From Sagittula sp. P11 (lineage in GTDB: Bacteria > Pseudomonadota > Alphaproteobacteria > Rhodobacterales > Rhodobacteraceae): 64,000 bases of DNA. Below are positions 1 to 64,000 of this stretch, in pieces. Within the stretch, counting starts at the first letter, position 1. Each line of letters starts with the position of its first letter. Position numbers and translations under genes: made by a program. The notes under the pieces are model-generated. The model was not told the DNA's origin, searched no databases, and worked only from the letters and a program-made list of their open reading frames with translations. Location of the stretch: contig NZ_CP021913.1 of NCBI RefSeq assembly GCF_002814095.1, positions 620,001 to 684,000 on the forward strand, read 5' to 3'.

Positions 1-9
1 CGAGAGCGG

Positions 10-1335
10 TCAGGCGCGCGCGGCGGCCCTTTCCAGCGCCGGATAGCGCAGTCCGAGGGTCAGCCCGCGAGCGGCAAAGGCCACGAGCAGCGACAGCCAC
101 AGCCCGTGATTCTCCATCGGCCCGATCAGGAGGAAGACGCTGGCGAAGTAGCATGCCGCCGAGATCACCATCATGTTGCGCATGTCGCCGGTGCGGGTGG
201 CACCGATGAAGATCCCGTCGAGCATCCATGACGCCAGACCGACCAGCGGCGCGGCGACCATCCACGGCAGGTAGGAACGCGCGGCCTCGCGCACCGCGGA
301 GTCGGCGGCCATGGCGTCGATGATGAACCCGCCGAGCAGCGCGAAGCCCAGTGCGAAGATGACATTGCAGATCAGCCCCCAGAGGCTGGTCATCAGCGCG
401 GCGCGGCGGACGCGGTCGATGGCCCGGGCACCCACCGCCTGCCCCACCAGCGCCTCCGCCGCGAAGGCGAAGCCGTCGAGCGCATAGGCCATGATGTGCA
501 GGAACTGCAGCAGCACCTGGTTTGCGGCAAGCGTCACGTCGCCGAACCGCCCGCCCAGCAGCAGGAAGGAGACGAAGATCGATTCCAGCATCAGCGAGCG
601 GATCAGGATGTCGGTGTTGACCACCGCCATGCGCTTCAGCTTCACGCGGTCGAAGACGCGGTCCCAGTCGCGCCATGACGGCACGCGGAAGGCGGCACGG
701 CAGAGGAAAAGTCCCATTGCGAGACCGGACCATTCGGCGATGAAGGTCGCGGTGGCCACGCCGGTGACGCCCCAGCCCAGCGACAGCACGAACCACAGAT
801 CGAGGGCGACGTTGATGCCGTTCATCCAGAGCTGCAGCAGGAAGACGTCGCGGGTCCGCTCCTGCGCGATCAACCAGCCGTTGATACCGTAAATGGCGAT
901 GGCGGCGGGCGCGGACCAGATGCGGATGCTCATGTAGTCGCGGGCGAGCGCCTCGACCTCGGCGCTGGCGGGCGAGACGGCGAAGGCCACGCGGTAGACC
1001 AACGCCTGCAGCACGATCAGCGCGAGCCCCCCGGCGAGGCCGATCATCAGGGCGCGGGTCAGGAGGGCGGCGACCTCGGCGCGGTTGCCCTCTCCGGCGG
1101 CCTGCGCGGTCAGCCCGGCGGTGCCCATCCGGAGGAAGCCGAAGAGCCAGTAGATGGCGGTCAGGACGACGCTGCCGACACCCACGGCGGCGATCGGTTC
1201 GGGCGACGGGATCTGCCCGACGACGCCGGTGTCGACCGCGCCCAGCAGCGGCACGGTGACGTTGGCCAGAAGGATCGGCAGGGCAATCTTCAGGACCCGC
1301 CCATTGGTGATCGGTGCAAAAGCGGGTGAGGTCAT
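10..1335 (-). CDS. MATE family efflux transporter
   Basis: A 441-residue integral membrane protein of the multi-antimicrobial extrusion (MATE/DinF-like) family, expected to export cationic compounds in exchange for Na+ or H+. The translation is rich in hydrophobic stretches in two similar halves, as in the family, and family-like segments such as GAVDTGVVGQ near residue 35 and GWLIAQERTRD near residue 150 are visible. Length matches the usual 440-460. I chose the ATG (MTSPAF) because AAGGAA lies 6-7 bases upstream; an in-frame GTG 24 bases earlier has no better site. The gene stands alone and reads towards the window edge. Substrate cannot be inferred. Confidence 0.9.
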   Translation of the reverse strand: MTSPAFAPITNGRVLKIALPILLANVTVPLLGAVDTGVVGQIPSPEPIAAVGVGSVVLTAIYWLFGFLRMGTAGLTAQAAGEGNRAEVAALLTRALMIGLAGGLALIVLQALVYRVAFAVSPASAEVEALARDYMSIRIWSAPAAIAIYGINGWLIAQERTRDVFLLQLWMNGINVALDLWFVLSLGWGVTGVATATFIAEWSGLAMGLFLCRAAFRVPSWRDWDRVFDRVKLKRMAVVNTDILIRSLMLESIFVSFLLLGGRFGDVTLAANQVLLQFLHIMAYALDGFAFAAEALVGQAVGARAIDRVRRAALMTSLWGLICNVIFALGFALLGGFIIDAMAADSAVREAARSYLPWMVAAPLVGLASWMLDGIFIGATRTGDMRNMMVISAACYFASVFLLIGPMENHGLWLSLLVAFAARGLTLGLRYPALERAAARA

Positions 1336-1423
1336 GCCGTTTTCCTTCGGGACTTGCACCGCTGTTTGAAACGATGCCGCCGGGAGGTCAAGGCGGTGGG
1401 GGGCGCGTGCCGGGGCGCGCGGG

Positions 1424-1936
1424 TCAGCCCTGCTGGCCGCGCGGCATCAGGAAATGCGCGGTGGCCTGCGCGAAGGGCCGGTCGCGGTTGTCCTGCCATG
1501 CCTCGGCCTGGACAGAGGCGTAGCGCCGGCCGGAGCGGGTGACGCGGGCGCGGCCGTAGGCGTCGCGCGGCAGGCCCGAGCGCAGGTAATCGACGGTGAA
1601 GTCGATGGTCTTGGGCAGGCGCGGCAACTGACCCGAGGCCATGGCGTCGAGGTCCAGCGCGCCGGATTCGAGGTCGCCCCAGAGCCAGGTCCAGTTGAGC
1701 GTGACCATGGCGGTGACTTCGAGGAAGGCCGCCGTCACGCCGCCGTGGATCGCCTGCAGGAAGGGGTTGCCGATCAGGTCCTCGCGGAAGGGCAGCACGG
1801 CGGTCAGCTCGTCGCCGCGGCGGTCGAATGTGACGCCGAGGTAGGCGATGTAGGGCACGCCGGAGACCAGCGCCGAAAGGGCCGCGTCGCGGCGCTGCTT
1901 GACCACCTGGACGGGTTCGGGGGCGGCACGGTTCAT
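1424..1936 (-). CDS. PaaI family thioesterase (second of a pair)
   Basis: A 170-residue hotdog-fold protein of the PaaI/4HBT thioesterase group, expected to hydrolyse acyl- or aryl-CoA thioesters in the cytoplasm. The signature HGG motif lies in FLQAIHGGVTAAFLE in the first half, followed by the beta-sheet block around TIDFTVDYLRSG typical of the fold. The start is fixed by an ATGA overlap with the stop of the upstream thioesterase, so the two are co-translated. The open frame continues further upstream but only out of frame with that gene, so the longer reading is not real. The neighbouring beta-oxidation genes fit a CoA-recycling role. Substrate is unknown. Confidence 0.85.
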   Translation of the reverse strand: MNRAAPEPVQVVKQRRDAALSALVSGVPYIAYLGVTFDRRGDELTAVLPFREDLIGNPFLQAIHGGVTAAFLEVTAMVTLNWTWLWGDLESGALDLDAMASGQLPRLPKTIDFTVDYLRSGLPRDAYGRARVTRSGRRYASVQAEAWQDNRDRPFAQATAHFLMPRGQQG

Positions 1937-2385
1937 GTCATGTCTCCGCGGTCTTTGGTGTTGGGCGCCTGTTCGACGGTGAAGGTCCCCGTGGCGGCGG
2001 CCACCGGGCGGTCGGTGTCGTCGTCGCAGGCGGTGGCGCGGATGAAGGCGACGGAGCGCGTGATATGGTAACACTCGGCCCGCGCGGTGATGGTCTGGCC
2101 CGGGGTCGCGGGGCGCATGTAGTCGATGCGCAGGCTGATCGTCGCGGTGCCGGCGGGGGCACGCGGGTGGCTCATGACGGCGGCGCCCGAGCAGGTGTCC
2201 ATCAGCGCCGAGACCGCGCCGCCGTGGATCACCCCGCTTTCCGGATCGCCGATGAAGCGGCTGTCGTAGGGCATTTCGATCACCGCGACGCCTTCGCCGA
2301 TGTCGACGATGTGCATGCCGAGCGCCTTCGAATGTGGGATCGTCTCGATGAATTGCCGCGCGATGCGGGCCTTGTCGACGGTCAT
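1933..2385 (-). CDS. PaaI family thioesterase (first of a pair)
   Basis: A 150-residue hotdog-fold thioesterase of the PaaI type. The key block SGVIHGGAVSALMDTCSGA carries the HGG motif and the downstream Asp used for catalysis in the family, and LRIDYMRPATPGQ matches the following strand. I start it at MTVDKARI; an in-frame ATG/GTG further upstream would add a low-complexity arginine-rich tail with no family match. It overlaps the next gene by 4 bp, so both form a two-gene operon divergent from the MerR gene at 2514. It likely removes CoA from acyl or aryl intermediates; specificity is not visible. Confidence 0.87.
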   Translation of the reverse strand: MTVDKARIARQFIETIPHSKALGMHIVDIGEGVAVIEMPYDSRFIGDPESGVIHGGAVSALMDTCSGAAVMSHPRAPAGTATISLRIDYMRPATPGQTITARAECYHITRSVAFIRATACDDDTDRPVAAATGTFTVEQAPNTKDRGDMT

Positions 2386-2513
2386 GCTGGGACTCCTGCG
2401 GCGGGTTGGGGCGGACGGTGCCATGCCGCTCAAAAAGGGTCAATCGGCGGGCCAATCTTGCCAGACGCAACGCTGCGGCATAGCTTTTCCCGGTACGAGC
2501 TGGAGAGAGTGGG

Positions 2514-2885
2514 ATGGGCAACGTGCGATTGAGCTTCAAGGAGATGTGCGCGAAGTTCGATGTCACGCCGCGTACCCTGCGGTATTACGAGTACATCGAA
2601 CTGCTCTCGCCGGAGCGCGAGGGACGCTCGCGTTTCTACGGTGCGCGGGAAATCGCCCGCATGACGCTGATCCTGCGCGGGCGCAAGTTCGGCTTCCCGC
2701 TGGAGGACATCCGGCAGTGGCTGACCATCTACGAGCAGGACGGAAACCAGGCGCAGATGCGCGCATGGGTTGTACTGGCGGACAAGCAGCTCAAGGAACT
2801 CGAAGAGCAGAAACAGCAGATCGAGGAAGCGCTCACCGAACTCAAAGCGCTTCGGGACGAAACTGCGCAGTCGCTCGGTTCGTGA
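2514..2885 (+). CDS. MerR family transcriptional regulator (copy 1)
   Basis: A 123-residue one-component regulator. The N-terminal MerR winged helix is clear: FDVTPRTLRYYEYIELLSP (residues about 15-33) is the classic recognition-helix segment, followed by RSRFYGAREIARM. Residues from about 75 to the end form a long dimerisation coiled coil rich in K/E/Q, and there is no cysteine cluster, so it is not a metal sensor. It resembles the MerR proteins (LiuR-like) that control acyl-CoA and branched-chain amino-acid catabolism, fitting the downstream dehydrogenases. It is a close paralogue of the regulator at 3125. The effector is probably a CoA ester, by inference only. Confidence 0.9.
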   Translation: MGNVRLSFKEMCAKFDVTPRTLRYYEYIELLSPEREGRSRFYGAREIARMTLILRGRKFGFPLEDIRQWLTIYEQDGNQAQMRAWVVLADKQLKELEEQKQQIEEALTELKALRDETAQSLGS

Positions 2886-2926
2886 CAAACTCCTTTGTCC
2901 GGGCGCTTTGAGCGTTCTTCTTATGC

Positions 2927-2946
2927 GGGTAAGGTTTACCTTACCC
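2927..2946. promoter_or_regulatory. 20-bp perfect dyad, candidate MerR operator
   Basis: GGGTAAGGT, TT, then ACCTTACCC: a perfect 9+2+9 inverted repeat between the two MerR genes, about 180 bases before the second one. MerR proteins bind long dyads lying between -35 and -10 elements, so this is a natural candidate operator for one of the two regulators. No clean -35/-10 pair is obvious around it. It could also act as a hairpin after the first MerR gene, although no T-run follows. Confidence 0.5.
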
Positions 2947-3004
2947 AACGTCCGCGTGATCCATGTAACAAAATTGCTATGTGTACGCCGGGCCCGTGCA
3001 GGAA

Positions 3005-3046
3005 GTTACGTCAGTTACCATGTGACGCAGCGTATGAGTTACGTCA
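3005..3046. promoter_or_regulatory. Direct repeats GTTACGTCA upstream of second merR
   Basis: GTTACGTCA occurs at 3005-3013 and again at 3038-3046, 33 bases apart (about three helical turns), with a related TGTGACGCA between them at 3021. TTACGT-type half-sites are reported for LiuR-like MerR regulators of acyl-CoA catabolism, so these are plausible regulatory sites for the operon starting at 3125. Inference only. Confidence 0.35.
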
Positions 3047-3124
3047 CCGAAATTTCCCATTGTAAGAATGGATCGAAATCCGCACCTCGGGCGTCTCTTC
3101 TATGAGAAACCGAGGAAAGCGGAC

Positions 3125-3529
3125 ATGACCGAAGACAAACTGATGACCATTAGGGAGATGTGCGACGCCTACGAGGTGACCCCCCGGACCCTGCGTTTCT
3201 ATGAGCAGAAAGAGCTTCTGGCCCCCATCCGGGAAGGACAGAAGCGGCTCTACACGAAACGCGAACGGGCACGCCTCGTGCTGATTCTGCGCGGCAAGCG
3301 CTTCGGGTTCAGCCTTGAGGACATTCGCCAGCTCCTGGACCTGTACGAACTGGGCGACCAGCAGCGCACGCAGCTGGAAAAGGCCTACGAAATTGCCGAA
3401 GCGCGGCTGGACGAGATGATCCGGCAACGCGACGACCTCGACAGCGCGATCGTCGAGCTGAAGGAACAGATGAAGTGGGGCGAGAAGATGCTCGGCTCCA
3501 TGGAAGAGAAGAAGGCGGCGGCAGAGTAG
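3125..3529 (+). CDS. MerR family transcriptional regulator (copy 2)
   Basis: A 134-residue MerR-type regulator. The winged helix shows [19 protein letters not shown], and [23 protein letters not shown] matches copy 1 nearly residue for residue; the C-terminal half is a charged coiled coil for dimerisation. I start it at MTEDKL because GAGGAAAG lies just upstream and it aligns with the start of copy 1; an in-frame ATG at 3068 would add 19 residues with no family counterpart. It precedes the acyl-CoA dehydrogenase by 56 bp and is likely co-transcribed with it, so it probably regulates its own operon in response to an acyl-CoA. Confidence 0.9.
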
Positions 3530-3585
3530 ATGTCCCGCTGAACCACCGGCGCGCCGACACGCGCGCAGGATCAAGGGAGAGAGAC

Positions 3586-5367
3586 ATGCCGACATACAAT
3601 GCCCCCGTGAAGGACCAGATGTTCGTTCTGAACGACGTCCTGAAGATCGGCACGGCGGACATACCGGGATACGAGGACCTGGACAGGGATACTGTCCAAG
3701 CGATCCTGGACGAGGCGGGAAAGGTCGCACGCGACGTGCTGGCTCCGCTGAACGTGGTCGGCGATACAGAAGGATGCGTCCTCGAAAACGGCGTGGTGCG
3801 CACGCCGAAGGGTTTCAAGGACGCGTTCGACCAGGTGCGGGAGGGCGGCTGGACGGCGCTCGACTGCGATCCGGAATTCGGCGGTCAGGGCCTGCCCTAC
3901 GTGGTCGCCACGGCAGTGGGCGAGCAGTTCTCGGCCGCGAACATGGCTTTCAACATGTACCAGGGGCTCACTCACGGCGCCTATTCGGCCATCCACACTC
4001 ACGGGACCGACGACCAGAAAGCCACGTTCCTGCCGCGCATGGTGACCTGTGAATGGACCGGCACCATGAACCTGACGGAGCCGCATTGCGGCACCGACCT
4101 CGGCCTGATGCGCACCAAGGCGGAGCCGCAGGACGACGGCACCTACAGGATCACCGGGCAGAAGATCTTCATCTCTGCCGGCGACCACGACATGTCCGAC
4201 AACGTCGTGCACCTCGTGCTGGCGAAGATACCCGGCGGCCCCGACGGCATCAAGGGCGTGTCGCTGTTCATCGTGCCGAAGTTCCTCGTGAACGAGGACG
4301 GCAGCCTCGGCGACCGCAACGAGGTCTCGGTCGGCAAGATCGAGGAGAAGATGGGCATCCACGGCAACTCCACCTGCGTCATGAACTACGACGGCGCGAC
4401 GGGCTACCTGCTGGGTGAGGCGCACAAGGGGATGCGCGCCATGTTCACCATGATGAACGAGGCGCGGATGGGCGTGGGCCTGCAGGGCTATGCGCAGGCC
4501 GACGTGGCCTACCAGAACGCGCTCGAGTACGCCAAGGACCGGCTTCAGGGCCGCGACGTGACGGGGGCAAAGAACCCGGACGGCCCCGCCGATCCGCTGA
4601 TCGTGCATCCCGACATCCGCCGTTCGCTGATGGACCAGAAGTCCTTTGTCGAGGGCGCGCGCGCCTTCGTCTACTGGGGCGCGTCGATGATCGACCGCGC
4701 GCACCGCAACTCGGACAAGGACGCGGACGGGCTGATCTCGCTGATGACGCCGGTCATCAAGGGCTTCCTGACCGACCGCGGCTTCGACATGTGCATCCAG
4801 GCGCAGCAGGTCTACGGCGGCCACGGCTACATCGAGGAATGGGGCATGTCGCAGTTCGCCCGCGACGCCCGGATCGCGATGATCTACGAAGGTGCGAACG
4901 GCGTGCAGGCGCTGGACCTCGTGGGCCGCAAGCTGGCGCAGGACGGCGGCAAGCACGTCATGGCCTTCTTCGACATGGTGAAGTCCTACATCGCCGAGGC
5001 GAAGGGCAAGGACGAGGCCTTCGACAAGGCCTTCCTGGAGCCGCTGAAGGCCGCCTCGAAGGACCTGCAGGGTGCGGGCATGTACTTCATGCAGAACGGC
5101 ATGAAGAACCCGAACGCTGCGCTGTCGGGGTCCTATGACTTCATGCACCTCTTCGGGCATGTCTGCCTTGGTCTGATGTGGGCGAAGATGGCGGAGGCCG
5201 CGACCGAGGTGCTGGCCTCGGGTGCGGGGGATGCCGAATTCCTCAAGGCGAAGATCGACACGGGTCGCTACTACATGGCGCGGCAGCTGCCGATGACCGC
5301 GACGCACCTGAAGCGGATCGAGAGCGGCGCGGACCCGGTGATGGCGCTTGAGGCGGACGCCTTTTGA
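3586..5367 (+). CDS. Acyl-CoA dehydrogenase, DmdC-type (large form with extra C-terminal domain)
   Basis: A 593-residue FAD-dependent acyl-CoA dehydrogenase of the long subfamily that includes DmdC (3-methylmercaptopropionyl-CoA dehydrogenase of DMSP demethylation) and FadE-like enzymes. Visible blocks: the FAD/substrate segment [33 protein letters not shown], and the catalytic block [18 protein letters not shown]. The Glu of YEG is residue 435 by my count, which is also the catalytic base number I recall for characterised DmdC proteins. Residues about 470-593 are the added helical domain. It oxidises an acyl-CoA to the enoyl-CoA. Whether the substrate is MMPA-CoA or an ordinary fatty acyl-CoA cannot be decided, since Roseobacters carry paralogues. 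SD GGGAGAGAG precedes the ATG. Confidence 0.88.
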
Positions 5368-5373
5368 GAGGAA

Positions 5374-5392
5374 GGTGGGGTATAACCCCACC
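5374..5392. terminator. Short GC-rich hairpin
   Basis: GGTGGGGT, loop ATA, ACCCCACC: an 8-bp perfect stem 7 bases after the dehydrogenase stop and just before the SD of the next small gene. There is no T-run, so it is more likely an mRNA processing, stabilising or attenuating hairpin than a full terminator. Confidence 0.4.
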
Positions 5393-5409
5393 CTACTCCG
5401 GAGGAGCCC

Positions 5410-5622
5410 GTGCCCAAACGCTTTCGCCTGACCCGACGCTTCCCGGTGGCCATGACGGAAGACGGCTACCGCAGGCTGAGGGCCTTCGCGCAGGAGGCCG
5501 GGCTGGATGAGGGAGAGGCGCTGTCCTTTCTCTTCGAACACTTCGAGAGCGTCACGGACGAACATGCGCTGGCCCATCGCCTGCGCCTGTTCAACGCCGA
5601 GCTGGAGGCCCGCAAGCGATGA
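5410..5622 (+). CDS. Small conserved-type hypothetical protein (70 aa)
   Basis: A 70-residue soluble protein with GTG start preceded by a strong SD (CCGGAGGAG). The sequence is charged and helical: residues 14-30 (MTEDGYRRLRAFAQEAG) and 45-69 look like two amphipathic helices. No family is recognised. Its position between two acyl-CoA dehydrogenase genes, in the same direction with short gaps, suggests co-expression with the beta-oxidation operon. The first part (RRFPVAMTEDGYRRLRAFA) is reminiscent of small ribbon-helix-helix proteins, but no firm match can be claimed. Confidence 0.65.
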   Translation: MPKRFRLTRRFPVAMTEDGYRRLRAFAQEAGLDEGEALSFLFEHFESVTDEHALAHRLRLFNAELEARKR

Positions 5623-5703
5623 GCCCCGCGCGGCGTCCGTGCCATGGCGGGCGGCCCGTCCGCGGACCGCGCCGCACCGCCTGAACAGGATGGAAGACTG
5701 CTG

Positions 5704-6837
5704 ATGACCTGGATGACCGACGAACACGCCATGCTGGCGGAGATGACGCGAAAGTTCATCGAGACCGAGTGGCAGCCGCTGTACGACAAGTGGCGCAAGC
5801 AGGGCCAGATGGACCGCGAGACCTGGACGCAGGCGGGCGAGCTCGGCCTGCTCTGCCCCTCGGTGCCGGAGGAATACGGCGGCGCGGGCGGCGACTTCGG
5901 CCACGAGGCGGTGATCCTGATCGAGGCGGCGCGCGCCAACCTCGCCTCCTGGGGGCATGGCATCCACTCGGGCATCGTGGCGCATTACATCCTGGCCTAC
6001 GGTACGGAAGAGCAGAAGGTGCGCTGGCTGCCGAAGATGGTGACCGGCGAGCTGGTGGGCGCGCTGGCGATGACCGAACCCTCGGGCGGCTCGGACGTGC
6101 AGAACCTGAAGACCCGGGCGGTGCGTGACGGCAACGCCTACCGGCTGTCGGGGCAGAAGACCTTCATCACCAACGGCCAGCACGCCAACCTGATCGTGGT
6201 GGCGGCCAAGACCGACCCGTCGCAGGGGTCGAAGGGCACCTCGCTGATGGTGGTGGAGACCGATGGCGCGGAGGGATTCACCCGCGGCCGCAACCTCGAG
6301 AAGATCGGCTGCCATGCTGCGGACACCTCGGAGCTGTTCTTCGACAACGTGGAATTGCCGCCCGAGAACCTGCTGGGCGGCGAGGAAGGCCAGGGGTTCT
6401 ACCAGATGATGAAGCAGCTCCCGCAGGAGCGGCTGATCATCGGCTGCGGCGCGGTGGGTGCGATGGAGGGCGCGGTGGCGCGTACCATCGCCTACTGCAA
6501 GGAACGCGAGGCCTTCGGCGGCCCGCTGACCCAGTTCCAGAACACCCGCTTCAAGCTGGCGGAATGCGCCACCAAGACGAAGGTGGCGCGCGCCTTCCTC
6601 GACAGCTGCATGGTCCAGCACCTGAAGGGCGAACTGACCGTCGAAACGGCTGCCATGGCGAAATACTGGCTGTCGGACACGCAGGGCGAGGTGCTGGACG
6701 AATGCCTGCAACTGCACGGCGGCTACGGCTACATGCAGGAATACGCGGTGGCCGAGATGTGGACGGACGCCCGGGTGCAGCGCATCTACGGCGGCACGAA
6801 CGAGATCATGAAGGAACTGATCGCGCGCGCCCTCTGA
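5704..6837 (+). CDS. Acyl-CoA dehydrogenase (short form)
   Basis: A 377-residue FAD-dependent acyl-CoA dehydrogenase of normal length. Seen: [18 protein letters not shown] (FAD-binding loop), [15 protein letters not shown], the middle-domain [20 protein letters not shown], and C-terminal GGYGYMQEY and IYGGTNEIM. The usual catalytic Glu of the C-terminal YEG motif is replaced by Gly (YGG), while a Glu sits in QERLI at residue 242, the position used as base in isovaleryl-CoA-dehydrogenase-like enzymes. This hints at a branched or otherwise non-medium-chain substrate. The ATG has AGGATGGAAG upstream. It likely works with the thiolase and FadJ-type enzyme downstream. Confidence 0.9.
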
Positions 6838-7157
6838 CGGAGGGGCGCGTGGCGAGGGAGGAATTCGAGTATTTGGAAAGCAGAGAAACAGGAAGGTCGC
6901 ACATCGGAACCCCGCTCCGGGGCGGCGGTCGACCTTCCTGCCTTGCCTGCGCCTTTGGCGAGATGCAGGGCTTCTCCGCTTGCGGTCATCGGCTCTCCAG
7001 CCTGTACCGCCACATGAGGATCGGGCATCGGAGTTAACGCCCGCTTACCAGGGAAGCGCCCTTGTGCTTCTTTGCTTCGAAAATACTCCACGGGGGTCCG
7101 GGGGTGTGAAACCCCCGGTCCTGCAAGGGACACAGGCGCTTTGGGAGGTGCTGCGAT
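6838..7157. repeat. 320-base intergenic region with nested and flanking inverted repeats
   Basis: No gene seen. Three structures are present. CAGGAAGGTCG (6889-6899) pairs perfectly with CGACCTTCCTG (6930-6940), enclosing a second stem CCCCG/CGGGG (6910-6914/6918-6922). GAGTATTTGGAAAGCAGAG (6867-6885) has an imperfect reverse complement ending AAATACTC at 7067-7088, so about 20-base ends face each other across 180 bases. CCGGGGGT, loop GTGAA, ACCCCCGG (7098-7118) is a perfect 8-bp stem 40 bases before the GST start. Together they look like an extragenic repeat element plus a transcription stop or attenuator. Similar GAGTATTT-type ends recur in Rhodobacterales intergenic regions to my knowledge. 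Confidence 0.5.
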
Positions 7158-7796
7158 ATGACGATGACACTCTACTGCTTTGGCGAGTCGGGCCATTCCT
7201 ACAAGGCGGCGCTGGCGCTGCAGCTGGCGGGGCTGGACTGGCGACCGCAGCAGGTCGATTTCTTCGGCGGCGAGACGCGCGGGGCGGCCTACCGCGCCGA
7301 GGTCAACGAGATGGGCGAATGCCCGGTGCTGGTGGACGGCGAGGTGAAGCTGAGCCAGTCGGGGGTGATCCAGCAGTATCTGTCGGACACCTACGGGCAT
7401 TTCGGCGGCACGACGCCGGAGGAGAAGCGCGAGGTGCTGCGGTGGGTCTTGTGGGACAACCACAAGCTCTCGTCCATGGCCGGGATGACGCGGTTCCTGA
7501 TGAACTTCCTGCCCGAGGACAAGCGCCCGGCGGAGGTGATCGCCTTCAACCAGGGGCGGCTCAAGTCGGCCTATGGCATCCTCGACGCGCATCTGAAGGG
7601 GCGTGACTGGATCGTGGGCGACGGGCCGACCAATGCGGACCTTACCTGCTGCGGTTACCTCTATTACCCGGAGCCCTTCGGCTTCGACCGGGGCGACTGG
7701 CCGGAGATCGACCGCTGGCTGGGCAACATCCAGGGCCTCGACGGCTGGAAGGCGCCTTACGACCTGATGCCGGGTTCTCCGGCGGACCGGGCCTGA
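7158..7796 (+). CDS. Glutathione S-transferase family protein
   Basis: A 212-residue cytosolic GST. The N-terminal thioredoxin-like domain (1-75) shows LYCFGESGHSYKAALALQLAG, where the GESGHS segment supplies the likely catalytic Ser, then ECPVLVDGEVKLSQSGVIQQYL, the cis-Pro and Gln-Ser glutathione-contact motif. The helical C-terminal domain (85-205) ends in EIDRWLGNIQGLDGWKAPYDLMPG, typical of bacterial GSTs. It lies within the beta-oxidation block behind a hairpin region and has SD GGGAGGTG. Whether it detoxifies enoyl intermediates or conjugates a specific substrate is unknown. Confidence 0.88.
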   Translation: MTMTLYCFGESGHSYKAALALQLAGLDWRPQQVDFFGGETRGAAYRAEVNEMGECPVLVDGEVKLSQSGVIQQYLSDTYGHFGGTTPEEKREVLRWVLWDNHKLSSMAGMTRFLMNFLPEDKRPAEVIAFNQGRLKSAYGILDAHLKGRDWIVGDGPTNADLTCCGYLYYPEPFGFDRGDWPEIDRWLGNIQGLDGWKAPYDLMPGSPADRA

Positions 7797-7942
7797 GCCA
7801 TGCGCCGGGCGGCGGGAATGGCAGGTTGGCAGGGCCGTGCGGGCCGGGATCTCCCGGCTGGCACGGGCAGGACCTGCCTGACGGCGCCGGCCGCCCTGGT
7901 GGCACGAAATTCGAAATACACGACGATGAAAGGACGGGTCTC

Positions 7943-9154
7943 ATGACCGAAGCCTATATCTATGACGCCGTGCGCACGCCGCGCGGCAAGGGACGCAAGG
8001 ACGGCGCGCTGCACGAGGTGACCTCGCTGCGTCTTTCGGCGCAGGTTTTGAACGCGGTGAAGGAGCGCAACGGGCTCGACGGCCATGCCGTTGAGGACGT
8101 GATCTGGGGCAACGTCACGCAGGTCGGCGAACAGGGCGGCTGCCTCGCACGCTCGGCGGTGCTGGCTTCCGATCTCGACGAGTCGATCCCCGGCCTCGCC
8201 ATCAACCGGTTCTGCGCCAGCGGGCTGGAGGCGGTGAACCTCGCCGCCAACCAGGTCAAGGGCGGCGCCGGATCGGCCTATATCGCCGGCGGCGTGGAGA
8301 TGATGGGCCGCGTGGCCATGGGCTCGGACGGGGCGGCGATTGCCGTCGATCCCAGCCTTGCCATGGACCGCTACTTCGTCCCGCAGGGCATCAGCGCCGA
8401 CATCATCGCGACGGAATACGGCTTCTCGCGCGATGACGCGGACGCACTGGCAGTGGAGAGCCAGCGGCGCGCGGCGGCGGCCTGGGAGGACAACCGCTTC
8501 GAAAAGTCCGTGGTGACGGTGCGCGACGTGAACGGCCTGCCGATCCTCGACCGGGACGAATACATGCGCCCCGGCACCGACATGCAGAGCCTCGGTGCGC
8601 TGAAGCCGTCGTTCAAGGACATGGGCGAGGTCATGCCGGGCTTCGACGCGGTTGCGCTGATGAAGTACCCGCATCTGGAGCGGATCAACCACATCCACCA
8701 CGCGGGCAACTCCTCGGGGATCGTCGACGGCTCGGCCGCCGTTCTGATCGGCAACAAGGCGTTCGGCGAACAGTACGGGCTGAAGCCGCGGGCAAAGATC
8801 CGGGCGACCTGCAAGATCGGCACCGATCCGACCATCATGCTGACCGGCCCGGTTCCGGCGACGGAAAAGATCCTGAAGGACGCGGGCATGTCGATCGGCG
8901 ACATCGACCTCTTCGAGGTGAACGAGGCCTTCGCCAGCGTGGTGCTGCGCTTCATGCAGGCGTTCGACGTGCCGGACGACAAGGTGAACGTGAACGGCGG
9001 CTCCATCGCCATGGGCCACCCGCTGGGCGCGACCGGGGCGATCATCCTGGGTACCCTGCTGGACGAGCTCGAGCGCACCGGCAAGGGCACCGGGCTGGCC
9101 ACGCTGTGCATCGCCTCGGGCATGGGGGCGGCGACGATCATCGAACGGGTGTGA
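7943..9154 (+). CDS. Acetyl-CoA C-acyltransferase (thiolase)
   Basis: A 403-residue thiolase II-type enzyme for the last step of beta-oxidation, splitting 3-ketoacyl-CoA with CoA. The nucleophile Cys91 lies in NRFCASGLEAVNL, the activating motifs NEAFASV and GHPLGATGA are intact near the C-terminus, and the second catalytic Cys is in LCIASGMG. Length is normal for FadA-type enzymes. Start ATG follows GAAAGGACGGG. It sits upstream of the cupin fusion and the FadJ-type protein in the same direction; thiolase plus FadJ form the usual FadAJ pair. Confidence 0.93.
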   Translation: MTEAYIYDAVRTPRGKGRKDGALHEVTSLRLSAQVLNAVKERNGLDGHAVEDVIWGNVTQVGEQGGCLARSAVLASDLDESIPGLAINRFCASGLEAVNLAANQVKGGAGSAYIAGGVEMMGRVAMGSDGAAIAVDPSLAMDRYFVPQGISADIIATEYGFSRDDADALAVESQRRAAAAWEDNRFEKSVVTVRDVNGLPILDRDEYMRPGTDMQSLGALKPSFKDMGEVMPGFDAVALMKYPHLERINHIHHAGNSSGIVDGSAAVLIGNKAFGEQYGLKPRAKIRATCKIGTDPTIMLTGPVPATEKILKDAGMSIGDIDLFEVNEAFASVVLRFMQAFDVPDDKVNVNGGSIAMGHPLGATGAIILGTLLDELERTGKGTGLATLCIASGMGAATIIERV

Positions 9155-9267
9155 TCGCTTCGCTTTGCGCGAACCGGGTTTCCGTTGCGCCACCGGGCCG
9201 TGTATGACGGCTGCAGGATGTCCCGCCGGCACAGGCGGGACGGCAAGACTGGAAGAAGGAAGGCAGA

Positions 9268-10194
9268 ATGCCGAAGATCAACTTGGAGAGCGTTCCTGCG
9301 CGGACCGGGTCGGGGTATCCCGCGCCCTACGACGCGCAGGTGGCCGGCCGCAGCGTGCAGCGGCTGGGCGATGCCGGCGGCCTGTCGCAGTTCGGCGCGA
9401 ACCTCGTGCGGCTGGCGCCCGGGTCGATGTCCTCGCTGCGTCACTGGCACGTCCGCCAGGACGAGTTCATGATGATGACCGAGGGCGAGCTGGTGCTGGT
9501 CGAGGACAACGGCGAGACGGTGTTGCATCCGGGCGACTGCTGCGCCTTCCCCGCCGGGGTCGAGAACGGCCATCACCTGGTGAACCGTTCGGACAGCGAG
9601 GCGGCCTTCCTCGTGATCGGCACCCGGACGGAGCGGGAGACCGGCTGGTATACGGACGTCGATCTGAAGGTCGAGGTCACGGACGGCCAGATGCGTTTCA
9701 CCCGTCGCGACGGGTCGTCGCTCGGGCAGGATGCGGGCACCCCGCAGCCGGTGAAGGGAGAGATCTTCGCCGAGCTGGGCAGGCGGCTGACCAAGGCGCT
9801 GCTGACCGGGGATTTCGAGCTGTACAAGACGGTCTTCCACCTGCCGCTGAGCGTCTACCCGCGCGCGGGCGACCCCTACACGCTGAGCACGGAGGCGGAG
9901 CTGCGCCAGGATTTCGACCTCTACCACGCGGCGGTGAAGGAGCAGGGCATCGACGACATCCGGCGCGACGTGGTCCGCATCCTGCGGCCCGATCCGGAAA
10001 GCAAGGTGGTCGAGGCGGAGATGCACTTTGTGAGCGGTACGGAAGAGATCGTGGAGCCCTTCGTGACCACCTTCCGGCTGGAGAAGCACGGTCCCGGCTG
10101 GCGGATCGCGCGGATCATCAGCTCGCTCGGACACATCAGCTGGACCCGGGGACAGTCCCGGATCCGCGAGAACCTGAAATTCGAACTGGACTGA
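9268..10194 (+). CDS. Cupin / NTF2-like two-domain protein
   Basis: A 308-residue cytosolic protein with two parts. Residues about 30-130 form a cupin: SLRHWHVRQDEFMMMTEGE gives the H-x-H...E metal-ligand pattern, followed by HPGDCCAFPAG, the second cupin motif region. Residues about 170-300 resemble an NTF2/SnoaL-like cone domain (ALLTGDFELYKTVFHLP, RIARIISSLGHISW) of the sort used for small hydrophobic ligands. I do not know a named family with this order. It sits between thiolase and the FadJ-type gene with gaps of about 113 and 60 bp, so a role in an acyl-CoA side pathway or in sensing an intermediate is possible. Confidence 0.7.
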   Translation: MPKINLESVPARTGSGYPAPYDAQVAGRSVQRLGDAGGLSQFGANLVRLAPGSMSSLRHWHVRQDEFMMMTEGELVLVEDNGETVLHPGDCCAFPAGVENGHHLVNRSDSEAAFLVIGTRTERETGWYTDVDLKVEVTDGQMRFTRRDGSSLGQDAGTPQPVKGEIFAELGRRLTKALLTGDFELYKTVFHLPLSVYPRAGDPYTLSTEAELRQDFDLYHAAVKEQGIDDIRRDVVRILRPDPESKVVEAEMHFVSGTEEIVEPFVTTFRLEKHGPGWRIARIISSLGHISWTRGQSRIRENLKFELD

Positions 10195-10254
10195 AGGCGC
10201 GGGCGTCCTGCCCGGCCCGGTCCCTACACTGACTAGACAAGAGGCGGAGACAAC

Positions 10255-12453
10255 ATGACCGATTTCACCAGTGCGACGGACGCCGACGGCGTCGCGGTCA
10301 TCACATGGGACGTGCCCGGCAAGTCGATGAACGTGCTGAGCCTTGAAGGGCTGGAGGAACTTGACGGGCTGGTGGATGCCGCCCTCGCCGACGAGGCCGT
10401 GAAGGGCATCGTCATCACCTCCGGCAAGGACACCTTTGCCGGCGGCATGGACCTCAACATCATTGCCAAGATGAAGGACATGGTGGGCGACGACCCGGCC
10501 AAGGGCCTTTTCGAGGGCGTGATGCGGATGCACGGCGTGCTGCGCAAGATCGAACGCGCGGGCATGGATGCGAAGACCAACAAGGGTGGCAAGCCCATCG
10601 CGGCCGCCCTGCCCGGCACGGCGCTGGGGATCGGGCTCGAACTGCCTCTCGCCACGCACCGGATCTTTGCCGCCGACAACCCGAAGGCCAAGATCGGCCT
10701 GCCGGAGATCATGGTCGGCATCTTCCCCGGCGCGGGCGGCACGACGCGGCTGGTTCGCAAGATGGGCGCGATGGCGGCCTCTCCCTTCCTGCTGGAGGGC
10801 AAGCTGTCCGCCCCGGCCAAAGCGAAATCGGCAGGCATCATCGACGAGGTGGTCGAGGATCCGCTGGCCGCGGCGAAGGCATGGGTGCTGAACGCCAAGG
10901 ACGCCGACATCCTGAAGCCCTGGGACGCGAAGGGCTACAAGATGCCCGGCGGCGCGCCCTATCACCCGGCGGGCTTCATGACCTTCGTCGGCGCCTCGGC
11001 CATGGTGAACGGCAAGACCAAGGGCGTCTACCCGGCGGCCAAGGCGCTGCTGTCGGCGGTCTATGAAGGCGCGCTGGTGCCCTTCGACACCGCGCTGAAG
11101 ATCGAGGCGCGCTGGTTCACCAACGTCCTGATGAACCCGTCGTCGGGCGCGATGATCCGGTCGCTCTTCATCAACAAGGAAGCGCTTGAGAAGGGCGCGG
11201 TGCGTCCCGAGGGCGTGCCGGACCAGCGAGTGAAGAAGGTCGGCGTGCTGGGCGCGGGCATGATGGGCGCGGGCATCGCGATGGTCAGCGCGCAGGCGGG
11301 CATCGAGGTGGTGCTGATCGACCAGAAGCAGGAGGCCGCCGACCGCGGCAAGGCCTACACCGAAAGCTTCATGGACAAGGGCATCGCGAAGAAGAAGGCG
11401 ACGCCCGAGAAGAAGGAAGAGGTGCTGGGCCGGATCACCGCGACCACGGATTACTCCGCTTTGGCCGATGCCGACCTGATCATCGAGGCGGTCTTCGAGG
11501 ACCCGAAGGTCAAGGCCGAGGTGACGAAGGCGGTCGACGCGGTGACCTCCGATGACTGCATCTTTGCCACCAACACTTCCACCCTGCCGATCTCGGAGTT
11601 GGCGAAGGCGTCGAAGAACCCGGAGCAGTTCATTGGCATCCACTTCTTCTCGCCCGTCGAGAAGATGATGCTGGTGGAGATCATCCGGGGCAAGGAAACC
11701 GGCGACCGCGCGGTGGCCAAGGCGCTGGACTACGTGCGCCAGATCCGCAAGACGCCGATCGTCGTGAACGACGCGCGCTTCTTCTACGCCAACCGCTGCA
11801 TCATCCCCTACATCAACGAGGGCATCCGGATGGTGAAGGAGGGTGTCTCCCCTGCCCTGATCGAGAATGCCGCGAAGCTGGTGGGCATGCCGCTGGGGCC
11901 GCTGCAACTGGTGGACGAGACCTCCATCGACCTCGGTGCCAAGATCGCGCGGGCGACGCGGGCGGCGATGGGCGATGCCTATCCCGATGGCGAAGTCGAC
12001 GAGGTCATCTTCTGGATGGAGGAACAGGGCCGTCTGGGGCGCAAGGCCAAGGCCGGGTTCTACGACTACGACGACTCGGGCAAGCGGCAGGGCCTGTCGG
12101 AGACCGTGAAGGCGAAGTACCCTGAGGCGGAGGACCAGCCTTCCCTGACCGACGTCCAGCACCGTCTGCTGTTCGTGCAGTCGCTCGAGGCCGTCCGCGC
12201 GCTGGAAGACGGCGTGCTGATGGACATCCGCGAGGGCGACGTGGGCGCGATCCTCGGCTGGGGCTTTGCGCCGTGGTCGGGCGGCCCGCTGAGCTGGCTC
12301 GACATGCTGGGCGCGGCTTATGCGGCCGAACGCTGCGACGGCCTGGAAGAGGCCTACGGTCCCCGGTTCCACTGCCCGGACCTGCTGCGCGACATGGCCT
12401 CCAAGGGCCAGAGCTTCTACGGCCGTTTCGGAACGCAGGCCGAAGCCGCCTGA
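10255..12453 (+). CDS. fadJ: Bifunctional enoyl-CoA hydratase / 3-hydroxyacyl-CoA dehydrogenase
   Basis: A 732-residue FadB/FadJ-type protein catalysing hydration of enoyl-CoA and NAD-dependent oxidation of the 3-hydroxyacyl-CoA. The N-terminal crotonase domain (1-190) shows GTALGIGLELPLATHRI and LPEIMVGIFPGAGGTTRLV with the two acidic catalytic positions. The NAD-binding fold starts at GVLGAGMMGAGIAMVSAQAG (about 325), the catalytic His lies in IGIHFFSPVEKM, and the C-terminal HCDH domain follows. Length agrees with the family (700-730). It is last in the beta-oxidation block and is followed by a terminator-like hairpin. Confidence 0.93.
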   Translation: MTDFTSATDADGVAVITWDVPGKSMNVLSLEGLEELDGLVDAALADEAVKGIVITSGKDTFAGGMDLNIIAKMKDMVGDDPAKGLFEGVMRMHGVLRKIERAGMDAKTNKGGKPIAAALPGTALGIGLELPLATHRIFAADNPKAKIGLPEIMVGIFPGAGGTTRLVRKMGAMAASPFLLEGKLSAPAKAKSAGIIDEVVEDPLAAAKAWVLNAKDADILKPWDAKGYKMPGGAPYHPAGFMTFVGASAMVNGKTKGVYPAAKALLSAVYEGALVPFDTALKIEARWFTNVLMNPSSGAMIRSLFINKEALEKGAVRPEGVPDQRVKKVGVLGAGMMGAGIAMVSAQAGIEVVLIDQKQEAADRGKAYTESFMDKGIAKKKATPEKKEEVLGRITATTDYSALADADLIIEAVFEDPKVKAEVTKAVDAVTSDDCIFATNTSTLPISELAKASKNPEQFIGIHFFSPVEKMMLVEIIRGKETGDRAVAKALDYVRQIRKTPIVVNDARFFYANRCIIPYINEGIRMVKEGVSPALIENAAKLVGMPLGPLQLVDETSIDLGAKIARATRAAMGDAYPDGEVDEVIFWMEEQGRLGRKAKAGFYDYDDSGKRQGLSETVKAKYPEAEDQPSLTDVQHRLLFVQSLEAVRALEDGVLMDIREGDVGAILGWGFAPWSGGPLSWLDMLGAAYAAERCDGLEEAYGPRFHCPDLLRDMASKGQSFYGRFGTQAEAA

Positions 12454-12464
12454 TGCGTGTTCCC

Positions 12465-12498
12465 GCCCGCGCCCTGCAACCGGGGTGCGGGCGATTTT
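12465..12498 (+). terminator. Rho-independent-type terminator after the beta-oxidation genes
   Basis: GCCCGC (12465-12470) pairs with GCGGGC (12487-12492), with inner CCC/GGGG pairing, and is followed by GATTTT. It begins 11 bases after the FadJ stop and would end the operon. The T-run is short (4). Confidence 0.55.
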
Positions 12499-12516
12499 CG
12501 CGTGGAGCCCCTGCCC

Positions 12517-12711
12517 TCAGTCGGCGTGCAGCGCGGCGAAGCGTTCGGCCCTGTCGATCTGCGGGGCCAGCGTGCACCAGCGGCCGCCGGTCTCGACCCA
12601 ATGCGCCGCACGGGCATCGGCCTCGATCACGATTCGGTCGGGCGCGGTGGTCACGATGTCGAAGGGCAGCAGGTTCAGGAAGAGGACAAGCGCTTCGGTG
12701 GTCAGGCACAT
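12517..12711 (-). CDS. Small hypothetical protein (64 aa)
   Basis: A 64-residue open frame opposite to its neighbours. It begins MCLTTEALVLFLNLLPF, then a compact mixed segment (DIVTTAPDRIVIEADARAAHW...). I choose the ATG at 12711 because GGAG lies 9 bases upstream; a longer reading would need TTG. Residue use (Ile, Val, Phe, Asp) looks protein-like rather than the arginine-rich pattern of shadow frames here. No family is recognised and there is no clear partner gene; it is convergent with the FadJ gene across the terminator hairpin. Confidence 0.5.
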   Translation of the reverse strand: MCLTTEALVLFLNLLPFDIVTTAPDRIVIEADARAAHWVETGGRWCTLAPQIDRAERFAALHAD

Positions 12712-13040
12712 GGGAGGCAACTCCGTTTCTGGTTCGGTCTGTGGCGTCCTCCCACTGGCGCCGCGATGAGCCTAGCATCGGTTCTGATTTTCATGCTGCA
12801 GCGCAGCGAAAATTCAGGGCGCATGCGGCGGTCGTGCCCAATCGGTCCGCCAACTTCCTCAGAAAGACTGTTTTTTCATCGCGGTTCATGTGTCACGATG
12901 CCGTGAAGCAACGCCGACGGATGTGTTTTGCACCTCTCCGGTTTGCCTCTGCCTGGAGGCTGGGATCGTCGCAACGCTGCTGTTAACCTGTAATGTGCAC
13001 ACCCTGTGCGTGCGCACACTTTCCCGAAGAGGGCTGTCAG
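12712..13040. other. 329-base intergenic region
   Basis: No gene recognised. It should hold the promoters for the small minus-strand gene and for the TPR gene. A run of six T follows AGACTG near 12869, and GTTAAC sits at 12982. No convincing paired -35/-10 or operator was found. Confidence 0.4.
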
Positions 13041-13529
13041 ATGGTCGATCTCACCCCTTTGCCCGCGCTCCTGGCCACCGAGGACTGGCCCGAGGCCGAG
13101 CGTCTCCTGCGGTCTGCCGCGGCCGAGGAAGAAGCCACCGCGCCGGTCTGCTACAACCTGGCCAAGGTTCTGGAAAAGCAGGAGAAACATGCCTCCCGCG
13201 AGGACTGGTTGCGCCGCGCGCTGGCGCGCGATCCGGCGCATGGCAAGGCGTGGTTCGAACTGGGGCGCCTGCGGCTCGCCGCTGACAACCTGGAGGAGGC
13301 GGAGGCGGCCTTTTCGCGCGCGGCCGAGCACATGCCGCAGGACATGGAAAGCTGGCGGATGGTGATGCGCGTAAGGCTGCGCCTGGGGCTGTGGGACGGT
13401 GTGCGCGATGCGCTGATGTACCTGCCGAGCGATGCCGAGACGCGCAGCGTTGCACGCAGTGTCGCGGCCGAGATCCAGCGCCAGACGCGCGGCCTTTGCC
13501 GGCCCGCGGTGCAGCCCCGTCCGGCCTGA
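13041..13529 (+). CDS. Tetratricopeptide repeat protein
   Basis: A 162-residue soluble protein made of TPR-like helix pairs: YNLAKVLEKQEKHASREDWLRRALARDP (about 36-63), GKAWFELGRLRLAADNLEEAEAAFSRAAEHMP (about 65-96) and SWRMVMRVRLRLGLWDGVRDAL. TPR proteins act as scaffolds. Start ATG follows GAAGAGGG; an in-frame ATG 48 bases earlier lies in a stretch without TPR character. The gene lies about 285 bp upstream of the chemotaxis operon in the same direction; a link to chemotaxis is only positional. Confidence 0.75.
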   Translation: MVDLTPLPALLATEDWPEAERLLRSAAAEEEATAPVCYNLAKVLEKQEKHASREDWLRRALARDPAHGKAWFELGRLRLAADNLEEAEAAFSRAAEHMPQDMESWRMVMRVRLRLGLWDGVRDALMYLPSDAETRSVARSVAAEIQRQTRGLCRPAVQPRPA

Positions 13530-13813
13530 CCCCAGCATCTACGGCTGCCCGTCGCGCACTTGCTCAAATTGAAACTTCTCGCATTCGCCCGAACTGGCTT
13601 CGGTGCGGTCAGGCCCCTTGTTTTCCTGACTATCCGTAGCGCTGCGCGCCGGTGCGCGTGAGATCATCCGCACATTCCGGCGCCTCGCAGCGCAATGTGG
13701 CGTCCTTTCCATGAAACTCGGAACTCTTTGTTAAGACAGCGTGCGTATTCCTGCTGAGCGTCAAACGCGCCGCACGACAGGCGCACGAAGTGCCACGAGG
13801 GATGCTGTTCGCG

Positions 13814-14098
13814 ATGCCAGACATAAATTTCCATGCGCTCGGGCCACACCGCGCCCGTTCCGGTGAAGACCCGCTCGTTTCGTTTCTGCTGAACGCGCGG
13901 AAGGCCCCGGTGACGGTATCGGCGCGCGACGTGGCGCGGCTCGATTCCCACCGGCTGCAACTGCTTCTGGTGGCGCAGAAACAGTGGGAGGCCGACGCGG
14001 TGAAGTTCGAAGTCACCGAGATGTCGCCCTCCTTCCGCGAAGGGCTCGAACGGCTTGGGCTCACATCCGACCATTTCGACAGGGAGTTGCCCCAATGA
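13814..14098 (+). CDS. STAS-domain protein, first gene of the chemotaxis operon
   Basis: A 94-residue single-domain protein resembling STAS/MlaB-like folds: PVTVSARDVARLDSHRLQLLLVAQKQWE carries the strand-loop-helix with the position where STAS anti-anti-sigma proteins have a phosphorylatable Ser (here SHR), then FEVTEMSPSFREGLERLGL. Single STAS proteins are found at the head of several alphaproteobacterial che operons. Starts at 13790 (GTG), 13802 and 13814 are in frame; I favour 13814 because GAGGG is 12 bases upstream, but it is not decisive. The stop overlaps cheY by 4 bp (ATGA), so it is translated with the chemotaxis genes. Confidence 0.72.
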   Translation: MPDINFHALGPHRARSGEDPLVSFLLNARKAPVTVSARDVARLDSHRLQLLLVAQKQWEADAVKFEVTEMSPSFREGLERLGLTSDHFDRELPQ

Positions 14099-14469
14099 CG
14101 ACCAAGGTCCTGGCGATCGACGATTCGCGTACCATCCGCAACCTGCTTCGCGTCTCTCTGGAGGGGGCCGGGTTCGAGTTTCATTCCGCCTGCGACGGGC
14201 AGGAAGGGGTGGACATCTTTCCGGAGGTCGATCCGGACGTCGTGATCACCGACATCAACATGCCGAAGATGGACGGCTTCGGCGTGATCGACACGCTGCG
14301 GGGCGGACCGAACCGGACAAACGTGCCGATTCTCGTCCTCACCACGGAGAGTTCGGACGATCTGAAGGCGCGCGCCCGCAATGCCGGCGCGACCGGATGG
14401 ATCGTGAAACCTTTCGATGACGCATCGCTGGTCTCGGTGCTGCGCCGACTGACGGGACACATGGGCTGA
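14095..14469 (+). CDS. cheY: Chemotaxis response regulator CheY (first copy)
   Basis: A 124-residue stand-alone receiver. The acidic pair is in AIDDSRT (Asp9/Asp10), the phospho-acceptor is Asp53 in ITDINMPKMDG, the switch Thr is in LTTESS, and Lys105 is in IVKPF. It therefore has all functional residues and should be phosphorylated by CheA and act on the flagellar motor or as a phosphate sink. It overlaps the STAS gene by 4 bp and cheA by 1 bp (TGATG). Confidence 0.93.
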   Translation: MTTKVLAIDDSRTIRNLLRVSLEGAGFEFHSACDGQEGVDIFPEVDPDVVITDINMPKMDGFGVIDTLRGGPNRTNVPILVLTTESSDDLKARARNAGATGWIVKPFDDASLVSVLRRLTGHMG

Positions 14470-15272
14470 TGAGCGGGAATTCGATCAGGGACACCTTCTT
14501 CGAGGAATGCGAAGAGCTTCTCGAAGCGCTGGTGGAAGGTCTGGCCTCCATGGAGGAGAGCCCGGACGACATGGAAATCATCAACGCGGTCTTCCGCGCG
14601 GTGCATTCGATCAAGGGCGGCGCGGGGGCCTTCGGTCTCGAACGGCTGGTCAGTTTCGCCCACGCCTTCGAGACGGTGCTCGACAAGGTTCGCGACAAGG
14701 AACTCGGCATCGACGAGAAGCTGATGTCGGTGGCGCACCGCTCCGGCGACCAGCTGTCGGATCTCGTGGCCTCCGCCCGCGACGACAGCCCCTTGGACGA
14801 GGCGGCGGAAGACGAACTCAAGAAGGAGCTGGAAAGCTACCTCGGCGGCAGCGCCGATGCCGAGGAGTTCTCCTTCGACGCGCTGACGCTGGACTTCGGC
14901 GGGGGCGGCGCGACCGCCGCCGTGGAAGAGGCCGAGGCAACCGGGCAGCGGGTGTTCTCCATCCGGTTCAAGCCGATGAAGGCGCTCTATGAAAACGGCC
15001 ACGAGCCGCTGCTGATCTTCGATGCCCTGGCAGAGTTCGGCACGCTCAGCGTGACGGCCGACCTGTCCGGCCTGCCGGCCTTCGACGCCTTCGATCCGAA
15101 CGACGCGGTGATCTCCTGGACGCTGACGCTCACGACCGGGGAAAGCGAGACGACCCTGCACGAGGTCTTCGAGTTCGTCGAAGGGCTGTGCGAACTGGAC
15201 GTCAGCGTGGAGGAAGGCGCGGCCCCCCGGTCATGGTGGCCGCCCCACCGCCAGCCGCCTCCGCCCCTATAG
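14469..15272 (+). CDS. cheA: CheA, N-terminal part (P1 HPt and linker), ends by frameshift
   Basis: First fragment of the chemotaxis histidine kinase. The HPt (P1) domain is intact with phospho-acceptor His46 in FRAVHSIKGGAGAFG. Residues about 155-250 (VFSIRFKPMKALYENGHEPLLIFDALAEFG...) look like the following regulatory or substrate-binding domain. The reading frame runs through the run of six C at 15223-15228 and then ends in a short nonsense tail rich in Pro (RSWWPPHRQPPPPL-stop). With one added C the frame continues into the rest of CheA starting GTC ATG GTG. The gene is thus split by an apparent 1-base deletion, a sequencing error or a slippage site. Upstream it overlaps cheY by 1 bp. 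Confidence 0.85.
   Translation: MSGNSIRDTFFEECEELLEALVEGLASMEESPDDMEIINAVFRAVHSIKGGAGAFGLERLVSFAHAFETVLDKVRDKELGIDEKLMSVAHRSGDQLSDLVASARDDSPLDEAAEDELKKELESYLGGSADAEEFSFDALTLDFGGGGATAAVEEAEATGQRVFSIRFKPMKALYENGHEPLLIFDALAEFGTLSVTADLSGLPAFDAFDPNDAVISWTLTLTTGESETTLHEVFEFVEGLCELDVSVEEGAAPRSWWPPHRQPPPPL
15223..15228 (+). other. C6 run at the cheA frame break
   Basis: Six C between GCGG and GGTC. The upstream frame reads GCC CCC CGG TCA; the downstream frame reads CCG GTC ATG. One extra C (seven) or a -1 slip restores a single CheA. Homopolymers of this kind are typical sites of sequencing error, replication slippage or transcriptional slippage. Confidence 0.8.
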
Positions 15273-16588
15273 CGGATGACTTGCATGACGACGACCACGA
15301 CGAGGTACACGCCCCGTCCAGCAGCGCAAAGACGCCCTCTGCGTCGGCCTCCAAGGAAGCGCGCGGCCCGAAGCCCACGCTGCGCGTCGATCTCGACCGG
15401 GTGGACCGGCTGATCAACACGGTGGGCGAGCTGATCATCAATCAGGCCATGATCTCGCAGCGGATCGAGGAACTGGATCTGCCGACCGTGGCGCACCTGA
15501 CCAACGAACTGGAGGCCTACAAGCTTCTGGCGCGCGACATCCAGGAAGGCGTCATGGCGATCCGCGCCCAGCCGGTGAAACCCCTCTTCCAACGCATGTC
15601 GCGCATCGTCCGCGAAGCGTCCGATGCCACTGGCAAGAAGTCGAAACTGGTGACGGTGGGCGACTCGACCGAGGTCGACAAGACGGTGATCGAACGGCTC
15701 GCCGATCCGTTGACGCACATGATCCGCAACGCCGTGGACCACGGGCTCGAAAAGCCCGATGTGCGCGAAGCTGCGGGAAAGGACGTGGTCGGCACGATCC
15801 GCCTTTCGGCTGCGCATCGCTCCGGCAGCGTCTTCATCGAGATCTCCGACGACGGCGCCGGCCTGAACCGCGAACGCATCCTCGAAAAGGCGATCGAGAA
15901 GAACCTCGTCGCGCCGGAGGCGGAGCTTTCCGACCCGGAGATCGACAACCTTCTGTTCCTGCCCGGTTTTTCGACTGCGGGCCAGGTGTCGAGCCTCTCG
16001 GGCCGCGGGGTCGGGATGGATGTGGTCAAGAACGCCGTTCAGGCGCTTGGCGGCCGGGTCTCCATCACCTCGACGCAGGGCAAGGGCACCACGTTCACCA
16101 TCGTCCTGCCCCTGACGCTGGCCGTGATGGACGGGTTCGTCATCTCCGTCTCGGACCAGACGATGGTCATCCCGATCTCCTCGATCCTGGAGACGATCCG
16201 CCCCAATCCGCGCGACATTCACACCGTCGGAACGGATAGCGAGGTCGTCAGCGTGCGCGGCTCCTACGTGCCGATTGTCGATGTCGCCGAGAGCCTCGGC
16301 CTCGAACACGCCGGCGCGCGCAACAACACCGGCATCCTGCTGCTGGTCACGACCGAGATGCAGGGGCTGACCGCGCTCCGGGTCACGGCCATCCACGATC
16401 AACGTCAGGTCGTCATCAAGAGCCTGGAAAGCAACTATGCGGCGATCCCGGGTGTCTCGGCAGCCACCATTCTCGGCGACGGCAAGATTGCCCTGATCCT
16501 CGACCCGGAAGAAATCATCAGGCTTGGCCATTCTTCCGGACCAGACCTTTTTGCTCAGCACACCAGAATGGAGCTTCGTCATGTCTGA
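15233..16588 (+). CDS. cheA: CheA, C-terminal part (dimerisation, kinase and CheW-like domains)
   Basis: Second fragment of CheA, in the -1 frame relative to the first. After an acidic, Ala/Pro/Ser-rich linker come the P3 dimerisation domain (RVDLDRVDRLINTVGELIINQAM), the P4 ATP-binding domain with N-box MIRNAVDHGLEKPD, G1 box EISDDGAGLNRERI and GRGVGMDVVKNAV, and the P5 CheW-like domain to the end. All kinase motifs are intact. An in-frame ATG (15233) and a GTG (15188) exist, but no good ribosome-binding site is evident, so separate translation is doubtful. Its end overlaps cheW by 8 bp. Confidence 0.87.
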   Translation: MVAAPPPAASAPIADDLHDDDHDEVHAPSSSAKTPSASASKEARGPKPTLRVDLDRVDRLINTVGELIINQAMISQRIEELDLPTVAHLTNELEAYKLLARDIQEGVMAIRAQPVKPLFQRMSRIVREASDATGKKSKLVTVGDSTEVDKTVIERLADPLTHMIRNAVDHGLEKPDVREAAGKDVVGTIRLSAAHRSGSVFIEISDDGAGLNRERILEKAIEKNLVAPEAELSDPEIDNLLFLPGFSTAGQVSSLSGRGVGMDVVKNAVQALGGRVSITSTQGKGTTFTIVLPLTLAVMDGFVISVSDQTMVIPISSILETIRPNPRDIHTVGTDSEVVSVRGSYVPIVDVAESLGLEHAGARNNTGILLLVTTEMQGLTALRVTAIHDQRQVVIKSLESNYAAIPGVSAATILGDGKIALILDPEEIIRLGHSSGPDLFAQHTRMELRHV

Positions 16589-17048
16589 ACCAGCAGAAAT
16601 GCGCGCGGATACGCAGTTCGAATTCATCACCTTCTCGGCCGGCGGTCAGAACTACTGCCTGGAGATCACGCAGATCCGGGAGATCCGGCGCTGGACCCCG
16701 GTGACCGCTCTGCCCCACACCCCCAAGGACGTGCTGGGCGTGATGAACCTGCGCGGGGCGGTCATTCCCATCTTCGACCTGGCAGCACGGTTCGGCCTGG
16801 GATCGACGCCCGCAAACGAGCGCAACGTGGTGATCGTGGCCGCCATGGAAGGCACGACCATCGGCCTGCTGGTGGAATCCGTCTCGGAAATCCTCTCGGT
16901 GGAGAAAAGCGCCATCCAGGAGACGCCGGACATCAAGTCCGAAGCGACGCGACACAGCATCCTCGGGATGATCTCCGTCGACGACACCATGGTCCGGGTC
17001 GTCAACCTCGAAGCCGTGCTGGAGTCGGGCAAGGGCGTCACCTCATGA
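16581..17048 (+). CDS. cheW: Chemotaxis coupling protein CheW
   Basis: A 155-residue adaptor linking CheA to chemoreceptors. The sequence FEFITFSAGGQNYCLEITQIREIRRW is the standard opening, and VLGVMNLRGAVIPIFDLAARFGL is the conserved core block used for receptor contact. Length is typical. It begins within the last codons of cheA (8-bp overlap) and ends in an ATGA overlap with cheR, showing a single transcription unit. Confidence 0.95.
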   Translation: MSEPAEMRADTQFEFITFSAGGQNYCLEITQIREIRRWTPVTALPHTPKDVLGVMNLRGAVIPIFDLAARFGLGSTPANERNVVIVAAMEGTTIGLLVESVSEILSVEKSAIQETPDIKSEATRHSILGMISVDDTMVRVVNLEAVLESGKGVTS

Positions 17049-17917
17049 CACAAGCGGAAGTTGGCAGCACACTCAGGGAGATCCCGTTCAGCGATGCCGA
17101 CTTCCGGGCAATCGCGGATCTGGCCCTGGCGGAGTTCGGCCTCAACCTTGCCGAAAGCAAGAAGCCGCTGGTCTATTCCCGCCTTTCCAAGCGGCTGAAG
17201 GCACGCGACGTGCCGAGCTTTCCGCTTTACCTGGCACTGCTGGAACGCAAGGAAGAGAACGACGAACGGCTTGAGCTGATCTCGGCCCTGACGACCAACG
17301 TCACCAGTTTCTTCCGCGAGAAGCACCATTTCGACATGCTGCGCGACGAACGCGTCCCGGCGATGATCGAAAAGATCAGGGCGGGCGAACGCATACGCAT
17401 CTGGTCGGCAGGTTGTTCGTCCGGCCAGGAGCCTTACTCGATCGCCATGACCATCCTGGACAAGATCCCGGACGCGGCCCGTCAGAATGTGAAGATCCTC
17501 GCCACCGACATCGATCCGAAGATCGTGGAGCGTGCCCGCAACGGACAATACCCGGAAACGGAAGGCACGGGCATACCGCCCGCTTTCCTTCAGAAGTGGA
17601 CGCAAAAGGTCCCGCCGAACGAGATCCGAATGTCGAACGAGTTGCGCTCGCTGATCACCTTTGCGGAGCTGAACCTGATGAGCGAATGGCCTTTCCAGGG
17701 GCCGTTCGACGCGATCTTCTGCCGCAACGTCGCCATCTATTTCAACCAGGAGACGCAGCAGCGCCTCTGGTCCCGTTTCGCCGACAAGCTCGCGCCGGAC
17801 GCACTGTTCTGCATCGGCCATTCGGAACGGGTCACCGGCCCCGCCACCCAGCAACTGGCGGCAACCGGCATCACCAGCTATCGCAAGACCGGGTCCACCG
17901 GTCGGCACGCATCATAA
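17045..17917 (+). CDS. cheR: Chemoreceptor glutamate methyltransferase CheR
   Basis: A 290-residue SAM-dependent O-methyltransferase that methylates receptor glutamates during adaptation. The N-terminal helical domain shows LISALTTNVTSFFREKHHFDML, and the Rossmann domain shows IRIWSAGCSSGQEPYSIAM (SAM loop), ILATDIDPKIVERARNGQY and FDAIFCRNVAIYFNQ. No C-terminal pentapeptide-binding extension or TPR is present. The ATG overlaps cheW by 4 bp. It pairs with cheB and cheD downstream. Confidence 0.95.
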   Translation: MTQAEVGSTLREIPFSDADFRAIADLALAEFGLNLAESKKPLVYSRLSKRLKARDVPSFPLYLALLERKEENDERLELISALTTNVTSFFREKHHFDMLRDERVPAMIEKIRAGERIRIWSAGCSSGQEPYSIAMTILDKIPDAARQNVKILATDIDPKIVERARNGQYPETEGTGIPPAFLQKWTQKVPPNEIRMSNELRSLITFAELNLMSEWPFQGPFDAIFCRNVAIYFNQETQQRLWSRFADKLAPDALFCIGHSERVTGPATQQLAATGITSYRKTGSTGRHAS

Positions 17918-17929
17918 CAGGAGACTGAG

Positions 17930-18316
17930 ATGAGCTTGAAGGACTCGCTGAGAATCATGGTGGTCGACGACATGGCCACCAGCCGTGGGCTCATTACCCA
18001 GGCCTTGGACGACATCGGCATCAAGAATTACATCACCGAAAACGACGGGCGCAAGGCACTGGAACGCCTCGGCGCCAACCCGGTCCATCTGGTCCTGTCG
18101 GACTACAACATGCCCGGGCTCGACGGTCTGGGACTGCTCAAGGCGGTGCGCAGCTCTGCCGCCACGCAGAAGATCGGGTTCATTCTCGTGACCGGACGCC
18201 CCACGCCCGAGATCGTTGCACAGGCGAAACAGCTTGGCCTGAACAACATGATCAAGAAGCCTTTCACCTCGGACACCATGAAGCAGTGCATCGAAAGTGT
18301 CGTGGGACGGTTGTGA
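17930..18316 (+). CDS. cheY: Chemotaxis response regulator CheY (second copy)
   Basis: A 128-residue receiver protein distinct from the first. Asp13/Asp14 lie in VVDDMATSRG, the phospho-acceptor is Asp58 in LSDYNMPGLDG, Thr is in LVTGRP and Lys110 in MIKKPF. Two CheY proteins per operon are usual in alphaproteobacteria, one driving the motor and the other draining phosphate. SD AGGAGA precedes the ATG. Its stop overlaps the next start by one base (TGATG). Confidence 0.93.
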   Translation: MSLKDSLRIMVVDDMATSRGLITQALDDIGIKNYITENDGRKALERLGANPVHLVLSDYNMPGLDGLGLLKAVRSSAATQKIGFILVTGRPTPEIVAQAKQLGLNNMIKKPFTSDTMKQCIESVVGRL

Positions 18317-18672
18317 TGCGCATGGAGCCGCCCCCCTTGCCTCTCAGACTGGCGGCTGAACGCGTGTCGGCCGAGCTTGAAGCGCTGTATGACCGGCTCG
18401 AACGGCTGGAGTACGGGCTGGACATGGTGTTCATGCACACCACCGAAGCCCTCGACGGCCAGACGATCAGCATGCTTCAGGAACTGGACATGCTCCGGCA
18501 ATCGCTGGGCGCGCTTGCCGATTTCCTCGTGCATCTGGCGAGGGATACGAACGAGTGCGGTCTCGTCAACCCTGAAGAGGCGCTGAGGTCGGTGCCGCTC
18601 AGGGACATGGCGGTCAGGCTCGGCGGCAAGACGAAGGCCGAGCCGGTCAGCGGCCACGCGGAACTGTTCTGA
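18316..18672 (+). CDS. Uncharacterised coiled-coil protein in the chemotaxis operon
   Basis: A 118-residue soluble protein. Residues about 10-75 are strongly helical with heptad-like spacing (AERVSAELEALYDRLERLEYGLDM... TISMLQELDMLRQSLGALADFL), which suggests a dimeric coiled coil; the last third is less ordered. I recognise no family. It is locked into the che operon by a 1-bp overlap with cheY and lies before cheB, so a role in CheY handling, kinase localisation or array assembly is likely. Alphaproteobacteria usually lack CheZ; this could be a functional stand-in, which is conjecture. Confidence 0.75.
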   Translation: MRMEPPPLPLRLAAERVSAELEALYDRLERLEYGLDMVFMHTTEALDGQTISMLQELDMLRQSLGALADFLVHLARDTNECGLVNPEEALRSVPLRDMAVRLGGKTKAEPVSGHAELF

Positions 18673-18733
18673 GCGCCGCCGCCTACACGTAACGCCAGCG
18701 CCGGCCTCTCCGCCGGCTTGCAGAGGTCGAGGA

Positions 18734-19837
18734 ATGGTTACCCACAGCGTCATCGTTGCGACACCCGACGGACTTCAGCGCAACCGTCTGGCCCGGATCG
18801 TCGACACTGCGCCGGAGTTCGAAGTGATCGCCTGCACAAGCGATCTCATGAACACCTACAACGAGGTGGAAGAACGGCTGCCCAACGCCGTGCTGATCGC
18901 CGAAGTGCTTGCGAACCTGCCGGAGTTCGAGGTCATGCACGCGCTATTCTCGACTCTGGACATCCGCTGGCTGGTGATCACCGGGCGGGGCGCTGCCAGC
19001 GCGAACCTCGCGCGCGCGCACAAGCCGCGGCGCAGCAGTGCCGACCTGTTCTCGATCCCCATGGATTCACCGGCCGACACGGTCATCGAGCAGCTGAAAA
19101 GCCTGACGCGCACCGCGGCCTCCAGACGGCCCGCCGCCAAGAAGCCGGTCCATACCCCGCCGCCAGCGCCGCGCCCGACAGCTAGAACACCGCCCCCGGA
19201 ACTGCCGAGGCGGCCGCAGCCCGGCGTGCCCAGAGGACAGGGCAGTCCGCTGATCCTGATCGGCGCCAGCACGGGCGGCGTGGACGCATTGCTGAGCGTG
19301 CTGGACAGTTTCCCGTCCGATTGCCCGCCCACCCTGATCGTGCAGCACACCGGTTCAGGTTTCGGCGAAAGCTTGGTCAGCCTGCTGGACCGGCAATGTC
19401 GTGCCCGCGTCGAACTGGCGACAAGCAGCCGTCCGCTGCGGCCCGGTGTCATCACGGTCGGGGCCGGCGTCCGCAGGCACCTCGTCATCGAGGATGCAGC
19501 GGCCCGCACCTGCGGCCTGGGCGACGAGACCCCGGTCTCCGGCCATGTGCCGTCGGTCGACGCACTGTTTCATTCCGCGGTGCCGCTCGGGCCCTGCATT
19601 GCCGCGGCCCTGCTGACGGGCATGGGGCGGGACGGCGCGGTCGGGCTCAAGGCGTTGCGCGATGCGGGCGCGATGACCGTCGCGCAGGATCAGGCAACAG
19701 CGGTTGTCTACGGCATGCCGCGCGCCGCGGCAGAGCTGGACGCCGCGGTGCGTATCATGCCGCTCGACAAGATCGGACCGGCTTTGTTGCAGTATGCGGC
19801 AGGCACAAGACAGGAACGCAGGGAGGTCATGCGATGA
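18734..19837 (+). CDS. cheB: Chemotaxis methylesterase CheB with degenerate receiver domain
   Basis: A 367-residue CheB that removes methyl groups from, and deamidates, chemoreceptors. The C-terminal catalytic domain (about 172-360) has its triad: Ser179 in IGASTGG, His205 in VQHTGSG, Asp300 in GMGRDGAVGL. The N-terminal domain (1-120) keeps receiver length but reads VIVATPDG where the acidic pair should be and VLIAEVLANLPEF where the phospho-Asp should be, so it probably cannot be phosphorylated. A long Pro/Arg linker (130-170) joins them. SD GAGGTCGAGGA precedes the ATG. It ends overlapping cheD by 4 bases. Confidence 0.92.
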   Translation: MVTHSVIVATPDGLQRNRLARIVDTAPEFEVIACTSDLMNTYNEVEERLPNAVLIAEVLANLPEFEVMHALFSTLDIRWLVITGRGAASANLARAHKPRRSSADLFSIPMDSPADTVIEQLKSLTRTAASRRPAAKKPVHTPPPAPRPTARTPPPELPRRPQPGVPRGQGSPLILIGASTGGVDALLSVLDSFPSDCPPTLIVQHTGSGFGESLVSLLDRQCRARVELATSSRPLRPGVITVGAGVRRHLVIEDAAARTCGLGDETPVSGHVPSVDALFHSAVPLGPCIAAALLTGMGRDGAVGLKALRDAGAMTVAQDQATAVVYGMPRAAAELDAAVRIMPLDKIGPALLQYAAGTRQERREVMR

Positions 19838-20367
19838 TGGCGAAACCGGAGAAGCTGATCAACGTCATCCAGGGCGACTACGTGATATCGGAGGACTCCG
19901 ACGCGGTGCTGACGACGGTGCTCGGGTCCTGCATCGCGGTCTGTTTCGTTGATCCTGTCCGCAAGATCGGCGGCATGAACCACTTCCTCCTGCCCAGCCG
20001 GGAAGGGCTTGAGGGGGCGAACGTGCGCTACGGCGCCTACGCGATGGAGCTTCTGATCAACGGCCTTCTCAAACGCGGCGCGGACCGGTCGCGCCTTCAG
20101 GCGAAGATGTTCGGCGGAGCCAGCATGATGGGCAACTTGCGCGACATCGGCGCCTCCAACGCGGCCTTTGCCCGGAAGTTCCTCAAGGACGAGGACATAC
20201 CGATCACGGCAGAAAGCACAGGCGGCACCTCGGCGCGGCGGATCCGTTTCTGGCCGACGGACGGGCGGGTGCGCCAATTGCTGGTCAGCGCCGACGTGGA
20301 GCCGCTGCCGGTGGAGAAACCCGCACCGGTGCCGCGCCCGGTCAAGGACGACATAACGCTTTTCTGA
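19834..20367 (+). CDS. cheD: Chemoreceptor glutamine deamidase CheD
   Basis: A 177-residue CheD. The catalytic Cys33 lies in LGSCIAVCFVD and His50 in GGMNHFLLPS, followed by YGAYAMELLINGLLKRGADRSRLQAKMFGGA, the conserved family core. It deamidates receptor glutamines and, in other bacteria, partners CheC. The C-terminal 25 residues form a Pro-rich tail. Start: ATGATG overlapping the cheB stop. It is the last gene of the che operon. Confidence 0.93.
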   Translation: MMAKPEKLINVIQGDYVISEDSDAVLTTVLGSCIAVCFVDPVRKIGGMNHFLLPSREGLEGANVRYGAYAMELLINGLLKRGADRSRLQAKMFGGASMMGNLRDIGASNAAFARKFLKDEDIPITAESTGGTSARRIRFWPTDGRVRQLLVSADVEPLPVEKPAPVPRPVKDDITLF

Positions 20368-20533
20368 GAAGGGTGTGGGGCTGCAATGGCCGCATGTTCG
20401 TCCCCTGCGCGATCTGCTAGGCAGGCCCGGACGACGAAGCCCGGCCGGATCGCGGCATGGGGCGCGCGCGCCGGTTGCCTGAACGGCCCCCTCGGGTCGC
20501 GGCATCGGTGGCGCAGATCCGGAAGGCCAAACG

Positions 20534-22672
20534 ATGCAGGACAAACCCCTGCCCTATACCCGCGACCTGCTGCTGATCGGCGGCGGTCACACCCATGCAT
20601 TGGTGCTGCGCATGTGGGGCATGTCCGCTCTGCCCGGCGCCCGGGTGACGGTGATCAACCCGGAGCCCACCGCGCCCTATTCGGGCATGTTGCCGGGGCA
20701 TCTGGCGGGACACTACGACCGCCGCGCACTGGACATCGACCTCGTGCAACTGGGGCGGTTTGCCGGGGCACGGGTGATCGTCGGCCGGGTGACGGGCCTC
20801 GATACGGTCGCGCGGGTGGCCAAGCTGGAGGACGGGCGGCAGATCGCTTTCGACGTGGCCTCGGTCGACGTGGGCATCACGAGCGACATGCCGACCCTGC
20901 CCGGCTTCGCCGCCAACGCCGTACCGGCCAAGCCGCTCGGCCCCTTTGCCTCGGCCTGGGAGCGATACCTGGAGGGCAGCAGTCCCGCGAAAGTCGCGGT
21001 GGTCGGCGGCGGTGTCGCGGGCGCGGAGATCGCGCTGGCCATGGCGCATGCCCTCGTCGCTCGCGGGCGCAGCGCGGAAGTCCACCTTGTGGAGCGTGAC
21101 ACGGCGCTCTCCGCCCTGCCCCCGCGCAGTGCTGCCCGTCTGCGCGCGGCCTTCGCGGGCATGGGCGTGACGGTGCACGAAGGCGCCGACGTCAGCGCAG
21201 TGACCGAAGACGGCGTCATGATCGGCGACCGTCTGCTGGAAGCAGATTTTGTCTGTGGCGCCGCGGGCGCGCGCCCGCAGGCCTGGCTAGGCGAGACAGG
21301 GCTGGCCCTTCACGACGGTTTCGTCGCGGTGGGGCCAACTCTGGAGACCTCCGTCACCGGGATCTTCGCAACCGGGGATTGCGCCCACATGACCGCGTCG
21401 CCCCGGCCCAAGGCGGGCGTTTATGCCGTGCGGCAGGCGCCGGTGCTGCTGCACAACCTGCGCGCGCGGCTGTCCGTTCAGGACCGGCTGAAACGCTACC
21501 GCCCGCAGCGCGACTACCTGAAGCTGATCTCGCTGGGGGAGAAAGCGGCCCTTGGCGACCGCTTCGGGATGACCTTCCAGGGCAAGTGGGTCTGGCGGTG
21601 GAAAGACCATATCGACCGAACGTTCATGGACAAGTTCCGCGACCTGCCCGCCATGACGCAGCCGGCGCTGCCGCGCGACCATGCCGATGGTCTGGCCGAT
21701 CTGCTTGCAGGCAAACCGCTGTGCGGCGGCTGCGGCGCCAAGGTCGGACAGGAAGCGTTGATGGCCGCACTGGCCGAGACCGGCGGCACCGCCCTGCCCG
21801 GCGACGATGCGGCCGTCTTGACCATGGGCGCGGAACGCATGGTGCTGAGCACGGACCACCTGCGCGAGATGGTGCGCGATCCGGAGGTCATGACCCGCCT
21901 CGCCGCGCATCACGCCCTCGGCGACATCTGGGCGATGGGTGCCGAACCGCACAGCGCGACGGCCAACATCGTCCTGCCGCAGATGGCACCGCGCCTCGCG
22001 GGCCGCACCCTGCGCGAAGTCATGTCGGCGGCGCATGAGGTCATGGCCGAGGCCGGCGCGACCATCGTCGGCGGCCACACCTCGCAGGGGGCCGAAATGA
22101 CCATCGGCTTCACGATCCTCGGCCGCGCGCCCGGGACGCCGATCACGCTGGACGGTGCCCGCCCCGGCGACATCCTCGTGCTGACGAAGCCCATCGGCTC
22201 GGGTCTGATCATGGCGGCAGAGATGCAGGGGCTGGCCGACGGCGATTGGGTGGTCGGCGCGCTGCGGCAGATGACCCGGTCCCAAGGCGCAGCCTCCCGC
22301 CTCCTGCGCGTGGCGCATGCGATGACGGATGTCACGGGCTTCGGCCTTGCCGGGCACCTGCGCAACATCTGCCTGAACTCCGCCGTGGGGGCAGAGCTGC
22401 GGCTCGACGATGTGCCCCTTCTGAACGGCGCGTTGGAACTGGCGGAGACCGACCTGCGCGCCTCGCTCTTTACCGAGAACCGCGCGCTTCTGCCCGACGC
22501 GCCTGCCGGTCCGCGGGCCGATCTGCTGTTCGATCCGCAAACCGCCGGGGGCCTGTTGGCCGCCGTCCCCGAGGCGGAACGCGGCGTCCTCGCCCGGCTG
22601 CGCGAGGCCGGCTATCCCGTGGCCGAGATCGGGCGGATCACTGACCGCGTCGGTCAGATCTCGATCGTCTGA
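20534..22672 (+). CDS. selD: Selenide, water dikinase fused to an FAD/NAD(P)-dependent oxidoreductase
   Basis: A 712-residue fusion. Residues 1-375 are a pyridine-nucleotide-disulphide-type oxidoreductase resembling NADH dehydrogenase II: FAD motif LLLIGGGHTHALVL near the start, second Rossmann motif VAVVGGGVAGAEIALAMAHAL, and IFATGDCAHM. Residues 385-712 are SelD: Cys400 and Lys403 in CGGCGAKVG correspond to the catalytic Cys and Lys of E. coli SelD, then LPGDDAAVL, LSTDHLREM, GGHTSQGAEMTIGF and VTGFGLAGHL. The product is selenophosphate from selenide and ATP; the N-terminal part may supply reduced selenium. It is convergent with mnmH, their 3' ends overlapping by 19 bp. No selA/selB is visible. 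Confidence 0.92.
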   Translation: MQDKPLPYTRDLLLIGGGHTHALVLRMWGMSALPGARVTVINPEPTAPYSGMLPGHLAGHYDRRALDIDLVQLGRFAGARVIVGRVTGLDTVARVAKLEDGRQIAFDVASVDVGITSDMPTLPGFAANAVPAKPLGPFASAWERYLEGSSPAKVAVVGGGVAGAEIALAMAHALVARGRSAEVHLVERDTALSALPPRSAARLRAAFAGMGVTVHEGADVSAVTEDGVMIGDRLLEADFVCGAAGARPQAWLGETGLALHDGFVAVGPTLETSVTGIFATGDCAHMTASPRPKAGVYAVRQAPVLLHNLRARLSVQDRLKRYRPQRDYLKLISLGEKAALGDRFGMTFQGKWVWRWKDHIDRTFMDKFRDLPAMTQPALPRDHADGLADLLAGKPLCGGCGAKVGQEALMAALAETGGTALPGDDAAVLTMGAERMVLSTDHLREMVRDPEVMTRLAAHHALGDIWAMGAEPHSATANIVLPQMAPRLAGRTLREVMSAAHEVMAEAGATIVGGHTSQGAEMTIGFTILGRAPGTPITLDGARPGDILVLTKPIGSGLIMAAEMQGLADGDWVVGALRQMTRSQGAASRLLRVAHAMTDVTGFGLAGHLRNICLNSAVGAELRLDDVPLLNGALELAETDLRASLFTENRALLPDAPAGPRADLLFDPQTAGGLLAAVPEAERGVLARLREAGYPVAEIGRITDRVGQISIV

Positions 22673-23712
22673 AGCCGCTCCGCGATGCGATCCGCGAGGT
22701 CGTCCTGCGCCGCCTCTGTCAGCGCATCGGCGTGGAAGACCTCCAGCACGCGGGGCGTCAGCGCCGACATGGACTTGCGGTAGGCCGGGTCATAGTGGTC
22801 GGCGGCGAGCGAATGGCAAAGCGTTTCCAGCCGCCCTTCCCCCACGAGTTCCCCCCAGTGGTCGACCAGCGCGTGGCCCCGGTGGTAACGCAGGGGCGCG
22901 AGTTTCTCCATCAGCGCCGCACCGTCGGCCAGGATGTCGGCGTAGGCCTCCGCCAGGTAACGTGCGCGCACTTCCACCGGGATCTCGACCTCCAGCCACG
23001 GCGCGGCCTTCATCCCCTCCCACAGCGACGGCGGCAGGTTGATGTCGCCGATCTTGCTGCTTTCGGCCTCGACGATCACCGGGCGGTCCGGCGACAGCTC
23101 CAGGAGCCGCTGCGCCAGCTCCGTCTCGAACGCCTTCTGGCTGGGCTGTCCGTCGGCCATGCCGCCCAGAAGCGAGCCGCGGTGGTTGGCCAGCCCCTCG
23201 AGGTCGAGCACCTGCACCCCGCGCCGCCCCAGCCGGTGCAGGAGTTCGGTCTTGGCGCTGCCGGTGTAGCCGCCGAGCTGGATGAACCGATGCGGCAGGG
23301 TGTTGTCGTAAAGGTATCCGCTCACCAGCCGGCGGAAGGTTCGGTAGCCGCCGTCGATCAGCCCGGGCCGCCAGCCGATCTCGCCCAGCATCCATGCGAA
23401 ACTGCCCGAGCGCTGCCCGCCACGCCAGCAATAGACCAGCGGCCGCCAGTTGCCCTCGTGGTGCGACAGCGAGGTGCGCAGATGGCGGGCGGCGTTCTCG
23501 AACACCAGCGCGGCGCCGATCTTGCGGGCCTTGAAGGGGCTCTCCTGCTTGTACATCGTGCCGACGCGCGCCCGCTCCTCATTGTCGAGGACCGGCAGGT
23601 TGATGGCGCCGGGCACGTGGTCCTCGGCAAATTCCGCCGGGCTGCGCACATCGATGACCGTGTCGAAGCCGTGATCCAGCAGCTCGGGAAGCGTTTTCGG
23701 AGAGAGTTTCAT
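22654..23712 (-). CDS. mnmH: tRNA 2-selenouridine synthase
   Basis: A 352-residue MnmH (SelU/YbbB) that converts 2-thiouridine-34 of tRNAs for Lys, Glu and Gln to 2-selenouridine using selenophosphate. The N-terminal rhodanese domain has catalytic Cys95 in VYCWRGGQRSGS, and the P-loop domain has GGYTGSAKTELL (residues 147-158). Both match the family, as does length. The adjacent selD supplies its substrate; with no selenocysteine genes in view, this pair points to the selenouridine trait. The start ATG lies about 150 bp before the tRNA-Phe on the other strand. Confidence 0.93.
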   Translation of the reverse strand: MKLSPKTLPELLDHGFDTVIDVRSPAEFAEDHVPGAINLPVLDNEERARVGTMYKQESPFKARKIGAALVFENAARHLRTSLSHHEGNWRPLVYCWRGGQRSGSFAWMLGEIGWRPGLIDGGYRTFRRLVSGYLYDNTLPHRFIQLGGYTGSAKTELLHRLGRRGVQVLDLEGLANHRGSLLGGMADGQPSQKAFETELAQRLLELSPDRPVIVEAESSKIGDINLPPSLWEGMKAAPWLEVEIPVEVRARYLAEAYADILADGAALMEKLAPLRYHRGHALVDHWGELVGEGRLETLCHSLAADHYDPAYRKSMSALTPRVLEVFHADALTEAAQDDLADRIAERLQTIEI

Positions 23713-23865
23713 CCCCGCGATTTAGCCTTGCACGCGCCGCGAGGGAAGAGGCTGCTGCGTGTTGGAAAAAAGCGTCGATTTTCCGCTGGACACCGGTTTC
23801 GGCCTCGACTAAACCGCCTCCACCCGAAGGCGGTGCCCTCTGAGAGAGGACAGGCCTTGACCCGT

Positions 23866-23940
23866 GCCCGGGTAGCTCAGGGGTAGAGCAGTGGATTGAA
23901 AATCCTCGTGTCGGTGGTTCGATTCCGCCCCCGGGCACCA
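23866..23940 (+). tRNA. tRNA-Phe (anticodon GAA)
   Basis: A 75-base cloverleaf with acceptor stem GCCCGGG pairing CCCGGGC, D-arm TAGCTCAGGGGTAGAGCA, anticodon loop TTGAAAA with GAA at 23898-23900, T-arm GGTGGTTCGATTCCGCC, discriminator A and encoded CCA. The anticodon stem reads GTGGA/TCCTC and contains one T-T mismatch. The acceptor, T-arm and GAA anticodon are as in alphaproteobacterial tRNA-Phe. Confidence 0.96.
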
Positions 23941-24088
23941 TTTACTCAAACATCAGTGATGATTGGACCGCTTTCTGCGAGCGGCCGTTTTGATCGTCCG
24001 CCCGTTCAGACCGACATGGTCCAGAAGTACGTGGGTTTATTCCATACCCCCACTTGGCTTGCGGCCAATTGAAGAGGATCGGCGCACG

Positions 24089-24565
24089 TCACACGCCCGG
24101 CTTGGGCGGGGCTTTCGGGATGAAGAGGGCGCGGTCCGGTTTGATGTCCAGCAGCGGCGTGCCGTCGAGGCAGTCGAGGCCGCGCACGGTGAGGGTGCCG
24201 TGCTCGATCCGGTCGAGGCGGACGATGGATGTGCCGATGGGATTGGGCCGGACGGGAGAGCGGAGCGCGAAGGTGCCGAAGGTCGTGACGTCGGCGCGGG
24301 GCGACTGGGTGAGGAGGTCTCGCCTGGACCGGTCGAGCCAGTAGAGCACCTCAATCGTGGCGTAGGCCTCGAGTCCTGCGAGCGCCGGGTGCCAGGCCTC
24401 GTCCACGACGAGCGTGCATTCCGGCCCGTCCTCGCTGCCCTGCCGCGGACAGTCGCGCCGGTCGGTCCAGGGCGTCCGGATGCGGCCGATGAAGGTCAGC
24501 CGGGCGTCGGCTGCCGGGGCATCAGCGACCGTCGCTTCCCCTGCGCGGATGTCCTTGTCGGTCAT
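24089..24565 (-). CDS. trmO: tRNA (N6-threonylcarbamoyladenosine-N6)-methyltransferase TrmO family
   Basis: A 158-residue TrmO/TsaA (YaeB-like, UPF0066) protein that methylates t6A37 in some tRNAs with SAM. Family blocks visible: [19 protein letters not shown] near the start, [12 protein letters not shown] in the middle, and [19 protein letters not shown], the most conserved segment. It is the short form without the C-terminal domain of E. coli TrmO. The ATG (MTDKDI) has GGGGGAG upstream; a longer in-frame start adds only low-complexity residues. It lies between tRNA-Phe and cysG, on the same strand as cysG. Confidence 0.87.
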
Positions 24566-24646
24566 GCTCCCCCCTCCCCCTGGTGCCACATCGCCCGCTT
24601 CTCATGCTGGCGCGGGGCGCGGTGAAAGGCCAGAGCCGGAGAAGGG

Positions 24647-26035
24647 CTACTCTGCCGCGACGAGCGTGGCGGGATGCGACGCGGCCGCCATGGACTTCGG
24701 GTAGCGCACAAAAAGGATCGCCGGGCTGCGTACGCCTTCGGCGCGGATCGTGTCGGGCAGCGTGTCGAGCGTGCAGGCCACATGCCGCTCGGCCTTTGTG
24801 CTGACGGAGGCCACGATGTCCACCGGGCAGGCCCCGGGGGCACCGGCCTCCATGAGGTCGCGGCGCACCGCGCCGGCCTTCTCCACCGCCATGTAAAAGG
24901 CCACCGCCGTTCCCGGATGTGCAAGGCGCGCGCGCGCCGGATCGGCCTCGCCGGGTCGGCAGGTGCCGGTCGTGATGGCGAATGTGTCGATCTCTCCGCG
25001 CTCGGTCAGCGGTGTCTTCAGGCGGGCGGCGGCGGCAGAGGCGGCGGTGATGCCGGGGACGATCTCCACCTCGATGCCTGCGGCTTCGGCGGCGGCCAGT
25101 TCCTCTGCCGCGCGGCCGAAGACCGAAGGGTCGCCGGATTTCAGGCGGACGACGCGGCGCCCCTTACCGGCTTCGGCGACGATCAGCCGGTCGATGTGAT
25201 CCTGCGGCCAGGCGCAGGCGCCCACCTCCTTGCCGACGTAAACCCGGTCGGCGTCGCGGCGGGCAAGCTCCAGCACCTCCGGATCGACCAGGCGGTCGTA
25301 GAAGATGACGTCGGCCTGCTGCAACCTCTGGACCGCGCAAAGGGTCAGCAGGTCGCGCGCGCCCGGACCCGCGCCGACCAGCGCGATGTGCCCTTTGGCT
25401 TCGGGGGAGGTGCCTGCGTTCACGGCCTCCTTCAACAGGCGTGCGGCCTCGCGTTCCCGCCCGTCGAGGTGGGCGCGGAAGGGTTCGCCGTCGAAGGCCC
25501 ATTCCCAGAAGCCGCGGCGGCGTTGGGGGGCAACACGTTCGGCGACCGCGCCGCGCAGGCGGCCCGCCAGCGCCACGAAGGGCCCGAGGCGCGGCGGCAG
25601 CATGGTTTCGATGTCGGTCTTGATGCGGCGGCCCAGGACGGGGGCCGCGCCTTCGGTGCCGATGGCGACGACAACCGGGGCGCGGTCGACGATGGAGGGC
25701 GTGAAGGCATCGCACATCTCGGGCCGGTCGACGACGTTGACCACCGCCCCTGCCGCCCGCGCGAGGCAGGCCAGCGCAGCGTCATGCGCGGGGCAGCCGG
25801 TGGCGATGAAGGTCAGCGCCGCGCCGTCGAAAGTGCGTGCGTCCGGGGCGGCCTCATGGCGCACCCGGCCGGAAGCGATGAGGCCGTCCAGCTCCGGATC
25901 CCCGATGGGGCCGGTGACGACGATCTCGGCCTCTGTCTTCAGCACGAGCCGGCATTTGCGAGCCGCCTCCTCGCCGCCGCCGCAGATGACCACACGGCGT
26001 CCGTCCATGCGCAGGAACATCGGAAAATTCTTCAT
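24647..26035 (-). CDS. cysG: Siroheme synthase (trifunctional CysG)
   Basis: A 462-residue CysG that makes siroheme from uroporphyrinogen III for sulphite/nitrite reductase. The N-terminal precorrin-2 dehydrogenase/ferrochelatase half starts MKNFPMFLRMDGRRVVICGGGEEAARK (NAD-binding glycine motif) and includes VVNVVDRPEMCDAF. The C-terminal uroporphyrinogen methyltransferase half begins IALVGAGPGARDLLTL, with RLKSGDPSVFGRAAEE and VEIVPGITAASAAAA. Both halves have normal length. The ORF stays open for 30 further codons upstream, but family alignment starts at MKNFP, so the upstream part is treated as leader. Genes for sulphite reduction are not in the window. Confidence 0.92.
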   Translation of the reverse strand: MKNFPMFLRMDGRRVVICGGGEEAARKCRLVLKTEAEIVVTGPIGDPELDGLIASGRVRHEAAPDARTFDGAALTFIATGCPAHDAALACLARAAGAVVNVVDRPEMCDAFTPSIVDRAPVVVAIGTEGAAPVLGRRIKTDIETMLPPRLGPFVALAGRLRGAVAERVAPQRRRGFWEWAFDGEPFRAHLDGREREAARLLKEAVNAGTSPEAKGHIALVGAGPGARDLLTLCAVQRLQQADVIFYDRLVDPEVLELARRDADRVYVGKEVGACAWPQDHIDRLIVAEAGKGRRVVRLKSGDPSVFGRAAEELAAAEAAGIEVEIVPGITAASAAAARLKTPLTERGEIDTFAITTGTCRPGEADPARARLAHPGTAVAFYMAVEKAGAVRRDLMEAGAPGACPVDIVASVSTKAERHVACTLDTLPDTIRAEGVRSPAILFVRYPKSMAAASHPATLVAAE

Positions 26036-26040
26036 GTCCA

Positions 26041-26104
26041 GTCTCCAGACTTGTCTCCAGAACGCGAAAAAGGCCGCCGACACGGTCACGACCCATGTCG
26101 TGAC
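26041..26104 (-). promoter_or_regulatory. cysG leader with perfect hairpin and direct repeat
   Basis: Just upstream of cysG, GTCACGAC (26085-26092) pairs perfectly with GTCGTGAC (26097-26104) around a 4-base loop, and GTCTCCAG is repeated at 26041-26048 and 26053-26060. The reading frame of cysG is open across this region. It looks like a structured 5' leader or a regulator-binding site. No known riboswitch consensus was recognised. Confidence 0.4.
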
Positions 26105-26201
26105 GCATCGAGCAGCCTTGCTCATTTCACCCGTTTTCGGGAACAGCGACGCCGTTGCCGCTGATCGAAGCCTTAACGGCGGCCCGCGATTCGGCGCAAG
26201 C

Positions 26202-26228
26202 CAAACATGCCGCGCTGCCGCATGTTTG
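26202..26228. promoter_or_regulatory. Inverted repeat CAAACATGC/GCATGTTTG
   Basis: Perfect 9-bp arms (26202-26210 and 26220-26228) separated by 9 bases, about 70 bases after the TIM-barrel gene and about 165 bases before cysG on the minus strand. No T-run follows on either strand, so an operator for cysG or a weak terminator are both possible. Confidence 0.4.
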
Positions 26229-26298
26229 CCTTTGCAGCCGTTGAGACGCCCAAAACAGCGGCATTTAGTGTGCGACTGGCGCCACGAAGGGCAGCGGA

Positions 26299-27099
26299 TC
26301 AGCCGGTGACGGTGCGCAGCAGGTCGAAGGAGGCCATGAGAAGGCCTTCCGCCTTGTCGGCAGGCAGATTGTGGAACTCCGGCGCGAAGGCCTCCATCGA
26401 CACGGGGCCGGTGTAGCCCGCCGCCTTCAGCGCCGAGAGCTGGCCGAGGTTGTCCATCCGGTCGTCCTCCGTCACCACACCGCGGTCGCGGTCCGCTATG
26501 GTGACCAGAGAAATGTCGGGATCGGTCACGCCCGAGACATGCACCATGCCGGTCCAGTCGGCGAAGATCTCCGTCTCGCCGGACAGGAAGTGGTGGAATG
26601 TGTCGTGCACCAGCCTGAAGCGGCCCGCGCCGCCCACCGCTTCGATGGCCTCGATGGCCTCGGCCTTTGTGCGCAGCGAGGACTGGACGAAGCCCAAAGG
26701 CTCCACCAGCGCGGTCATGTCGGCCTCTTCCAGAAGCGGCAGGATCTCCCTTAGGGCGGTCTTCACCGCGTCGAGATCGTCGAGCCCGGTGCCGTCGTTG
26801 CGCGGGATCAGGCTGATGGTCTCGGCCTCAAGATCCTGCGCGATGGTGATGAGCGAGGCCACTTCCTGCGCCTTCGCATCGGACCAGTCGTTGAACATGC
26901 CGACCTGGCTCAGCCCGAAGATGCGCAGCCCCAGTGCCTGAGCCTCCTCGCAGACGGTTTCGGCGGTGAAGCCTTCGAACAGCGGGCGGCCCAGGTCGTT
27001 GCGGAATTCCACGCCCGCGCAGCCGGTGCGCTTCGCCAACATCAAAAGCGCCCTCCAGTCGAGGCGCGGCGTCGTCATATGGTTGAGCGCAAGCTGCAT
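26299..27099 (-). CDS. Xylose-isomerase-like TIM-barrel protein (sugar phosphate isomerase/epimerase family)
   Basis: A 266-residue single TIM-barrel protein of the AP-endonuclease-2 fold. It shows GVEFRNDLGRPLFEG, ISLIPRNDGTG, LVEPLGFVQSSLRTKAEA and RLVHDTFHHFLSG, with Glu and His residues at the metal-ligand positions expected in the family (EPLG, HDTFHH, HVSGV, MEAF). These enzymes isomerise or epimerise sugars or related acids; the substrate is not evident. The ATG follows GGGGAGGGA. It is third in the leftward operon ALDH - Tm-1-like - TIM barrel and ends near the inverted repeat before cysG. Confidence 0.8.
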   Translation of the reverse strand: MQLALNHMTTPRLDWRALLMLAKRTGCAGVEFRNDLGRPLFEGFTAETVCEEAQALGLRIFGLSQVGMFNDWSDAKAQEVASLITIAQDLEAETISLIPRNDGTGLDDLDAVKTALREILPLLEEADMTALVEPLGFVQSSLRTKAEAIEAIEAVGGAGRFRLVHDTFHHFLSGETEIFADWTGMVHVSGVTDPDISLVTIADRDRGVVTEDDRMDNLGQLSALKAAGYTGPVSMEAFAPEFHNLPADKAEGLLMASFDLLRTVTG

Positions 27100-27180
27100 C
27101 GGTCCCTCCCCTGCCGCGATCCGTGGCGCGGCACAATCGAGAGACGACCACGGCCCGGCGCGCCGCACAAGGGTTTCCGC

Positions 27181-28431
27181 TCAGGCGTGGGCTCTGACGA
27201 TGCCGGAGGTCACCCACTCATCGAAGGTCTCGAGCACCGCATCAGTGAAGGCGGTGTCGTTGATGTGAGCGCCCAGCTCGCGCAGCGTGACGTTCGGCGG
27301 GCAGGCCTTGCGAACCTCGTCGATGAAGGCGGCGAGCCCCTCGGCGTCATGCAGCGGTCCGCCCGGGCGATCCCACTCGTTGCCGCCCTGGAGGGGGAGG
27401 AAGAAGACCGTCTCGCCCTCGGCCTTGGCCAGCTTGGCGCATAGGGCCTGCGCCACCTCCCTGCGCTGACGCGCGTCCAGCAGGACGGAGGACAGGAGGC
27501 GGTTGTGGGCGTGGACTTCCTGATCCGCCAGCCGCGCGGGCGCCGCCTGCCAGCCGACGAAGTCTACGAGGTCGTAGCACCCCGGCGCCACCATCTGCGG
27601 CACGCCGCGCCGTCCGGCGTTGGTCATGCGGTCCGCTCCGGCGCTGATCGTCGAGCCCATGAGGTGGTTTCCCACCTCCTGCGGCGCGAAGTCCATGACG
27701 CAGGCAAAGGCGCCCTCGGCGGCCAGCGACTCGAAGGCGCGCCCGCCCATGCCGGTGGCGTGGAAGACGGCGACCTCGAAGCCGCGCGCCTCCAGCTCCG
27801 GCTTCAGGGCCACCATGTAGCGCAGCACGGTCTTGCCGAAGGAGGTCATGCCGATCAGCGGGCGGTCGCGGTCGGGGCGCTCGACGGCACGGGCGGCGCC
27901 CAGCACCGCGCCCGCGGCCTGCGACAGCGAAGCCTTGCAGACGGAGTTCAGGCCATAGAGACCGCCCGCCCAGAGGATCATCTGGATGTCCGCCGCGAGC
28001 CGTTCCGCCGGAATCAGCGGCGAGAAGGAGACGGTCGAGACGACGTATTTCGGCACACCCAGCGGCAGTGCCGCGCAGACGTCCAGCGCGAGGTCCGTGC
28101 CCATGGTGCCGCCCAGCACGATCACCCCGTCGATCCGCCCTTCGGTATGGAGCCGGAGCGCCACGGTAGAGGCCCCCGCCGCCATGATCTGCATCGCGGC
28201 GTTTTCATCTTCCGTGGCGATGGCCGCTGCGATGGACGATCCGCCCGCTTCCGCCACATCGTGCTTGGAAACGTCGCAGGGGCGTTCGGGATCGCCCAGC
28301 ACGCTCACGTCCATCGTCAGCACGCCGCCGCCCTGCCCCCGGATCACCCCGGCGATGTAGTCAAGTTCGTCGTTCTTGGTGTCGTAGGTGCCCACGACGA
28401 GGATGGTGCGGTCCGGCGCGGCGTCGGTCAT
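27181..28431 (-). CDS. Tm-1-like ATP-binding domain protein (UPF0261)
   Basis: A 416-residue protein of the Tm-1/UPF0261 family. The N-terminal half opens TILVVGTYDTKNDELDYIAGVI and contains GVIVLGGTMGTDLALDV; the second half contains PLIGMTSFGKTVLRYM, HATGMGGRAFESLA and MVAPGCYDLVDFVG. All are hallmarks of the family, whose structure binds ATP in the N-terminal domain in the plant virus-resistance protein Tm-1. The bacterial function is unknown; genes are often found with TIM-barrel enzymes, as here. It follows the ALDH gene with a 1-base gap, so both are co-translated. Confidence 0.85.
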   Translation of the reverse strand: MTDAAPDRTILVVGTYDTKNDELDYIAGVIRGQGGGVLTMDVSVLGDPERPCDVSKHDVAEAGGSSIAAAIATEDENAAMQIMAAGASTVALRLHTEGRIDGVIVLGGTMGTDLALDVCAALPLGVPKYVVSTVSFSPLIPAERLAADIQMILWAGGLYGLNSVCKASLSQAAGAVLGAARAVERPDRDRPLIGMTSFGKTVLRYMVALKPELEARGFEVAVFHATGMGGRAFESLAAEGAFACVMDFAPQEVGNHLMGSTISAGADRMTNAGRRGVPQMVAPGCYDLVDFVGWQAAPARLADQEVHAHNRLLSSVLLDARQRREVAQALCAKLAKAEGETVFFLPLQGGNEWDRPGGPLHDAEGLAAFIDEVRKACPPNVTLRELGAHINDTAFTDAVLETFDEWVTSGIVRAHA

Positions 28432-28432
28432 C

Positions 28433-29920
28433 TCAGGGCTCCAGCTTGATCCAGGCGGTCTTCAGGTCGAGGTACTTGTCGAAGGCGTGCAGGGACTTGT
28501 CGTGGCCGTTGCCGGACTGTTTCACACCGCCCAGGGGCACGGTCAGGTCCGTGCCGCCGTAGGTGTTCACATGCACGACACCGGCGCGGATGCGGCGCAC
28601 CATGCGATGCGCGCGCGACAGGTCGGAGGTCCAGACCGCCGCCGCCAGCCCGAAGTCCGTGCCGTTCGCGAGGGCCACCGCTTCCTCCTCCGTATCGAAG
28701 GCCATGACGGCGAGGACGGGGCCGAAGACCTCTTCCTGCGCGAGCCGGTCGGTGGGGTCGACGCCGGTGACGATGGTCGGCTCCATGTAGTAGCCACCCG
28801 TGTCTTCGAGAATGCGACGCCCGCCCAGCACTGTCCGTCCCAGCCCGCGCGCCTCCTCGACGAAGGCAAGGTTCTGCTGGAGTTGCCTCAGCGAATTGAC
28901 CGCGCCCGCGTTGGTCGCCGGGTCGAGCGGATCGCCGACCTTCATGCCCTGCGCCACATCGGCCAGCAGCGCCGTGAATTCTTCAGCGATGGTGCGTTCG
29001 ACCAGCAGGCGGGAGCCCGCGACGCAGACCTGCCCGGCATTGCGGAAGATCCCGGCGGCAGAGACCTTGGCCGCCTCGCGCAGGTCGGGGGCGTCGGCGA
29101 AGACCACGTTCGGCGACTTGCCCCCGAGTTCGAGGTAGACGCGCTTCATGTTCGACCGGGCCGAGGCTTCGAGCAGGCGGCGCCCGGTGGGGCCCGAGCC
29201 GGTGAAGACCAGCACATCCACGTCCATGGAATGCGCCAGCGCGTCGCCGACCACGGCGCCCTCGCCGCAGACCACGTTCAGCACGCCCGGCGGCAGTCCG
29301 GCCTCCAGAGCCAGTTCCGCGATCCGCACCAGCGTGAGGGAGGCGGTTTCGGCGGGTTTGAGGACGACCGAACAGCCCGCCGCCAGCGCCGGTCCCAGCT
29401 TCCACGCGCCGATCATCAGGGGGAAGTTCCACGGCACGATGGCGGCGACGACGCCCGCCGGTTCGCGGTGAACGAGGCCGAGGATGCCGTCGGCGGTCGG
29501 CGCGATCTCTCCGCCGATCTTGTCGATAGCTTCGGCGTAGTAGCGGATCGTGGCGGCGGCGGAGAGCGGCTCCGCCTTCAGCGCCATGCCGATCTCCGTC
29601 CCGTTGTCGCGCACGCCCAGGACAGCGAGGTCGAGCGCCCGCGCTTCGATCAGGTCGGCCCATTTCAACAGGACCTTCTTGCGGTCTGCGGGGGCACGTC
29701 CCGCCCAGCGGCGGTCCTCGAAGGCGGCGCGCGCCGCGGTGACGGCGCGGGCGGCATCGTCCCGCGTGCCTTTGGCCATGGTGGTCAGGGCGCGCCCGTC
29801 CAGCGGAGAGATCACCTCCATCTCGGCGCCATCGGAGGCAGCGCAGGACGCGCCGTCGATGACGTGGCGCGCGGGCGGAACCTCTGCGGTTCTCAGTTCG
29901 GATAGTCGTGACATGTCCAT
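28433..29920 (-). CDS. Aldehyde dehydrogenase (PuuC-like)
   Basis: A 495-residue NAD(P)-dependent aldehyde dehydrogenase. Catalytic residues are present: Asn165 in PWNFPL, Glu264 in LELGGKSPN and the nucleophile Cys299 in AGQVCVAGSR. It resembles PuuC/gamma-aminobutyraldehyde-type enzymes (VHREPAGVVAAIVPWNFP, GGVKQSGNGHDKSLHAFDKY). It is first in the leftward operon and is divergent from the TTT transporter genes. With the glutamine-synthetase-like ligase, amidotransferase and aminotransferase opposite, it probably oxidises an amine-derived aldehyde. Two ATGs (29920, 29914) are possible; I take the first. Confidence 0.88.
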   Translation of the reverse strand: MDMSRLSELRTAEVPPARHVIDGASCAASDGAEMEVISPLDGRALTTMAKGTRDDAARAVTAARAAFEDRRWAGRAPADRKKVLLKWADLIEARALDLAVLGVRDNGTEIGMALKAEPLSAAATIRYYAEAIDKIGGEIAPTADGILGLVHREPAGVVAAIVPWNFPLMIGAWKLGPALAAGCSVVLKPAETASLTLVRIAELALEAGLPPGVLNVVCGEGAVVGDALAHSMDVDVLVFTGSGPTGRRLLEASARSNMKRVYLELGGKSPNVVFADAPDLREAAKVSAAGIFRNAGQVCVAGSRLLVERTIAEEFTALLADVAQGMKVGDPLDPATNAGAVNSLRQLQQNLAFVEEARGLGRTVLGGRRILEDTGGYYMEPTIVTGVDPTDRLAQEEVFGPVLAVMAFDTEEEAVALANGTDFGLAAAVWTSDLSRAHRMVRRIRAGVVHVNTYGGTDLTVPLGGVKQSGNGHDKSLHAFDKYLDLKTAWIKLEP

Positions 29921-29936
29921 AGGTGCGCCCCTTGTC

Positions 29937-29953
29937 GGTTCATTATTCAAACC
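29937..29953. promoter_or_regulatory. Operator-like site 1
   Basis: GGTTCATTATTCAAACC, 17 bases upstream of the ALDH start. The reverse complement agrees with site 2 (30065-30081) at 14 of 17 positions. The site is itself a pseudo-dyad with GGTT/AACC ends. It lies just downstream of the leftward -10 region, a position suited to repression. The IclR-family gene at 36658 is a candidate binder. Confidence 0.55.
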
Positions 29954-29962
29954 TGTGGTGGT

Positions 29963-30053
29963 GATATATTGGGCGGCGGTTGCGGCAGCTGTCAATCCGG
30001 CCCTTTTCGCAAAGAAGACGATTGACAGGTTGCGGATCGCGTCTGATGATATT
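29963..30053. promoter_or_regulatory. Back-to-back divergent promoters
   Basis: Leftward: -35 TTGACA as reverse complement of TGTCAA at 29990-29995, with -10 CAATAT (29966-29971, 18-base spacer) within an AT-rich GATATATTG. Rightward: -35 TTGACA at 30022-30027 with -10 GATGAT at 30045-30050 (17-base spacer). The two consensus -35 boxes face away from each other 26 bases apart in an otherwise GC-rich region. Confidence 0.6.
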
Positions 30054-30064
30054 TTCACACCGAT

Positions 30065-30081
30065 GGTTCAAATAATGATCC
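30065..30081. promoter_or_regulatory. Operator-like site 2
   Basis: GGTTCAAATAATGATCC, inverted relative to site 1, ends 20 bases before the TctC-like start and lies just downstream of the rightward -10. Together with site 1 it gives a mirror-symmetric promoter region. Confidence 0.55.
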
Positions 30082-30101
30082 ACAATACCAGGGAGACGAC
30101 C

Positions 30102-31037
30102 ATGAAATCCATCTTCACCGCCTCTGTCGCGGCGCTGGCTCTGACCGCCGGTGCGGCGCTGGCCGAGTATCCCGAGAAGCCGGTCACCTTCATCGTGCCG
30201 TGGCCCCCGGGCGACCTCGAGGACGTGCTGACCCGCATGATCGCCGAGGACTTCCAGGAGGAATACGGCGTCGCGGCTGCGGTCGTGAACAAACCCGGCG
30301 GCGGCGGCGGCCCCTTCCCCGGCGCCATCGAGGTGGCGAACGCGCCCGCCGACGGCTACACCATCGGATCGTTTGTCCCGGCCGTCGCGCTGATCGGCCA
30401 CGAGATCGACATCCCGGAACTGGCGCCGGAGAAGTTCGACCCCATCGGCATCTTCCTGACCTACCCCTTCGTGATCGCGGCGGGCGGCAACGCCCCCTAC
30501 TCCAGCATGGAAGAACTGGCCGAGTACGCCAGGGAAAACGACGTGGTGCTGGGCCACTTCGGCGATGTGCTGACACCGACGCAGGTGACCAAGGCGCTGG
30601 CCGCGAACATGGATTTCGAATGGGCCTCCGACGCGGCGTTTGACGCGCTGGACTGCAACACGCTGGCCTCCGGCGACGCGGACGTCATCAACACCACGCT
30701 GCAACTGGTGCTGCCCTGCCTCGACCAGGTGAAGGTGCTGGTGTCGATCACCGGCGAGCGGATCTCGAAGGTTCCGGACACGCCGACCATCGGCGAGGTG
30801 GACCCATCGCTGAACATCTCGCTCTGGAACGGGCTGTTCGTCGGAAAGGACACGCCGCAGGACGTGCGCGACAAGATCGCCGCCGTTGCCGAGAAGACCG
30901 TGATGTCCGAGCGCGCCCAGAAGGTGGCCGAGGAAACCGGCGCACTGGTCTACTGGAAGAACGCCGAGGAAAGCGCGGAGATCATCGCCAAGGACAAGGA
31001 GACGCTTGGCGCGATTTCCGAGGCGCTCGGCCAGTAA
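30102..31037 (+). CDS. TTT transporter solute-binding protein (TctC-like)
   Basis: A 311-residue periplasmic binding protein of the tripartite tricarboxylate transporter. A Sec signal peptide is clear: MKSIFTASVAALALTAGAALA with cleavage before EYPEKP. Family blocks follow: PVTFIVPWPPGDLEDVLTR, VVNKPGGGGGPFPG and ADGYTIGSF. These proteins bind carboxylates. Length is near the usual 320. SD GGGAGACGACC precedes the ATG. It is first in the rightward operon and under the divergent promoter. Ligand unknown; dicarboxylate, tricarboxylate or an amino-carboxylate are possible. Confidence 0.9.
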   Translation: MKSIFTASVAALALTAGAALAEYPEKPVTFIVPWPPGDLEDVLTRMIAEDFQEEYGVAAAVVNKPGGGGGPFPGAIEVANAPADGYTIGSFVPAVALIGHEIDIPELAPEKFDPIGIFLTYPFVIAAGGNAPYSSMEELAEYARENDVVLGHFGDVLTPTQVTKALAANMDFEWASDAAFDALDCNTLASGDADVINTTLQLVLPCLDQVKVLVSITGERISKVPDTPTIGEVDPSLNISLWNGLFVGKDTPQDVRDKIAAVAEKTVMSERAQKVAEETGALVYWKNAEESAEIIAKDKETLGAISEALGQ

Positions 31038-31106
31038 CATCTGCCACCGGAGGGGCCGCGTGACGGCCCCTCCCTTCCCCACACCCGCTGGCAAGGGCCA
31101 CCCATC

Positions 31107-31640
31107 GTGAGCACGGAATCCGAACTTCAGGCGCGCACCCGCGTCTCTGGCCAGATCGTCTTTATCGGCGCGGCGCTGCTGGTGTCGCTCGTGCTGCTGG
31201 TGCAGATCCCGACGCAGACCACATGGATCGAGGACGCCAAGAGCTTTGCCGCGCAGCCGCGCTTCTGGCCCGGGGTCGCCATCGTGACCATGGTCGTGAC
31301 TTTCGGTCTGCACCTGTGGCTGATGAAGCGCCGCCGCCCCGTCGGCGCCGACTGGGCCGAGGCCAAGCGATGGCTCGAGCCGATGGAATACGCCGTCTGG
31401 TTCATGGTCTATGTCTTCGCCGTGCCTTGGATCGGCTTCCTGCCGATGAGCATCGCCTTCGCCGCCGCGCTGACGTGGCGGCTGGGATATCGCACCCCCT
31501 TGTACCTGTGGCTTGCCGTGGTCTTTGCCGTGGGGACCGTCCTGCTGTTCAAGGGGTTCCTCGGCGTGAAGATCCCCGGTGCCGCGCTATATGAACTGCT
31601 GCCGGACGCGCTCCGCAGCTTTGCCCTGCAGTACCTCTGA
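31107..31640 (+). CDS. tctB: TTT transporter small membrane subunit (TctB-like)
   Basis: A 177-residue membrane protein with about four hydrophobic segments (residues 18-35, 53-70, 95-130, 135-155), as in TctB subunits. GTG start in the context CCATCGTGAGC; no ATG is near. It overlaps tctA by one base (TGATG). It partners the large subunit TctA and the binding protein to import a carboxylate using an ion gradient. Confidence 0.87.
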   Translation: MSTESELQARTRVSGQIVFIGAALLVSLVLLVQIPTQTTWIEDAKSFAAQPRFWPGVAIVTMVVTFGLHLWLMKRRRPVGADWAEAKRWLEPMEYAVWFMVYVFAVPWIGFLPMSIAFAAALTWRLGYRTPLYLWLAVVFAVGTVLLFKGFLGVKIPGAALYELLPDALRSFALQYL

Positions 31641-33244
31641 TGGACGTGTTTTTCGCAGCCCTCGACGTTCTGGCCCGCTGGGACGTGATGCTGGCCCTGG
31701 TGGTCGGCTCCATCGGCGGTGTGGCCATCGGGGCGATCCCCGGCGTGGGCCCCGCCGTCGCCATCGCCATCCTTCTGCCCGCGACGTTCAGCATGGATCC
31801 GATCGTCGGCCTGACCATGCTGCTGGGCATCTACGGGTCGTCGATGTACGGCGGCGCGATCCCGGCGATCCTGATCAACACCCCTGGCACGGCGGTCAAT
31901 GCGCTGACCACCTACGACGGCTTCCCCATGACCCTGCGCGGAGAGGGCCGCCGCGCCCTGTCGCTGGCCTATTCCGCAAGTTTCTTCGGCGGCATCTTCT
32001 CTGTCCTCTGCCTGATCCTGCTGTCGCCCGTGCTGGCAAAGGTCGCGCCGATGTTCGGCTCGCGCGAGATCTTCCTCGCTGCGCTTCTGGGGATCATCCT
32101 CGTGGTGACCGCGCACAAGGGCCAGATGCTGATCGCCGCCGCGCTGTCGGGTTTCGGCATCCTGCTGTCGACGGTGGGGCTGGAGCCGGTCAAGTACACC
32201 CGCCGCTTCACCTTCGAGCAGACATGGCTGGCCTCCGGCGTCGACCTGATCGTGGTGGTGCTGGGCCTGTTCGCGCTGAGCCAGGCCTTCCTCCTGCTGA
32301 CCATGGACGACGAGAAGATCCGCATGCCCCGGTCGCGAGGCTCGCTGTTCCAGGGCTTCCGGGAGCTGATGCGGCATCCGCGCGTCGCGGGAATTTCCGC
32401 CTCCTTCGGGGTGCTGATGGGCATGATCCCCGGCGTGGGCGAATTCACTGCGCAGTTCATGTCCTACACCTCGGCCCGCAAGCTGTCGAAGTCGCCCGAG
32501 GCCTTCGGCCATGGATCGTCCGAAGGGCTGATCGCGTCGGAGACCGCGAACAACGCCGTGCCCGCCGCCGCGATGATCCCGCTCCTGGCGCTTGGCATCC
32601 CCGGAGAGGCGCTGACCGCCATGATGCTGTCAGTCTTCTACGTGCACAACGTGGTGCCGGGGCCGGGCCTGTTCCTCTACCAGATGGATTTCGTCGTGGC
32701 GCTCTACATCGCGCTGCTGATCCTGAACGTGCTGGTGGTGGCCTTCCTGCTGGTCTCGACCGGGGCTCTGGTGAAGCTGACACAGATCCCCAACCGCTTC
32801 CTCGGCATGTGCATCCTGCTTCTGTCCTTCGTCGGCGTGTACTCGATCCGCAACTCCGCGGTCGACTGCGCCATCGCCGCCGTCTTCGGCCTGTTCGGCT
32901 ACGTGCTGAAGCGGCTGAACCTGCCCATTGTGCCCATCGTGCTGGGCATGGTGCTGGGCAACATCATGGAGGTGAAGCTGCGCGCCGCGATGAACCGGGT
33001 GAACACGCCATGGGACTTCATCGACCGGCCCATTGCCTTCGTGCTGTTCGCGGTGATCGTGCTGATCGTCGTCAGCACGATCTGGAAGACGTGGCGCGAC
33101 TGGCGGCCGGTGGACCGCCGCAGCCTTGCCCGCAAGTCGTCGGCTCGCTTCGCGAAACGCATCTCGGGGCGCAAGAGCCGCCACTTCGACGACCGCCTGA
33201 AAATCCAACGCAGAAAGCGCACCTATGACCATCTGGGCTCCTGA
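31640..33244 (+). CDS. tctA: TTT transporter large membrane subunit (TctA-like)
   Basis: A 534-residue polytopic protein with about 12 membrane segments. The two conserved TctA signature loops are visible: IGAIPGVGPAVAIAILLPATF near residue 33 and, in the second half, LMGMIPGVGEFTAQFMSY, plus SETANNAVPAAAMIPLLALGIPG. The C-terminal tail is longer than usual and basic, and it overlaps the start of the P450 gene by 20 bp, unusual for unrelated proteins and a sign of tight co-expression. Confidence 0.92.
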   Translation: MDVFFAALDVLARWDVMLALVVGSIGGVAIGAIPGVGPAVAIAILLPATFSMDPIVGLTMLLGIYGSSMYGGAIPAILINTPGTAVNALTTYDGFPMTLRGEGRRALSLAYSASFFGGIFSVLCLILLSPVLAKVAPMFGSREIFLAALLGIILVVTAHKGQMLIAAALSGFGILLSTVGLEPVKYTRRFTFEQTWLASGVDLIVVVLGLFALSQAFLLLTMDDEKIRMPRSRGSLFQGFRELMRHPRVAGISASFGVLMGMIPGVGEFTAQFMSYTSARKLSKSPEAFGHGSSEGLIASETANNAVPAAAMIPLLALGIPGEALTAMMLSVFYVHNVVPGPGLFLYQMDFVVALYIALLILNVLVVAFLLVSTGALVKLTQIPNRFLGMCILLLSFVGVYSIRNSAVDCAIAAVFGLFGYVLKRLNLPIVPIVLGMVLGNIMEVKLRAAMNRVNTPWDFIDRPIAFVLFAVIVLIVVSTIWKTWRDWRPVDRRSLARKSSARFAKRISGRKSRHFDDRLKIQRRKRTYDHLGS

Positions 33245-34481
33245 AGACGACGGGCACGCCGATCTCGGCTCCCACGATTCCTTTGCGGACGGTGCGCCGT
33301 ACAACACCTTCGCCCGCATGCGGTCCGAGGCGCCGTGTGCCTGGTCGGACTTCGCGCATGGCAAGGGGTACTGGTCGATCACGCGGCACGAAGACGTGGT
33401 GCAGATGATCCGCGACACGGAGACCTTCACCTCCGCCCGCGGCATCCGGATGGAGGATCAGACCCACGAGGAATACATGGCCCGCCGCACCTTCCAGGAG
33501 ACGGACGGGCGCGAGCACCGCAAGGTCCGCATGAAGGTGGCCAAGGCATTCTCCGCCCCCGTGGTGGCAGGCTTCGAAGGGCAGATCCGCGACCTTTGCG
33601 GGCCGATCCTCGACCGCGCGCTGGAGATGGGCACATTCGACGCCACGCGCGAGATCGCCCGCGAATTGCCGATGCGGATGCTGGGCCAGATCCTCGGCAC
33701 GCCCGAGGAGGACCTGCCCTGGCTGGTCGAGAAGGGCGATGCGCTGATGGCCAATTCGGACCCCGACTTCACCGAGCACGTGGTCGACCGGATGGACACC
33801 GACGCCTACCGGATGATGCCGTTCAACTCCCCCGCCGGGGCGGAACTGTACGAATATGCCCGCGACCTGATGGACCGGAAGAACGCCGCCGGGGAAACGG
33901 ATGGCGTGCTGCACATGGTCCTCCAGCCCGACGAGAACGGCGAGACCATCTCGGAGACCGAGTTCCGCAACTTCTTTTGCCTGCTGGTGGCGGCGGGCAA
34001 CGACACCACCCGCTACTCCATCGCCGCGGGCATACAGGCGCTGGCGCGTCAGCCCGGGCTGCTGGAACAGTTCCAGTCCGGCGAGGTCTGGGCCACCGGC
34101 ACCGACGAGATCGTCCGATGGGCCTCCCCCGCCACCTACTTCCGCCGCACGGCGACGAAGGACGTGGAAGTGCACGGTCAGACCATCCGCGCGGGCGACA
34201 AGGTGCTCTACTGGTTCGCCTCCGCCAACCGCGACGATACGGTGTTCGACGATCCCTACAGGCTCGACCTGACGCGCAAGCCCAACAGGCAGCTCGCATG
34301 GGGCCAGGGCGGCCCGCATGTCTGCCTCGGGATGCACCTCGCCCGGCTCGAGGTGCGCGTGCTGTTCCAGGAACTCTGCGCCCGGATCAGGGCCATCGCC
34401 CCCGCCGGGCCGGAAGCGTTCGTCCGATCCAACTTCGTCAACGGTATCAAACGTCTGCCCGTGACAGTAACCCCGGCCTAG
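33225..34481 (+). CDS. Cytochrome P450
   Basis: A 418-residue soluble bacterial P450. The I-helix motif is AAGNDTTRYS, the K-helix ExxR is in DEIVRWASP, and the haem loop is WGQGGPHVCLGMHLAR with proximal Cys367; the usual Phe at the loop start is Trp, and the one-residue-longer GGPHxC form is as in CYP125/142-like groups. It hydroxylates or N/O-dealkylates a small molecule using a ferredoxin pair encoded elsewhere. No ferredoxin or reductase gene is adjacent. The gene overlaps tctA by 20 bp, tying the oxidation to the imported compound. Confidence 0.92.
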   Translation: MTIWAPEDDGHADLGSHDSFADGAPYNTFARMRSEAPCAWSDFAHGKGYWSITRHEDVVQMIRDTETFTSARGIRMEDQTHEEYMARRTFQETDGREHRKVRMKVAKAFSAPVVAGFEGQIRDLCGPILDRALEMGTFDATREIARELPMRMLGQILGTPEEDLPWLVEKGDALMANSDPDFTEHVVDRMDTDAYRMMPFNSPAGAELYEYARDLMDRKNAAGETDGVLHMVLQPDENGETISETEFRNFFCLLVAAGNDTTRYSIAAGIQALARQPGLLEQFQSGEVWATGTDEIVRWASPATYFRRTATKDVEVHGQTIRAGDKVLYWFASANRDDTVFDDPYRLDLTRKPNRQLAWGQGGPHVCLGMHLARLEVRVLFQELCARIRAIAPAGPEAFVRSNFVNGIKRLPVTVTPA

Positions 34482-34503
34482 GGCACCGGCCCGGTGCCTG
34501 CCA

Positions 34504-34660
34504 CTTCGCCTCCTGAGGACAGGTTCGTGTCCTACCCACTTCGCCACCTGAGGACAGGTTCCTTGTCCTACCCGCTTCGCTACCTGAGGACAGGTTCCTT
34601 GTCCTACCGCTTCGCTACTTGAGGACAGCTTCCTTGTCCTACCGCTTCGCTACTTGAGGA
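34504..34660 (+). repeat. Tandem 35-bp hairpin repeats (four and a half copies)
   Basis: Units begin CTTCGC at 34504, 34539, 34575, 34610 and 34645 (periods 35, 36, 35, 35). Each of the first four contains AGGACA, a 6-7-base loop and TGTCCT, that is a small hairpin (34516-34533, 34551-34569, 34587-34605, 34622-34640). Each also carries a TGAGGA Shine-Dalgarno-like box. The fifth, partial unit ends in TGAGGACCATATG, so its box is the real SD of the ligase gene at 34665. The copies differ at only a few positions, becoming more alike downstream. Confidence 0.85.
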
Positions 34661-34664
34661 CCAT

Positions 34665-35954
34665 ATGCAAGACCGCCTGCGCGCCATGTTCTGTGACCAC
34701 CTCTCGATCTGCCGGGGGAAGTATCTGCCGGGATCGAAGATCGGCGACGAAAGCAGCCGTTTCGCCCGCGCGACCTTTGGCGTGCATTACGACCGCGACC
34801 TGCTGCTGGACGCGCCGCACGCCAAGGTGCGCGAGGGGATGCCCGACATGGAACTGCGCTGGCAGGCCTCCGACATCCGCGAGGGGTGGGAACCGTCGAC
34901 CCGCGTGGTTCTGGGCGACCTCTACGACGAGGACGGCCCCCTGCCGCTCTGCCCCCGCGGCGCGCTGAAACGCGCCATCGCGGACTGGGAGAAGCTGGGC
35001 CTCAAACCAAAGCTCGGGATCGAGCTGGAGGCCTTCGCCCTCCAGGGCGATGAGACCGGGCGCCTGCGGCCCTACGATGCGCCGGGCGGCGTGGTCTACG
35101 GCACCGGCCCCTTCGCCGATCCAATGCACATCAACGATATGATCTGGGCCAAGGCCGAGGCGCTCGGGTTCCGGCTGGACATGATCACCGCCGAATATGA
35201 CAGCCCGCAGTATGAATACACGCTGACCTTTGACGACGCGCTGAAGGCGGTGGACGATATCGTGCTGTTCCGCCAGATGGCCCGGGAGATCGCGCTGAAC
35301 CACGGCGTCGTGCTGACCTTTCTGCCGAAGCCCATCCCGGAACTGGGCGGCTCCGGCATGCACATCAACTTCTCCTTCGCCGACGAGGGCGGCCGGAACG
35401 CACTGTCGACCGGGCCGAAAGGTGGCCCCGATCACCTGAACGACCTGTCGCGCGGTTGCCTTGCCGGGCTGGTGCGCCACCACAAGGGGCTGGCCGCGCT
35501 GGTGGCACCGACGACCGGCAGCTACCTGCGCCTGCAACCCGGCGCGATGTCGGGCTACTGGAGGAACTGGGGCGGTGACCATCGCGGCGTGACCACGCGC
35601 ATCTCGACCGAGGGCGGCGCCAAGGCACGGCTGGAACACCGGATGGCCGATGCTTCCGCCAATCCCTACACCGCCGCCGCCGCCGTGCTTCAGGCCGCGC
35701 GTCTGGGGGTAGAGGGCAAGTACGATCTGCCACCGATGGAGACGGGCGACGGCTTCGACCGCATCGATGCCAAGGAGAGCACGGCGCAGAACCTGCGGCA
35801 GGCGGTGCGTGATCTGTCCGCCGACACCGCGCTGGCAGAGGCCGTGGGACCGGAGCTTTGCGCGCATCAGGTCTTCATGAAGGAGCGCGAGTTCCGAAAG
35901 ACCCGCGACCTTGAACCGAACGCCCTTCTCGATTTCTACGTGTGGTTCGTGTGA
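34665..35954 (+). CDS. Glutamine-synthetase-like ligase (gamma-glutamyl amide synthetase type)
   Basis: A 429-residue glutamine synthetase family protein of the short group that ligates glutamate to amines (PuuA, IpuC, GMA synthetase-like). Conserved blocks: GIELEAFALQ (metal Glu), ITAEYDSPQYEYTL, GGSGMHINFSF, and RLEHRMADASANPYTAAAAVLQA, the active-site Arg and following segment. It lacks the adenylylation loop of GlnA. The ATG is preceded by the last repeat unit that supplies GAGGA. It overlaps the amidotransferase by one base. In combination these suggest glutamylation of an amine followed by hydrolysis. Confidence 0.87.
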   Translation: MQDRLRAMFCDHLSICRGKYLPGSKIGDESSRFARATFGVHYDRDLLLDAPHAKVREGMPDMELRWQASDIREGWEPSTRVVLGDLYDEDGPLPLCPRGALKRAIADWEKLGLKPKLGIELEAFALQGDETGRLRPYDAPGGVVYGTGPFADPMHINDMIWAKAEALGFRLDMITAEYDSPQYEYTLTFDDALKAVDDIVLFRQMAREIALNHGVVLTFLPKPIPELGGSGMHINFSFADEGGRNALSTGPKGGPDHLNDLSRGCLAGLVRHHKGLAALVAPTTGSYLRLQPGAMSGYWRNWGGDHRGVTTRISTEGGAKARLEHRMADASANPYTAAAAVLQAARLGVEGKYDLPPMETGDGFDRIDAKESTAQNLRQAVRDLSADTALAEAVGPELCAHQVFMKEREFRKTRDLEPNALLDFYVWFV

Positions 35955-36658
35955 TGCACATCGCCATCCTCATAACCAACACCGATTTCAGCGACTTCGC
36001 GGCGGCCCGCCCCGACGACGGCGAGAAGTTCGCGACCCTGCTGGGCACCGCCCGACCGGACTGGCGGTTCTCGCCTTCTTGGGTCTGCAAGGACGACTTC
36101 CCCGAGGACGTGTCGGCGTTCGACGGGCTGGTCATCACCGGAAGCCCGGCCAGCGTGACGGAGGATGCCCCGTGGATGCTGCGCCTGAAAAAGTTGGTGC
36201 TGGCGGCCATCGACCGGCGGCAAAAGGTGTACGGCGCCTGTTTCGGCCATCAGCTGATCGCGCGCGCGCTCGGCGCCCGGATCGTCCGCAATCCGGGTGG
36301 CTGGGGGCATGGCCTTCTGCCGCTGCACCGTGTCACGCCGATGCCATGGGCCATCGGTCCGGAGCAGATGCGGTTCTACGGCTCGCATATCGAGCAGGTG
36401 GCCGAGGCGCCCAAAGGCACTGACATCGTGTACGAGGGCGACGGTCTGCCGGTGGCCGGGCTGATGATGTGCGATCACCTGTTCACCGTGCAGCACCATC
36501 CGGAGATGTCGCACGGGTTCATCTGCGATCTGGTGGAGGAATACGCGGACGTGGTCGGCCCGGAGGTCACCGCGCGCGCCCGGCAGAGCCTTCACGAACC
36601 GGCCGACCGGAGCTTCATCGGCGAGGAGATCGCCCGCTTCTTCGAGTGGGGGCGCTGA
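35954..36658 (+). CDS. Class I glutamine amidotransferase (gamma-glutamyl hydrolase-like)
   Basis: A 234-residue class I GATase with nucleophile Cys96 in YGACFGHQL, and His182 and Glu184 in VQHHPEMS. It stands alone without a synthetase partner domain, as in GuaA-like stand-alone proteins, and it may hydrolyse gamma-glutamyl amides in the manner of PuuD, although PuuD belongs to a different subgroup. Translation is coupled to the ligase (TGATG) and to the IclR gene (TGATG). Start ATG chosen because of this overlap. Confidence 0.86.
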   Translation: MHIAILITNTDFSDFAAARPDDGEKFATLLGTARPDWRFSPSWVCKDDFPEDVSAFDGLVITGSPASVTEDAPWMLRLKKLVLAAIDRRQKVYGACFGHQLIARALGARIVRNPGGWGHGLLPLHRVTPMPWAIGPEQMRFYGSHIEQVAEAPKGTDIVYEGDGLPVAGLMMCDHLFTVQHHPEMSHGFICDLVEEYADVVGPEVTARARQSLHEPADRSFIGEEIARFFEWGR

Positions 36659-37449
36659 TGGGCACGATAACCAAGGCGCTGGACCTGCTGAACCATTTTA
36701 CCGCCGCGCGGGCGGAGATCGGGCTGGGCGAGTTCGCCCGCCTCGCCGGGCGCGACAAGGCGACGGTGCACCGTCACCTGACCGAGCTGACAGGGAACGG
36801 GTTCCTCGAACAGCATCCCGTCACGCGCGCCTACCGGCTCGGTCCTGCGCTCTTGCGGCTGGCCGGGGTGCGCGAGGCCGCCTTCCCGGTGCGCAAGCTG
36901 CTCCGGCCCATCGTGTCGGCGCTGGCCGAAGCGACCGGAGAGCTGGCCCATGCCTCGATCCTGCAGGGCGACGCGCTGTCGACGGTGGTTCATGCCGATC
37001 CCCACCTGCACGGCATCCAGGTTCATTTCGACGAGGCCGAGGTGCTGCCGCTGCACGCCACCTCCTCCGGGCTGGCGGTGCTGGCCTTCGGTCCGGAAGA
37101 TCTGCGCGCGCGCGTCCTGTCGCGGCCGCTGACGCATCACACCGGCAAGACGGTCACCGATCCGGCCCGCCTGAAGGCCATGATCGAAGACGTCCGGCAA
37201 AGCGGGCTCGCCCAATCGGACGGCACTTTCGACGCGGAGGTCGCCTCTCAGGGGGTGCCGATCTATGGCGAGGACGGACGGGTGATCGGCGCGCTGTCGG
37301 TCGCCGTTCCGGCTGTCCGCGCCCACCCGGACCGACTGGTCGAGATCGCAGACAAACTGCGCCATGCCGCCCGCGATGCCTCGCGCTCGCTGGGCGGGGC
37401 ATGGCCCGAGACACATGACACACGCCGGCCCACTCCGGCGGAACGATAA
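36658..37449 (+). CDS. IclR family transcriptional regulator
   Basis: A 263-residue IclR protein. The N-terminal winged helix is AGRDKATVHRHLTELTGNGFLEQ (about 29-51), followed by YRLGPALLRLAG, and the C-terminal effector domain is visible in LLRPIVSALAEATGELAHASIL, LPLHATSSGLAVLAF and GVPIYGEDGRVIGALSVAVP. IclR proteins bind small carboxylic acids. It is translationally coupled to the amidotransferase and is the only regulator gene in this cluster, so it likely controls the divergent promoters at 29.9-30.1 kb. Confidence 0.92.
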   Translation: MGTITKALDLLNHFTAARAEIGLGEFARLAGRDKATVHRHLTELTGNGFLEQHPVTRAYRLGPALLRLAGVREAAFPVRKLLRPIVSALAEATGELAHASILQGDALSTVVHADPHLHGIQVHFDEAEVLPLHATSSGLAVLAFGPEDLRARVLSRPLTHHTGKTVTDPARLKAMIEDVRQSGLAQSDGTFDAEVASQGVPIYGEDGRVIGALSVAVPAVRAHPDRLVEIADKLRHAARDASRSLGGAWPETHDTRRPTPAER

Positions 37450-37459
37450 GAGGCCCCCG

Positions 37460-38815
37460 ATGAAAGACAGCAACTTCCTCAAGGAAAACAACGCGCGCCA
37501 CCTGTGGCACCCGATGGCACATCCCGCCGACAGCCTTGCCAACCCGCCGGACATCATCGTCGGCGGCGAAGGGGTGGAGATCACCGATGTCGACGGCTTC
37601 CGCTCTGTCGATGCGGTGGGGGGCCTTTGGAACGTGAACCTCGGCTATTCCTGCCAGCCGGTGAAGGACGCCATTACCGAGCAACTCGACCGGCTGCCGT
37701 ACTACTCGATCTTCCGGGGCACATCGAACGACGCGGTGATCGAGCTGTCGTGGATGCTGAAGGAGTTCTTTGCGCCCGACGGGCTGAGCCGCGCCTTCTT
37801 CACCTCCGGCGGGTCGGATTCGGTCGAGGTGTCGCTGCGCCTCGCCCGGCAGTACCACAAGCTGCGCGGAGAGGCCGGGCGGACCAAGTTCCTGAGCCTC
37901 AAGAAGGGCTACCACGGCACGCATACGCTGGGCGCCTCGGTCAACGGCAACGCGAACTTCCGCACGCAGTACGAACCGCTGATGGCGGGCTGTTTCCACA
38001 TCCCCGCGCCCTACACCTACCGCAACCCGTTCAACGAGACCGACCCGGAGCGGCTGGCGCAGATGTGTCTTGCCGCGCTGGAGGACGAGATCGCCTTCCA
38101 GGGCGCAGGCACCATCGCCGCCTTCATCATGGAACCGGTGCTGGGCGCAGGCGGGGTCATCCCGCCGCACGCAAGTTTCATGCCCGGCGTGCGCGAGATC
38201 TGCGACCGCAACGGCATCCTTCTGATCGCCGACGAGGTCATCACCGCCTTCGGACGCACCGGCGACTGGACGGGCTCGCGCCATTGGGGCGTCCAGCCCG
38301 ACATGGCCTGCACCGCGAAGGCGATCACCAACGGGTACTTCCCCTTCGGCGCCGTCATGCTGTCGGACAAGATCGTGGAGGTGTTCGAATCCGACACCTC
38401 CGGCAAGGGCTCCATCGGGTCTGGCTACACCTATTCGGGCCACCCGGTCGGCGCGGCGGCGGCCATCGCCTGCCTGAAGGAAACGGAGCGGCTGTCGATC
38501 AAGGACAACGCGGCAGCGCGGGGGGCGCAGCTTTTCGAGGGGCTGAACGCGCTGAAGGAGAAGTTCGAGCTGATGGGCGACGTGCGCGGCGGGCATGGCC
38601 TGATGTGCGCGCTCGAGCTGGTGTCTGACCGGGGCTCCAAGACCGCGATCGACAAGAAGACCATCGGCCGGATCCACCGCGCCACCTATGAGGCAGGCGC
38701 GATGGTGCGGGTTTCCGGGCCGAATATCATCCTCTCGCCGCCGCTGATCCTGACGGCCGCGCATGTGGACACGATTCTTTCGGCGCTCGACGCCGGGTTC
38801 GCCTCAGTCGCATGA
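37460..38815 (+). CDS. Class III (omega) aminotransferase
   Basis: A 451-residue PLP enzyme of aminotransferase class III, resembling omega-amino acid/putrescine:pyruvate or taurine-type aminotransferases. It shows HLWHPMAHPADS at the start, TSGGSDSVEVSLRLARQYH (PLP phosphate site), LIADEVITAFGRTG (the Asp pairing with PLP) and PLP Lys287 in CTAKAITNGYFPFG. It converts a terminal amine to an aldehyde that the divergent ALDH could oxidise. It is 10 bp after the IclR gene and is followed by a strong hairpin. Confidence 0.9.
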   Translation: MKDSNFLKENNARHLWHPMAHPADSLANPPDIIVGGEGVEITDVDGFRSVDAVGGLWNVNLGYSCQPVKDAITEQLDRLPYYSIFRGTSNDAVIELSWMLKEFFAPDGLSRAFFTSGGSDSVEVSLRLARQYHKLRGEAGRTKFLSLKKGYHGTHTLGASVNGNANFRTQYEPLMAGCFHIPAPYTYRNPFNETDPERLAQMCLAALEDEIAFQGAGTIAAFIMEPVLGAGGVIPPHASFMPGVREICDRNGILLIADEVITAFGRTGDWTGSRHWGVQPDMACTAKAITNGYFPFGAVMLSDKIVEVFESDTSGKGSIGSGYTYSGHPVGAAAAIACLKETERLSIKDNAAARGAQLFEGLNALKEKFELMGDVRGGHGLMCALELVSDRGSKTAIDKKTIGRIHRATYEAGAMVRVSGPNIILSPPLILTAAHVDTILSALDAGFASVA

Positions 38816-38817
38816 CC

Positions 38818-38851
38818 CCTCGGCGCGTCCCGCAACCGGGGCGCGCCGAGG
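38818..38851. terminator. Bidirectional terminator hairpin
   Basis: CCTCGGCGCG (38818-38827) pairs perfectly with CGCGCCGAGG (38842-38851); the loop itself contains CCCG/CGGG pairing. It lies between the convergent aminotransferase (stop at 38815) and uxuA (stop at 38858). There is no T-run, but the placement and 10-bp stem support a two-way terminator. Confidence 0.6.
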
Positions 38852-38857
38852 CAGGGA

Positions 38858-40030
38858 TCAGGCCGCCTTCAGCGCGGTGATGACGCCGCGCATCTCGGCC
38901 ATGCCACGCATCCGCCCGATCAGCGGATAGCCGGGGAAATTGTCGCGGGTGAGGTCGTCGAGCAGGTCGTGACCATGATCGGGCCGCCAAGGGATATTGG
39001 CATCCGCACGGCCCTCTGCCCGCCTCCGCGCCTCCTCGTCCAGAAGGACGCGCGCAAGGGCCACCATGTCGGTGTCGCCCTCCAGATGCGCCGCCTCCTC
39101 GAACGACCCGTCGGGTTCCTTGCGGACGTTGCGCAGGTGGGCGAAGTGGATGCGGTCGGCGTGGGTCCGGGCGATGGCGACGGGATCGTTGGCAGGGCCC
39201 GCCCCCAGCGAACCGGAGCAAAGCGTCAGGCCGTTGGCGACGCTGTCGACCGCACCCATGACCCAAGCCACGTCCTCGGCGCCCGAGACGACCCTCGGCA
39301 GGCCCAGGATGTTGCGCGGCGGATCGTCCGGGTGCACGCAGAGCCGCACGCCAAGCTCTTCGGCGGTGGGCACCACCTCTTCGAGGAACCGTTTGAAGTT
39401 CGCGCGGATGTCGTCGCGGGTCATCCCGTCGTAGCGCGCCAGCGCCGCGCGGAGCTGTTCTATGTCGTAGCGGTCGTAGGCGCCCGGCAGGCCGCACATG
39501 ATCGCGTTCAGCAGCGCGGCATGGTCATCTTCGGAAGATTCCGCATGCCAAGCCGCCGCCTTCGTCACGACCTCGGCGGAATAGTCGTCCTCTGCCGCGG
39601 CGCGACCCAGCATGTGCAGCTCGAACGCCGCCATCTTCACCGCGTCGAAGCGCAGGCAGGTCCCGCCCGAGGCCACCGGCGCGGCAAGGTCCGTCCGGGT
39701 CCAGTCGATGAGGGGCATGAAGTTGTAGCAGATCGCGGTGACGCCCTCGGCGGCGAGGTAGGCCATCGACTGACGGTAATTCGCGAACAGCGTCCCGAGA
39801 TCGCCGGTGCCCAGCTTGATGTCTTCGTGCAGCGGCAGGCTTTCGCAGACGACCCATTCCATGCCCGCCGCGCGGATGCGGGACGTGCGTTCGGCGACCG
39901 CCTCCCGCGACCACACTTCGCCATAGGGGATCTCGTGCAGCGCGGTCACGATGCCGGATGCGCCTGTCTGGAGGATCTGGTTCAGCGAGATCGTGTCGAG
40001 ATCCCCATACCACCGCCAGCTTTCGATCAT
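38858..40030 (-). CDS. uxuA: Mannonate dehydratase
   Basis: A 390-residue UxuA converting D-mannonate to 2-keto-3-deoxy-D-gluconate in glucuronate catabolism. Family features: opening WRWYGDLDTISLNQILQTGASGIVTALHEIPYGE, VVCESLPLHEDIKLG, LCVHPDDPPRNILGLPRVVS (metal-binding His/Asp) and HFAHLRNV near the end; the tail GRADANIPWRPDHGHDLL is also typical. Length is normal. It stands alone, with a TGGTATACCA palindrome 47 bases upstream. Uxu/Kdg partner genes are not visible nearby. Confidence 0.93.
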   Translation of the reverse strand: MIESWRWYGDLDTISLNQILQTGASGIVTALHEIPYGEVWSREAVAERTSRIRAAGMEWVVCESLPLHEDIKLGTGDLGTLFANYRQSMAYLAAEGVTAICYNFMPLIDWTRTDLAAPVASGGTCLRFDAVKMAAFELHMLGRAAAEDDYSAEVVTKAAAWHAESSEDDHAALLNAIMCGLPGAYDRYDIEQLRAALARYDGMTRDDIRANFKRFLEEVVPTAEELGVRLCVHPDDPPRNILGLPRVVSGAEDVAWVMGAVDSVANGLTLCSGSLGAGPANDPVAIARTHADRIHFAHLRNVRKEPDGSFEEAAHLEGDTDMVALARVLLDEEARRRAEGRADANIPWRPDHGHDLLDDLTRDNFPGYPLIGRMRGMAEMRGVITALKAA

Positions 40031-40076
40031 ATCGTTCTCTTCCCTGCCAACCCGCCACCCGCGTGGCACGGGATTC

Positions 40077-40086
40077 TGGTATACCA
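40077..40086 (-). promoter_or_regulatory. UxuR/ExuR-like operator core TGGTATACCA
   Basis: A perfect 10-bp palindrome 47 bases upstream of uxuA. TGGTATACCA is the core of the GntR-family ExuR/UxuR operator known from proteobacterial hexuronate genes. The flanks (TTC before, TTC after) deviate from the AT-rich enterobacterial consensus. The regulator gene is not in the window. Confidence 0.55.
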
Positions 40087-40257
40087 TTCGCCGCGATTTG
40101 CAAACGCCGGGTGAAAAAGGGCGGGTCCGCGCGCCGAAATCAACCTTACGTCAACTTTTGCCCGACAACCCTTCCATTACCGCGCCCGTCATTGCAGTTT
40201 GCCGCAAAGGCACGGCGACGGTCGCCGGCCACGCAGCGAAGAAGGTCTTGCCCCCAG

Positions 40258-41286
40258 ATGCGCGCGTTCTGTCTCTTTGTCCTGCTGCTTGCGGGTCCCG
40301 TTGCCGCGCGGAGCGTGACCGACAGCGCAGGGCGCGTCGTCGAGATCCCCGACGAGGTGCAGACGGTCTTTGCCGCCGGTCCGACCGCAGCGGTGCTTAC
40401 CTATATCGTGAAGCCCGACACCCTGCCCGGCTGGCCGCGCGCCCTGCGTCCCGAGGAACGGACCTACATCGCCGCGCCCTACCGTGACCTGCCGGAAACC
40501 GGGCGGCTCACCGGACGCGGCGGTGAAGCGAACCTCGAGCGGGTGCTGTCCCTGCGGCCCGACCTGATCATCGACTTCGGTTCTGTCCTCGACACCTACA
40601 TCGATCTCGCGGACCGGGTGCAGGACCAGACGGGCATTCCCTACATCCTCGTCGATGGCCGGTTCGAGGCAACGCCAGACGCGCTGCGCCTCGTCGGAGA
40701 CATCCTCAGCGTGCCCGACCGCGGAGAGACGCTGGCCGCAGATGTCGAGGACACCTTTGCCCGGATCGACGCGATCCTGTCCGGCATCCCCGAAGAGGAC
40801 CGGCCGCGCGTCTACCTGGCGCGGGGGCCTGACGGGCTGGAGACCGGGATGAAAGGCTCCATCAACACCGAGATCATCGAGCGCGCCGGGGGCCGCAACG
40901 TGGCCGACGACGGCGGTGCGACGCGCGGGCTGGTGAACGCCTCGATGGAGCAGGTCATCGTCGCCAATCCGGACACCATTGTCACCTGGGACGACACTTT
41001 CTATCCAGGCGTCTTCGACGATCCGCTGTGGGCCGGGATCGACGCGGTGCAGAGCGGGCGTGTGTACCTTTCGCCGGTCGAGCCCTTTGGCTGGATCGAC
41101 GGCCCGCCCTCCGTCAACCGGATGATCGGGCTGATCTGGATGGCGGGGCTGCTGTATCCGGATCAATGGACGTCGGACCTGCGCGACGACACGCGCGCGT
41201 TCTACCGGCGCTACTATCACGTGGACCTCGACGAGGACGAACTGGACAGGCTTCTGGAATGGACGGACGGGCGACCCCCGAGGTAG
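40258..41286 (+). CDS. ABC transporter periplasmic binding protein (iron/cobalamin/siderophore family)
   Basis: A 342-residue periplasmic protein of the FepB/BtuF helical-backbone group. It has a signal peptide (MRAFCLFVLLLAGPVAA, cut before RSVTDSAG) and the opening VTDSAGRVVEIPDEVQTV common to the family, followed by NLERVLSLRPDLIIDFGS and FGWIDGPPSVNRMIGLIWMAGLLYP. Ligand is probably an iron chelate or a similar metal complex. The ATG has only a modest SD (GAAGAAGG, 12 bases away). It overlaps the permease gene by 28 bases. Confidence 0.88.
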   Translation: MRAFCLFVLLLAGPVAARSVTDSAGRVVEIPDEVQTVFAAGPTAAVLTYIVKPDTLPGWPRALRPEERTYIAAPYRDLPETGRLTGRGGEANLERVLSLRPDLIIDFGSVLDTYIDLADRVQDQTGIPYILVDGRFEATPDALRLVGDILSVPDRGETLAADVEDTFARIDAILSGIPEEDRPRVYLARGPDGLETGMKGSINTEIIERAGGRNVADDGGATRGLVNASMEQVIVANPDTIVTWDDTFYPGVFDDPLWAGIDAVQSGRVYLSPVEPFGWIDGPPSVNRMIGLIWMAGLLYPDQWTSDLRDDTRAFYRRYYHVDLDEDELDRLLEWTDGRPPR

Positions 41287-42305
41287 GCAACCCGCCAAGG
41301 GACCGCGCGGCACGCATCCTGACGGGGGCGACGCTGACCGGCGTGTTGATCGCGCTGGTCTGCATGACGGCCTTTGCCGCGATCATGATCGGCCCCTACG
41401 CCCTTTCCCCGGGCGAGGTGCTGGCCACGCTCGCGGGCCGGGGGGACACGCAATCCACCATCGTGGTCTGGAGGATCCGCCTGCCGCGCGTCGCCGCAGC
41501 ACTTATGGTGGGTGCGGCGCTGGCGGCGGCGGGGGCCAGTTACCAGGCGCTGTTCCGCAACCCGCTTGTATCGCCGGACATCCTCGGAGTATCCGCCGGG
41601 GCCGGGCTGGGCGCCGTCGCGGGCATCTTCCTGTCGCTGCCGGTCGTTGCGATCCAGGGCTCGGCCTTCGTCGGCGGCATGGTCGCAGTGGGGGTGGTCA
41701 TGCTGGTGGCCTCGGCGGTGCGCGGCACGGACCGGACCCTGTCGCTCGTGCTGATCGGCGTGGTGATCGGCGCGCTGGCAGGGGCGGTGACGTCGCTTCT
41801 GAAGGTCATGGCGGACCCCTACGACCAGCTTCCGGCGATCACCTTCTGGCTGCTGGGATCGCTCGCGGCCACCACCTCCGACGATATCATGCCCGCGCTG
41901 CCCCTCGTCCTGCTCGGTCTGGTGCCACTGTGGCTGTTGCGCTGGCGGATCAACGTGCTCTCCCTCGGCGACGAGGAGGCCCGGTCGCTCGGCATCGACG
42001 CCGGCCGAACCCGGTTCCTCGTCATCGCCGCAGCCACGCTTGTCACCGCGAGCGTGACCGCGCTGGCGGGCGTGGTCGGTTGGGTCGGGTTGGTGATCCC
42101 GCATATCGCGAGGATGATTGCCGGGCCGGGGTTTGGCAGGCTGCTGCCCACATCGGTGCTGATCGGCGCACTCTACCTGCTGGTGGTGGACACCGCCGCC
42201 CGCTCCCTTGCCGCCGCAGAGATCCCGCTTGGCATCCTCACCGCCGTCATCGGCGCGCCTTTCTTCGTCTGGCTCCTCGCCCGCGGGCGGCGGGGCTGGT
42301 CCTGA
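41259..42305 (+). CDS. ABC transporter permease, FecCD/BtuC family
   Basis: A 348-residue inner-membrane permease with about 9-10 membrane segments. Family blocks: VVWRIRLPRVAAALMVGAALAAAGASYQALFRNPLVSPDILGVSAGAG, and GVVGWVGLVIPHIARMIAGP near the C-terminus, which is the ATPase contact. The reading frame extends upstream, but the ATG at 41259 inside the end of the binding-protein gene gives the normal length. It overlaps the ATPase by one base (TGATG). Confidence 0.92.
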   Translation: MDGRATPEVGNPPRDRAARILTGATLTGVLIALVCMTAFAAIMIGPYALSPGEVLATLAGRGDTQSTIVVWRIRLPRVAAALMVGAALAAAGASYQALFRNPLVSPDILGVSAGAGLGAVAGIFLSLPVVAIQGSAFVGGMVAVGVVMLVASAVRGTDRTLSLVLIGVVIGALAGAVTSLLKVMADPYDQLPAITFWLLGSLAATTSDDIMPALPLVLLGLVPLWLLRWRINVLSLGDEEARSLGIDAGRTRFLVIAAATLVTASVTALAGVVGWVGLVIPHIARMIAGPGFGRLLPTSVLIGALYLLVVDTAARSLAAAEIPLGILTAVIGAPFFVWLLARGRRGWS

Positions 42306-43129
42306 TGCTGGTCGCACGCGATCTGTCCATCGGCTACGGACAGCAGGTGATCGGTTCCGGCCTTGGCCTAGAGGTGGCACCGGGCGACGTGCTGTGCCTG
42401 CTCGGTCCGAACGGCTGCGGGAAGACGACGCTGTTCCGCACGCTTCTGGGATTGCTGCCGCCGCTCTCGGGCGAGGTCCTGCTTTCCGGCAAGCCCATCA
42501 CCGCGCAGCGCCGGGCCGAGGTTGCGCGGCAGATCTCCTACGTGCCGCAGGCACACGCCCCGCCCTTCCCGTTCGAGGCGCTGGACGTCGTGCTGATGGG
42601 TCGGACCGCGCGCCTCGGCGCCTTCGGCCAGCCCTCCCGCACTGACCGGGAGGCGGCCTTTGCCGCCATGGTGCAACTGGGGATCGGAGACCTCGCCGCC
42701 TCCGACTACTCCCGCCTGTCCGGCGGCCAACGGCAACTGGTGCTGATCGCCCGCGCGCTTGCGCAGGAGGCACCGCTGATGGTCATGGACGAACCGACCG
42801 CCAGCCTCGACTTCGGCAACGAGGCGCAGGTGCTGGCGCGGATTTCCGCCCTGGCCCGCGCCGCGGCACATGGCGCTCATGGTGTCGTTCTGTCCACCCA
42901 CAACCCCGACCACGCCTTCCAGCTTGGCGCGCGCGTCCTGTTGATGAAGGCCGGGCAAAGGGTGGCGGAGGGCCCCTGCGACGAGGTGCTGACCACTCAG
43001 ACCCTGAGCGCGGTCTACGGCATCGGCGTCACGGTGGAGACCACGCCTTCGGGCCGCAAAGTCTGCCTGCCGGGCCTGCCCGCGGCACCATCCGGCGGCG
43101 CGCGGCGCGTGGGGGATGCGGGCCTGTGA
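42305..43129 (+). CDS. ABC transporter ATP-binding protein, FecE/BtuD type
   Basis: A 274-residue ATPase. Walker A LLGPNGCGKTTLFRTL, Q-loop QISYVPQAHAP, signature RLSGGQRQLVLIARAL, Walker B LMVMDEPTASLDFGN and the switch His in VVLSTHNPDHAF are all present. It powers the permease upstream. The C-terminal tail (about 255-274) is Gly/Ala/Pro-rich and unlike the family. It is the last gene of the three-gene importer. Confidence 0.93.
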   Translation: MLVARDLSIGYGQQVIGSGLGLEVAPGDVLCLLGPNGCGKTTLFRTLLGLLPPLSGEVLLSGKPITAQRRAEVARQISYVPQAHAPPFPFEALDVVLMGRTARLGAFGQPSRTDREAAFAAMVQLGIGDLAASDYSRLSGGQRQLVLIARALAQEAPLMVMDEPTASLDFGNEAQVLARISALARAAAHGAHGVVLSTHNPDHAFQLGARVLLMKAGQRVAEGPCDEVLTTQTLSAVYGIGVTVETTPSGRKVCLPGLPAAPSGGARRVGDAGL

Positions 43130-43191
43130 CGCCCTGACGATGCGATCTGACGTTGACGAGTTTACATGGCGGCAGACATGCTGCATCGATT

Positions 43192-43207
43192 GCTCAATCG
43201 ATTGAGC
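43192..43207. promoter_or_regulatory. 16-bp palindrome GCTCAATCGATTGAGC, LacI-type operator candidate
   Basis: Perfect 8+8 dyad with the AAxCGxTT centre found in LacI/PurR/GalR family operators. It lies about 300 bases upstream of the D-ribulokinase-like gene. No LacI-family gene is present in the window, so the binder would be encoded elsewhere. Confidence 0.5.
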
Positions 43208-43320
43208 GGCCCGATGGGGCGCGCCGGAGATGATCAAGCCCTCAAGCGAAACCGGGCTCATGTCCTGCAGCGGGGTATCTCGGGCGTAGCGCGCCGGGCC
43301 TGACTTGGAGGAGGAACCGG

Positions 43321-43497
43321 ATGTCCCAGACACGAAATCGCGCCGCCTGCGCAGCGGCAAGGACAGGTCAAGGCTCGGGCGGAATTAATGCGTGGTGCGG
43401 GAAGGAACTGGCCTGCGGTTGGCCACACGGCTCAGGCGGCTCGGACATGACGATGACACGGCACATGGCTTTCCCGCCCGAAAGAGAGGTTGACTGA
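43321..43497 (+). CDS. Possible 58-codon leader or remnant ORF
   Basis: An ATG 4 bases after GGAGGAGGAA (43307-43316), one of the best ribosome-binding sites in the window, opens a 58-residue frame that ends at 43497, two bases before the FGGY kinase ATG. The peptide (MSQTRNRAACAAARTGQG...) resembles no family and is Ala/Gly/Arg-rich. It may be a leader peptide, or the stump of a gene whose body was lost. Translation through it would be coupled to the kinase. Confidence 0.35.
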   Translation: MSQTRNRAACAAARTGQGSGGINAWCGKELACGWPHGSGGSDMTMTRHMAFPPEREVD

Positions 43498-43498
43498 G

Positions 43499-45067
43499 AT
43501 GAAACACCTGATCGGTATCGACGTGGGCACAGGGTCGGCGCGGGCCGGGGTCTTTGACGAGACGGGCGTCCTGAAGGGATCCGCCGTGCAGGAGATCGCG
43601 ATCTGGAAAGGCGACGGCAACCGGGTCGAGCAGTCCTCCGTCGACATCTGGTCCGCCGTCTGCCAGGCCGTGCGCGGGGCGGTCGACGCCTCCGGTGTGG
43701 ACCCGGCCAGCGTGGCCGGCATCGGCTTCGATGCCACCTGTTCGCTGGTGATCCTCGGCCAAGGCGGCTTGCCGCTGCCGGTCAGCGAAGATCGCAACAT
43801 CATCGTCTGGATGGATCACCGCGCCACCGGACAGGCGGAGCGGATCAACGCGCTTGGCCATCCGGTGCTGGACTACGTGGGCGGCGTGATCTCGCCCGAG
43901 ATGGAGACGCCCAAGCTCCTCTGGTTGAAGGAGAACGCGCCCGACATCTACGACGTTGCTTGGCAGTTCATGGATCTCACCGACTTCCTGACGTGGAAGG
44001 CGTCGGGCGATCTGGCCCGGTCTGTCTGCACCGTCACCTGCAAGTGGACCTACCTCGCCCACGAGAACCGCTGGGACGCGAGTTATTTCGAGAAGGTCGG
44101 GCTGGGCGATCTGAGCCGCGACGACTTCTTCCGGATCGGCAGCCGGGTGGTGCCCGCCGGGACAGCGCTTGGCCATGGTTTGACCGCCGAGGCCGCCGAA
44201 GACATGGGCCTGCCGGAGGGCACACCGGTCGGCGCCGGGCTGATCGACGCGCATGCCGGGGGTCTGGGAACGGTCGGAACGGCGGGCGATCCGACGCGCG
44301 ACCTTGCCTACGTCTTCGGCACATCTTCCTGCACGATGACGACCACAGCCGAGCCTGCCTTCGTGCCGGGGGTCTGGGGGCCCTACCATTCGGCGATGGT
44401 CCCGGGCATGTGGCTGAACGAAGGCGGCCAATCGGCGGCGGGTGCTGCGGTGGACCAGCTGATCGACCATCACCCTTTCGCGCAGGTGGCCCACCGGCAG
44501 GCCAAGGCGGCAGGACAGTCCCTGCCCGCGTGGCTGGCGGATCGTGTGGGGGGCCGGGACGTGACCCAACTGGCCGCCGGGGTCCATGTTGTCCCCGAGG
44601 TTCTGGGCAACCGCGCGCCTCATGCCGACCCGCACCGGCGCGCCACCGTCATGGGGCTTGGCATGGATCGCGGGCCGGAGAGCCTGCTGGCGCTCTACCT
44701 CGCCACGCTGTGCGGACTGGGCTACGGGTTGCGCCAGATCATCGCTGCGCAGGCCGCCGCCGGTGCCGGGGTGGACCGCATCGCGGTGAGCGGCGGCGCG
44801 GGACGGCATCCGCTGGTCAGACAGATCCTCGCCGATACGACGGGCAAACCGGTGCTGGCGCCCGAGACAGACGAACCCGTGCTGCTGGGGGCCGCGATGC
44901 TGGGGGCACTGGCGTCCGGGTTGCGTAAAGATGCGGGCGACGCGATGCGCGCCATGTCGCGCGCCGGTGTCATCAACCATCCCGATGCGGAAGCAGTCCG
45001 GCGCCACGAAGGCAGATATGCCATCTTCGAGGCGCTTCAGGATGTGGCCGCACGGGCGAAGGCCTAG
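43499..45067 (+). CDS. FGGY carbohydrate kinase, D-ribulokinase-like
   Basis: A 522-residue FGGY kinase phosphorylating a sugar or polyol with ATP. It opens IGIDVGTGSARAGVFDETG and contains the segments GIGFDATCSLVIL, NIIVWMDHRATGQAERIN, YVGGVISPEMETPKLLWLKEN and DLTDFLTWKASG, which follow the human FGGY/yeast YDR109C D-ribulokinase group closely; GAGLIDAHAGGLGTVG holds the catalytic Asp. Expected product is D-ribulose 5-phosphate. The ATG has GAGAGG 9 bases upstream; a TTG 9 bases earlier is unlikely. It is convergent with the FAH-family gene, separated by a hairpin. Confidence 0.88.
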   Translation: MKHLIGIDVGTGSARAGVFDETGVLKGSAVQEIAIWKGDGNRVEQSSVDIWSAVCQAVRGAVDASGVDPASVAGIGFDATCSLVILGQGGLPLPVSEDRNIIVWMDHRATGQAERINALGHPVLDYVGGVISPEMETPKLLWLKENAPDIYDVAWQFMDLTDFLTWKASGDLARSVCTVTCKWTYLAHENRWDASYFEKVGLGDLSRDDFFRIGSRVVPAGTALGHGLTAEAAEDMGLPEGTPVGAGLIDAHAGGLGTVGTAGDPTRDLAYVFGTSSCTMTTTAEPAFVPGVWGPYHSAMVPGMWLNEGGQSAAGAAVDQLIDHHPFAQVAHRQAKAAGQSLPAWLADRVGGRDVTQLAAGVHVVPEVLGNRAPHADPHRRATVMGLGMDRGPESLLALYLATLCGLGYGLRQIIAAQAAAGAGVDRIAVSGGAGRHPLVRQILADTTGKPVLAPETDEPVLLGAAMLGALASGLRKDAGDAMRAMSRAGVINHPDAEAVRRHEGRYAIFEALQDVAARAKA

Positions 45068-45079
45068 ACACCTTGCGCC

Positions 45080-45104
45080 GGGGCGGCCGACAGACAGCCG
45101 CCCC
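45080..45104. terminator. Hairpin between convergent genes
   Basis: GGGGCGGC (45080-45087) and GCCGCCCC (45097-45104) with a 9-base loop, in the 50-base gap between the kinase and the FAH-family gene. No T-run on either side; it may serve both directions. Confidence 0.5.
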
Positions 45105-45117
45105 AAAGTGCGTCGGA

Positions 45118-45975
45118 TCAGCTTGCGGCCAGGACCCTGCTTCTCTGCTCCCCCAGCCCCGCGATGCCAAGCGAAACGGTCTCTCCGCCCTTCAAGTAAC
45201 GCGGCGGGGTCTTTCCCATGCCGACGCCCGGGGGCGTGCCGGTGGAGATCACGTCGCCGGGCTGCAGGCTCATGAACCGACTGCAATAGGCGACCAGATG
45301 GGGAACCTTGAAGATCAGCGTGGCGGTGCTGCCCGACTGCATCCGTTCGCCGTCGACGTCGAGCCACATGTCGAGCGCGTCGACATCGCTCACCTCGTCG
45401 GGCGTAACGAGCCACGGGCCGGTCGGTCCGAACGTGTCGCAGCCCTTGCCCTTGTCCCAAGACCCCGCGCGATGCAGCTGGAAGTCACGCTCTGACACGT
45501 CGTTGATGACGCAGAACCCGGCGACATGGTCCATCGCGTCGGCCTCCTCGATGTAGACGCCGGGCGCGCCGATCACCACGCCAAGCTCGACCTCCCAGTC
45601 GGTCTTTTCCGAGCCGCGCGGAACCTGGATCGGGTCGTTCGGCCCGCAGATGGCAGAGGTCCACTTGTTGAAGATGATCGGCTCTTCCGGGATGGGCATG
45701 CCGGATTCGGCGGCGTGATCGGCGTAGTTGAGGCCGATGCAGATGAACTTGCCGATGCCCCCGACACAAGGACCGAGGCGCAGGTCGTCCTGCGGCGTGC
45801 CCTCGACCCGCGGCAGGCTGGACGGATCGAGATTGCGCAGCGCGGCAAGGCCTTCGGGGCGCAGCACGTCGCCGGAGATGTCCGCCACCACGCCGGAGAG
45901 GTCGCGCACATGGCCCTCGCTGTCCAGAAGCCCGGGTTTCTCGGCCCCGGGCGGGCCGTAGCGCAGAAGTTTCAT
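45118..45975 (-). CDS. Fumarylacetoacetate hydrolase family protein
   Basis: A 285-residue FAH-fold enzyme. Conserved blocks: KFICIGLNYADHAAESGMP, PIIFNKWTSAICGPND and DWEVELGVVIG (two metal-ligand Glu), then GDVISTGTPPGVGMG. The closest functional types I know are 2,4-diketo-3-deoxy-L-fuconate/rhamnonate hydrolases and ureidoglycolate lyase-like proteins. It splits a C-C bond of a diketo acid with Mg2+. It follows the ABC ATPase on the minus strand (73-bp gap) and is probably last in that operon. Confidence 0.87.
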   Translation of the reverse strand: MKLLRYGPPGAEKPGLLDSEGHVRDLSGVVADISGDVLRPEGLAALRNLDPSSLPRVEGTPQDDLRLGPCVGGIGKFICIGLNYADHAAESGMPIPEEPIIFNKWTSAICGPNDPIQVPRGSEKTDWEVELGVVIGAPGVYIEEADAMDHVAGFCVINDVSERDFQLHRAGSWDKGKGCDTFGPTGPWLVTPDEVSDVDALDMWLDVDGERMQSGSTATLIFKVPHLVAYCSRFMSLQPGDVISTGTPPGVGMGKTPPRYLKGGETVSLGIAGLGEQRSRVLAAS

Positions 45976-46048
45976 GTCTGGTCCTTTCCTTGATGTCCGG
46001 CGAGGGCACAGCCCGGGTTGCGGACCTGCCGAGGCCGGAGCGTGCGGT

Positions 46049-47551
46049 TCACGCCACCTCCTGGCCAATGCCCGAAATCGCCTGGATCAGGCTGTCCTCG
46101 GTCACTTCCTCGGAGGTGAAGGTCCGCATGATGCGGCCCGAGTACATGGCGACGATCCGGTCGGAGACGTGCAAGACCTCCGGCATTTCCGAGCTGATGA
46201 CCATGACAGCATAGCCCTGCGCTGCCAGTTCGCGCAGCAGCTTGTGGATCTCCGACTTGGAGCCGACGTCGATGCCGCGCGTGGGTTCGTCCACGATCAG
46301 CACTTCGGGGTGCATGGAGAGCCACTTGCCGATGACGATCTTCTGCTGGTTGCCGCCCGACAGGTTGCCGACCTTCTGTTTCCAGCCGGGCGTGCGGATG
46401 TCGAGCCGGTCGCGGTACTGGTCGAAGATCGCCACCTCGGCCCCTTCGGCCATGAACGGCCCGGTCTTCAGGTCGTCGACCTGCGGCAGGGTCATGTTGT
46501 CCCGGCAGTTCATGCCAAGCACCAGCCCCTGCCCCTTGCGGTCCTCGGGGACTAGGGAGATGCCCTTTGAGATGGCGTCCGTCGGGCTGTGTATGCTGAC
46601 CTCCTTGCCCGCCAGCCGGATCTGCCCGGCAGAGGGGGTTCGCAGGCCGAAGAGAGTTTCCGCGATCTCGGTCCGCCCGGCGCCGACCAGGCCGTAGAAG
46701 CCCACGACCTCGCCGCGCCGGATCTCGAAGGAGACGTCCTTGTAGAGCTTGCCGCAGGACAGGCCCCGCACCTCCAGCGCAACCTCTCCCAGTTCGTGGT
46801 GCGCGGCGTTGCGGCTGAGGTCGAGCTTGCGGCCGATCATCATCTGCGTCACCGCCTCCTCCGTGGTCTCGGCGGTGTTCACCGTGCCCTGGTACTGGCC
46901 GTCGCGCAGGATAGAGATGCGGTCGGTGATGCGGAAGATCTCTTCCATGCGGTGGGAGATGTAGATGACCCCCACCCCGTCACGCTTCAGGTCGGCGATC
47001 ACGTCGAACAGGACGACCTTCTCCGCATCGGTCAGAGAGGCGGTGGGCTCGTCGAAGATCACCGCCTTGGCGTCCACGGTCAGGGCGCGGGCGATCTCCA
47101 CCATCTGCTGGTTGGCGATCGACAGGTCGCCAACCCGGGTGCGCGCGTCGAAGCCCACGTTCAGCTTGCCGAGGATCGCGTCGGTCTTCTTCGTGAGCGT
47201 CGCCCAGTCGACCCGGCCGAAGCTCTTTCGCGGCAGTTCTCCGAGGTAGATGTTCTCGGCCACGCTCAGTTCCTCGGCGAGGCTGAGCTCCTGGTGGATG
47301 AAGACGATGCCCTTGGCCTTCGCCTCAAGCGGGCCGGCCATGACGACCTTTTGGTCGCCCATGTAGATCGCGCCTTCGGTGGGCTGGTGGATGCCGCCGA
47401 GCACTTTCATCAGGGTCGACTTGCCGGCCCCGTTCTCGCCCATGAGGGCGTGAACTTCGCCGGGCATGACGGAGAGCGACACCCCGTCCAGCGCCCGGAC
47501 GCCGGGGAAGGTCTTGACGATGTCTTCGAGACGCAGAACCGGTTGTGTCAT
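46049..47551 (-). CDS. Sugar ABC transporter ATP-binding protein (RbsA-type, double cassette)
   Basis: A 500-residue double ATPase for a CUT2 sugar importer. The first cassette has Walker A GENGAGKSTLMKVLGG, signature LSIANQQMVEIARAL and Walker B VIFDEPTASL. The second has the degenerate P-loop GLVGAGRTEIAETLFG, signature LSGGNQQKIVIGKWL and LIVDEPTRGIDVG, as usual for RbsA/MglA. It overlaps the first permease by 4 bp (ATGA). Confidence 0.94.
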   Translation of the reverse strand: MTQPVLRLEDIVKTFPGVRALDGVSLSVMPGEVHALMGENGAGKSTLMKVLGGIHQPTEGAIYMGDQKVVMAGPLEAKAKGIVFIHQELSLAEELSVAENIYLGELPRKSFGRVDWATLTKKTDAILGKLNVGFDARTRVGDLSIANQQMVEIARALTVDAKAVIFDEPTASLTDAEKVVLFDVIADLKRDGVGVIYISHRMEEIFRITDRISILRDGQYQGTVNTAETTEEAVTQMMIGRKLDLSRNAAHHELGEVALEVRGLSCGKLYKDVSFEIRRGEVVGFYGLVGAGRTEIAETLFGLRTPSAGQIRLAGKEVSIHSPTDAISKGISLVPEDRKGQGLVLGMNCRDNMTLPQVDDLKTGPFMAEGAEVAIFDQYRDRLDIRTPGWKQKVGNLSGGNQQKIVIGKWLSMHPEVLIVDEPTRGIDVGSKSEIHKLLRELAAQGYAVMVISSEMPEVLHVSDRIVAMYSGRIMRTFTSEEVTEDSLIQAISGIGQEVA

Positions 47552-48549
47552 ACCCTCAGCTCCTCTTTGCCCTTGATGTTCAACTGCCGGTCGAGGAACA
47601 GAACCGCGATCAGGATCAGACCGATCACAAGGTTTACCGTTGAAGTATCTGCCCCGATGTGGCCCAGCCCCTTGCGCAGAAGCTGGATCGCGATGACCCC
47701 GCCGAAGGTGCCGATGACGTTGCCTGCCCCGCCGGTGATCTTGGTGCCGCCCAGCACGACCGCTGTGATGACCCAGAGCTCGTAGAGCTGCCCGTCGTTG
47801 GGGTTCACCGACCCGCTTTCCGAGTAGAAGACCACCGCCGACAGTGCGGCGAGGAAGCCGATGATGGCGAAGTTGATCATCATGTGCGGGCCGACGCGGA
47901 TGCCCGCATTCACCGCCGCCTCGCGGTTGTCGCCGATGGCATAGGCGTTGCGGCCATGCACCGTGCGGGCCATGAGGAACCACATCACGAGCGTGACGCC
48001 CAGCAGGAACCATGTGGCGGTCGCCAGCCCGAGGAACTCTGCCTCGGCGAAGTCCACCAGCGTCCAGTTGAGGTGGCTTGTCGGGTTCTCGCCGTTGAAC
48101 ATGAAGACGATGCCGCGGTAGCCCAGCATGGACCCAAGCGTGACGATGAAGGCGTCGACGCCGGTCTTCCATACGATCAGACCGTTCAGCGCGCCCAGCA
48201 GCGTACCGACCGTCAGGGCCAGCAGCCACGCCACCGGGATCACCCAGTCGCCGAGGCCCGCGAAGATCGGCCAGGTCATGGAGTCGAGCAGGATGATCGC
48301 CGCGATGGCGAAAGTGGCGCCGACCGACAGGTCGATGTTGCCGTTCACCATGACGATGGTCATGCCCATGGCGATGATGCCGATGGGCGCCGACTGCTTG
48401 AACAGCAGCAGCATGTTCTCGAGGTCCATGAACGCCTTGTCGGAGACCGAGAGGTATTCGCCCGCGATGCTGAAGAACAGCAGTTCCAGCAGGATGAAGC
48501 CCCAGATCGCGCCGCCCTTGAGCGCTGCGGAGAAATTGACCTTTTGCAT
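47548..48549 (-). CDS. Sugar ABC transporter permease (second)
   Basis: A 333-residue RbsC-type permease with about 8-10 membrane segments; it includes IIAMGMTIVMVNGNIDLSVGATFA, the conserved EAA-like CUT2 motif region, RTVHGRNAYAIGDNREAAVNAGIRV and AVVLGGTKITGGAGNVIGTFGG. It differs from the other permease, so the two probably form a heterodimer in the membrane. It overlaps the ATPase by 4 bp and follows the first permease after 13 bases. Confidence 0.92.
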   Translation of the reverse strand: MQKVNFSAALKGGAIWGFILLELLFFSIAGEYLSVSDKAFMDLENMLLLFKQSAPIGIIAMGMTIVMVNGNIDLSVGATFAIAAIILLDSMTWPIFAGLGDWVIPVAWLLALTVGTLLGALNGLIVWKTGVDAFIVTLGSMLGYRGIVFMFNGENPTSHLNWTLVDFAEAEFLGLATATWFLLGVTLVMWFLMARTVHGRNAYAIGDNREAAVNAGIRVGPHMMINFAIIGFLAALSAVVFYSESGSVNPNDGQLYELWVITAVVLGGTKITGGAGNVIGTFGGVIAIQLLRKGLGHIGADTSTVNLVIGLILIAVLFLDRQLNIKGKEELRV

Positions 48550-48562
48550 TGCCGTGCCTCCC

Positions 48563-49537
48563 TTACGCGATCATGGACCAGAGCTTGCCGCGCTTGGCCG
48601 CAATATCCAGCCAGACCGCGAGAATAATGATGATCCAGGTGACGACGAACTGGACGTAGAACTGCAAGCCCACGAGCAGCAGCCCGTTCTGGATGAAGCC
48701 GAGGATCAGCACCCCGATCACGGTCTTGAAGATCGTTCCCGACCCGCCCAGCAACGACGCCCCGCCAAGGATCACCGCGGCCAGCACCTCGAGTTCCAGC
48801 CCCTGCCCCACGGTGTTCTGCGACCCGAGCGAGCGGCTGGCCTGGATCAGGCCGGCGGTCGCAACACAGCCCGCCGAGATCAGGTAGCAGGTGAAGACGG
48901 TGCGCGCCCTGCGGATGCCCGAGAAGGTCGCCGCCGTGCCGTTGCCGCCCACCGCGTAGACCTTGCGCCCGAAGGGCGTCCTCGCCAGCGCCAGCCCGAG
49001 GAACGCGGCCAGTGCCAAGAAGATCAGGATCGGGACGGGAATGCCAAGCGCCGTGCCCTGCCCGAAGACGGAGAACCATGTGCCCTCCTTGTCCGCGATG
49101 TCCATGTTCTGGCCGCCGGAATAGGTCAGCGTCAGACCGTGGATCGCAGACAGCATCCCCAGCGTCACGATCAGCGAGTTGAGCCTGAGATAGCCGACCA
49201 GGAACCCGATGAAGGCGCCGAGGCATAGGGTCATGGCGAACATCAGCGGAATGGCCAGCGCGGGGCCGACCTTGTCGTGCAGGTCGAGCACCACGATGGT
49301 CGAGAAGGACATCATCGATCCGACCGACAGGTCGAGGTTGCCGCTGATGACGACAAACGTCACGCCAAGCGCCATCACGCCCAGGATCGCGGACGACCGC
49401 ACGACGCTGAAGACGTTGTCGACGGAAATGAACTTCGGATTGGCGATGGTGAAGGCGATCATGAACAGCGCGAAGGCGATCAGGATACCCTGTTTCGCCA
49501 GAACGCTGCCGATCTCCCTTTTGTCGAAAACTGCCAT
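48563..49537 (-). CDS. Sugar ABC transporter permease (first)
   Basis: A 324-residue RbsC-type permease. The family core is clear: GVMALGVTFVVISGNLDLSVGSMMS, RTPFGRKVYAVGGNGTAATFSGI and AAVILGGASLLGGSGTIFKTVIGVL. A pair of permease genes occurs in Lsr- and Ytf-type systems. The upstream gene is an SDR dehydrogenase, so a catabolic enzyme is embedded inside the transporter operon. Confidence 0.92.
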   Translation of the reverse strand: MAVFDKREIGSVLAKQGILIAFALFMIAFTIANPKFISVDNVFSVVRSSAILGVMALGVTFVVISGNLDLSVGSMMSFSTIVVLDLHDKVGPALAIPLMFAMTLCLGAFIGFLVGYLRLNSLIVTLGMLSAIHGLTLTYSGGQNMDIADKEGTWFSVFGQGTALGIPVPILIFLALAAFLGLALARTPFGRKVYAVGGNGTAATFSGIRRARTVFTCYLISAGCVATAGLIQASRSLGSQNTVGQGLELEVLAAVILGGASLLGGSGTIFKTVIGVLILGFIQNGLLLVGLQFYVQFVVTWIIIILAVWLDIAAKRGKLWSMIA

Positions 49538-49598
49538 GATCCCCTCCCTGAAATCGCAGGCCTGCGTATGGTATCGAACGTGTGGTCGGTGGGCGATG

Positions 49599-50405
49599 TC
49601 AGACCAGCGTCATCCCCCCGTCGATCATCACGATCTGCCCGGTCATGTAGTCGCTCTCTCGCGACGCGAGGAAGGTGGTCGTTCCCGTGATGTCGGGCGG
49701 CGTGGCAACACGGCCCTTGAGTATCGAGGAGGAGAACTCCTCCATCGCCTGACCGGGCCGGGCAGAGGCGCCGATCTCCATAAGGTCGCGGTCGACCTGT
49801 TCCCACATCTCGGTCTTCACGACACCGGGCGCGAAGCCGGTCACGGTAATCCCGTGCCTGGCAAGGTCGCGAGCGCCGGATTGCGTCAGCGACACCACAG
49901 CGAACTTCGACGCGCAGTAGGGTGCCACATTGTCGAAGCCTTGACGGCTCGCGACAGAGGCGGTGTTGACGATCTTGCCCGCCATGCCATCGGGTCCCCG
50001 GCCCTGCGCCATCATCTGACGGGCCGCCTCCTGCATGCCGATCATGCAGCCCAGACCGTTCACGCCCATGATGAAATTCCAGTTGGCTTCGTCCACGTCC
50101 ATGAAGTTCATCGGCTTGTTGACGCCCGCGTTGTTGAACTTCACGTCGAGCCGTCCGAAGGTCTCGACGGTGTGGTCGATCATCGCGCGAACGGCGGTGC
50201 GGTCCGTCACGTCCACCCGGGCCGAGGTCACGTTCTGCGCGTCGAAGCGTGCGCTGTTCTGTTCGGCGACCGCGGCGACACCGTCACCGTCGATGTCGGC
50301 AAAACAGACCTTCGCGCCCTCTTCCAGCAGCGCCTCGCCGATTGCGCGGCCGATGCCGCGCGCCGCGCCCGTCACGATGCAGGCGCGCCCCGTCACACGT
50401 CCCAT
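49599..50405 (-). CDS. SDR dehydrogenase, polyol-dehydrogenase-like (first paralogue)
   Basis: A 268-residue short-chain dehydrogenase. The NAD site is IVTGAARGIGRAIGEAL, the NAG motif is KFNNAGVNKP, and the catalytic residues lie in NTASVASRQ and PYCASKFAVV (YxxxK). The segment FAPGVVKTEMWEQVDRDL matches the GVV..W loop of sorbitol/polyol dehydrogenases. It is close to the SDR at 53545. I start it at MGRVTGRA with GAGGAAA upstream. It lies between the binding-protein and permease genes, so it is likely the first step on the imported polyol. Confidence 0.9.
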   Translation of the reverse strand: MGRVTGRACIVTGAARGIGRAIGEALLEEGAKVCFADIDGDGVAAVAEQNSARFDAQNVTSARVDVTDRTAVRAMIDHTVETFGRLDVKFNNAGVNKPMNFMDVDEANWNFIMGVNGLGCMIGMQEAARQMMAQGRGPDGMAGKIVNTASVASRQGFDNVAPYCASKFAVVSLTQSGARDLARHGITVTGFAPGVVKTEMWEQVDRDLMEIGASARPGQAMEEFSSSILKGRVATPPDITGTTTFLASRESDYMTGQIVMIDGGMTLV

Positions 50406-50496
50406 GGCGTGTTTCCTCACATGTCTTGGGTTTGGTCCAACCGACAATGCGGGGCACGCAGGTATTTGCGCGCGCCCCGCACCGCGGGAGGATCGA

Positions 50497-51459
50497 TCAG
50501 AACACCGGCTTGGAGAACTCTTCCATGTTGTCCTGGGTGATCTTCGGCGTGTCGAAGTAGTTCAGGAACGGCACCTCTTCACCGCTCAGCACGTCGACCG
50601 CGGTCTGCAGCGCGGCCTTCGCGTCGTCGACCGGCGACTGGTAGATCGAACCCCAGTAGTCGCCCGCTGCCATGGCCTCGTAGCCCACGGCGAAGTTGGT
50701 CGCGCCGACAAAGATGATGCCGTCGCGGCCCGCGGCCTTGGCGGCGTTCAGCGCGCCCACACCCATGTTGTCGTCGCCGGCATAGACGCCGTCGATGTCA
50801 TCGTACTTCACGAGGAAGGCTTCCATGACCTGCTGCGACTTCTCGCGGTTCCAGTCGCCCGGCTGGGTGTCGACGACGGTCACGTTCGGGCAGACCTCCG
50901 GCAGGCGGTCCTCAAAGCCCTTGGCGCGCTCGATGGCGGTGGTGTAGCCCGGCTGGCCGGTGATGTGGACGACCTGCGCCTCGTCCTCGATGCCCATTTC
51001 CTTGAACTTGTCGCACATGATCTCGGCCGAGCGGGCGCCCTGCGTGATGTTGTCCGGACCAGAGAAGGACTTCACGAAATCGAAGCCCTGCTCGGCGATG
51101 TTCGAATTGGTCACGATGACCGGTATGCCGGCCTGGTGCGCCTTGCGAACAGCGGGGATCACCGCTTCGCCGTTGGTCGGCCAGATGATGATGGCGTCCA
51201 CATCCTGCTGGATGAGGTCTTCCATCTGCGCGATCTGGCGGGCCACGTCGCCGCCCGCGTCGAGCACGATGGTCTCGACCATGTCGTTGGCCTCTGCCGC
51301 CTCGATGAAGGCCTTCTCGTAGGTGGTCTGGTAGCTGTCGACGCCCACGTTGTTCTGCGTGATGCCGATCTTCATCGCGCCGCCGTGGCTTTCGGCAAAG
51401 GCGGCCCCGCCGAACGTGACCGCTGCGGTGGTGACCGCAAGAATCGTCCTGATCTTCAT
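50497..51459 (-). CDS. Sugar ABC transporter periplasmic binding protein (RbsB-like)
   Basis: A 320-residue CUT2-type binding protein with signal peptide MKIRTILAVTTAAVTFGGAAFA. It contains KIGITQNNVGVDSYQTTYEKAF, QMEDLIQQDVDAIIIWPTNGEA and DIDGVYAGDDNMGVGALNAAKAAG, the family hinge and ligand-contact regions. First gene of the leftward operon and divergent from the fusion regulator. SD AGGAATAAC precedes the ATG (GGGAGGAATAAC). The ligand is a sugar or sugar alcohol, most likely a pentitol or hexitol by context. Confidence 0.93.
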   Translation of the reverse strand: MKIRTILAVTTAAVTFGGAAFAESHGGAMKIGITQNNVGVDSYQTTYEKAFIEAAEANDMVETIVLDAGGDVARQIAQMEDLIQQDVDAIIIWPTNGEAVIPAVRKAHQAGIPVIVTNSNIAEQGFDFVKSFSGPDNITQGARSAEIMCDKFKEMGIEDEAQVVHITGQPGYTTAIERAKGFEDRLPEVCPNVTVVDTQPGDWNREKSQQVMEAFLVKYDDIDGVYAGDDNMGVGALNAAKAAGRDGIIFVGATNFAVGYEAMAAGDYWGSIYQSPVDDAKAALQTAVDVLSGEEVPFLNYFDTPKITQDNMEEFSKPVF

Positions 51460-51607
51460 GTTATTCCTCCCATGGAATTGACTGAGCGGGTGCCGCACCT
51501 CTTGCGACCATCCCCGGGGCTCCTCCCGGGCCCCCTGAACCATCCGGCCTGGCCGAATGAACGTGACTCAGCGTGCCCGGTTTTGACGCAGAGGCATCCA
51601 TCAAAAA

Positions 51608-51641
51608 TATCCGAAATGAGATATGATTTATCCAGAATGGA
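51608..51641. promoter_or_regulatory. Tandem operator-like repeats TATCCnnAATGrr
   Basis: TATCCGAAATGAG (51608-51620) and TATCCAGAATGGA (51629-51641) are direct repeats exactly 21 bases apart (two helical turns) in the AT-rich part of the divergent region between the binding protein and the HTH-SBP regulator. A further CATCC-N5-GGATG dyad lies at 51713-51727, inside the start of the regulator gene. The repeats fit an autoregulatory operator; the assignment is inference. Confidence 0.45.
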
Positions 51642-51696
51642 CAGATTCTCGATACGCACCGGGGATCACATTGGACATCCTGCAAGGAGACCCGCG

Positions 51697-53526
51697 GTGA
51701 CACAACGCGATTCATCCAAGATGGATGCGGCGAATGGGCCGCACAGCCACCCGAACATCAAGAAGAAGACGCAGGCCATGAACGACATGGGAGGACATGA
51801 CCGACAAAGCCCCGCCGCACCGCTGGCGAAGCCGGAGGCCGTGGAGATCCTGTCCTTCCTCGAAGCCTTCAGCGACGAGCTTGAGGGCGCGCTCGACCTC
51901 GTGGCCCCAAACGCGCACCTGCGCATGATGATGCACCTGCTGCAGGGGCACCTGGACGGCAAGACGGTCACGCCCACTTCGCTGATCGGCGCCAGCCGCG
52001 TGCCCTATGCCACGGCGAACCGACGACTGAAGGAGATGGTCGATGCCGGCCTGATCGAACAGCGCCCGCGCACCGCTACCGGCAAGAGCTTCTCGATGCA
52101 CCCCAGCGAGGCGATGATCGAGACGTGGATGCAGCTGTCGGGCCGCCTGCGCCGCTTGGGCGAAACCACCTTCGGCGGGCCGGGCCGTGGGCAGGACACC
52201 CGCGACTATTACTTCGGCGGCAGCTACATCGCCGCGCAGTCCATCCCGCCGCTGCGGGTGCTGCACGAACCGCTTAAGGTCTCGGGCGGGCTGCGGGTGC
52301 TGGTGCATGGCGATCCGACCTTCATGGTCATGGACACGCTCAAGCGCCAGTTCGAACAGGTGATCGGCACGGAGATCAGCCAGCGCGCCTTTTCCATCGA
52401 CCGCCTGCGCGAAGAGGCCCTGCGCAACGCCGCCCGCGACGCCAGCCGCTACGACATAATCGCGGTGGACCTTCCGTGGATCGGCGAGTTCGCCAGCAAG
52501 AACGTCCTCATGCCGCTGGACGATGCCATGGACCTTTCCCGGCTCGACCCGGCGGACTTTCACACCGCGGGCTGGCAAGGCGCGCATTGGGGCGGACGGG
52601 CCTACGGCGTACCGGCGCAGACCACGCCGGAACTCCTGTTCTACCGCCATGACTTGTTCGCCAAGGCCGGGCTTGAGCCGCCCTCCACCACCGAAACGCT
52701 GCTGGATGCGGCGCGTGCGCTGCATGACCCGCAGCGCGGCAAGTACGGCATCGCCTGGAACGCCGCGCGCGGGACTGCGCTGGGTCACACGGTGCTGATG
52801 ACCTTTGCCGACTTCGGCCAGCCGATCCTCGACCTTCCGGAACAAGCGGGCGGTTTCGGGACGGAACACCTCGCCCGGGGTCATTACCGCGCGACGATCA
52901 ACACCGATGCCGGTCTGGCCGCGGCCGAGTTCCTGCTGGAGCTTCTGAAGTATTCGCCCCCCGACATCCTGTCGATGTCCTGGTACGAGCGGGTCCGCCC
53001 CTATGCCGCCGGGAAGGTGGCCATGGCCTACGGCTATACGCTGCTGGCCCCCTACTTCGAACTGGACGAGACCTCGCCCGCCTGCGGCCAGACTACCTAC
53101 CTGCCACATCCGCCGGCACCGGGCATGCGGCCCGTCGCCCCGGTCGGCGGCTACGTCATGGGCATCCCCGCCAACCTCGCGCCAGAACGGGTGCCCGCGG
53201 CGGTCGAAGCGCTGCGGGTCTTCACCTCGCCGGAGGCGCAGAAGCTGTACGTGCAGAACGGCAGCCGCACCAACCCGCGCTACTCGGTCGGGGCGGATCC
53301 GGACGTGCGCCGCCTCTCGACCATCTTCGAGGCGGTCGACGGGATGTCATGGCGCGACGAACTGCAATTCTGGCCGCGCCCGCCGGTGCCGGAGATCGGC
53401 GACATCTTCAAGATCTGCGGCGAGGAATTCCACGACATGCTCCGCGGGATTGTCTCCCCGCGCGAGGCTTTGCGCCGCGCACAGGACCGCGCCGACGCAT
53501 TGATCGGACAAAACGGGACACCGTGA
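51697..53526 (+). CDS. Winged-helix / solute-binding-protein fusion regulator
   Basis: A 609-residue protein without signal peptide or membrane segment. Residues about 45-150 form a winged helix of MarR/GntR-like size: a helix with LVAPNAHLRMMMHLLQGHL, the recognition helix PTSLIGASRVPYATANRRLKEMVDAGLIEQRP and a wing TATGKSFSMHP. From about 185 to 590 it resembles a CUT1-type sugar-binding protein: FMVMDTLKRQFEQVIGTEISQ, DIIAVDLPWIGEFA, GVPAQTTPELLFYRHDLFAKAGL, and MRPVAPVGGYVMGIP. The GTG start at 51697 has AAGGAGA 6 bases upstream. The architecture predicts a cytoplasmic regulator that senses the sugar with a binding-protein fold. It heads the rightward operon. Confidence 0.8.
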   Translation: MTQRDSSKMDAANGPHSHPNIKKKTQAMNDMGGHDRQSPAAPLAKPEAVEILSFLEAFSDELEGALDLVAPNAHLRMMMHLLQGHLDGKTVTPTSLIGASRVPYATANRRLKEMVDAGLIEQRPRTATGKSFSMHPSEAMIETWMQLSGRLRRLGETTFGGPGRGQDTRDYYFGGSYIAAQSIPPLRVLHEPLKVSGGLRVLVHGDPTFMVMDTLKRQFEQVIGTEISQRAFSIDRLREEALRNAARDASRYDIIAVDLPWIGEFASKNVLMPLDDAMDLSRLDPADFHTAGWQGAHWGGRAYGVPAQTTPELLFYRHDLFAKAGLEPPSTTETLLDAARALHDPQRGKYGIAWNAARGTALGHTVLMTFADFGQPILDLPEQAGGFGTEHLARGHYRATINTDAGLAAAEFLLELLKYSPPDILSMSWYERVRPYAAGKVAMAYGYTLLAPYFELDETSPACGQTTYLPHPPAPGMRPVAPVGGYVMGIPANLAPERVPAAVEALRVFTSPEAQKLYVQNGSRTNPRYSVGADPDVRRLSTIFEAVDGMSWRDELQFWPRPPVPEIGDIFKICGEEFHDMLRGIVSPREALRRAQDRADALIGQNGTP

Positions 53527-53544
53527 TAGGAGGAGGAAATCACC

Positions 53545-54354
53545 ATGGACCCCAATCGCTTGAAGGGAAAGAACATCCTGATCACCGGTGCCGCGCGCGG
53601 CATGGGTGCGGCCAGCGCCGAAAGCTTTGCCGCGCAGGGGGCGAACGTCTGCCTCGGCGACCTGGACGAGGCCGAGGCGCAGAAGGTCGCTGACCGGATC
53701 AACGCCGCCGGGAACGGCCGCGCCATCGCGGTGAAGATGGACGTGACCAAACGGGAGGATAACGCGGCCGCCGTCGCGGCCGTGGTGGACGCCTTCGGAT
53801 CGATCAACGTCGCCCTGTTCAACGCGGGCCTGAACAAGCCCCGGTTCTTCATGGATATCGATGAGGACAACTGGGACATGATCATGAACGTCAACACCAA
53901 GGCCATGTGGCTTGGCATGCAGGAGACGGCGAAGCAGATGATCGCGCAGGGCCCGATGGAGGATCATCCCTACAAGCTGATCAACGTGGGCAGCATCGCC
54001 TCCCGCAAGCCGCTGGTAGACGTGACCGTCTATTGTACGTCGAAATACGGCTGTCTGGCGCTGACCGAATGCGGCGCGCTCGGACTGGCCGAACACAACA
54101 TCACCGTCAACGGCTATGCGCCCGGCGTGGTCGTCACCCCGCTGTGGGAGCAGCTCGACAAGGACCTGGTCGAGATCGGCTTCAAGGAACGCGAGGGGCA
54201 GGCCTACGACGACATCGTCGCCAACAACCTCGTCATCAAGCGCGTCTCCTACCCCAAGGACATCACCGGGACCGCATCCTTCCTGGCGTCCGACGACAGC
54301 GACTACATGACCGGCCAGATGATCTCCATCGACGGCGGCTGGGTCACGAAGTAA
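53545..54354 (+). CDS. SDR dehydrogenase, polyol-dehydrogenase-like (second paralogue)
   Basis: A 269-residue SDR: NAD motif LITGAARGMGAASAESFA, NAG motif in ALFNAGLNKPRFF, catalytic block NVGSIASRK and VYCTSKYGCL (YxxxK variant), and YAPGVVVTPLWEQLDKDLVEIG. The loop GVV..LWEQLDKDL and the FMDIDEDNW segment are almost the same as in the SDR at 49599, so the two are paralogues on the two arms of the divergon. SD AGGAGGAGG before the ATG. Cofactor and substrate are not known; a polyol or sugar acid is likely. Confidence 0.9.
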   Translation: MDPNRLKGKNILITGAARGMGAASAESFAAQGANVCLGDLDEAEAQKVADRINAAGNGRAIAVKMDVTKREDNAAAVAAVVDAFGSINVALFNAGLNKPRFFMDIDEDNWDMIMNVNTKAMWLGMQETAKQMIAQGPMEDHPYKLINVGSIASRKPLVDVTVYCTSKYGCLALTECGALGLAEHNITVNGYAPGVVVTPLWEQLDKDLVEIGFKEREGQAYDDIVANNLVIKRVSYPKDITGTASFLASDDSDYMTGQMISIDGGWVTK

Positions 54355-54421
54355 CCCACTGACTTTCCGAACAATTTCAACCCACGCAACGGGCCGCCCG
54401 CGCGACCCGGAGGAGCTTTCC

Positions 54422-55720
54422 ATGTCCCGCGCACTGATGCCGAACCTGCTGACCCCGCAAGACCTCGAACCCAATTGGGAGTGGCGCGAACGCCTTCCCG
54501 CATGGGGCCATACCTCAGTCGACTTCGAACGCCGCATCGACCATGACCGCCTGCGCCGCTACCGGCTGGCCCGGACGCGGCAGGCGCTGCAGAACTCGCC
54601 CGCAGGCACGCTCTTGCTGTTCGACGTGAACAACATCCGCTACGTTTCGGCCACCAAGATCGGCGAATGGGAGCGGGACAAGATGTGCCGCTTCTGCCTG
54701 CTGACCGGCGACGACAGCCCCTACGTCTGGGATTTCGGATCGGCCGCCGAGCATCACAAGCGCTACTCCGACTGGCTGGAACCCAGCCATTGCCTTGCCG
54801 GCGTGGTGGGGATGCGCGGGACGATCCCGCCTGAATTCGGCCTGATGAAGAAATACGCCAAGCAGATCGCCGGGCTGATCCGCGACGCAGGAATGGGCGA
54901 CATGCCGGTGGGTGTCGATTATGCCGAGACGGCGATGTTCCACGCGCTGCAAGAGGAGGGTCTGCACGTCGTCGACGGCCAGCAGATCATGCTCGCCGCG
55001 CGCGAGATCAAGAACTGGGACGAGATCCAGCTTCTGACGCAGGCGGCCAGCATGGTCGATGGCGTTTACCACATGATCTACGAAGAGCTGAAACCCGGCA
55101 TCCGCGAGAACGACATCGTCGCGCTGTCGAACAAGATGCTCTACGAGATGGGCTCGGACGACGTGGAGGCGATCAACGCCATTTCCGGCGAGCGCTGCAA
55201 CCCGCACCCGCACAACTTCACCGACCGCTACTTCCGCCCCGGGGATCAGGCCTTCTTCGACATCCTGCAATCCTACCAGGGCTACCGGACCTGCTACTAC
55301 CGGACCTTCAACATCGGCCGCGCGACGCCGTCGCAGAACGATGCCTACGTAAAGGCGCGTGAGTGGATCGACGCCTCGATTGCCGCGATCAAGCCGGGGG
55401 TGACGACAGATCAGGTGGCAAAGCTCTGGCCCAAGGCAGAGGAATTCGGATTTCCGAACGAGGACGCCGCCTTCGGCCTGCAGTTCGGCCACGGTCTGGG
55501 TCTGGCGCTGCACGAACGCCCGATCATCTCGCGTGCCGTCAGCCTCGATCACCCGATGGAGATCCAGACCGGAATGGTCTTTGCGCTGGAAACCTATTGC
55601 CCGGCGACCGACGGCTACTCCGCCGCGCGGATCGAGGAAGAGGTCGTCGTGACCGAGAAGGGCTGCGAGGTCATCTCCCTCTTCCCCGCCGAAGACCTGC
55701 CCATCGCGAACCGGTACTGA
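54422..55720 (+). CDS. M24 family (creatinase/prolidase-like) protein with substituted metal ligand
   Basis: A 432-residue pita-bread-fold protein related to Xaa-Pro peptidase, creatinase and DddP. N-terminal creatinase-like domain (about 40-200) with LLLFDVNNIRYVSATK. In the catalytic domain the first Asp (AFFDILQSY) is present, the His (GHGLGLALHERP) is present, and Glu residues occur in ALETYCPA and ARIEEEVVV, but the second Asp ligand, expected 11 residues after the first, is Cys (GYRTCYYRTF). SD CGGAGGAG precedes the ATG. It is in the sugar operon between two SDR genes; role unknown. Confidence 0.85.
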   Translation: MSRALMPNLLTPQDLEPNWEWRERLPAWGHTSVDFERRIDHDRLRRYRLARTRQALQNSPAGTLLLFDVNNIRYVSATKIGEWERDKMCRFCLLTGDDSPYVWDFGSAAEHHKRYSDWLEPSHCLAGVVGMRGTIPPEFGLMKKYAKQIAGLIRDAGMGDMPVGVDYAETAMFHALQEEGLHVVDGQQIMLAAREIKNWDEIQLLTQAASMVDGVYHMIYEELKPGIRENDIVALSNKMLYEMGSDDVEAINAISGERCNPHPHNFTDRYFRPGDQAFFDILQSYQGYRTCYYRTFNIGRATPSQNDAYVKAREWIDASIAAIKPGVTTDQVAKLWPKAEEFGFPNEDAAFGLQFGHGLGLALHERPIISRAVSLDHPMEIQTGMVFALETYCPATDGYSAARIEEEVVVTEKGCEVISLFPAEDLPIANRY

Positions 55721-55723
55721 GCG

Positions 55724-56488
55724 ATGCGCAATCCGTTCGATCTGACAGGCCGCAAGGCCCTTGTCACCGGCGGGGCGACCGGCATCGGTGAGGGCATCGC
55801 CCTCGCCCTTGCCGCCGCCGGTGCCGACGTTGCCCTCACCTACCGGAGCCACCAGCCCGAGGATACGCTGGCCCGGATCGAGGCTGTGGGACGCAAGGCC
55901 GCCGCCGTGCGCGCCGATTTCGCCGGGATGGACGAGGCCGGCGCCAGGGAGGTTGTGACCTTCGCTGCCGACGCGCTTGGCGGGCTAGACATCCTCGTCA
56001 ACAATGCGGGCATCATCCATCGCGAGGACTCGACCGACATGGCGCTGGACGACTGGCGCCGAGTGCTTTCCGTTAACCTCGATTCCGTGTGGCTTCTTTC
56101 ACAGGCCGCCGGACAACGCATGGTCGCCCAAGGAAGCGGGAAGATCGTCATCGTGTCTTCGGTGCTCGGCTCGCAGGGGGGGCTGCGGGTGCCGGCCTAT
56201 GCCTCCTCGAAACACGCGGTGTTGGGCCTGACAAAGGCGCTTTGCAACGAGTGGGCGCCGCACGGCGTGAACGTCAACGCCATCGCCCCCGGCTACACCG
56301 CCACGGACAACACGCAGGCACTGCGCGACGATCCCGACCGCTCGAAGGCGCTGCTGGACCGCATACCGGCAGGCCGCTTCGCCGAGCCGTCGGAGATCGC
56401 GGGCGCCGCGGTGTTCCTCGCCTCCGAAGCCGCCGCCTACTGCCACGGCAGTTGCGTGACGGTGGACGGCGGCTGGCTCGCCCGATGA
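55724..56488 (+). CDS. SDR dehydrogenase (KduD/gluconate 5-dehydrogenase-like)
   Basis: A 254-residue SDR. NAD site ALVTGGATGIGEGIALALAAAG, NAG motif DILVNNAGIIHRED, catalytic Ser in VSSVLGSQGGL and YASSKHAVLGL (YxxxK), and the C-terminal VTVDGGWLAR. It most resembles 2-deoxy-D-gluconate 3-dehydrogenase (KduD) or gluconate 5-dehydrogenase: the opening MRNPFDLTGRKALVTGG is typical. It follows the M24 stop by 3 bases, and its own stop lies 12 bases before the next ATG. Confidence 0.9.
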   Translation: MRNPFDLTGRKALVTGGATGIGEGIALALAAAGADVALTYRSHQPEDTLARIEAVGRKAAAVRADFAGMDEAGAREVVTFAADALGGLDILVNNAGIIHREDSTDMALDDWRRVLSVNLDSVWLLSQAAGQRMVAQGSGKIVIVSSVLGSQGGLRVPAYASSKHAVLGLTKALCNEWAPHGVNVNAIAPGYTATDNTQALRDDPDRSKALLDRIPAGRFAEPSEIAGAAVFLASEAAAYCHGSCVTVDGGWLAR

Positions 56489-56499
56489 AGGAGAAGACC

Positions 56500-57243
56500 A
56501 TGGAACAGACACTTGCGGGCAAGACCGCCCTCGTCACCGCCGCCGCCAACGGTATCGGGCGAGCGTCTGCCGAGGCGCTGGCCGCGCGCGGTGCGACGGT
56601 CATCGCCACCGACATCGACGGCGACGGCGTGGCCCGGATTGCCGAGGGGACAGACCGGATCAGCGCGCACCGACTGGACGTGCTGGACGCAGACGCCGTC
56701 GCGGCGCTGATCGCCGATCTCCCGCCGGTCGACATCCTCGTGAACTGCGCCGGATGGGTGCATGACGGCAGCATCCTCGACTGTGACGATGCGGTGTGGG
56801 ACCGGTCGTTCGAGCTGAACGCCAAGGCCCTCTTCCGGCTGACGAAGGCCGTCCTGCCGGGCATGCTGGACAAGGGTGCGGGCTCCATCGTCAACATCGC
56901 CTCCATCGTATCGAGCGAGAAAGGCGCGCCGCGCCGCTTCGCCTACGGCGCCTCCAAGGCCGCGATCATCGGCATGACCAAGTCGATCGCCGCCGATTTC
57001 GTGAAGGACGGCATACGCTGCAACGCGATCTGCCCGGGCACCGTGCAAAGCCCCTCGCTCGAAGACCGGCTGCGCGCGACAGGCGACTTCGACAAGGCGC
57101 TGGCCAGTTTTACCGCCCGCCAGCCCATGGGCCGCCTCGGCAAGCCGGAGGAGATCGCCGCGATGGTCTGCTACCTCGCCGGCGACCTGGCGGGTTTCAC
57201 CACGGGGCAGGCCTTTGCCGTCGACGGCGGGTGGTCGATCTGA
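56500..57243 (+). CDS. SDR dehydrogenase (2-keto-3-deoxy-fuconate dehydrogenase/DHRS6-like)
   Basis: A 247-residue SDR that resembles human BDH2/DHRS6 and bacterial 2-keto-3-deoxy-L-fuconate dehydrogenase. NAD site ALVTAAANGIGRASAEALAARG with DIDGDG after strand 2, DILVNCAGWVHDG, SIVNIASIVSSEKG, catalytic RFAYGASKAAIIGMTKS and RCNAICPGTVQSPSLEDRL, the signature of that subgroup. I use the ATG at 56500 because AAGGAG is 6 bases upstream; an in-frame ATG at 56485 is less likely. Its stop overlaps the next start (TGATG). Confidence 0.9.
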   Translation: MEQTLAGKTALVTAAANGIGRASAEALAARGATVIATDIDGDGVARIAEGTDRISAHRLDVLDADAVAALIADLPPVDILVNCAGWVHDGSILDCDDAVWDRSFELNAKALFRLTKAVLPGMLDKGAGSIVNIASIVSSEKGAPRRFAYGASKAAIIGMTKSIAADFVKDGIRCNAICPGTVQSPSLEDRLRATGDFDKALASFTARQPMGRLGKPEEIAAMVCYLAGDLAGFTTGQAFAVDGGWSI

Positions 57244-58385
57244 TGCGACTGGACCGTGCCGCCTCCATCGACGATCTGCGCGACATGGCCCGTCGCCGCA
57301 TCCCGCGCTTTGCCTTCGATCTGGTTGATGGCGGCGCGGAGTCAGAGCGCAACATGCGCCGCAACTGCACCGCCTTCGAGGAGATGGAACTGGTGCCGCG
57401 CTACATGGTCGATGTCTCGAAAATCGACACGCGCACGGAGGTTTTCGGTCAGACCTACAATGCCCCCTTCGGCATGGCCCCCATCGGCATGCTCAACGCC
57501 TTCTGGCCGGGGGCGGACATCGCGCTGGCGCAGCTTTGCAAGCGGGAGAACCTGCCCTATGTCGCCTCTTCCGCCGCCTCAACCACGCTGGAGGCGCTGG
57601 CCGAGGCCGCGGATGGCAACGGCTGGTTCCAGCTCTACGTCTCGGGGGACGGCACGGTGACGGAGGGGCTCGTGTCCCGCGCCGAGGCTGCGGGCTACGA
57701 CGTGATGCTCGTCACCGCCGATGTGCCCGCCGCCGGGAAGCGGGACCGCGACATCCGCAACCAGCTGGCCGTGCCGTTCCGGATCACGCCGGAGGTCGCG
57801 CTGGGGCTCCTGGCCCATCCCCGCTGGTCGCTGGAGACGCTCCTTCACGGAAAACCCAACATCGCCAACTATGCCGACCTGCTGCAATCCGCGACGTCCT
57901 ACGCCGAGGTTCAGAAGACCCTCATCACGCCGGCATTCGATTGGGAGGCCCTGCAGCGGCTGCGCGACCGCTGGGGCGGCAAGCTGCTGGTGAAGGGCAT
58001 CCTCCACCCCGACGACGCCCTGCGTTGCGCCGGGACCGGGTGCGACGGCATCGTCGTCTCCAACCACGGCGGCCGCCAGGTCGCCTTCGGCCCAGCCACC
58101 GCGGACGTTCTGCCCGGCATCGCAAAGGCGGTCGCGGGCCGGATGAAGGTGATCGTGGACAGTGGCATCCGGCGGGGTGCGGACCTCATGCGCGCAAAGG
58201 CCCTGGGGGCAGACTTCGCCCTGACCGGACGGGCGCTCGCCTTCGGCGTGGGCGCAGGCGGCGCGCATGGCGCGGCGCGGGCGGTGGAGATCCTCGAGCT
58301 GGAACTGGTGCGCGCCCTGGGCCAACTCGGCGTCCCCCACTTCGGCGACGTCGGCCCCGAGCACCTGGCACGGTCGCGAACGTAA
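57243..58385 (+). CDS. FMN-dependent alpha-hydroxy-acid dehydrogenase (LldD-like)
   Basis: A 380-residue FMN enzyme of the L-lactate dehydrogenase/glycolate oxidase family. It shows ARRRIPRFAFDLVDGGAESE (start), LVPRYMVDVSKIDT, APIGMLNAFWPGAD (FMN phosphate site), WFQLYVSGD, LLVKGILHPDDA, DGIVVSNHGGRQ with the catalytic His, VIVDSGIRRGADLMRAKALGADF (Arg and FMN site). Full family length, though the last ~20 residues run up to the IS remnant. In an L-fuconate-type pathway it would oxidise the released L-lactate to pyruvate. It overlaps the SDR by one base. Confidence 0.9.
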   Translation: MRLDRAASIDDLRDMARRRIPRFAFDLVDGGAESERNMRRNCTAFEEMELVPRYMVDVSKIDTRTEVFGQTYNAPFGMAPIGMLNAFWPGADIALAQLCKRENLPYVASSAASTTLEALAEAADGNGWFQLYVSGDGTVTEGLVSRAEAAGYDVMLVTADVPAAGKRDRDIRNQLAVPFRITPEVALGLLAHPRWSLETLLHGKPNIANYADLLQSATSYAEVQKTLITPAFDWEALQRLRDRWGGKLLVKGILHPDDALRCAGTGCDGIVVSNHGGRQVAFGPATADVLPGIAKAVAGRMKVIVDSGIRRGADLMRAKALGADFALTGRALAFGVGAGGAHGAARAVEILELELVRALGQLGVPHFGDVGPEHLARSRT

Positions 58386-59116
58386 AGGGCTGTGGGTTGA
58401 AGAGATCGTCTGCGCGTTCCGGCGGTATAGGCTGCTGCCGCTGGACGCCTCCCTCTATGCGCTACACCCCACGATCACGCACTTGACGCGGCCGGCGCTC
58501 CATCGGTGTCTTCCGCGGCACGGTGTTTTGCGTTTGCCGGATATCGAGGGAAACAAGCCCAGAAGCCAAAGGTTCAAACGCTACCCGGTTAGGATCTTCC
58601 ACATCGACATCGCCGGGGTTCAGACCGCTGAGGGCAAGCTTTTTCTCCATGTGACCATTCACCGGACCAGGAAATTCGCGGTGACCCAACTGGTCGAGCA
58701 GGCGAACCGCAAGACGGCCTTGGGAGTTTCTGGAGCTTCTCCTCCAAGGCCTGCCCTATGGGATCCACACGATCCTGTCAGATAAGGGCATCCAGTTTGC
58801 CAAACTGCCGCGAAACCGCAAGACGAACCATTATCGGCCGATACGCTTCGACATGACCTGTGAGGACGATGGGATGGAGCATCAGCTGACGAAGCCGACC
58901 GTCCGGGGGGCAACGGCCAAATCCAGCCCATGAACCGCAAGATCAAGGACGCGACCGTCAAGCGGAACGCGCCGTCTCACCCTTTCAAACGATGCATCGC
59001 GGCAAATACGCGCCGAGATAAGTGTCACACGTAGGCCAAAGCGGAAGAGGCCGAGACAGGGACCGAGAACAGACGCCTTCGAACCTCCCTGAACGAGGTC
59101 GAAAAAGGAACCGAAA
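58386..59116. mobile_element. 731-base interval holding the IS481 remnant
   Basis: The space between the FMN enzyme and the tonB gene holds only the transposase fragment (58399-59022) and about 95 further bases without a gene. Nothing else is recognised. The remnant marks the edge of the sugar/polyol block. Confidence 0.7.
58399..59022 (+). pseudogene. Decayed IS481-type transposase (integrase core)
   Basis: A fragment with frame breaks. The frame starting at 58399 reads EEIVCAFRRYRLLPLDASLYAL... RCLPRHGVLRLPDIEGNKP and YPVRIFHIDIAGVQTAEGKL (first acidic residue of the DDE triad), then shifts at about 58720 to WEFLELLLQGLPYGIHTILSDKGIQFA (second Asp region), and shifts again near the G-run at 58905-58910 to NGQIQPMNRKIKDATVKR (the NGQxERMNRTxKEATVKR block). 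The last Glu of the triad is lost (NGQIQP). The end of the gene is missing. It matches the IS481 family transposases I know. No terminal inverted repeats were found. Confidence 0.82.
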
Positions 59117-60208
59117 TCATCGGGCGGTGATGCTGATGGAAAAACTGCGCCGAGCGCCCGGTGGGGGCGGCGGACAGGAGCCAACACGGCGGATCAGTCG
59201 AACCGCCACGCGGTCGAGCGCAGCATTGCCCGACCGACCAGCCAGACCGACGCCCGTAACCCGGCCACTGGTGCTCACGCTGAATGACACGCGCGCCGTG
59301 CCGCCGCCGGACACATTGGGTCTTCCCGCCCGCGACACACAGGACATCACCAAGCCGGGATAGTTGTTTGCTGCCGCATTGCCCGCCGCCTGCCTCTTGC
59401 TGTCGCCGGACCCGCTTTGGCGGTTGGTCGCCTGGCGCGACCCGTTGGTCGATCCGGCGCGGGCGTTCTGCTGAGCGTTGCCGCGTGGGGCTGCGGAGGC
59501 CGCCTTGGTCCTTGCAGTGCGGGCTGCGCGCTGCCTGGTTTCGAAGGCCCTGGCCTTGGGGGCGACGGTTTCCTCGAAGGCCGCCGTGCGCGCGGGCGGC
59601 GGGCGCAACGACCGCGCCACGCTGGCATGGGTTGGGGCTTCACCGGATACGGATTCGGTCTCGGCCACCGGCGGCGTCGCCGCCAAGCGACCGGTCGCGG
59701 AAGCCTCGGGCCGCATCGCCTGCAGGGGTTGCACGGGCAAAGCGGCAATGCGCTCCGGAAGAAACTCGGGTTGTGCCTCTTCAGACGGGGTGAGCGCAAG
59801 GCTGCTCAAGGTATCAAGTGGCGCGGAAACTGCCGCCTCCGGCAAGACCGTGGCACTTTCGCGCGGTGTCTCGCCTGGGATCGTTTGGGGGCGTTGGTGC
59901 GGCGCGGTCTCGGGGCGTTCGGCAGGGGCCAGCGGCTCAGTCTGCGCCCTGTCCGCGGGTTGCACCTCATCCTGCGCCGCGGCAAGGGGCTGCGCCGCCG
60001 TCGGCTCCAGTCGATCCTCCGTCTCCGCAGCATGCATTGTCCCGGCCACGAGATCCGCGAAGGACGCGCCCAACTGCACCTCGGACCTGCCCGCCGCACC
60101 TTCGGTCTGGACAGGCTCGCCGGTCAGGAGCACCAGCGCGACCGCCGCATGGGCGCTGGTGGCGACCAGCGCCGCGGCAAGTTTCACCGGATGGGAGTGC
60201 GCGATCAT
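59117..60208 (-). CDS. tonB: TonB-like energy transducer
   Basis: A 363-residue TonB-type protein. One membrane anchor (LAAALVATSAHAAVALVLLTG, about 9-29), then a long Pro/Ala/Thr/Glu-rich and basic periplasmic spacer (30-270), then a C-terminal TonB domain with YPGLVMSCVSRAGRPNVSGGGTARVSFSVSTSGRVTGVGLAGRSGNAALD and a final RRVGSCPPPPP segment. The short domain fits TonB/TolA C-terminal folds. It overlaps exbD by 4 bp and passes the membrane potential to the receptor at 62253. Confidence 0.85.
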   Translation of the reverse strand: MIAHSHPVKLAAALVATSAHAAVALVLLTGEPVQTEGAAGRSEVQLGASFADLVAGTMHAAETEDRLEPTAAQPLAAAQDEVQPADRAQTEPLAPAERPETAPHQRPQTIPGETPRESATVLPEAAVSAPLDTLSSLALTPSEEAQPEFLPERIAALPVQPLQAMRPEASATGRLAATPPVAETESVSGEAPTHASVARSLRPPPARTAAFEETVAPKARAFETRQRAARTARTKAASAAPRGNAQQNARAGSTNGSRQATNRQSGSGDSKRQAAGNAAANNYPGLVMSCVSRAGRPNVSGGGTARVSFSVSTSGRVTGVGLAGRSGNAALDRVAVRLIRRVGSCPPPPPGARRSFSISITAR

Positions 60209-60591
60209 TCCAGCCCCCTTTCTGTCACCAGAACCACGCTTTGTGCCCCAGCGGTGCGAAGCGCGCGCCCCAGTTGCACTAGGTCCTGCGCTGGCAGGTC
60301 GCGGTCCGGCACAATCCGCACGCGGACGCGCTCTTCCTCTGTGAGACTGGCCAGATGTGCCTCGGCGGAGACGACTTCGGCACCGCGATACGTCATCCGC
60401 CCGTCCACATGTACGACCAACGCATTCGCCGGGCTCTGCCTGTCGAGGTCTGCGGTGCGCACGAGGCTGAGGGCCTTGTCCAGCGGTTGCGCGAGAGTGC
60501 CCGCGACGAGGAAGAAGATCAGCATCAGGAAAACGATATTGATGAGCGCGGTGGTGGGTTCGCGGTCGGATGTGTGGCGGCGGCGTTGCAT
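60205..60591 (-). CDS. exbD: ExbD-type transport protein (second copy)
   Basis: A 128-residue ExbD/TolR family protein with N-terminal cytoplasmic segment REPTTALINIVFLMLIFFLVAGTLAQ, one membrane helix from about residue 15, and a periplasmic domain. The conserved membrane Asp of ExbD (Asp25 in E. coli, in the DVxFxLxIFF context) is replaced by Asn here (ALINIVFLMLIF). It overlaps the neighbouring exbD by one base and tonB by 4 bp. It is a paralogue of the gene at 60591. Confidence 0.87.
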   Translation of the reverse strand: MQRRRHTSDREPTTALINIVFLMLIFFLVAGTLAQPLDKALSLVRTADLDRQSPANALVVHVDGRMTYRGAEVVSAEAHLASLTEEERVRVRIVPDRDLPAQDLVQLGRALRTAGAQSVVLVTERGLE

Positions 60592-60968
60592 CAGGACTGC
60601 TCCAGCACTGTAACTTTGGCCCCGGGCACCTGGCGCAGGGCCACCAACAGGTCCGTCAGCCGTTGCGCGCTGACCGCATCCCGCAGAGCGACGAGCACGA
60701 CGGGGTCCTGCGTCTCTCCGAAACGGTCGCGGAGCGTTTCGAGCGCCACGGTGCGGCCATTGATATCCAGCGTCTCCGCACCCAGACGCAGAAAGAAGGG
60801 AGGCGCGTCGCTGGAGACTGCCGCAGCGCCACCGGCTCCAGCAGCCGCAAGCTCGACCTCGGAGAAGCGGGTAAACGTCGAACTCAGCATGAAGAACAGT
60901 AGCAGCAGGAAGATGACGTCAATCAGAGAGGTCATCGAGAGCCTGCGACGACGGGTGCGTTTACGCAT
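60591..60968 (-). CDS. exbD: ExbD-type transport protein (first copy)
   Basis: A 125-residue ExbD with the usual LSMTSLIDVIFLLLLFFMLSSTF helix, in which the protonatable Asp is present (LIDVIF). The periplasmic domain follows (VELAAAG... DPVVLVALRDAVSAQRLTDLLVALRQ). It overlaps exbB by 8 bp and the other exbD by 1 bp. Two ExbD genes with one ExbB occur in some TonB systems. Only this copy retains the Asp. Confidence 0.9.
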   Translation of the reverse strand: MRKRTRRRRLSMTSLIDVIFLLLLFFMLSSTFTRFSEVELAAAGAGGAAAVSSDAPPFFLRLGAETLDINGRTVALETLRDRFGETQDPVVLVALRDAVSAQRLTDLLVALRQVPGAKVTVLEQS

Positions 60969-61638
60969 GGGACGGCCTGCGCGGTTCGACCGGTTCGGGC
61001 ATGCGCCCCTGCTGTGTGCCGAAGCCCTGATCCCTTCCGGCGGGCGACAGGATGGCGCACAGAGATTGCCCCGCCAGCACGCGTTCCTTGTCCATACGCG
61101 CCTCGAACCAGCTGAGCACGACCGAGGTGGGCATGGCCACGGCCAGCCCCACCGCCGTCGTCAGCAGCGCCACCCAGATGCCGCCAGCCAGAATGGAGGG
61201 ATCGACCTGACTGCCCGCCTCTTGCAGGGCCTGAAAAGCGGAGATCATACCGAGCACCGTGCCGAAAAGCCCGAGGAGCGGCGCCAGTTGCGCCACCGAA
61301 TCGAGCAGTCGGAATCCACGCTCCAGGCGGGCAAAGCGCATCTCTGCCTCCGCCTCCAGCCGCGCGCCGTCCTCTTGCCCGGCCATGGCCATGGCGATCA
61401 CGGGAGCAAGATAGCTTGTCGATCTCTTGAGGTGCCGCCGCGCATCGGACCGATCCCCACCGTCCCATGCTGCCACCGCCTGCCCAAGCGCCATGTGCCG
61501 CCCGACACCAGCCGAATGGAATTGCCACAGCTTGTAGAGCACCACCGAAAGCACCACGACCGACATGGCGCAGAGCAGCAGCACGACCGGCCCGCCAAGG
61601 TCGTAGATCCGCTCGATCGCATTCCGCAACTCCATCAT
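60961..61638 (-). CDS. exbB: ExbB/MotA/TolQ family proton channel subunit
   Basis: A 225-residue membrane protein with three hydrophobic helices: VVLLLCAMSVVVLSVVLYKLW (about 17-37), the region around LLDSVAQLAPLLGLFGTVLGMISAFQAL (about 110-137), and AGGIWVALLTTAVGLAVAMPTSVV (about 150-173). The APLLGLFGTVLGMI motif is the ExbB/TolQ signature. It forms the proton-driven motor with ExbD and TonB. The end is a Gly/Pro/Arg tail. It overlaps the secreted protein gene upstream by one base. Confidence 0.92.
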   Translation of the reverse strand: MMELRNAIERIYDLGGPVVLLLCAMSVVVLSVVLYKLWQFHSAGVGRHMALGQAVAAWDGGDRSDARRHLKRSTSYLAPVIAMAMAGQEDGARLEAEAEMRFARLERGFRLLDSVAQLAPLLGLFGTVLGMISAFQALQEAGSQVDPSILAGGIWVALLTTAVGLAVAMPTSVVLSWFEARMDKERVLAGQSLCAILSPAGRDQGFGTQQGRMPEPVEPRRPSHA

Positions 61639-62078
61639 CAGCCGATCACCTCCACGTCGATCCGCGAGCGCAGGTTCAGCGCCTTGCCGCAGAAATCTTC
61701 CACGGCGGTCGTTTCGGTATCCGTTTCGCAGGTCTGCGCGCCGTTGATCAGTACCTGCCCGAGGGTGTCGCAGTTGAGTTGCGGCACGACGAATTGCCGG
61801 ACACGGGTCCGCATCGCTGGCAGCGCCCCGAAGTCGAACAGGGTCATCCGGTCCACCGCACCGGATTTGTCGAAGAGCACCGCTTCGAAGACGGCGGATT
61901 TCAGGTCGGTTTCAAAGCCGTTCAAGACGACAAAGCTCATGCGGCAATTGCCGTCCTGCGCTTCGATGGAGTTCAGTTCGATGGTCAGCTTGTCGGACGC
62001 ATCCTCCTGCGCCTGGGCGGGGAAGGCCAGCAGCGCGGTGGTGGTCACGGCAAGTAGCGAAGTCAATGCACGTGGCAT
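61638..62078 (-). CDS. Small secreted protein in the TonB operon
   Basis: A 146-residue exported protein. Signal peptide MPRALTSLLAVTTTALLAFPAQAQ with cleavage before EDASDK. The mature part has two regions with paired Cys (GNCRMSFVVLNGFETDL..., LNCDTLGQVLINGAQTCETD, EDFCGKAL) and a beta-rich pattern. I do not recognise the family; it appears next to ExbBD/TonB genes here and may be periplasmic. I choose ATG 62078 because AGGAG is 9 bases upstream; the next ATG upstream (62096) is close to the same SD. It heads the exbB operon. Confidence 0.78.
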   Translation of the reverse strand: MPRALTSLLAVTTTALLAFPAQAQEDASDKLTIELNSIEAQDGNCRMSFVVLNGFETDLKSAVFEAVLFDKSGAVDRMTLFDFGALPAMRTRVRQFVVPQLNCDTLGQVLINGAQTCETDTETTAVEDFCGKALNLRSRIDVEVIG

Positions 62079-62190
62079 TCTTGCGGTCTCCTGCATGAGG
62101 ACGGGTATATAGCTGGCACCGTGATGAGGGGCGTTCCCACCGGGCTGGCTGAACATGAAAGCCCGAGGCGGGCTGCGCTTCTGGTCACGC

Positions 62191-62218
62191 CTTAACCCGA
62201 TGAGATAGCTTGGTTAAG
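62191..62218. promoter_or_regulatory. Inverted repeat CTTAACC-N14-GGTTAAG
   Basis: Perfect 7-bp arms (62191-62197 and 62212-62218) 113 bases upstream of the first gene of the TonB operon, in the gap behind the receptor gene. AT-rich TTAA arms in a GC-rich region suit a regulator or promoter element. It does not match a Fur/Irr box I can recall with confidence. Confidence 0.4.
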
Positions 62219-62220
62219 TG

Positions 62221-62243
62221 GACCGGAGGGGATGCCCCCGGTC
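62221..62243 (-). terminator. Hairpin after the TonB receptor
   Basis: GACCGGAGGGG pairs with CCCCCGGTC around ATG-like loop, 10 bases after the receptor stop on the minus strand. One bulge, no clear T-run; terminator candidate. Confidence 0.4.
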
Positions 62244-62252
62244 CTGCGGGCC

Positions 62253-64000
62253 TCAGAAGGACTTGGTGAGCGCCACCTTGAAGGTACGCCCCGGCGCCTT
62301 GCGCGTGGCCGAGGACAGATGCCCGACGTAGTCGAGGTCCAGAGCATTTTCGATGCCGAACCGCACTTCCGACCCTTCCAGCCATTTCACATCGGCGGGC
62401 CGCCATGTGGCGCGCAGGTTGTGGACCGTGGCGTCCGACAGGTCGGCGCCGGCGGAATCACGGCGGTCAGTCGCATGAACGACTTCCCAGCTCAGGTCGA
62501 GACGGTCGTCCCACTTCCGGCCGATGGCCAGTTGCACACGGTCCGACGCGCTGTTGCGCCATACGGCGCTGGTGCCATCGGGGTCGAACTCTGTGCCTTC
62601 GCCGACGTGCCCGGCGAGGTCGAAGTAAAGACCCGAAGCCATGCCATAGGAGGCTTCCAGCTCGACCCCCTTGGTTTCCACCCGGTCGAGGTCCGTCGAG
62701 GTGTCGCCCGATGCGGTGTACGTGGTGATGTCCCAAAGCTCCGTCTTGTAGAGATTGCCGCGCAGGGTCAGGTTGTCGCCCCGCGCAAAGACATCCATCC
62801 CGGTGTAGGCCGCGCCCAATTCGAAGGTCTTGGATTTCTCCGTCATGTCGAGCCGGCGCTGGGACGTCGCGGAGGCGCCCAGATCGTCGATCAGCGGCAG
62901 ACCCTCGGTATAGGCCGCCGAGCCGAAGATCGAGAAACCGTTACCGAAGTCATATCCCAGCGCCAGCCCGCCCATGAGCGCATCTTTTTCATAGTTCTGC
63001 GGCACTCCGACCAGCGTCTCGGAGCTTTCGAGCCGCGAGGATTCGTACCGCAGCGCGGGCGTGACGGTGACCTGACCGATGGTCATCTCGTCCACGACGA
63101 AAGCCGCCAGCCGCCGATCCGTGCCGCCCGGCGCCGATGAGGCGTTCAGCCGCTCCTTGCGGATGGCCTCGACCCCGGCCAGCATGTCGTGCTGCACCAT
63201 ACCTGTGGCGAAGAGCGCGCGGTTGGAGATCGTCAGCTTCTTGGTCTGGTAACGGTTGTCGGCACAGACCACCCCGGTGAAGGAACTGGCGCAGAAGTCC
63301 TCCGCCGACCCGAACTGGTATTCCGAACTGCCGTCGATATAGGTCGTGTCGATCTGCTGGTCGGCATAGGAAAGCGTGGCGGTCAGATCGATCAGGTCAT
63401 TCGCGGGATTGTAACGGTACTCCAGCGTGCTTTGCTCCGTATCCGTCAACCGGTCCACGCTTCCGAAAGAAGCGGCGGAGGTCTGGAACTGGTCGTAGGG
63501 CACGTTCTTGTCATCGGCCACGGTGCGGGAATGGCTGAAGGTCAGCGAATGAGAGTCGTGCGCGCCGAAGGTGAACTTCGCCTTGGCGAGGTAGGAAGGC
63601 GTGCGGAAGGCGCTGTTGCCGATGGTTTTCCCGTCTCCGGCGGTCAGGTCATCCTGGTCGCGCAGCGTATAGTTGAGGAGGAACTCTGCGCCCTCAGCCG
63701 GCATCCACGCGAGATTGGTCGAGGTGGCAAAACCATCGCCGTTCGAACTGTATTCCAGCGTTTGCGAGCCGCCGAACCCCGGCACACCGCCGGTGAAATC
63801 CGAAGCATCCTTGGTTTCCAGCTTCACCACGCCGCCAACGATACCTGATCCGTAGGCAAAACTGCCGATGGTCCCACGCAGCACCTCCGCCTGACGATAG
63901 AGGAGCGGATCGGTGAACAGCTGCGTGCCGATGCGGTAGATCTCTTCGGAACCGACCGTGGCGCCGTCGATCATGACGGCGATCTTCTGGTCGCTGCCGT
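62253..64000 (-). CDS. TonB-dependent outer-membrane receptor, partial (5' end outside window)
   Basis: The visible 580 or so residues hold the end of the plug and the whole barrel of a TonB-dependent receptor. The plug shows QKIAVMIDGATVGSEEIYRIGTQLFTDP and GIVGGVVKLETKDASD, and the protein ends in ALTKSF, an aromatic C-terminal residue as usual for outer-membrane barrels. The heme-receptor motifs FRAP and NPNL are not seen. The 5' end, signal peptide and TonB box lie beyond 64000. Substrate unresolved; iron chelate, heme, cobalamin or another ligand are open. Presumably energised by the ExbBD-TonB genes beside it. Confidence 0.9.
   Translation of the reverse strand, partial: GSDQKIAVMIDGATVGSEEIYRIGTQLFTDPLLYRQAEVLRGTIGSFAYGSGIVGGVVKLETKDASDFTGGVPGFGGSQTLEYSSNGDGFATSTNLAWMPAEGAEFLLNYTLRDQDDLTAGDGKTIGNSAFRTPSYLAKAKFTFGAHDSHSLTFSHSRTVADDKNVPYDQFQTSAASFGSVDRLTDTEQSTLEYRYNPANDLIDLTATLSYADQQIDTTYIDGSSEYQFGSAEDFCASSFTGVVCADNRYQTKKLTISNRALFATGMVQHDMLAGVEAIRKERLNASSAPGGTDRRLAAFVVDEMTIGQVTVTPALRYESSRLESSETLVGVPQNYEKDALMGGLALGYDFGNGFSIFGSAAYTEGLPLIDDLGASATSQRRLDMTEKSKTFELGAAYTGMDVFARGDNLTLRGNLYKTELWDITTYTASGDTSTDLDRVETKGVELEASYGMASGLYFDLAGHVGEGTEFDPDGTSAVWRNSASDRVQLAIGRKWDDRLDLSWEVVHATDRRDSAGADLSDATVHNLRATWRPADVKWLEGSEVRFGIENALDLDYVGHLSSATRKAPGRTFKVALTKSF

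Follow-up and report, generated by a model that had tools for sequence, protein, structure and literature searches.

The 64-kb window analysed here (the whole stretch of DNA, 64,000 nt) raises the question of whether a protein with a CUT1-type solute-binding fold works outside the cell, as its usual database name implies, or inside the cell, as the sensor of a transcriptional regulator. The initial annotation proposed the latter, that is, a cytoplasmic fusion of a winged helix and a CUT1-type fold, encoded divergently from a CUT2 importer. Domain searches, two AlphaFold models, synteny and a palindrome array all agree with this central proposal, and we assign a probability of about 0.75 to the reading that the protein, designated REG, is a cytoplasmic, ligand-responsive one-component regulator that controls the CUT2 importer as well as the catabolic operon to which it belongs. 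The gene and the parts of its product are as follows.

51684..51689, + strand: Shine-Dalgarno motif AAGGAG, ending 7 nt 5′ of the REG GTG
51697..53526, + strand: REG, wHTH-SBP regulator, GTG start, 609 aa (609 codons plus stop), one uninterrupted frame, unbroken in 80 of 80 retained orthologues
51697..51831, + strand: polar N-terminal tail, residues 1–45, variable, missing or different in distant homologues, pLDDT below 50
51913..52173, + strand: MarR-like winged helix, residues 73–159, from the predicted structure, related to response-regulator output domains
52174..52290, + strand: interdomain linker, residues 160–198, predicted confidence partly low
52291..53511, + strand: MalE-like CUT1-type solute-binding domain, residues 199–605, from Pfam, PDB sequence relatives and the predicted fold

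Both the single open frame and the strong Shine-Dalgarno motif described at the outset were recovered. None of the 80 retained orthologues has a stop before residue 560 of the aligned frame, and the few early stops among the orthologues are all at the C-terminal ends. The outcomes that the initial annotation had named as speaking against it, namely a frame break, a second protein or an export signal on the C-terminal half, were not seen; the alternative that REG represents two separate proteins is ruled out because the frame runs through in all of these orthologues.

The DNA-binding segment PYATANRRLKEMVDAGLIEQ, which had been placed at the front of the protein, corresponds to residues 103–122 and lies within the predicted MarR-like winged helix. 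No Pfam HTH model reached its cut-off on the window REG; there were only sub-threshold matches around residues 84–126, the best of them MarR_2 at 16.5 bits (Pfam cut-off 27). A first AlphaFold model, of REG on 62 aligned sequences (mean pLDDT 71.5), contains the winged helix at 73–159, a poorly predicted linker at 158–182 and the binding-protein fold at 199–605. A second model, of residues 70–200 on 21 diverse sequences (mean pLDDT 78.2), gave block means of 82–97 across residues 70–159, and the PDB structures that matched it best belong to the MarR family, although the scores are moderate (TM 0.4–0.6, E 4.4e-4 at best). The order of elements in the model is a helix, the HTH, a two-strand wing and a long helix, and this winged helix of about 90 residues is kept in frame across homologues. 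Searches with the full-length and winged-helix profiles also turned up shorter regulators of other alphaproteobacteria that carry a related winged helix at their C-terminal end. The three of these that were scanned (L117, L118 and L120) each have a receiver domain, and HTH_27 exceeded its cut-off in one of them. A further response regulator, L182, read by eye, likewise has a related MarR-like winged helix as its output domain. In the betaproteobacterial full-length member L191, HTH_IclR matched on the N-terminal side at 31.0 bits against a cut-off of 22. As judged from sequence and predicted fold, the putative DNA-binding half of REG is a real domain.

The CUT1-type character that had been ascribed to the C-terminal 400 or so residues was confirmed by profile search as well as by structure prediction. 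Pfam SBP_bac_1 matched residues 242–516 with an E-value of 4.3e-26 (93.1 bits, cut-off 26), and SBP_bac_8 matched this half too. Its relatives in the PDB by sequence are 5iai, 1eu8, 4qrz and 6dtq, and the best Foldseek matches of the predicted fold are the MalE-like solute-binding proteins 5iai, 1eu8, 5ci5 and 6dtq. In alignment A1 (the window REG and 61 of the 80 retained orthologues), residues D258, Y447, G484-G485 and Y486 show little or no variation over the 62 rows; the members from streamlined genomes have N at the position of D258 and W at that of Y447. We take these positions to align with sugar contacts of the trehalose/maltose-binding protein (1eu8). Since they are kept in the clamshell, ligand binding is favoured.

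To what extent is this combination of domains distributed beyond the closest relatives? In the class (385 genomes, up to three candidates scored per genome), the full-length profile gave nine matches at E ≤ 1.3e-117, each of them spanning both domains; the weaker matches listed, with E of 3e-38 and above, are only partial. Within the order, 57 of 292 genomes matched the winged-helix profile, and 68 of the 73 matches (up to three per genome) lie in open frames of at least 582 residues; among these 68, the check for the solute-binding domain covered the frames that were fetched. Across the phylum, winged-helix matches were found in 29 of 398 genomes, mostly weak and in shorter frames. In the plasmid collection, each of the 34 matching records aligns over 80% or more of the query, with Phaeobacter, Rhizobium, Tritonibacter, Shinella, Paraburkholderia and others as hosts.

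In a tree of the solute-binding domains, 39 fused rows are separated by a single branch (support 100/99) from 21 plain rows. Ten duplicate loci, seven plain domains of under 330 residues and near-copies within the fused set were omitted from the tree; most of its plain rows were picked up as best matches by the fused profile, and several of the long branches are uncertain. This sequence-based tree is consistent with a single fusion event. Among the 57 distinct solute-binding domains scoring above 200 bits, profile A3 detected the wHTH in 56, the 57th being L191 with its HTH_IclR match, compared with none of the 28 lower-scoring domains; this is not an independent count, as many of the loci were fetched with the wHTH or the full-length profile.

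The genes on either side of REG belong to two divergent operons.

46049..47551, − strand: CUT2 ATPase
47548..48549, − strand: CUT2 permease 1
48563..49537, − strand: CUT2 permease 2, assigned by operon position
49599..50447, − strand: SDR dehydrogenase A
50497..51459, − strand: CUT2 substrate-binding protein (Peripla_BP_4), from a domain scan
53545..54354, + strand: SDR dehydrogenase B, 18 nt 3′ of REG
54422..55720, + strand: M24-family enzyme
55724..58385, + strand: further catabolic genes SDR C, SDR D and FMN-dependent dehydrogenase, in only part of the orthologous loci

Conservation of this arrangement was assessed in 80 orthologous loci, the best 80 of 192 relatives in a scan of genome contigs (69–84% identity). 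The divergent CUT2 importer that had been noted beside REG is a constant feature: its binding protein is found divergent from REG in 79 of the 80 loci, and in the remaining one the contig ends before it. SDR B follows directly downstream of REG in 78 loci (two cut off), the M24 gene lies downstream in 75 (four cut off, one elsewhere), the ATPase and both permeases are present in 73 (seven cut off), and SDR A in 71. The core genes of the operon region are the two SDRs and the M24-family enzyme. The FAH hydrolase, SDR C and the FMN-dependent dehydrogenase are accessory, occurring in only part of the orthologous loci, and resemble a non-phosphorylating deoxysugar route.

Several observations concern individual enzymes of this region. 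The FAH hydrolase (45118–46068) is near 2,4-didehydro-3-deoxy-L-rhamnonate hydrolase, with 408 bits and a cut-off of 500; the genes at 55724–58385 include a KduD-like SDR and the FMN-dependent dehydrogenase and, together with 45118–46068, look like the tail of a deoxysugar route. SDR D was named by its BLAST match and its place. An FGGY pentulose kinase (43490–45067) scores 678.7 bits, with an NCBIfam cut-off of 408.7. For the M24-family enzyme, the nearest NCBIfam model is the DMSP lyase DddP, but this identity was rejected, since the match reaches 114 bits against a cut-off of 600.

More distant members were compared in the same way. Five of the nine strong class members, at 30–42% identity, were taken with long flanks, and three of these (L124–L126) come from genomes of 1.4 Mb. 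The latter are full-length, about 30% identical to the window REG, and lie near a CUT2-type importer, a relative of SDR B (56–58% identical) and a relative of the M24-family enzyme, which keeps 65–67% identity even in these small genomes. L122 has a CUT2-type importer and relatives of SDR B and the M24 enzyme nearby, and L123 the importer only. At locus L168, one CUT2 operon is flanked by two different REG-family members (6949–8784 and 14659–16416). By annotation, sugar ABC transporter genes are present near distant members in five of seven regions (L187, L188, L190, L193 and L191), with L191 having only a binding protein; none were seen in the annotated stretches of L189 and L192. The transporter genes at L188 and L190, two distant plasmid members, have a CUT1 make-up. 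Homologues with the same domain order are found beside importers of both types, a pattern that the initial annotation had proposed to look for. The rhizobial, Aminobacter and Loktanella members (L188, L189, L190, L192 and L193) have Gfo/Idh/MocA oxidoreductases, intradiol ring-cleavage dioxygenases or maleylacetate reductases as neighbours, which suggests other ligands for these members.

A candidate operator, ATCCANNNTGGAT, emerged from the divergent regions of 79 orthologous loci and the window taken together. Among exact gapped palindromes, ATCC-N5-GGAT (in 59 of these 80 regions) and TCCA-N3-TGGA (in 53 of 80) are the most frequent there. The elements in the window are as follows.

51570..51575, − strand: putative −10 box of the CUT2 operon, CAnnnT, from column conservation in 80 regions
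51609..51621, no strand: putative operator O1, ATCCGAAATGAGA, degenerate in the window, 6/10
51630..51642, no strand: putative operator O2, ATCCAGAATGGAC, 9/10
51653..51658, + strand: putative −10 box of REG, TACGCA here, consensus TAnnnT, from column conservation in 80 regions
51664..51676, no strand: weak putative operator O4, 6/10 in the window, position conserved in the orthologous regions
51714..51726, no strand: putative operator O3, ATCCAAGATGGAT, 10/10, inside the 5′ end of the REG coding sequence

A site was defined as at least 8 of 10 positions matching ATCCANNNTGGAT. Orthologous regions share descent, so that site counts over the 80 regions are not independent; at least one site was present in 79 of the 80 (mean 2.46), compared with 170 of 1,600 control windows from the same loci (mean 0.11). 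Eight decoy palindromes occurred in 1–24 of the 80 divergent regions, and in 100 shuffles of the same regions a site was found in 10.7 regions on average and in 21 at most. The commonest spacing between sites is 21 bp, about two helical turns, with 60 pairs at exactly this distance. A further site often lies 82–85 bp beyond (34 pairs), inside the coding start, where the palindrome may account for recurrent SSxxD codons. When the regions were aligned on the site pair, TAnnnT appeared at +44 to +49 (T 0.97, A 0.88, T 0.76) and, on the opposite strand at the CUT2-operon side, CAnnnT at −39 to −34 (0.97, 0.96, 0.95). The putative REG −10 box of the window is without the final T, and the −35 position that matches it falls inside O2; column conservation across the 80 regions revealed no clear −35 box for either promoter.

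Throughout the window, no sites other than O2 and O3 come within one mismatch of the pattern. At up to two mismatches, there are 10 matches, compared with 17.5 on average in shuffles; therefore, only the two best sites of the window stand out. In the organism's own genome, at most one mismatch was found at 53 places, compared with 12 for a reversed control pattern, and O3 is among the three perfect matches. Among 22 more distant or paralogous loci, a strong site is present in six (L124–L126, L178, L181 and L187), in none of the five of the 39–42% identity group and in one of the six of the 33–36% group. At L181, two sites are 21 bp apart. All three of L124–L126 have a 17-bp palindrome, ATATTCAnnnTGAATAT, at −45 to −54; these loci are AT-rich close kin, and the relaxed motif also occurs in 15–23 of 200 shuffles of each. 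With a strong site in only these six loci, an operator common to the whole family is not supported.

By sequence and prediction, REG carries a DNA-binding domain and a small-molecule domain in one soluble chain, and it probably binds the palindrome array. The MarR-like winged helix, presumably dimeric, would bind the ATCCANNNTGGAT palindromes between the two divergent operons, while the MalE-like clamshell would sense a ligand, probably either the compound taken up or a product of the first steps of its breakdown. In the absence of the ligand, REG would repress its own operon (REG, SDR B, the M24 gene and onward). Such self-repression is likely, because O2 covers the −35 position of REG and O4 and O3 lie at or just after the start point; with REG as the first catabolic gene and its putative promoter under O2, O4 and O3, repression without ligand is the simplest reading. 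Ligand binding would close the clamshell, the signal would pass through the linker, and repression would be relieved. The same protein might set the divergent CUT2 operon through O1 and O2, positioned upstream of the CUT2 promoter at about −53 and −74 relative to its putative start point. Many regulators activate from upstream positions such as these. A dual role is therefore plausible, but less sure, and we consider the odds even that the importer is activated rather than repressed. The ligand is probably the substrate of the importer or close to it. Since the sugars bound by CUT1-type clamshells are usually larger than those transported by CUT2 importers, the ligands of REG and of the importer may differ.

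REG could also be what its database name says, an exported CUT1 solute-binding protein of the usual kind whose N-terminus is odd, given that SBP_bac_1 matches well above its cut-off and that 26 of the 34 plasmid records are annotated "extracellular solute-binding protein". Because a plain 19-residue hydropathy measure gave no separation of REG from the CUT2 binding protein, export was gauged instead by how long a run within the first 45 positions stays free of charged or strongly polar residues. The longest run is 7 in the window REG and 3–10 in 67 REG sequences (the 62 of A1, window included, and five distant ones), compared with 16–22 in the CUT2 binding proteins of these loci (48 sequences). 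By this measure, a signal-peptide-like run is absent from all 67 and present in all 48, in agreement with the initial view that REG has no signal peptide. Export is, moreover, hard to reconcile with a conserved in-frame winged helix and with a neighbouring importer that is of the CUT2 type and has a binding protein of its own, so that this explanation is highly improbable.

A different possibility is that REG binds DNA but that its clamshell has lost ligand binding and serves as a platform for a dimer or a partner, for example by docking on the ATPase of the importer. This would account for a CUT1 fold adjoining a CUT2 importer, but the near-invariance of D258, Y447, G484-G485 and Y486 across the rows of A1 argues against it, and we regard it as unlikely. 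Similarly, the palindromes could serve another transcription factor while REG acts elsewhere or through another site, as the lack of a strong site in 16 of the 22 distant or paralogous loci might indicate. However, across the orthologous regions the array keeps a constant register relative to the putative REG promoter, and it recurs beside some distant REG homologues (L181, L187 and L124–L126), which makes this explanation improbable as well.

Taken together, there is a good likelihood that proteins of the REG type form an unrecognised family of one-component regulators, filed under the name "extracellular solute-binding protein", in which a clamshell of the CUT1 type shed its export signal, acquired a MarR-like winged helix on a single occasion, and became a cytoplasmic receptor that couples CUT2 importers, or CUT1 importers in some rhizobia, to catabolic operons, in the main branch via palindromes two helical turns apart. 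As such proteins are mostly annotated as parts of transport systems, transporter inventories are inflated and regulators are missed in Rhodobacterales, rhizobia and other groups. In the main branch, the conserved candidate operator provides a direct route for seeking target genes. The family would also offer a MalE-like sensor that is already wired to DNA binding, and would be useful for studying how the closure of a clamshell is passed on to a DNA-binding domain.

How does REG compare with known systems? The C-terminal 400 residues share fold and sequence with CUT1 solute-binding proteins (5iai, 1eu8 and 6dtq), but REG is without an export signal and is fused to a DNA-binding domain; a partnership with CUT1 permeases was not found in the window or its orthologues. 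MarR is a stand-alone protein of about 140 residues with the ligand pocket at the dimer interface, in contrast to REG, which has 609 residues and a separate sensor domain. The response regulators L117, L118 and L120 have a related DNA-binding domain, but their sensor is a receiver and their wing is C-terminal. GntR-SBP_bac_1 fusions in Firmicutes may be a further lead. Among the matches listed from open-licence papers, no SBP_bac_1 regulator with the architecture of REG was found, which is no proof of absence.

LysR-type regulators are often divergent from their targets and self-regulating. The periplasmic-binding-protein II domain is given as their main companion domain (PMC5882156), and, to that extent, they resemble REG in joining a DNA-binding domain to a binding-protein fold as sensor. 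However, the sensor of REG is a full, larger MalE-type clamshell, and LysR domains are absent among its Pfam matches to E = 1, so that REG is not a LysR member. Closer in principle are SgrR of Escherichia coli and its homologue DsvR of Vibrio cholerae, the latter described in a preprint as an N-terminal HTH with a C-terminal SBP_bac_5 domain (PMC13060122). Like REG, these transcription factors combine an HTH and a solute-binding-protein domain and, in that account, are tied to sugar metabolism (PMC13060122). Their sensor is SBP_bac_5 and the DNA-binding part of SgrR is SgrR_N, which is included as a Pfam family in a survey table (PMC7017128), whereas REG has a MarR-like wing, SBP_bac_1 and a divergent importer operon. 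Neither SgrR_N nor SBP_bac_5 is among the Pfam matches of REG to E = 1, and membership in the SgrR family was therefore rejected. The initial annotation had spoken of an undescribed sensory architecture. This stands insofar as REG belongs to a different and apparently unnamed family, but not for the cytoplasmic use of a binding-protein fold as a sensor, in which SgrR, DsvR and LysR precede it. From these precedents and the literature search, the principle is known, whereas the domain pairing of REG, its distribution and its operator appear to be newly described here.
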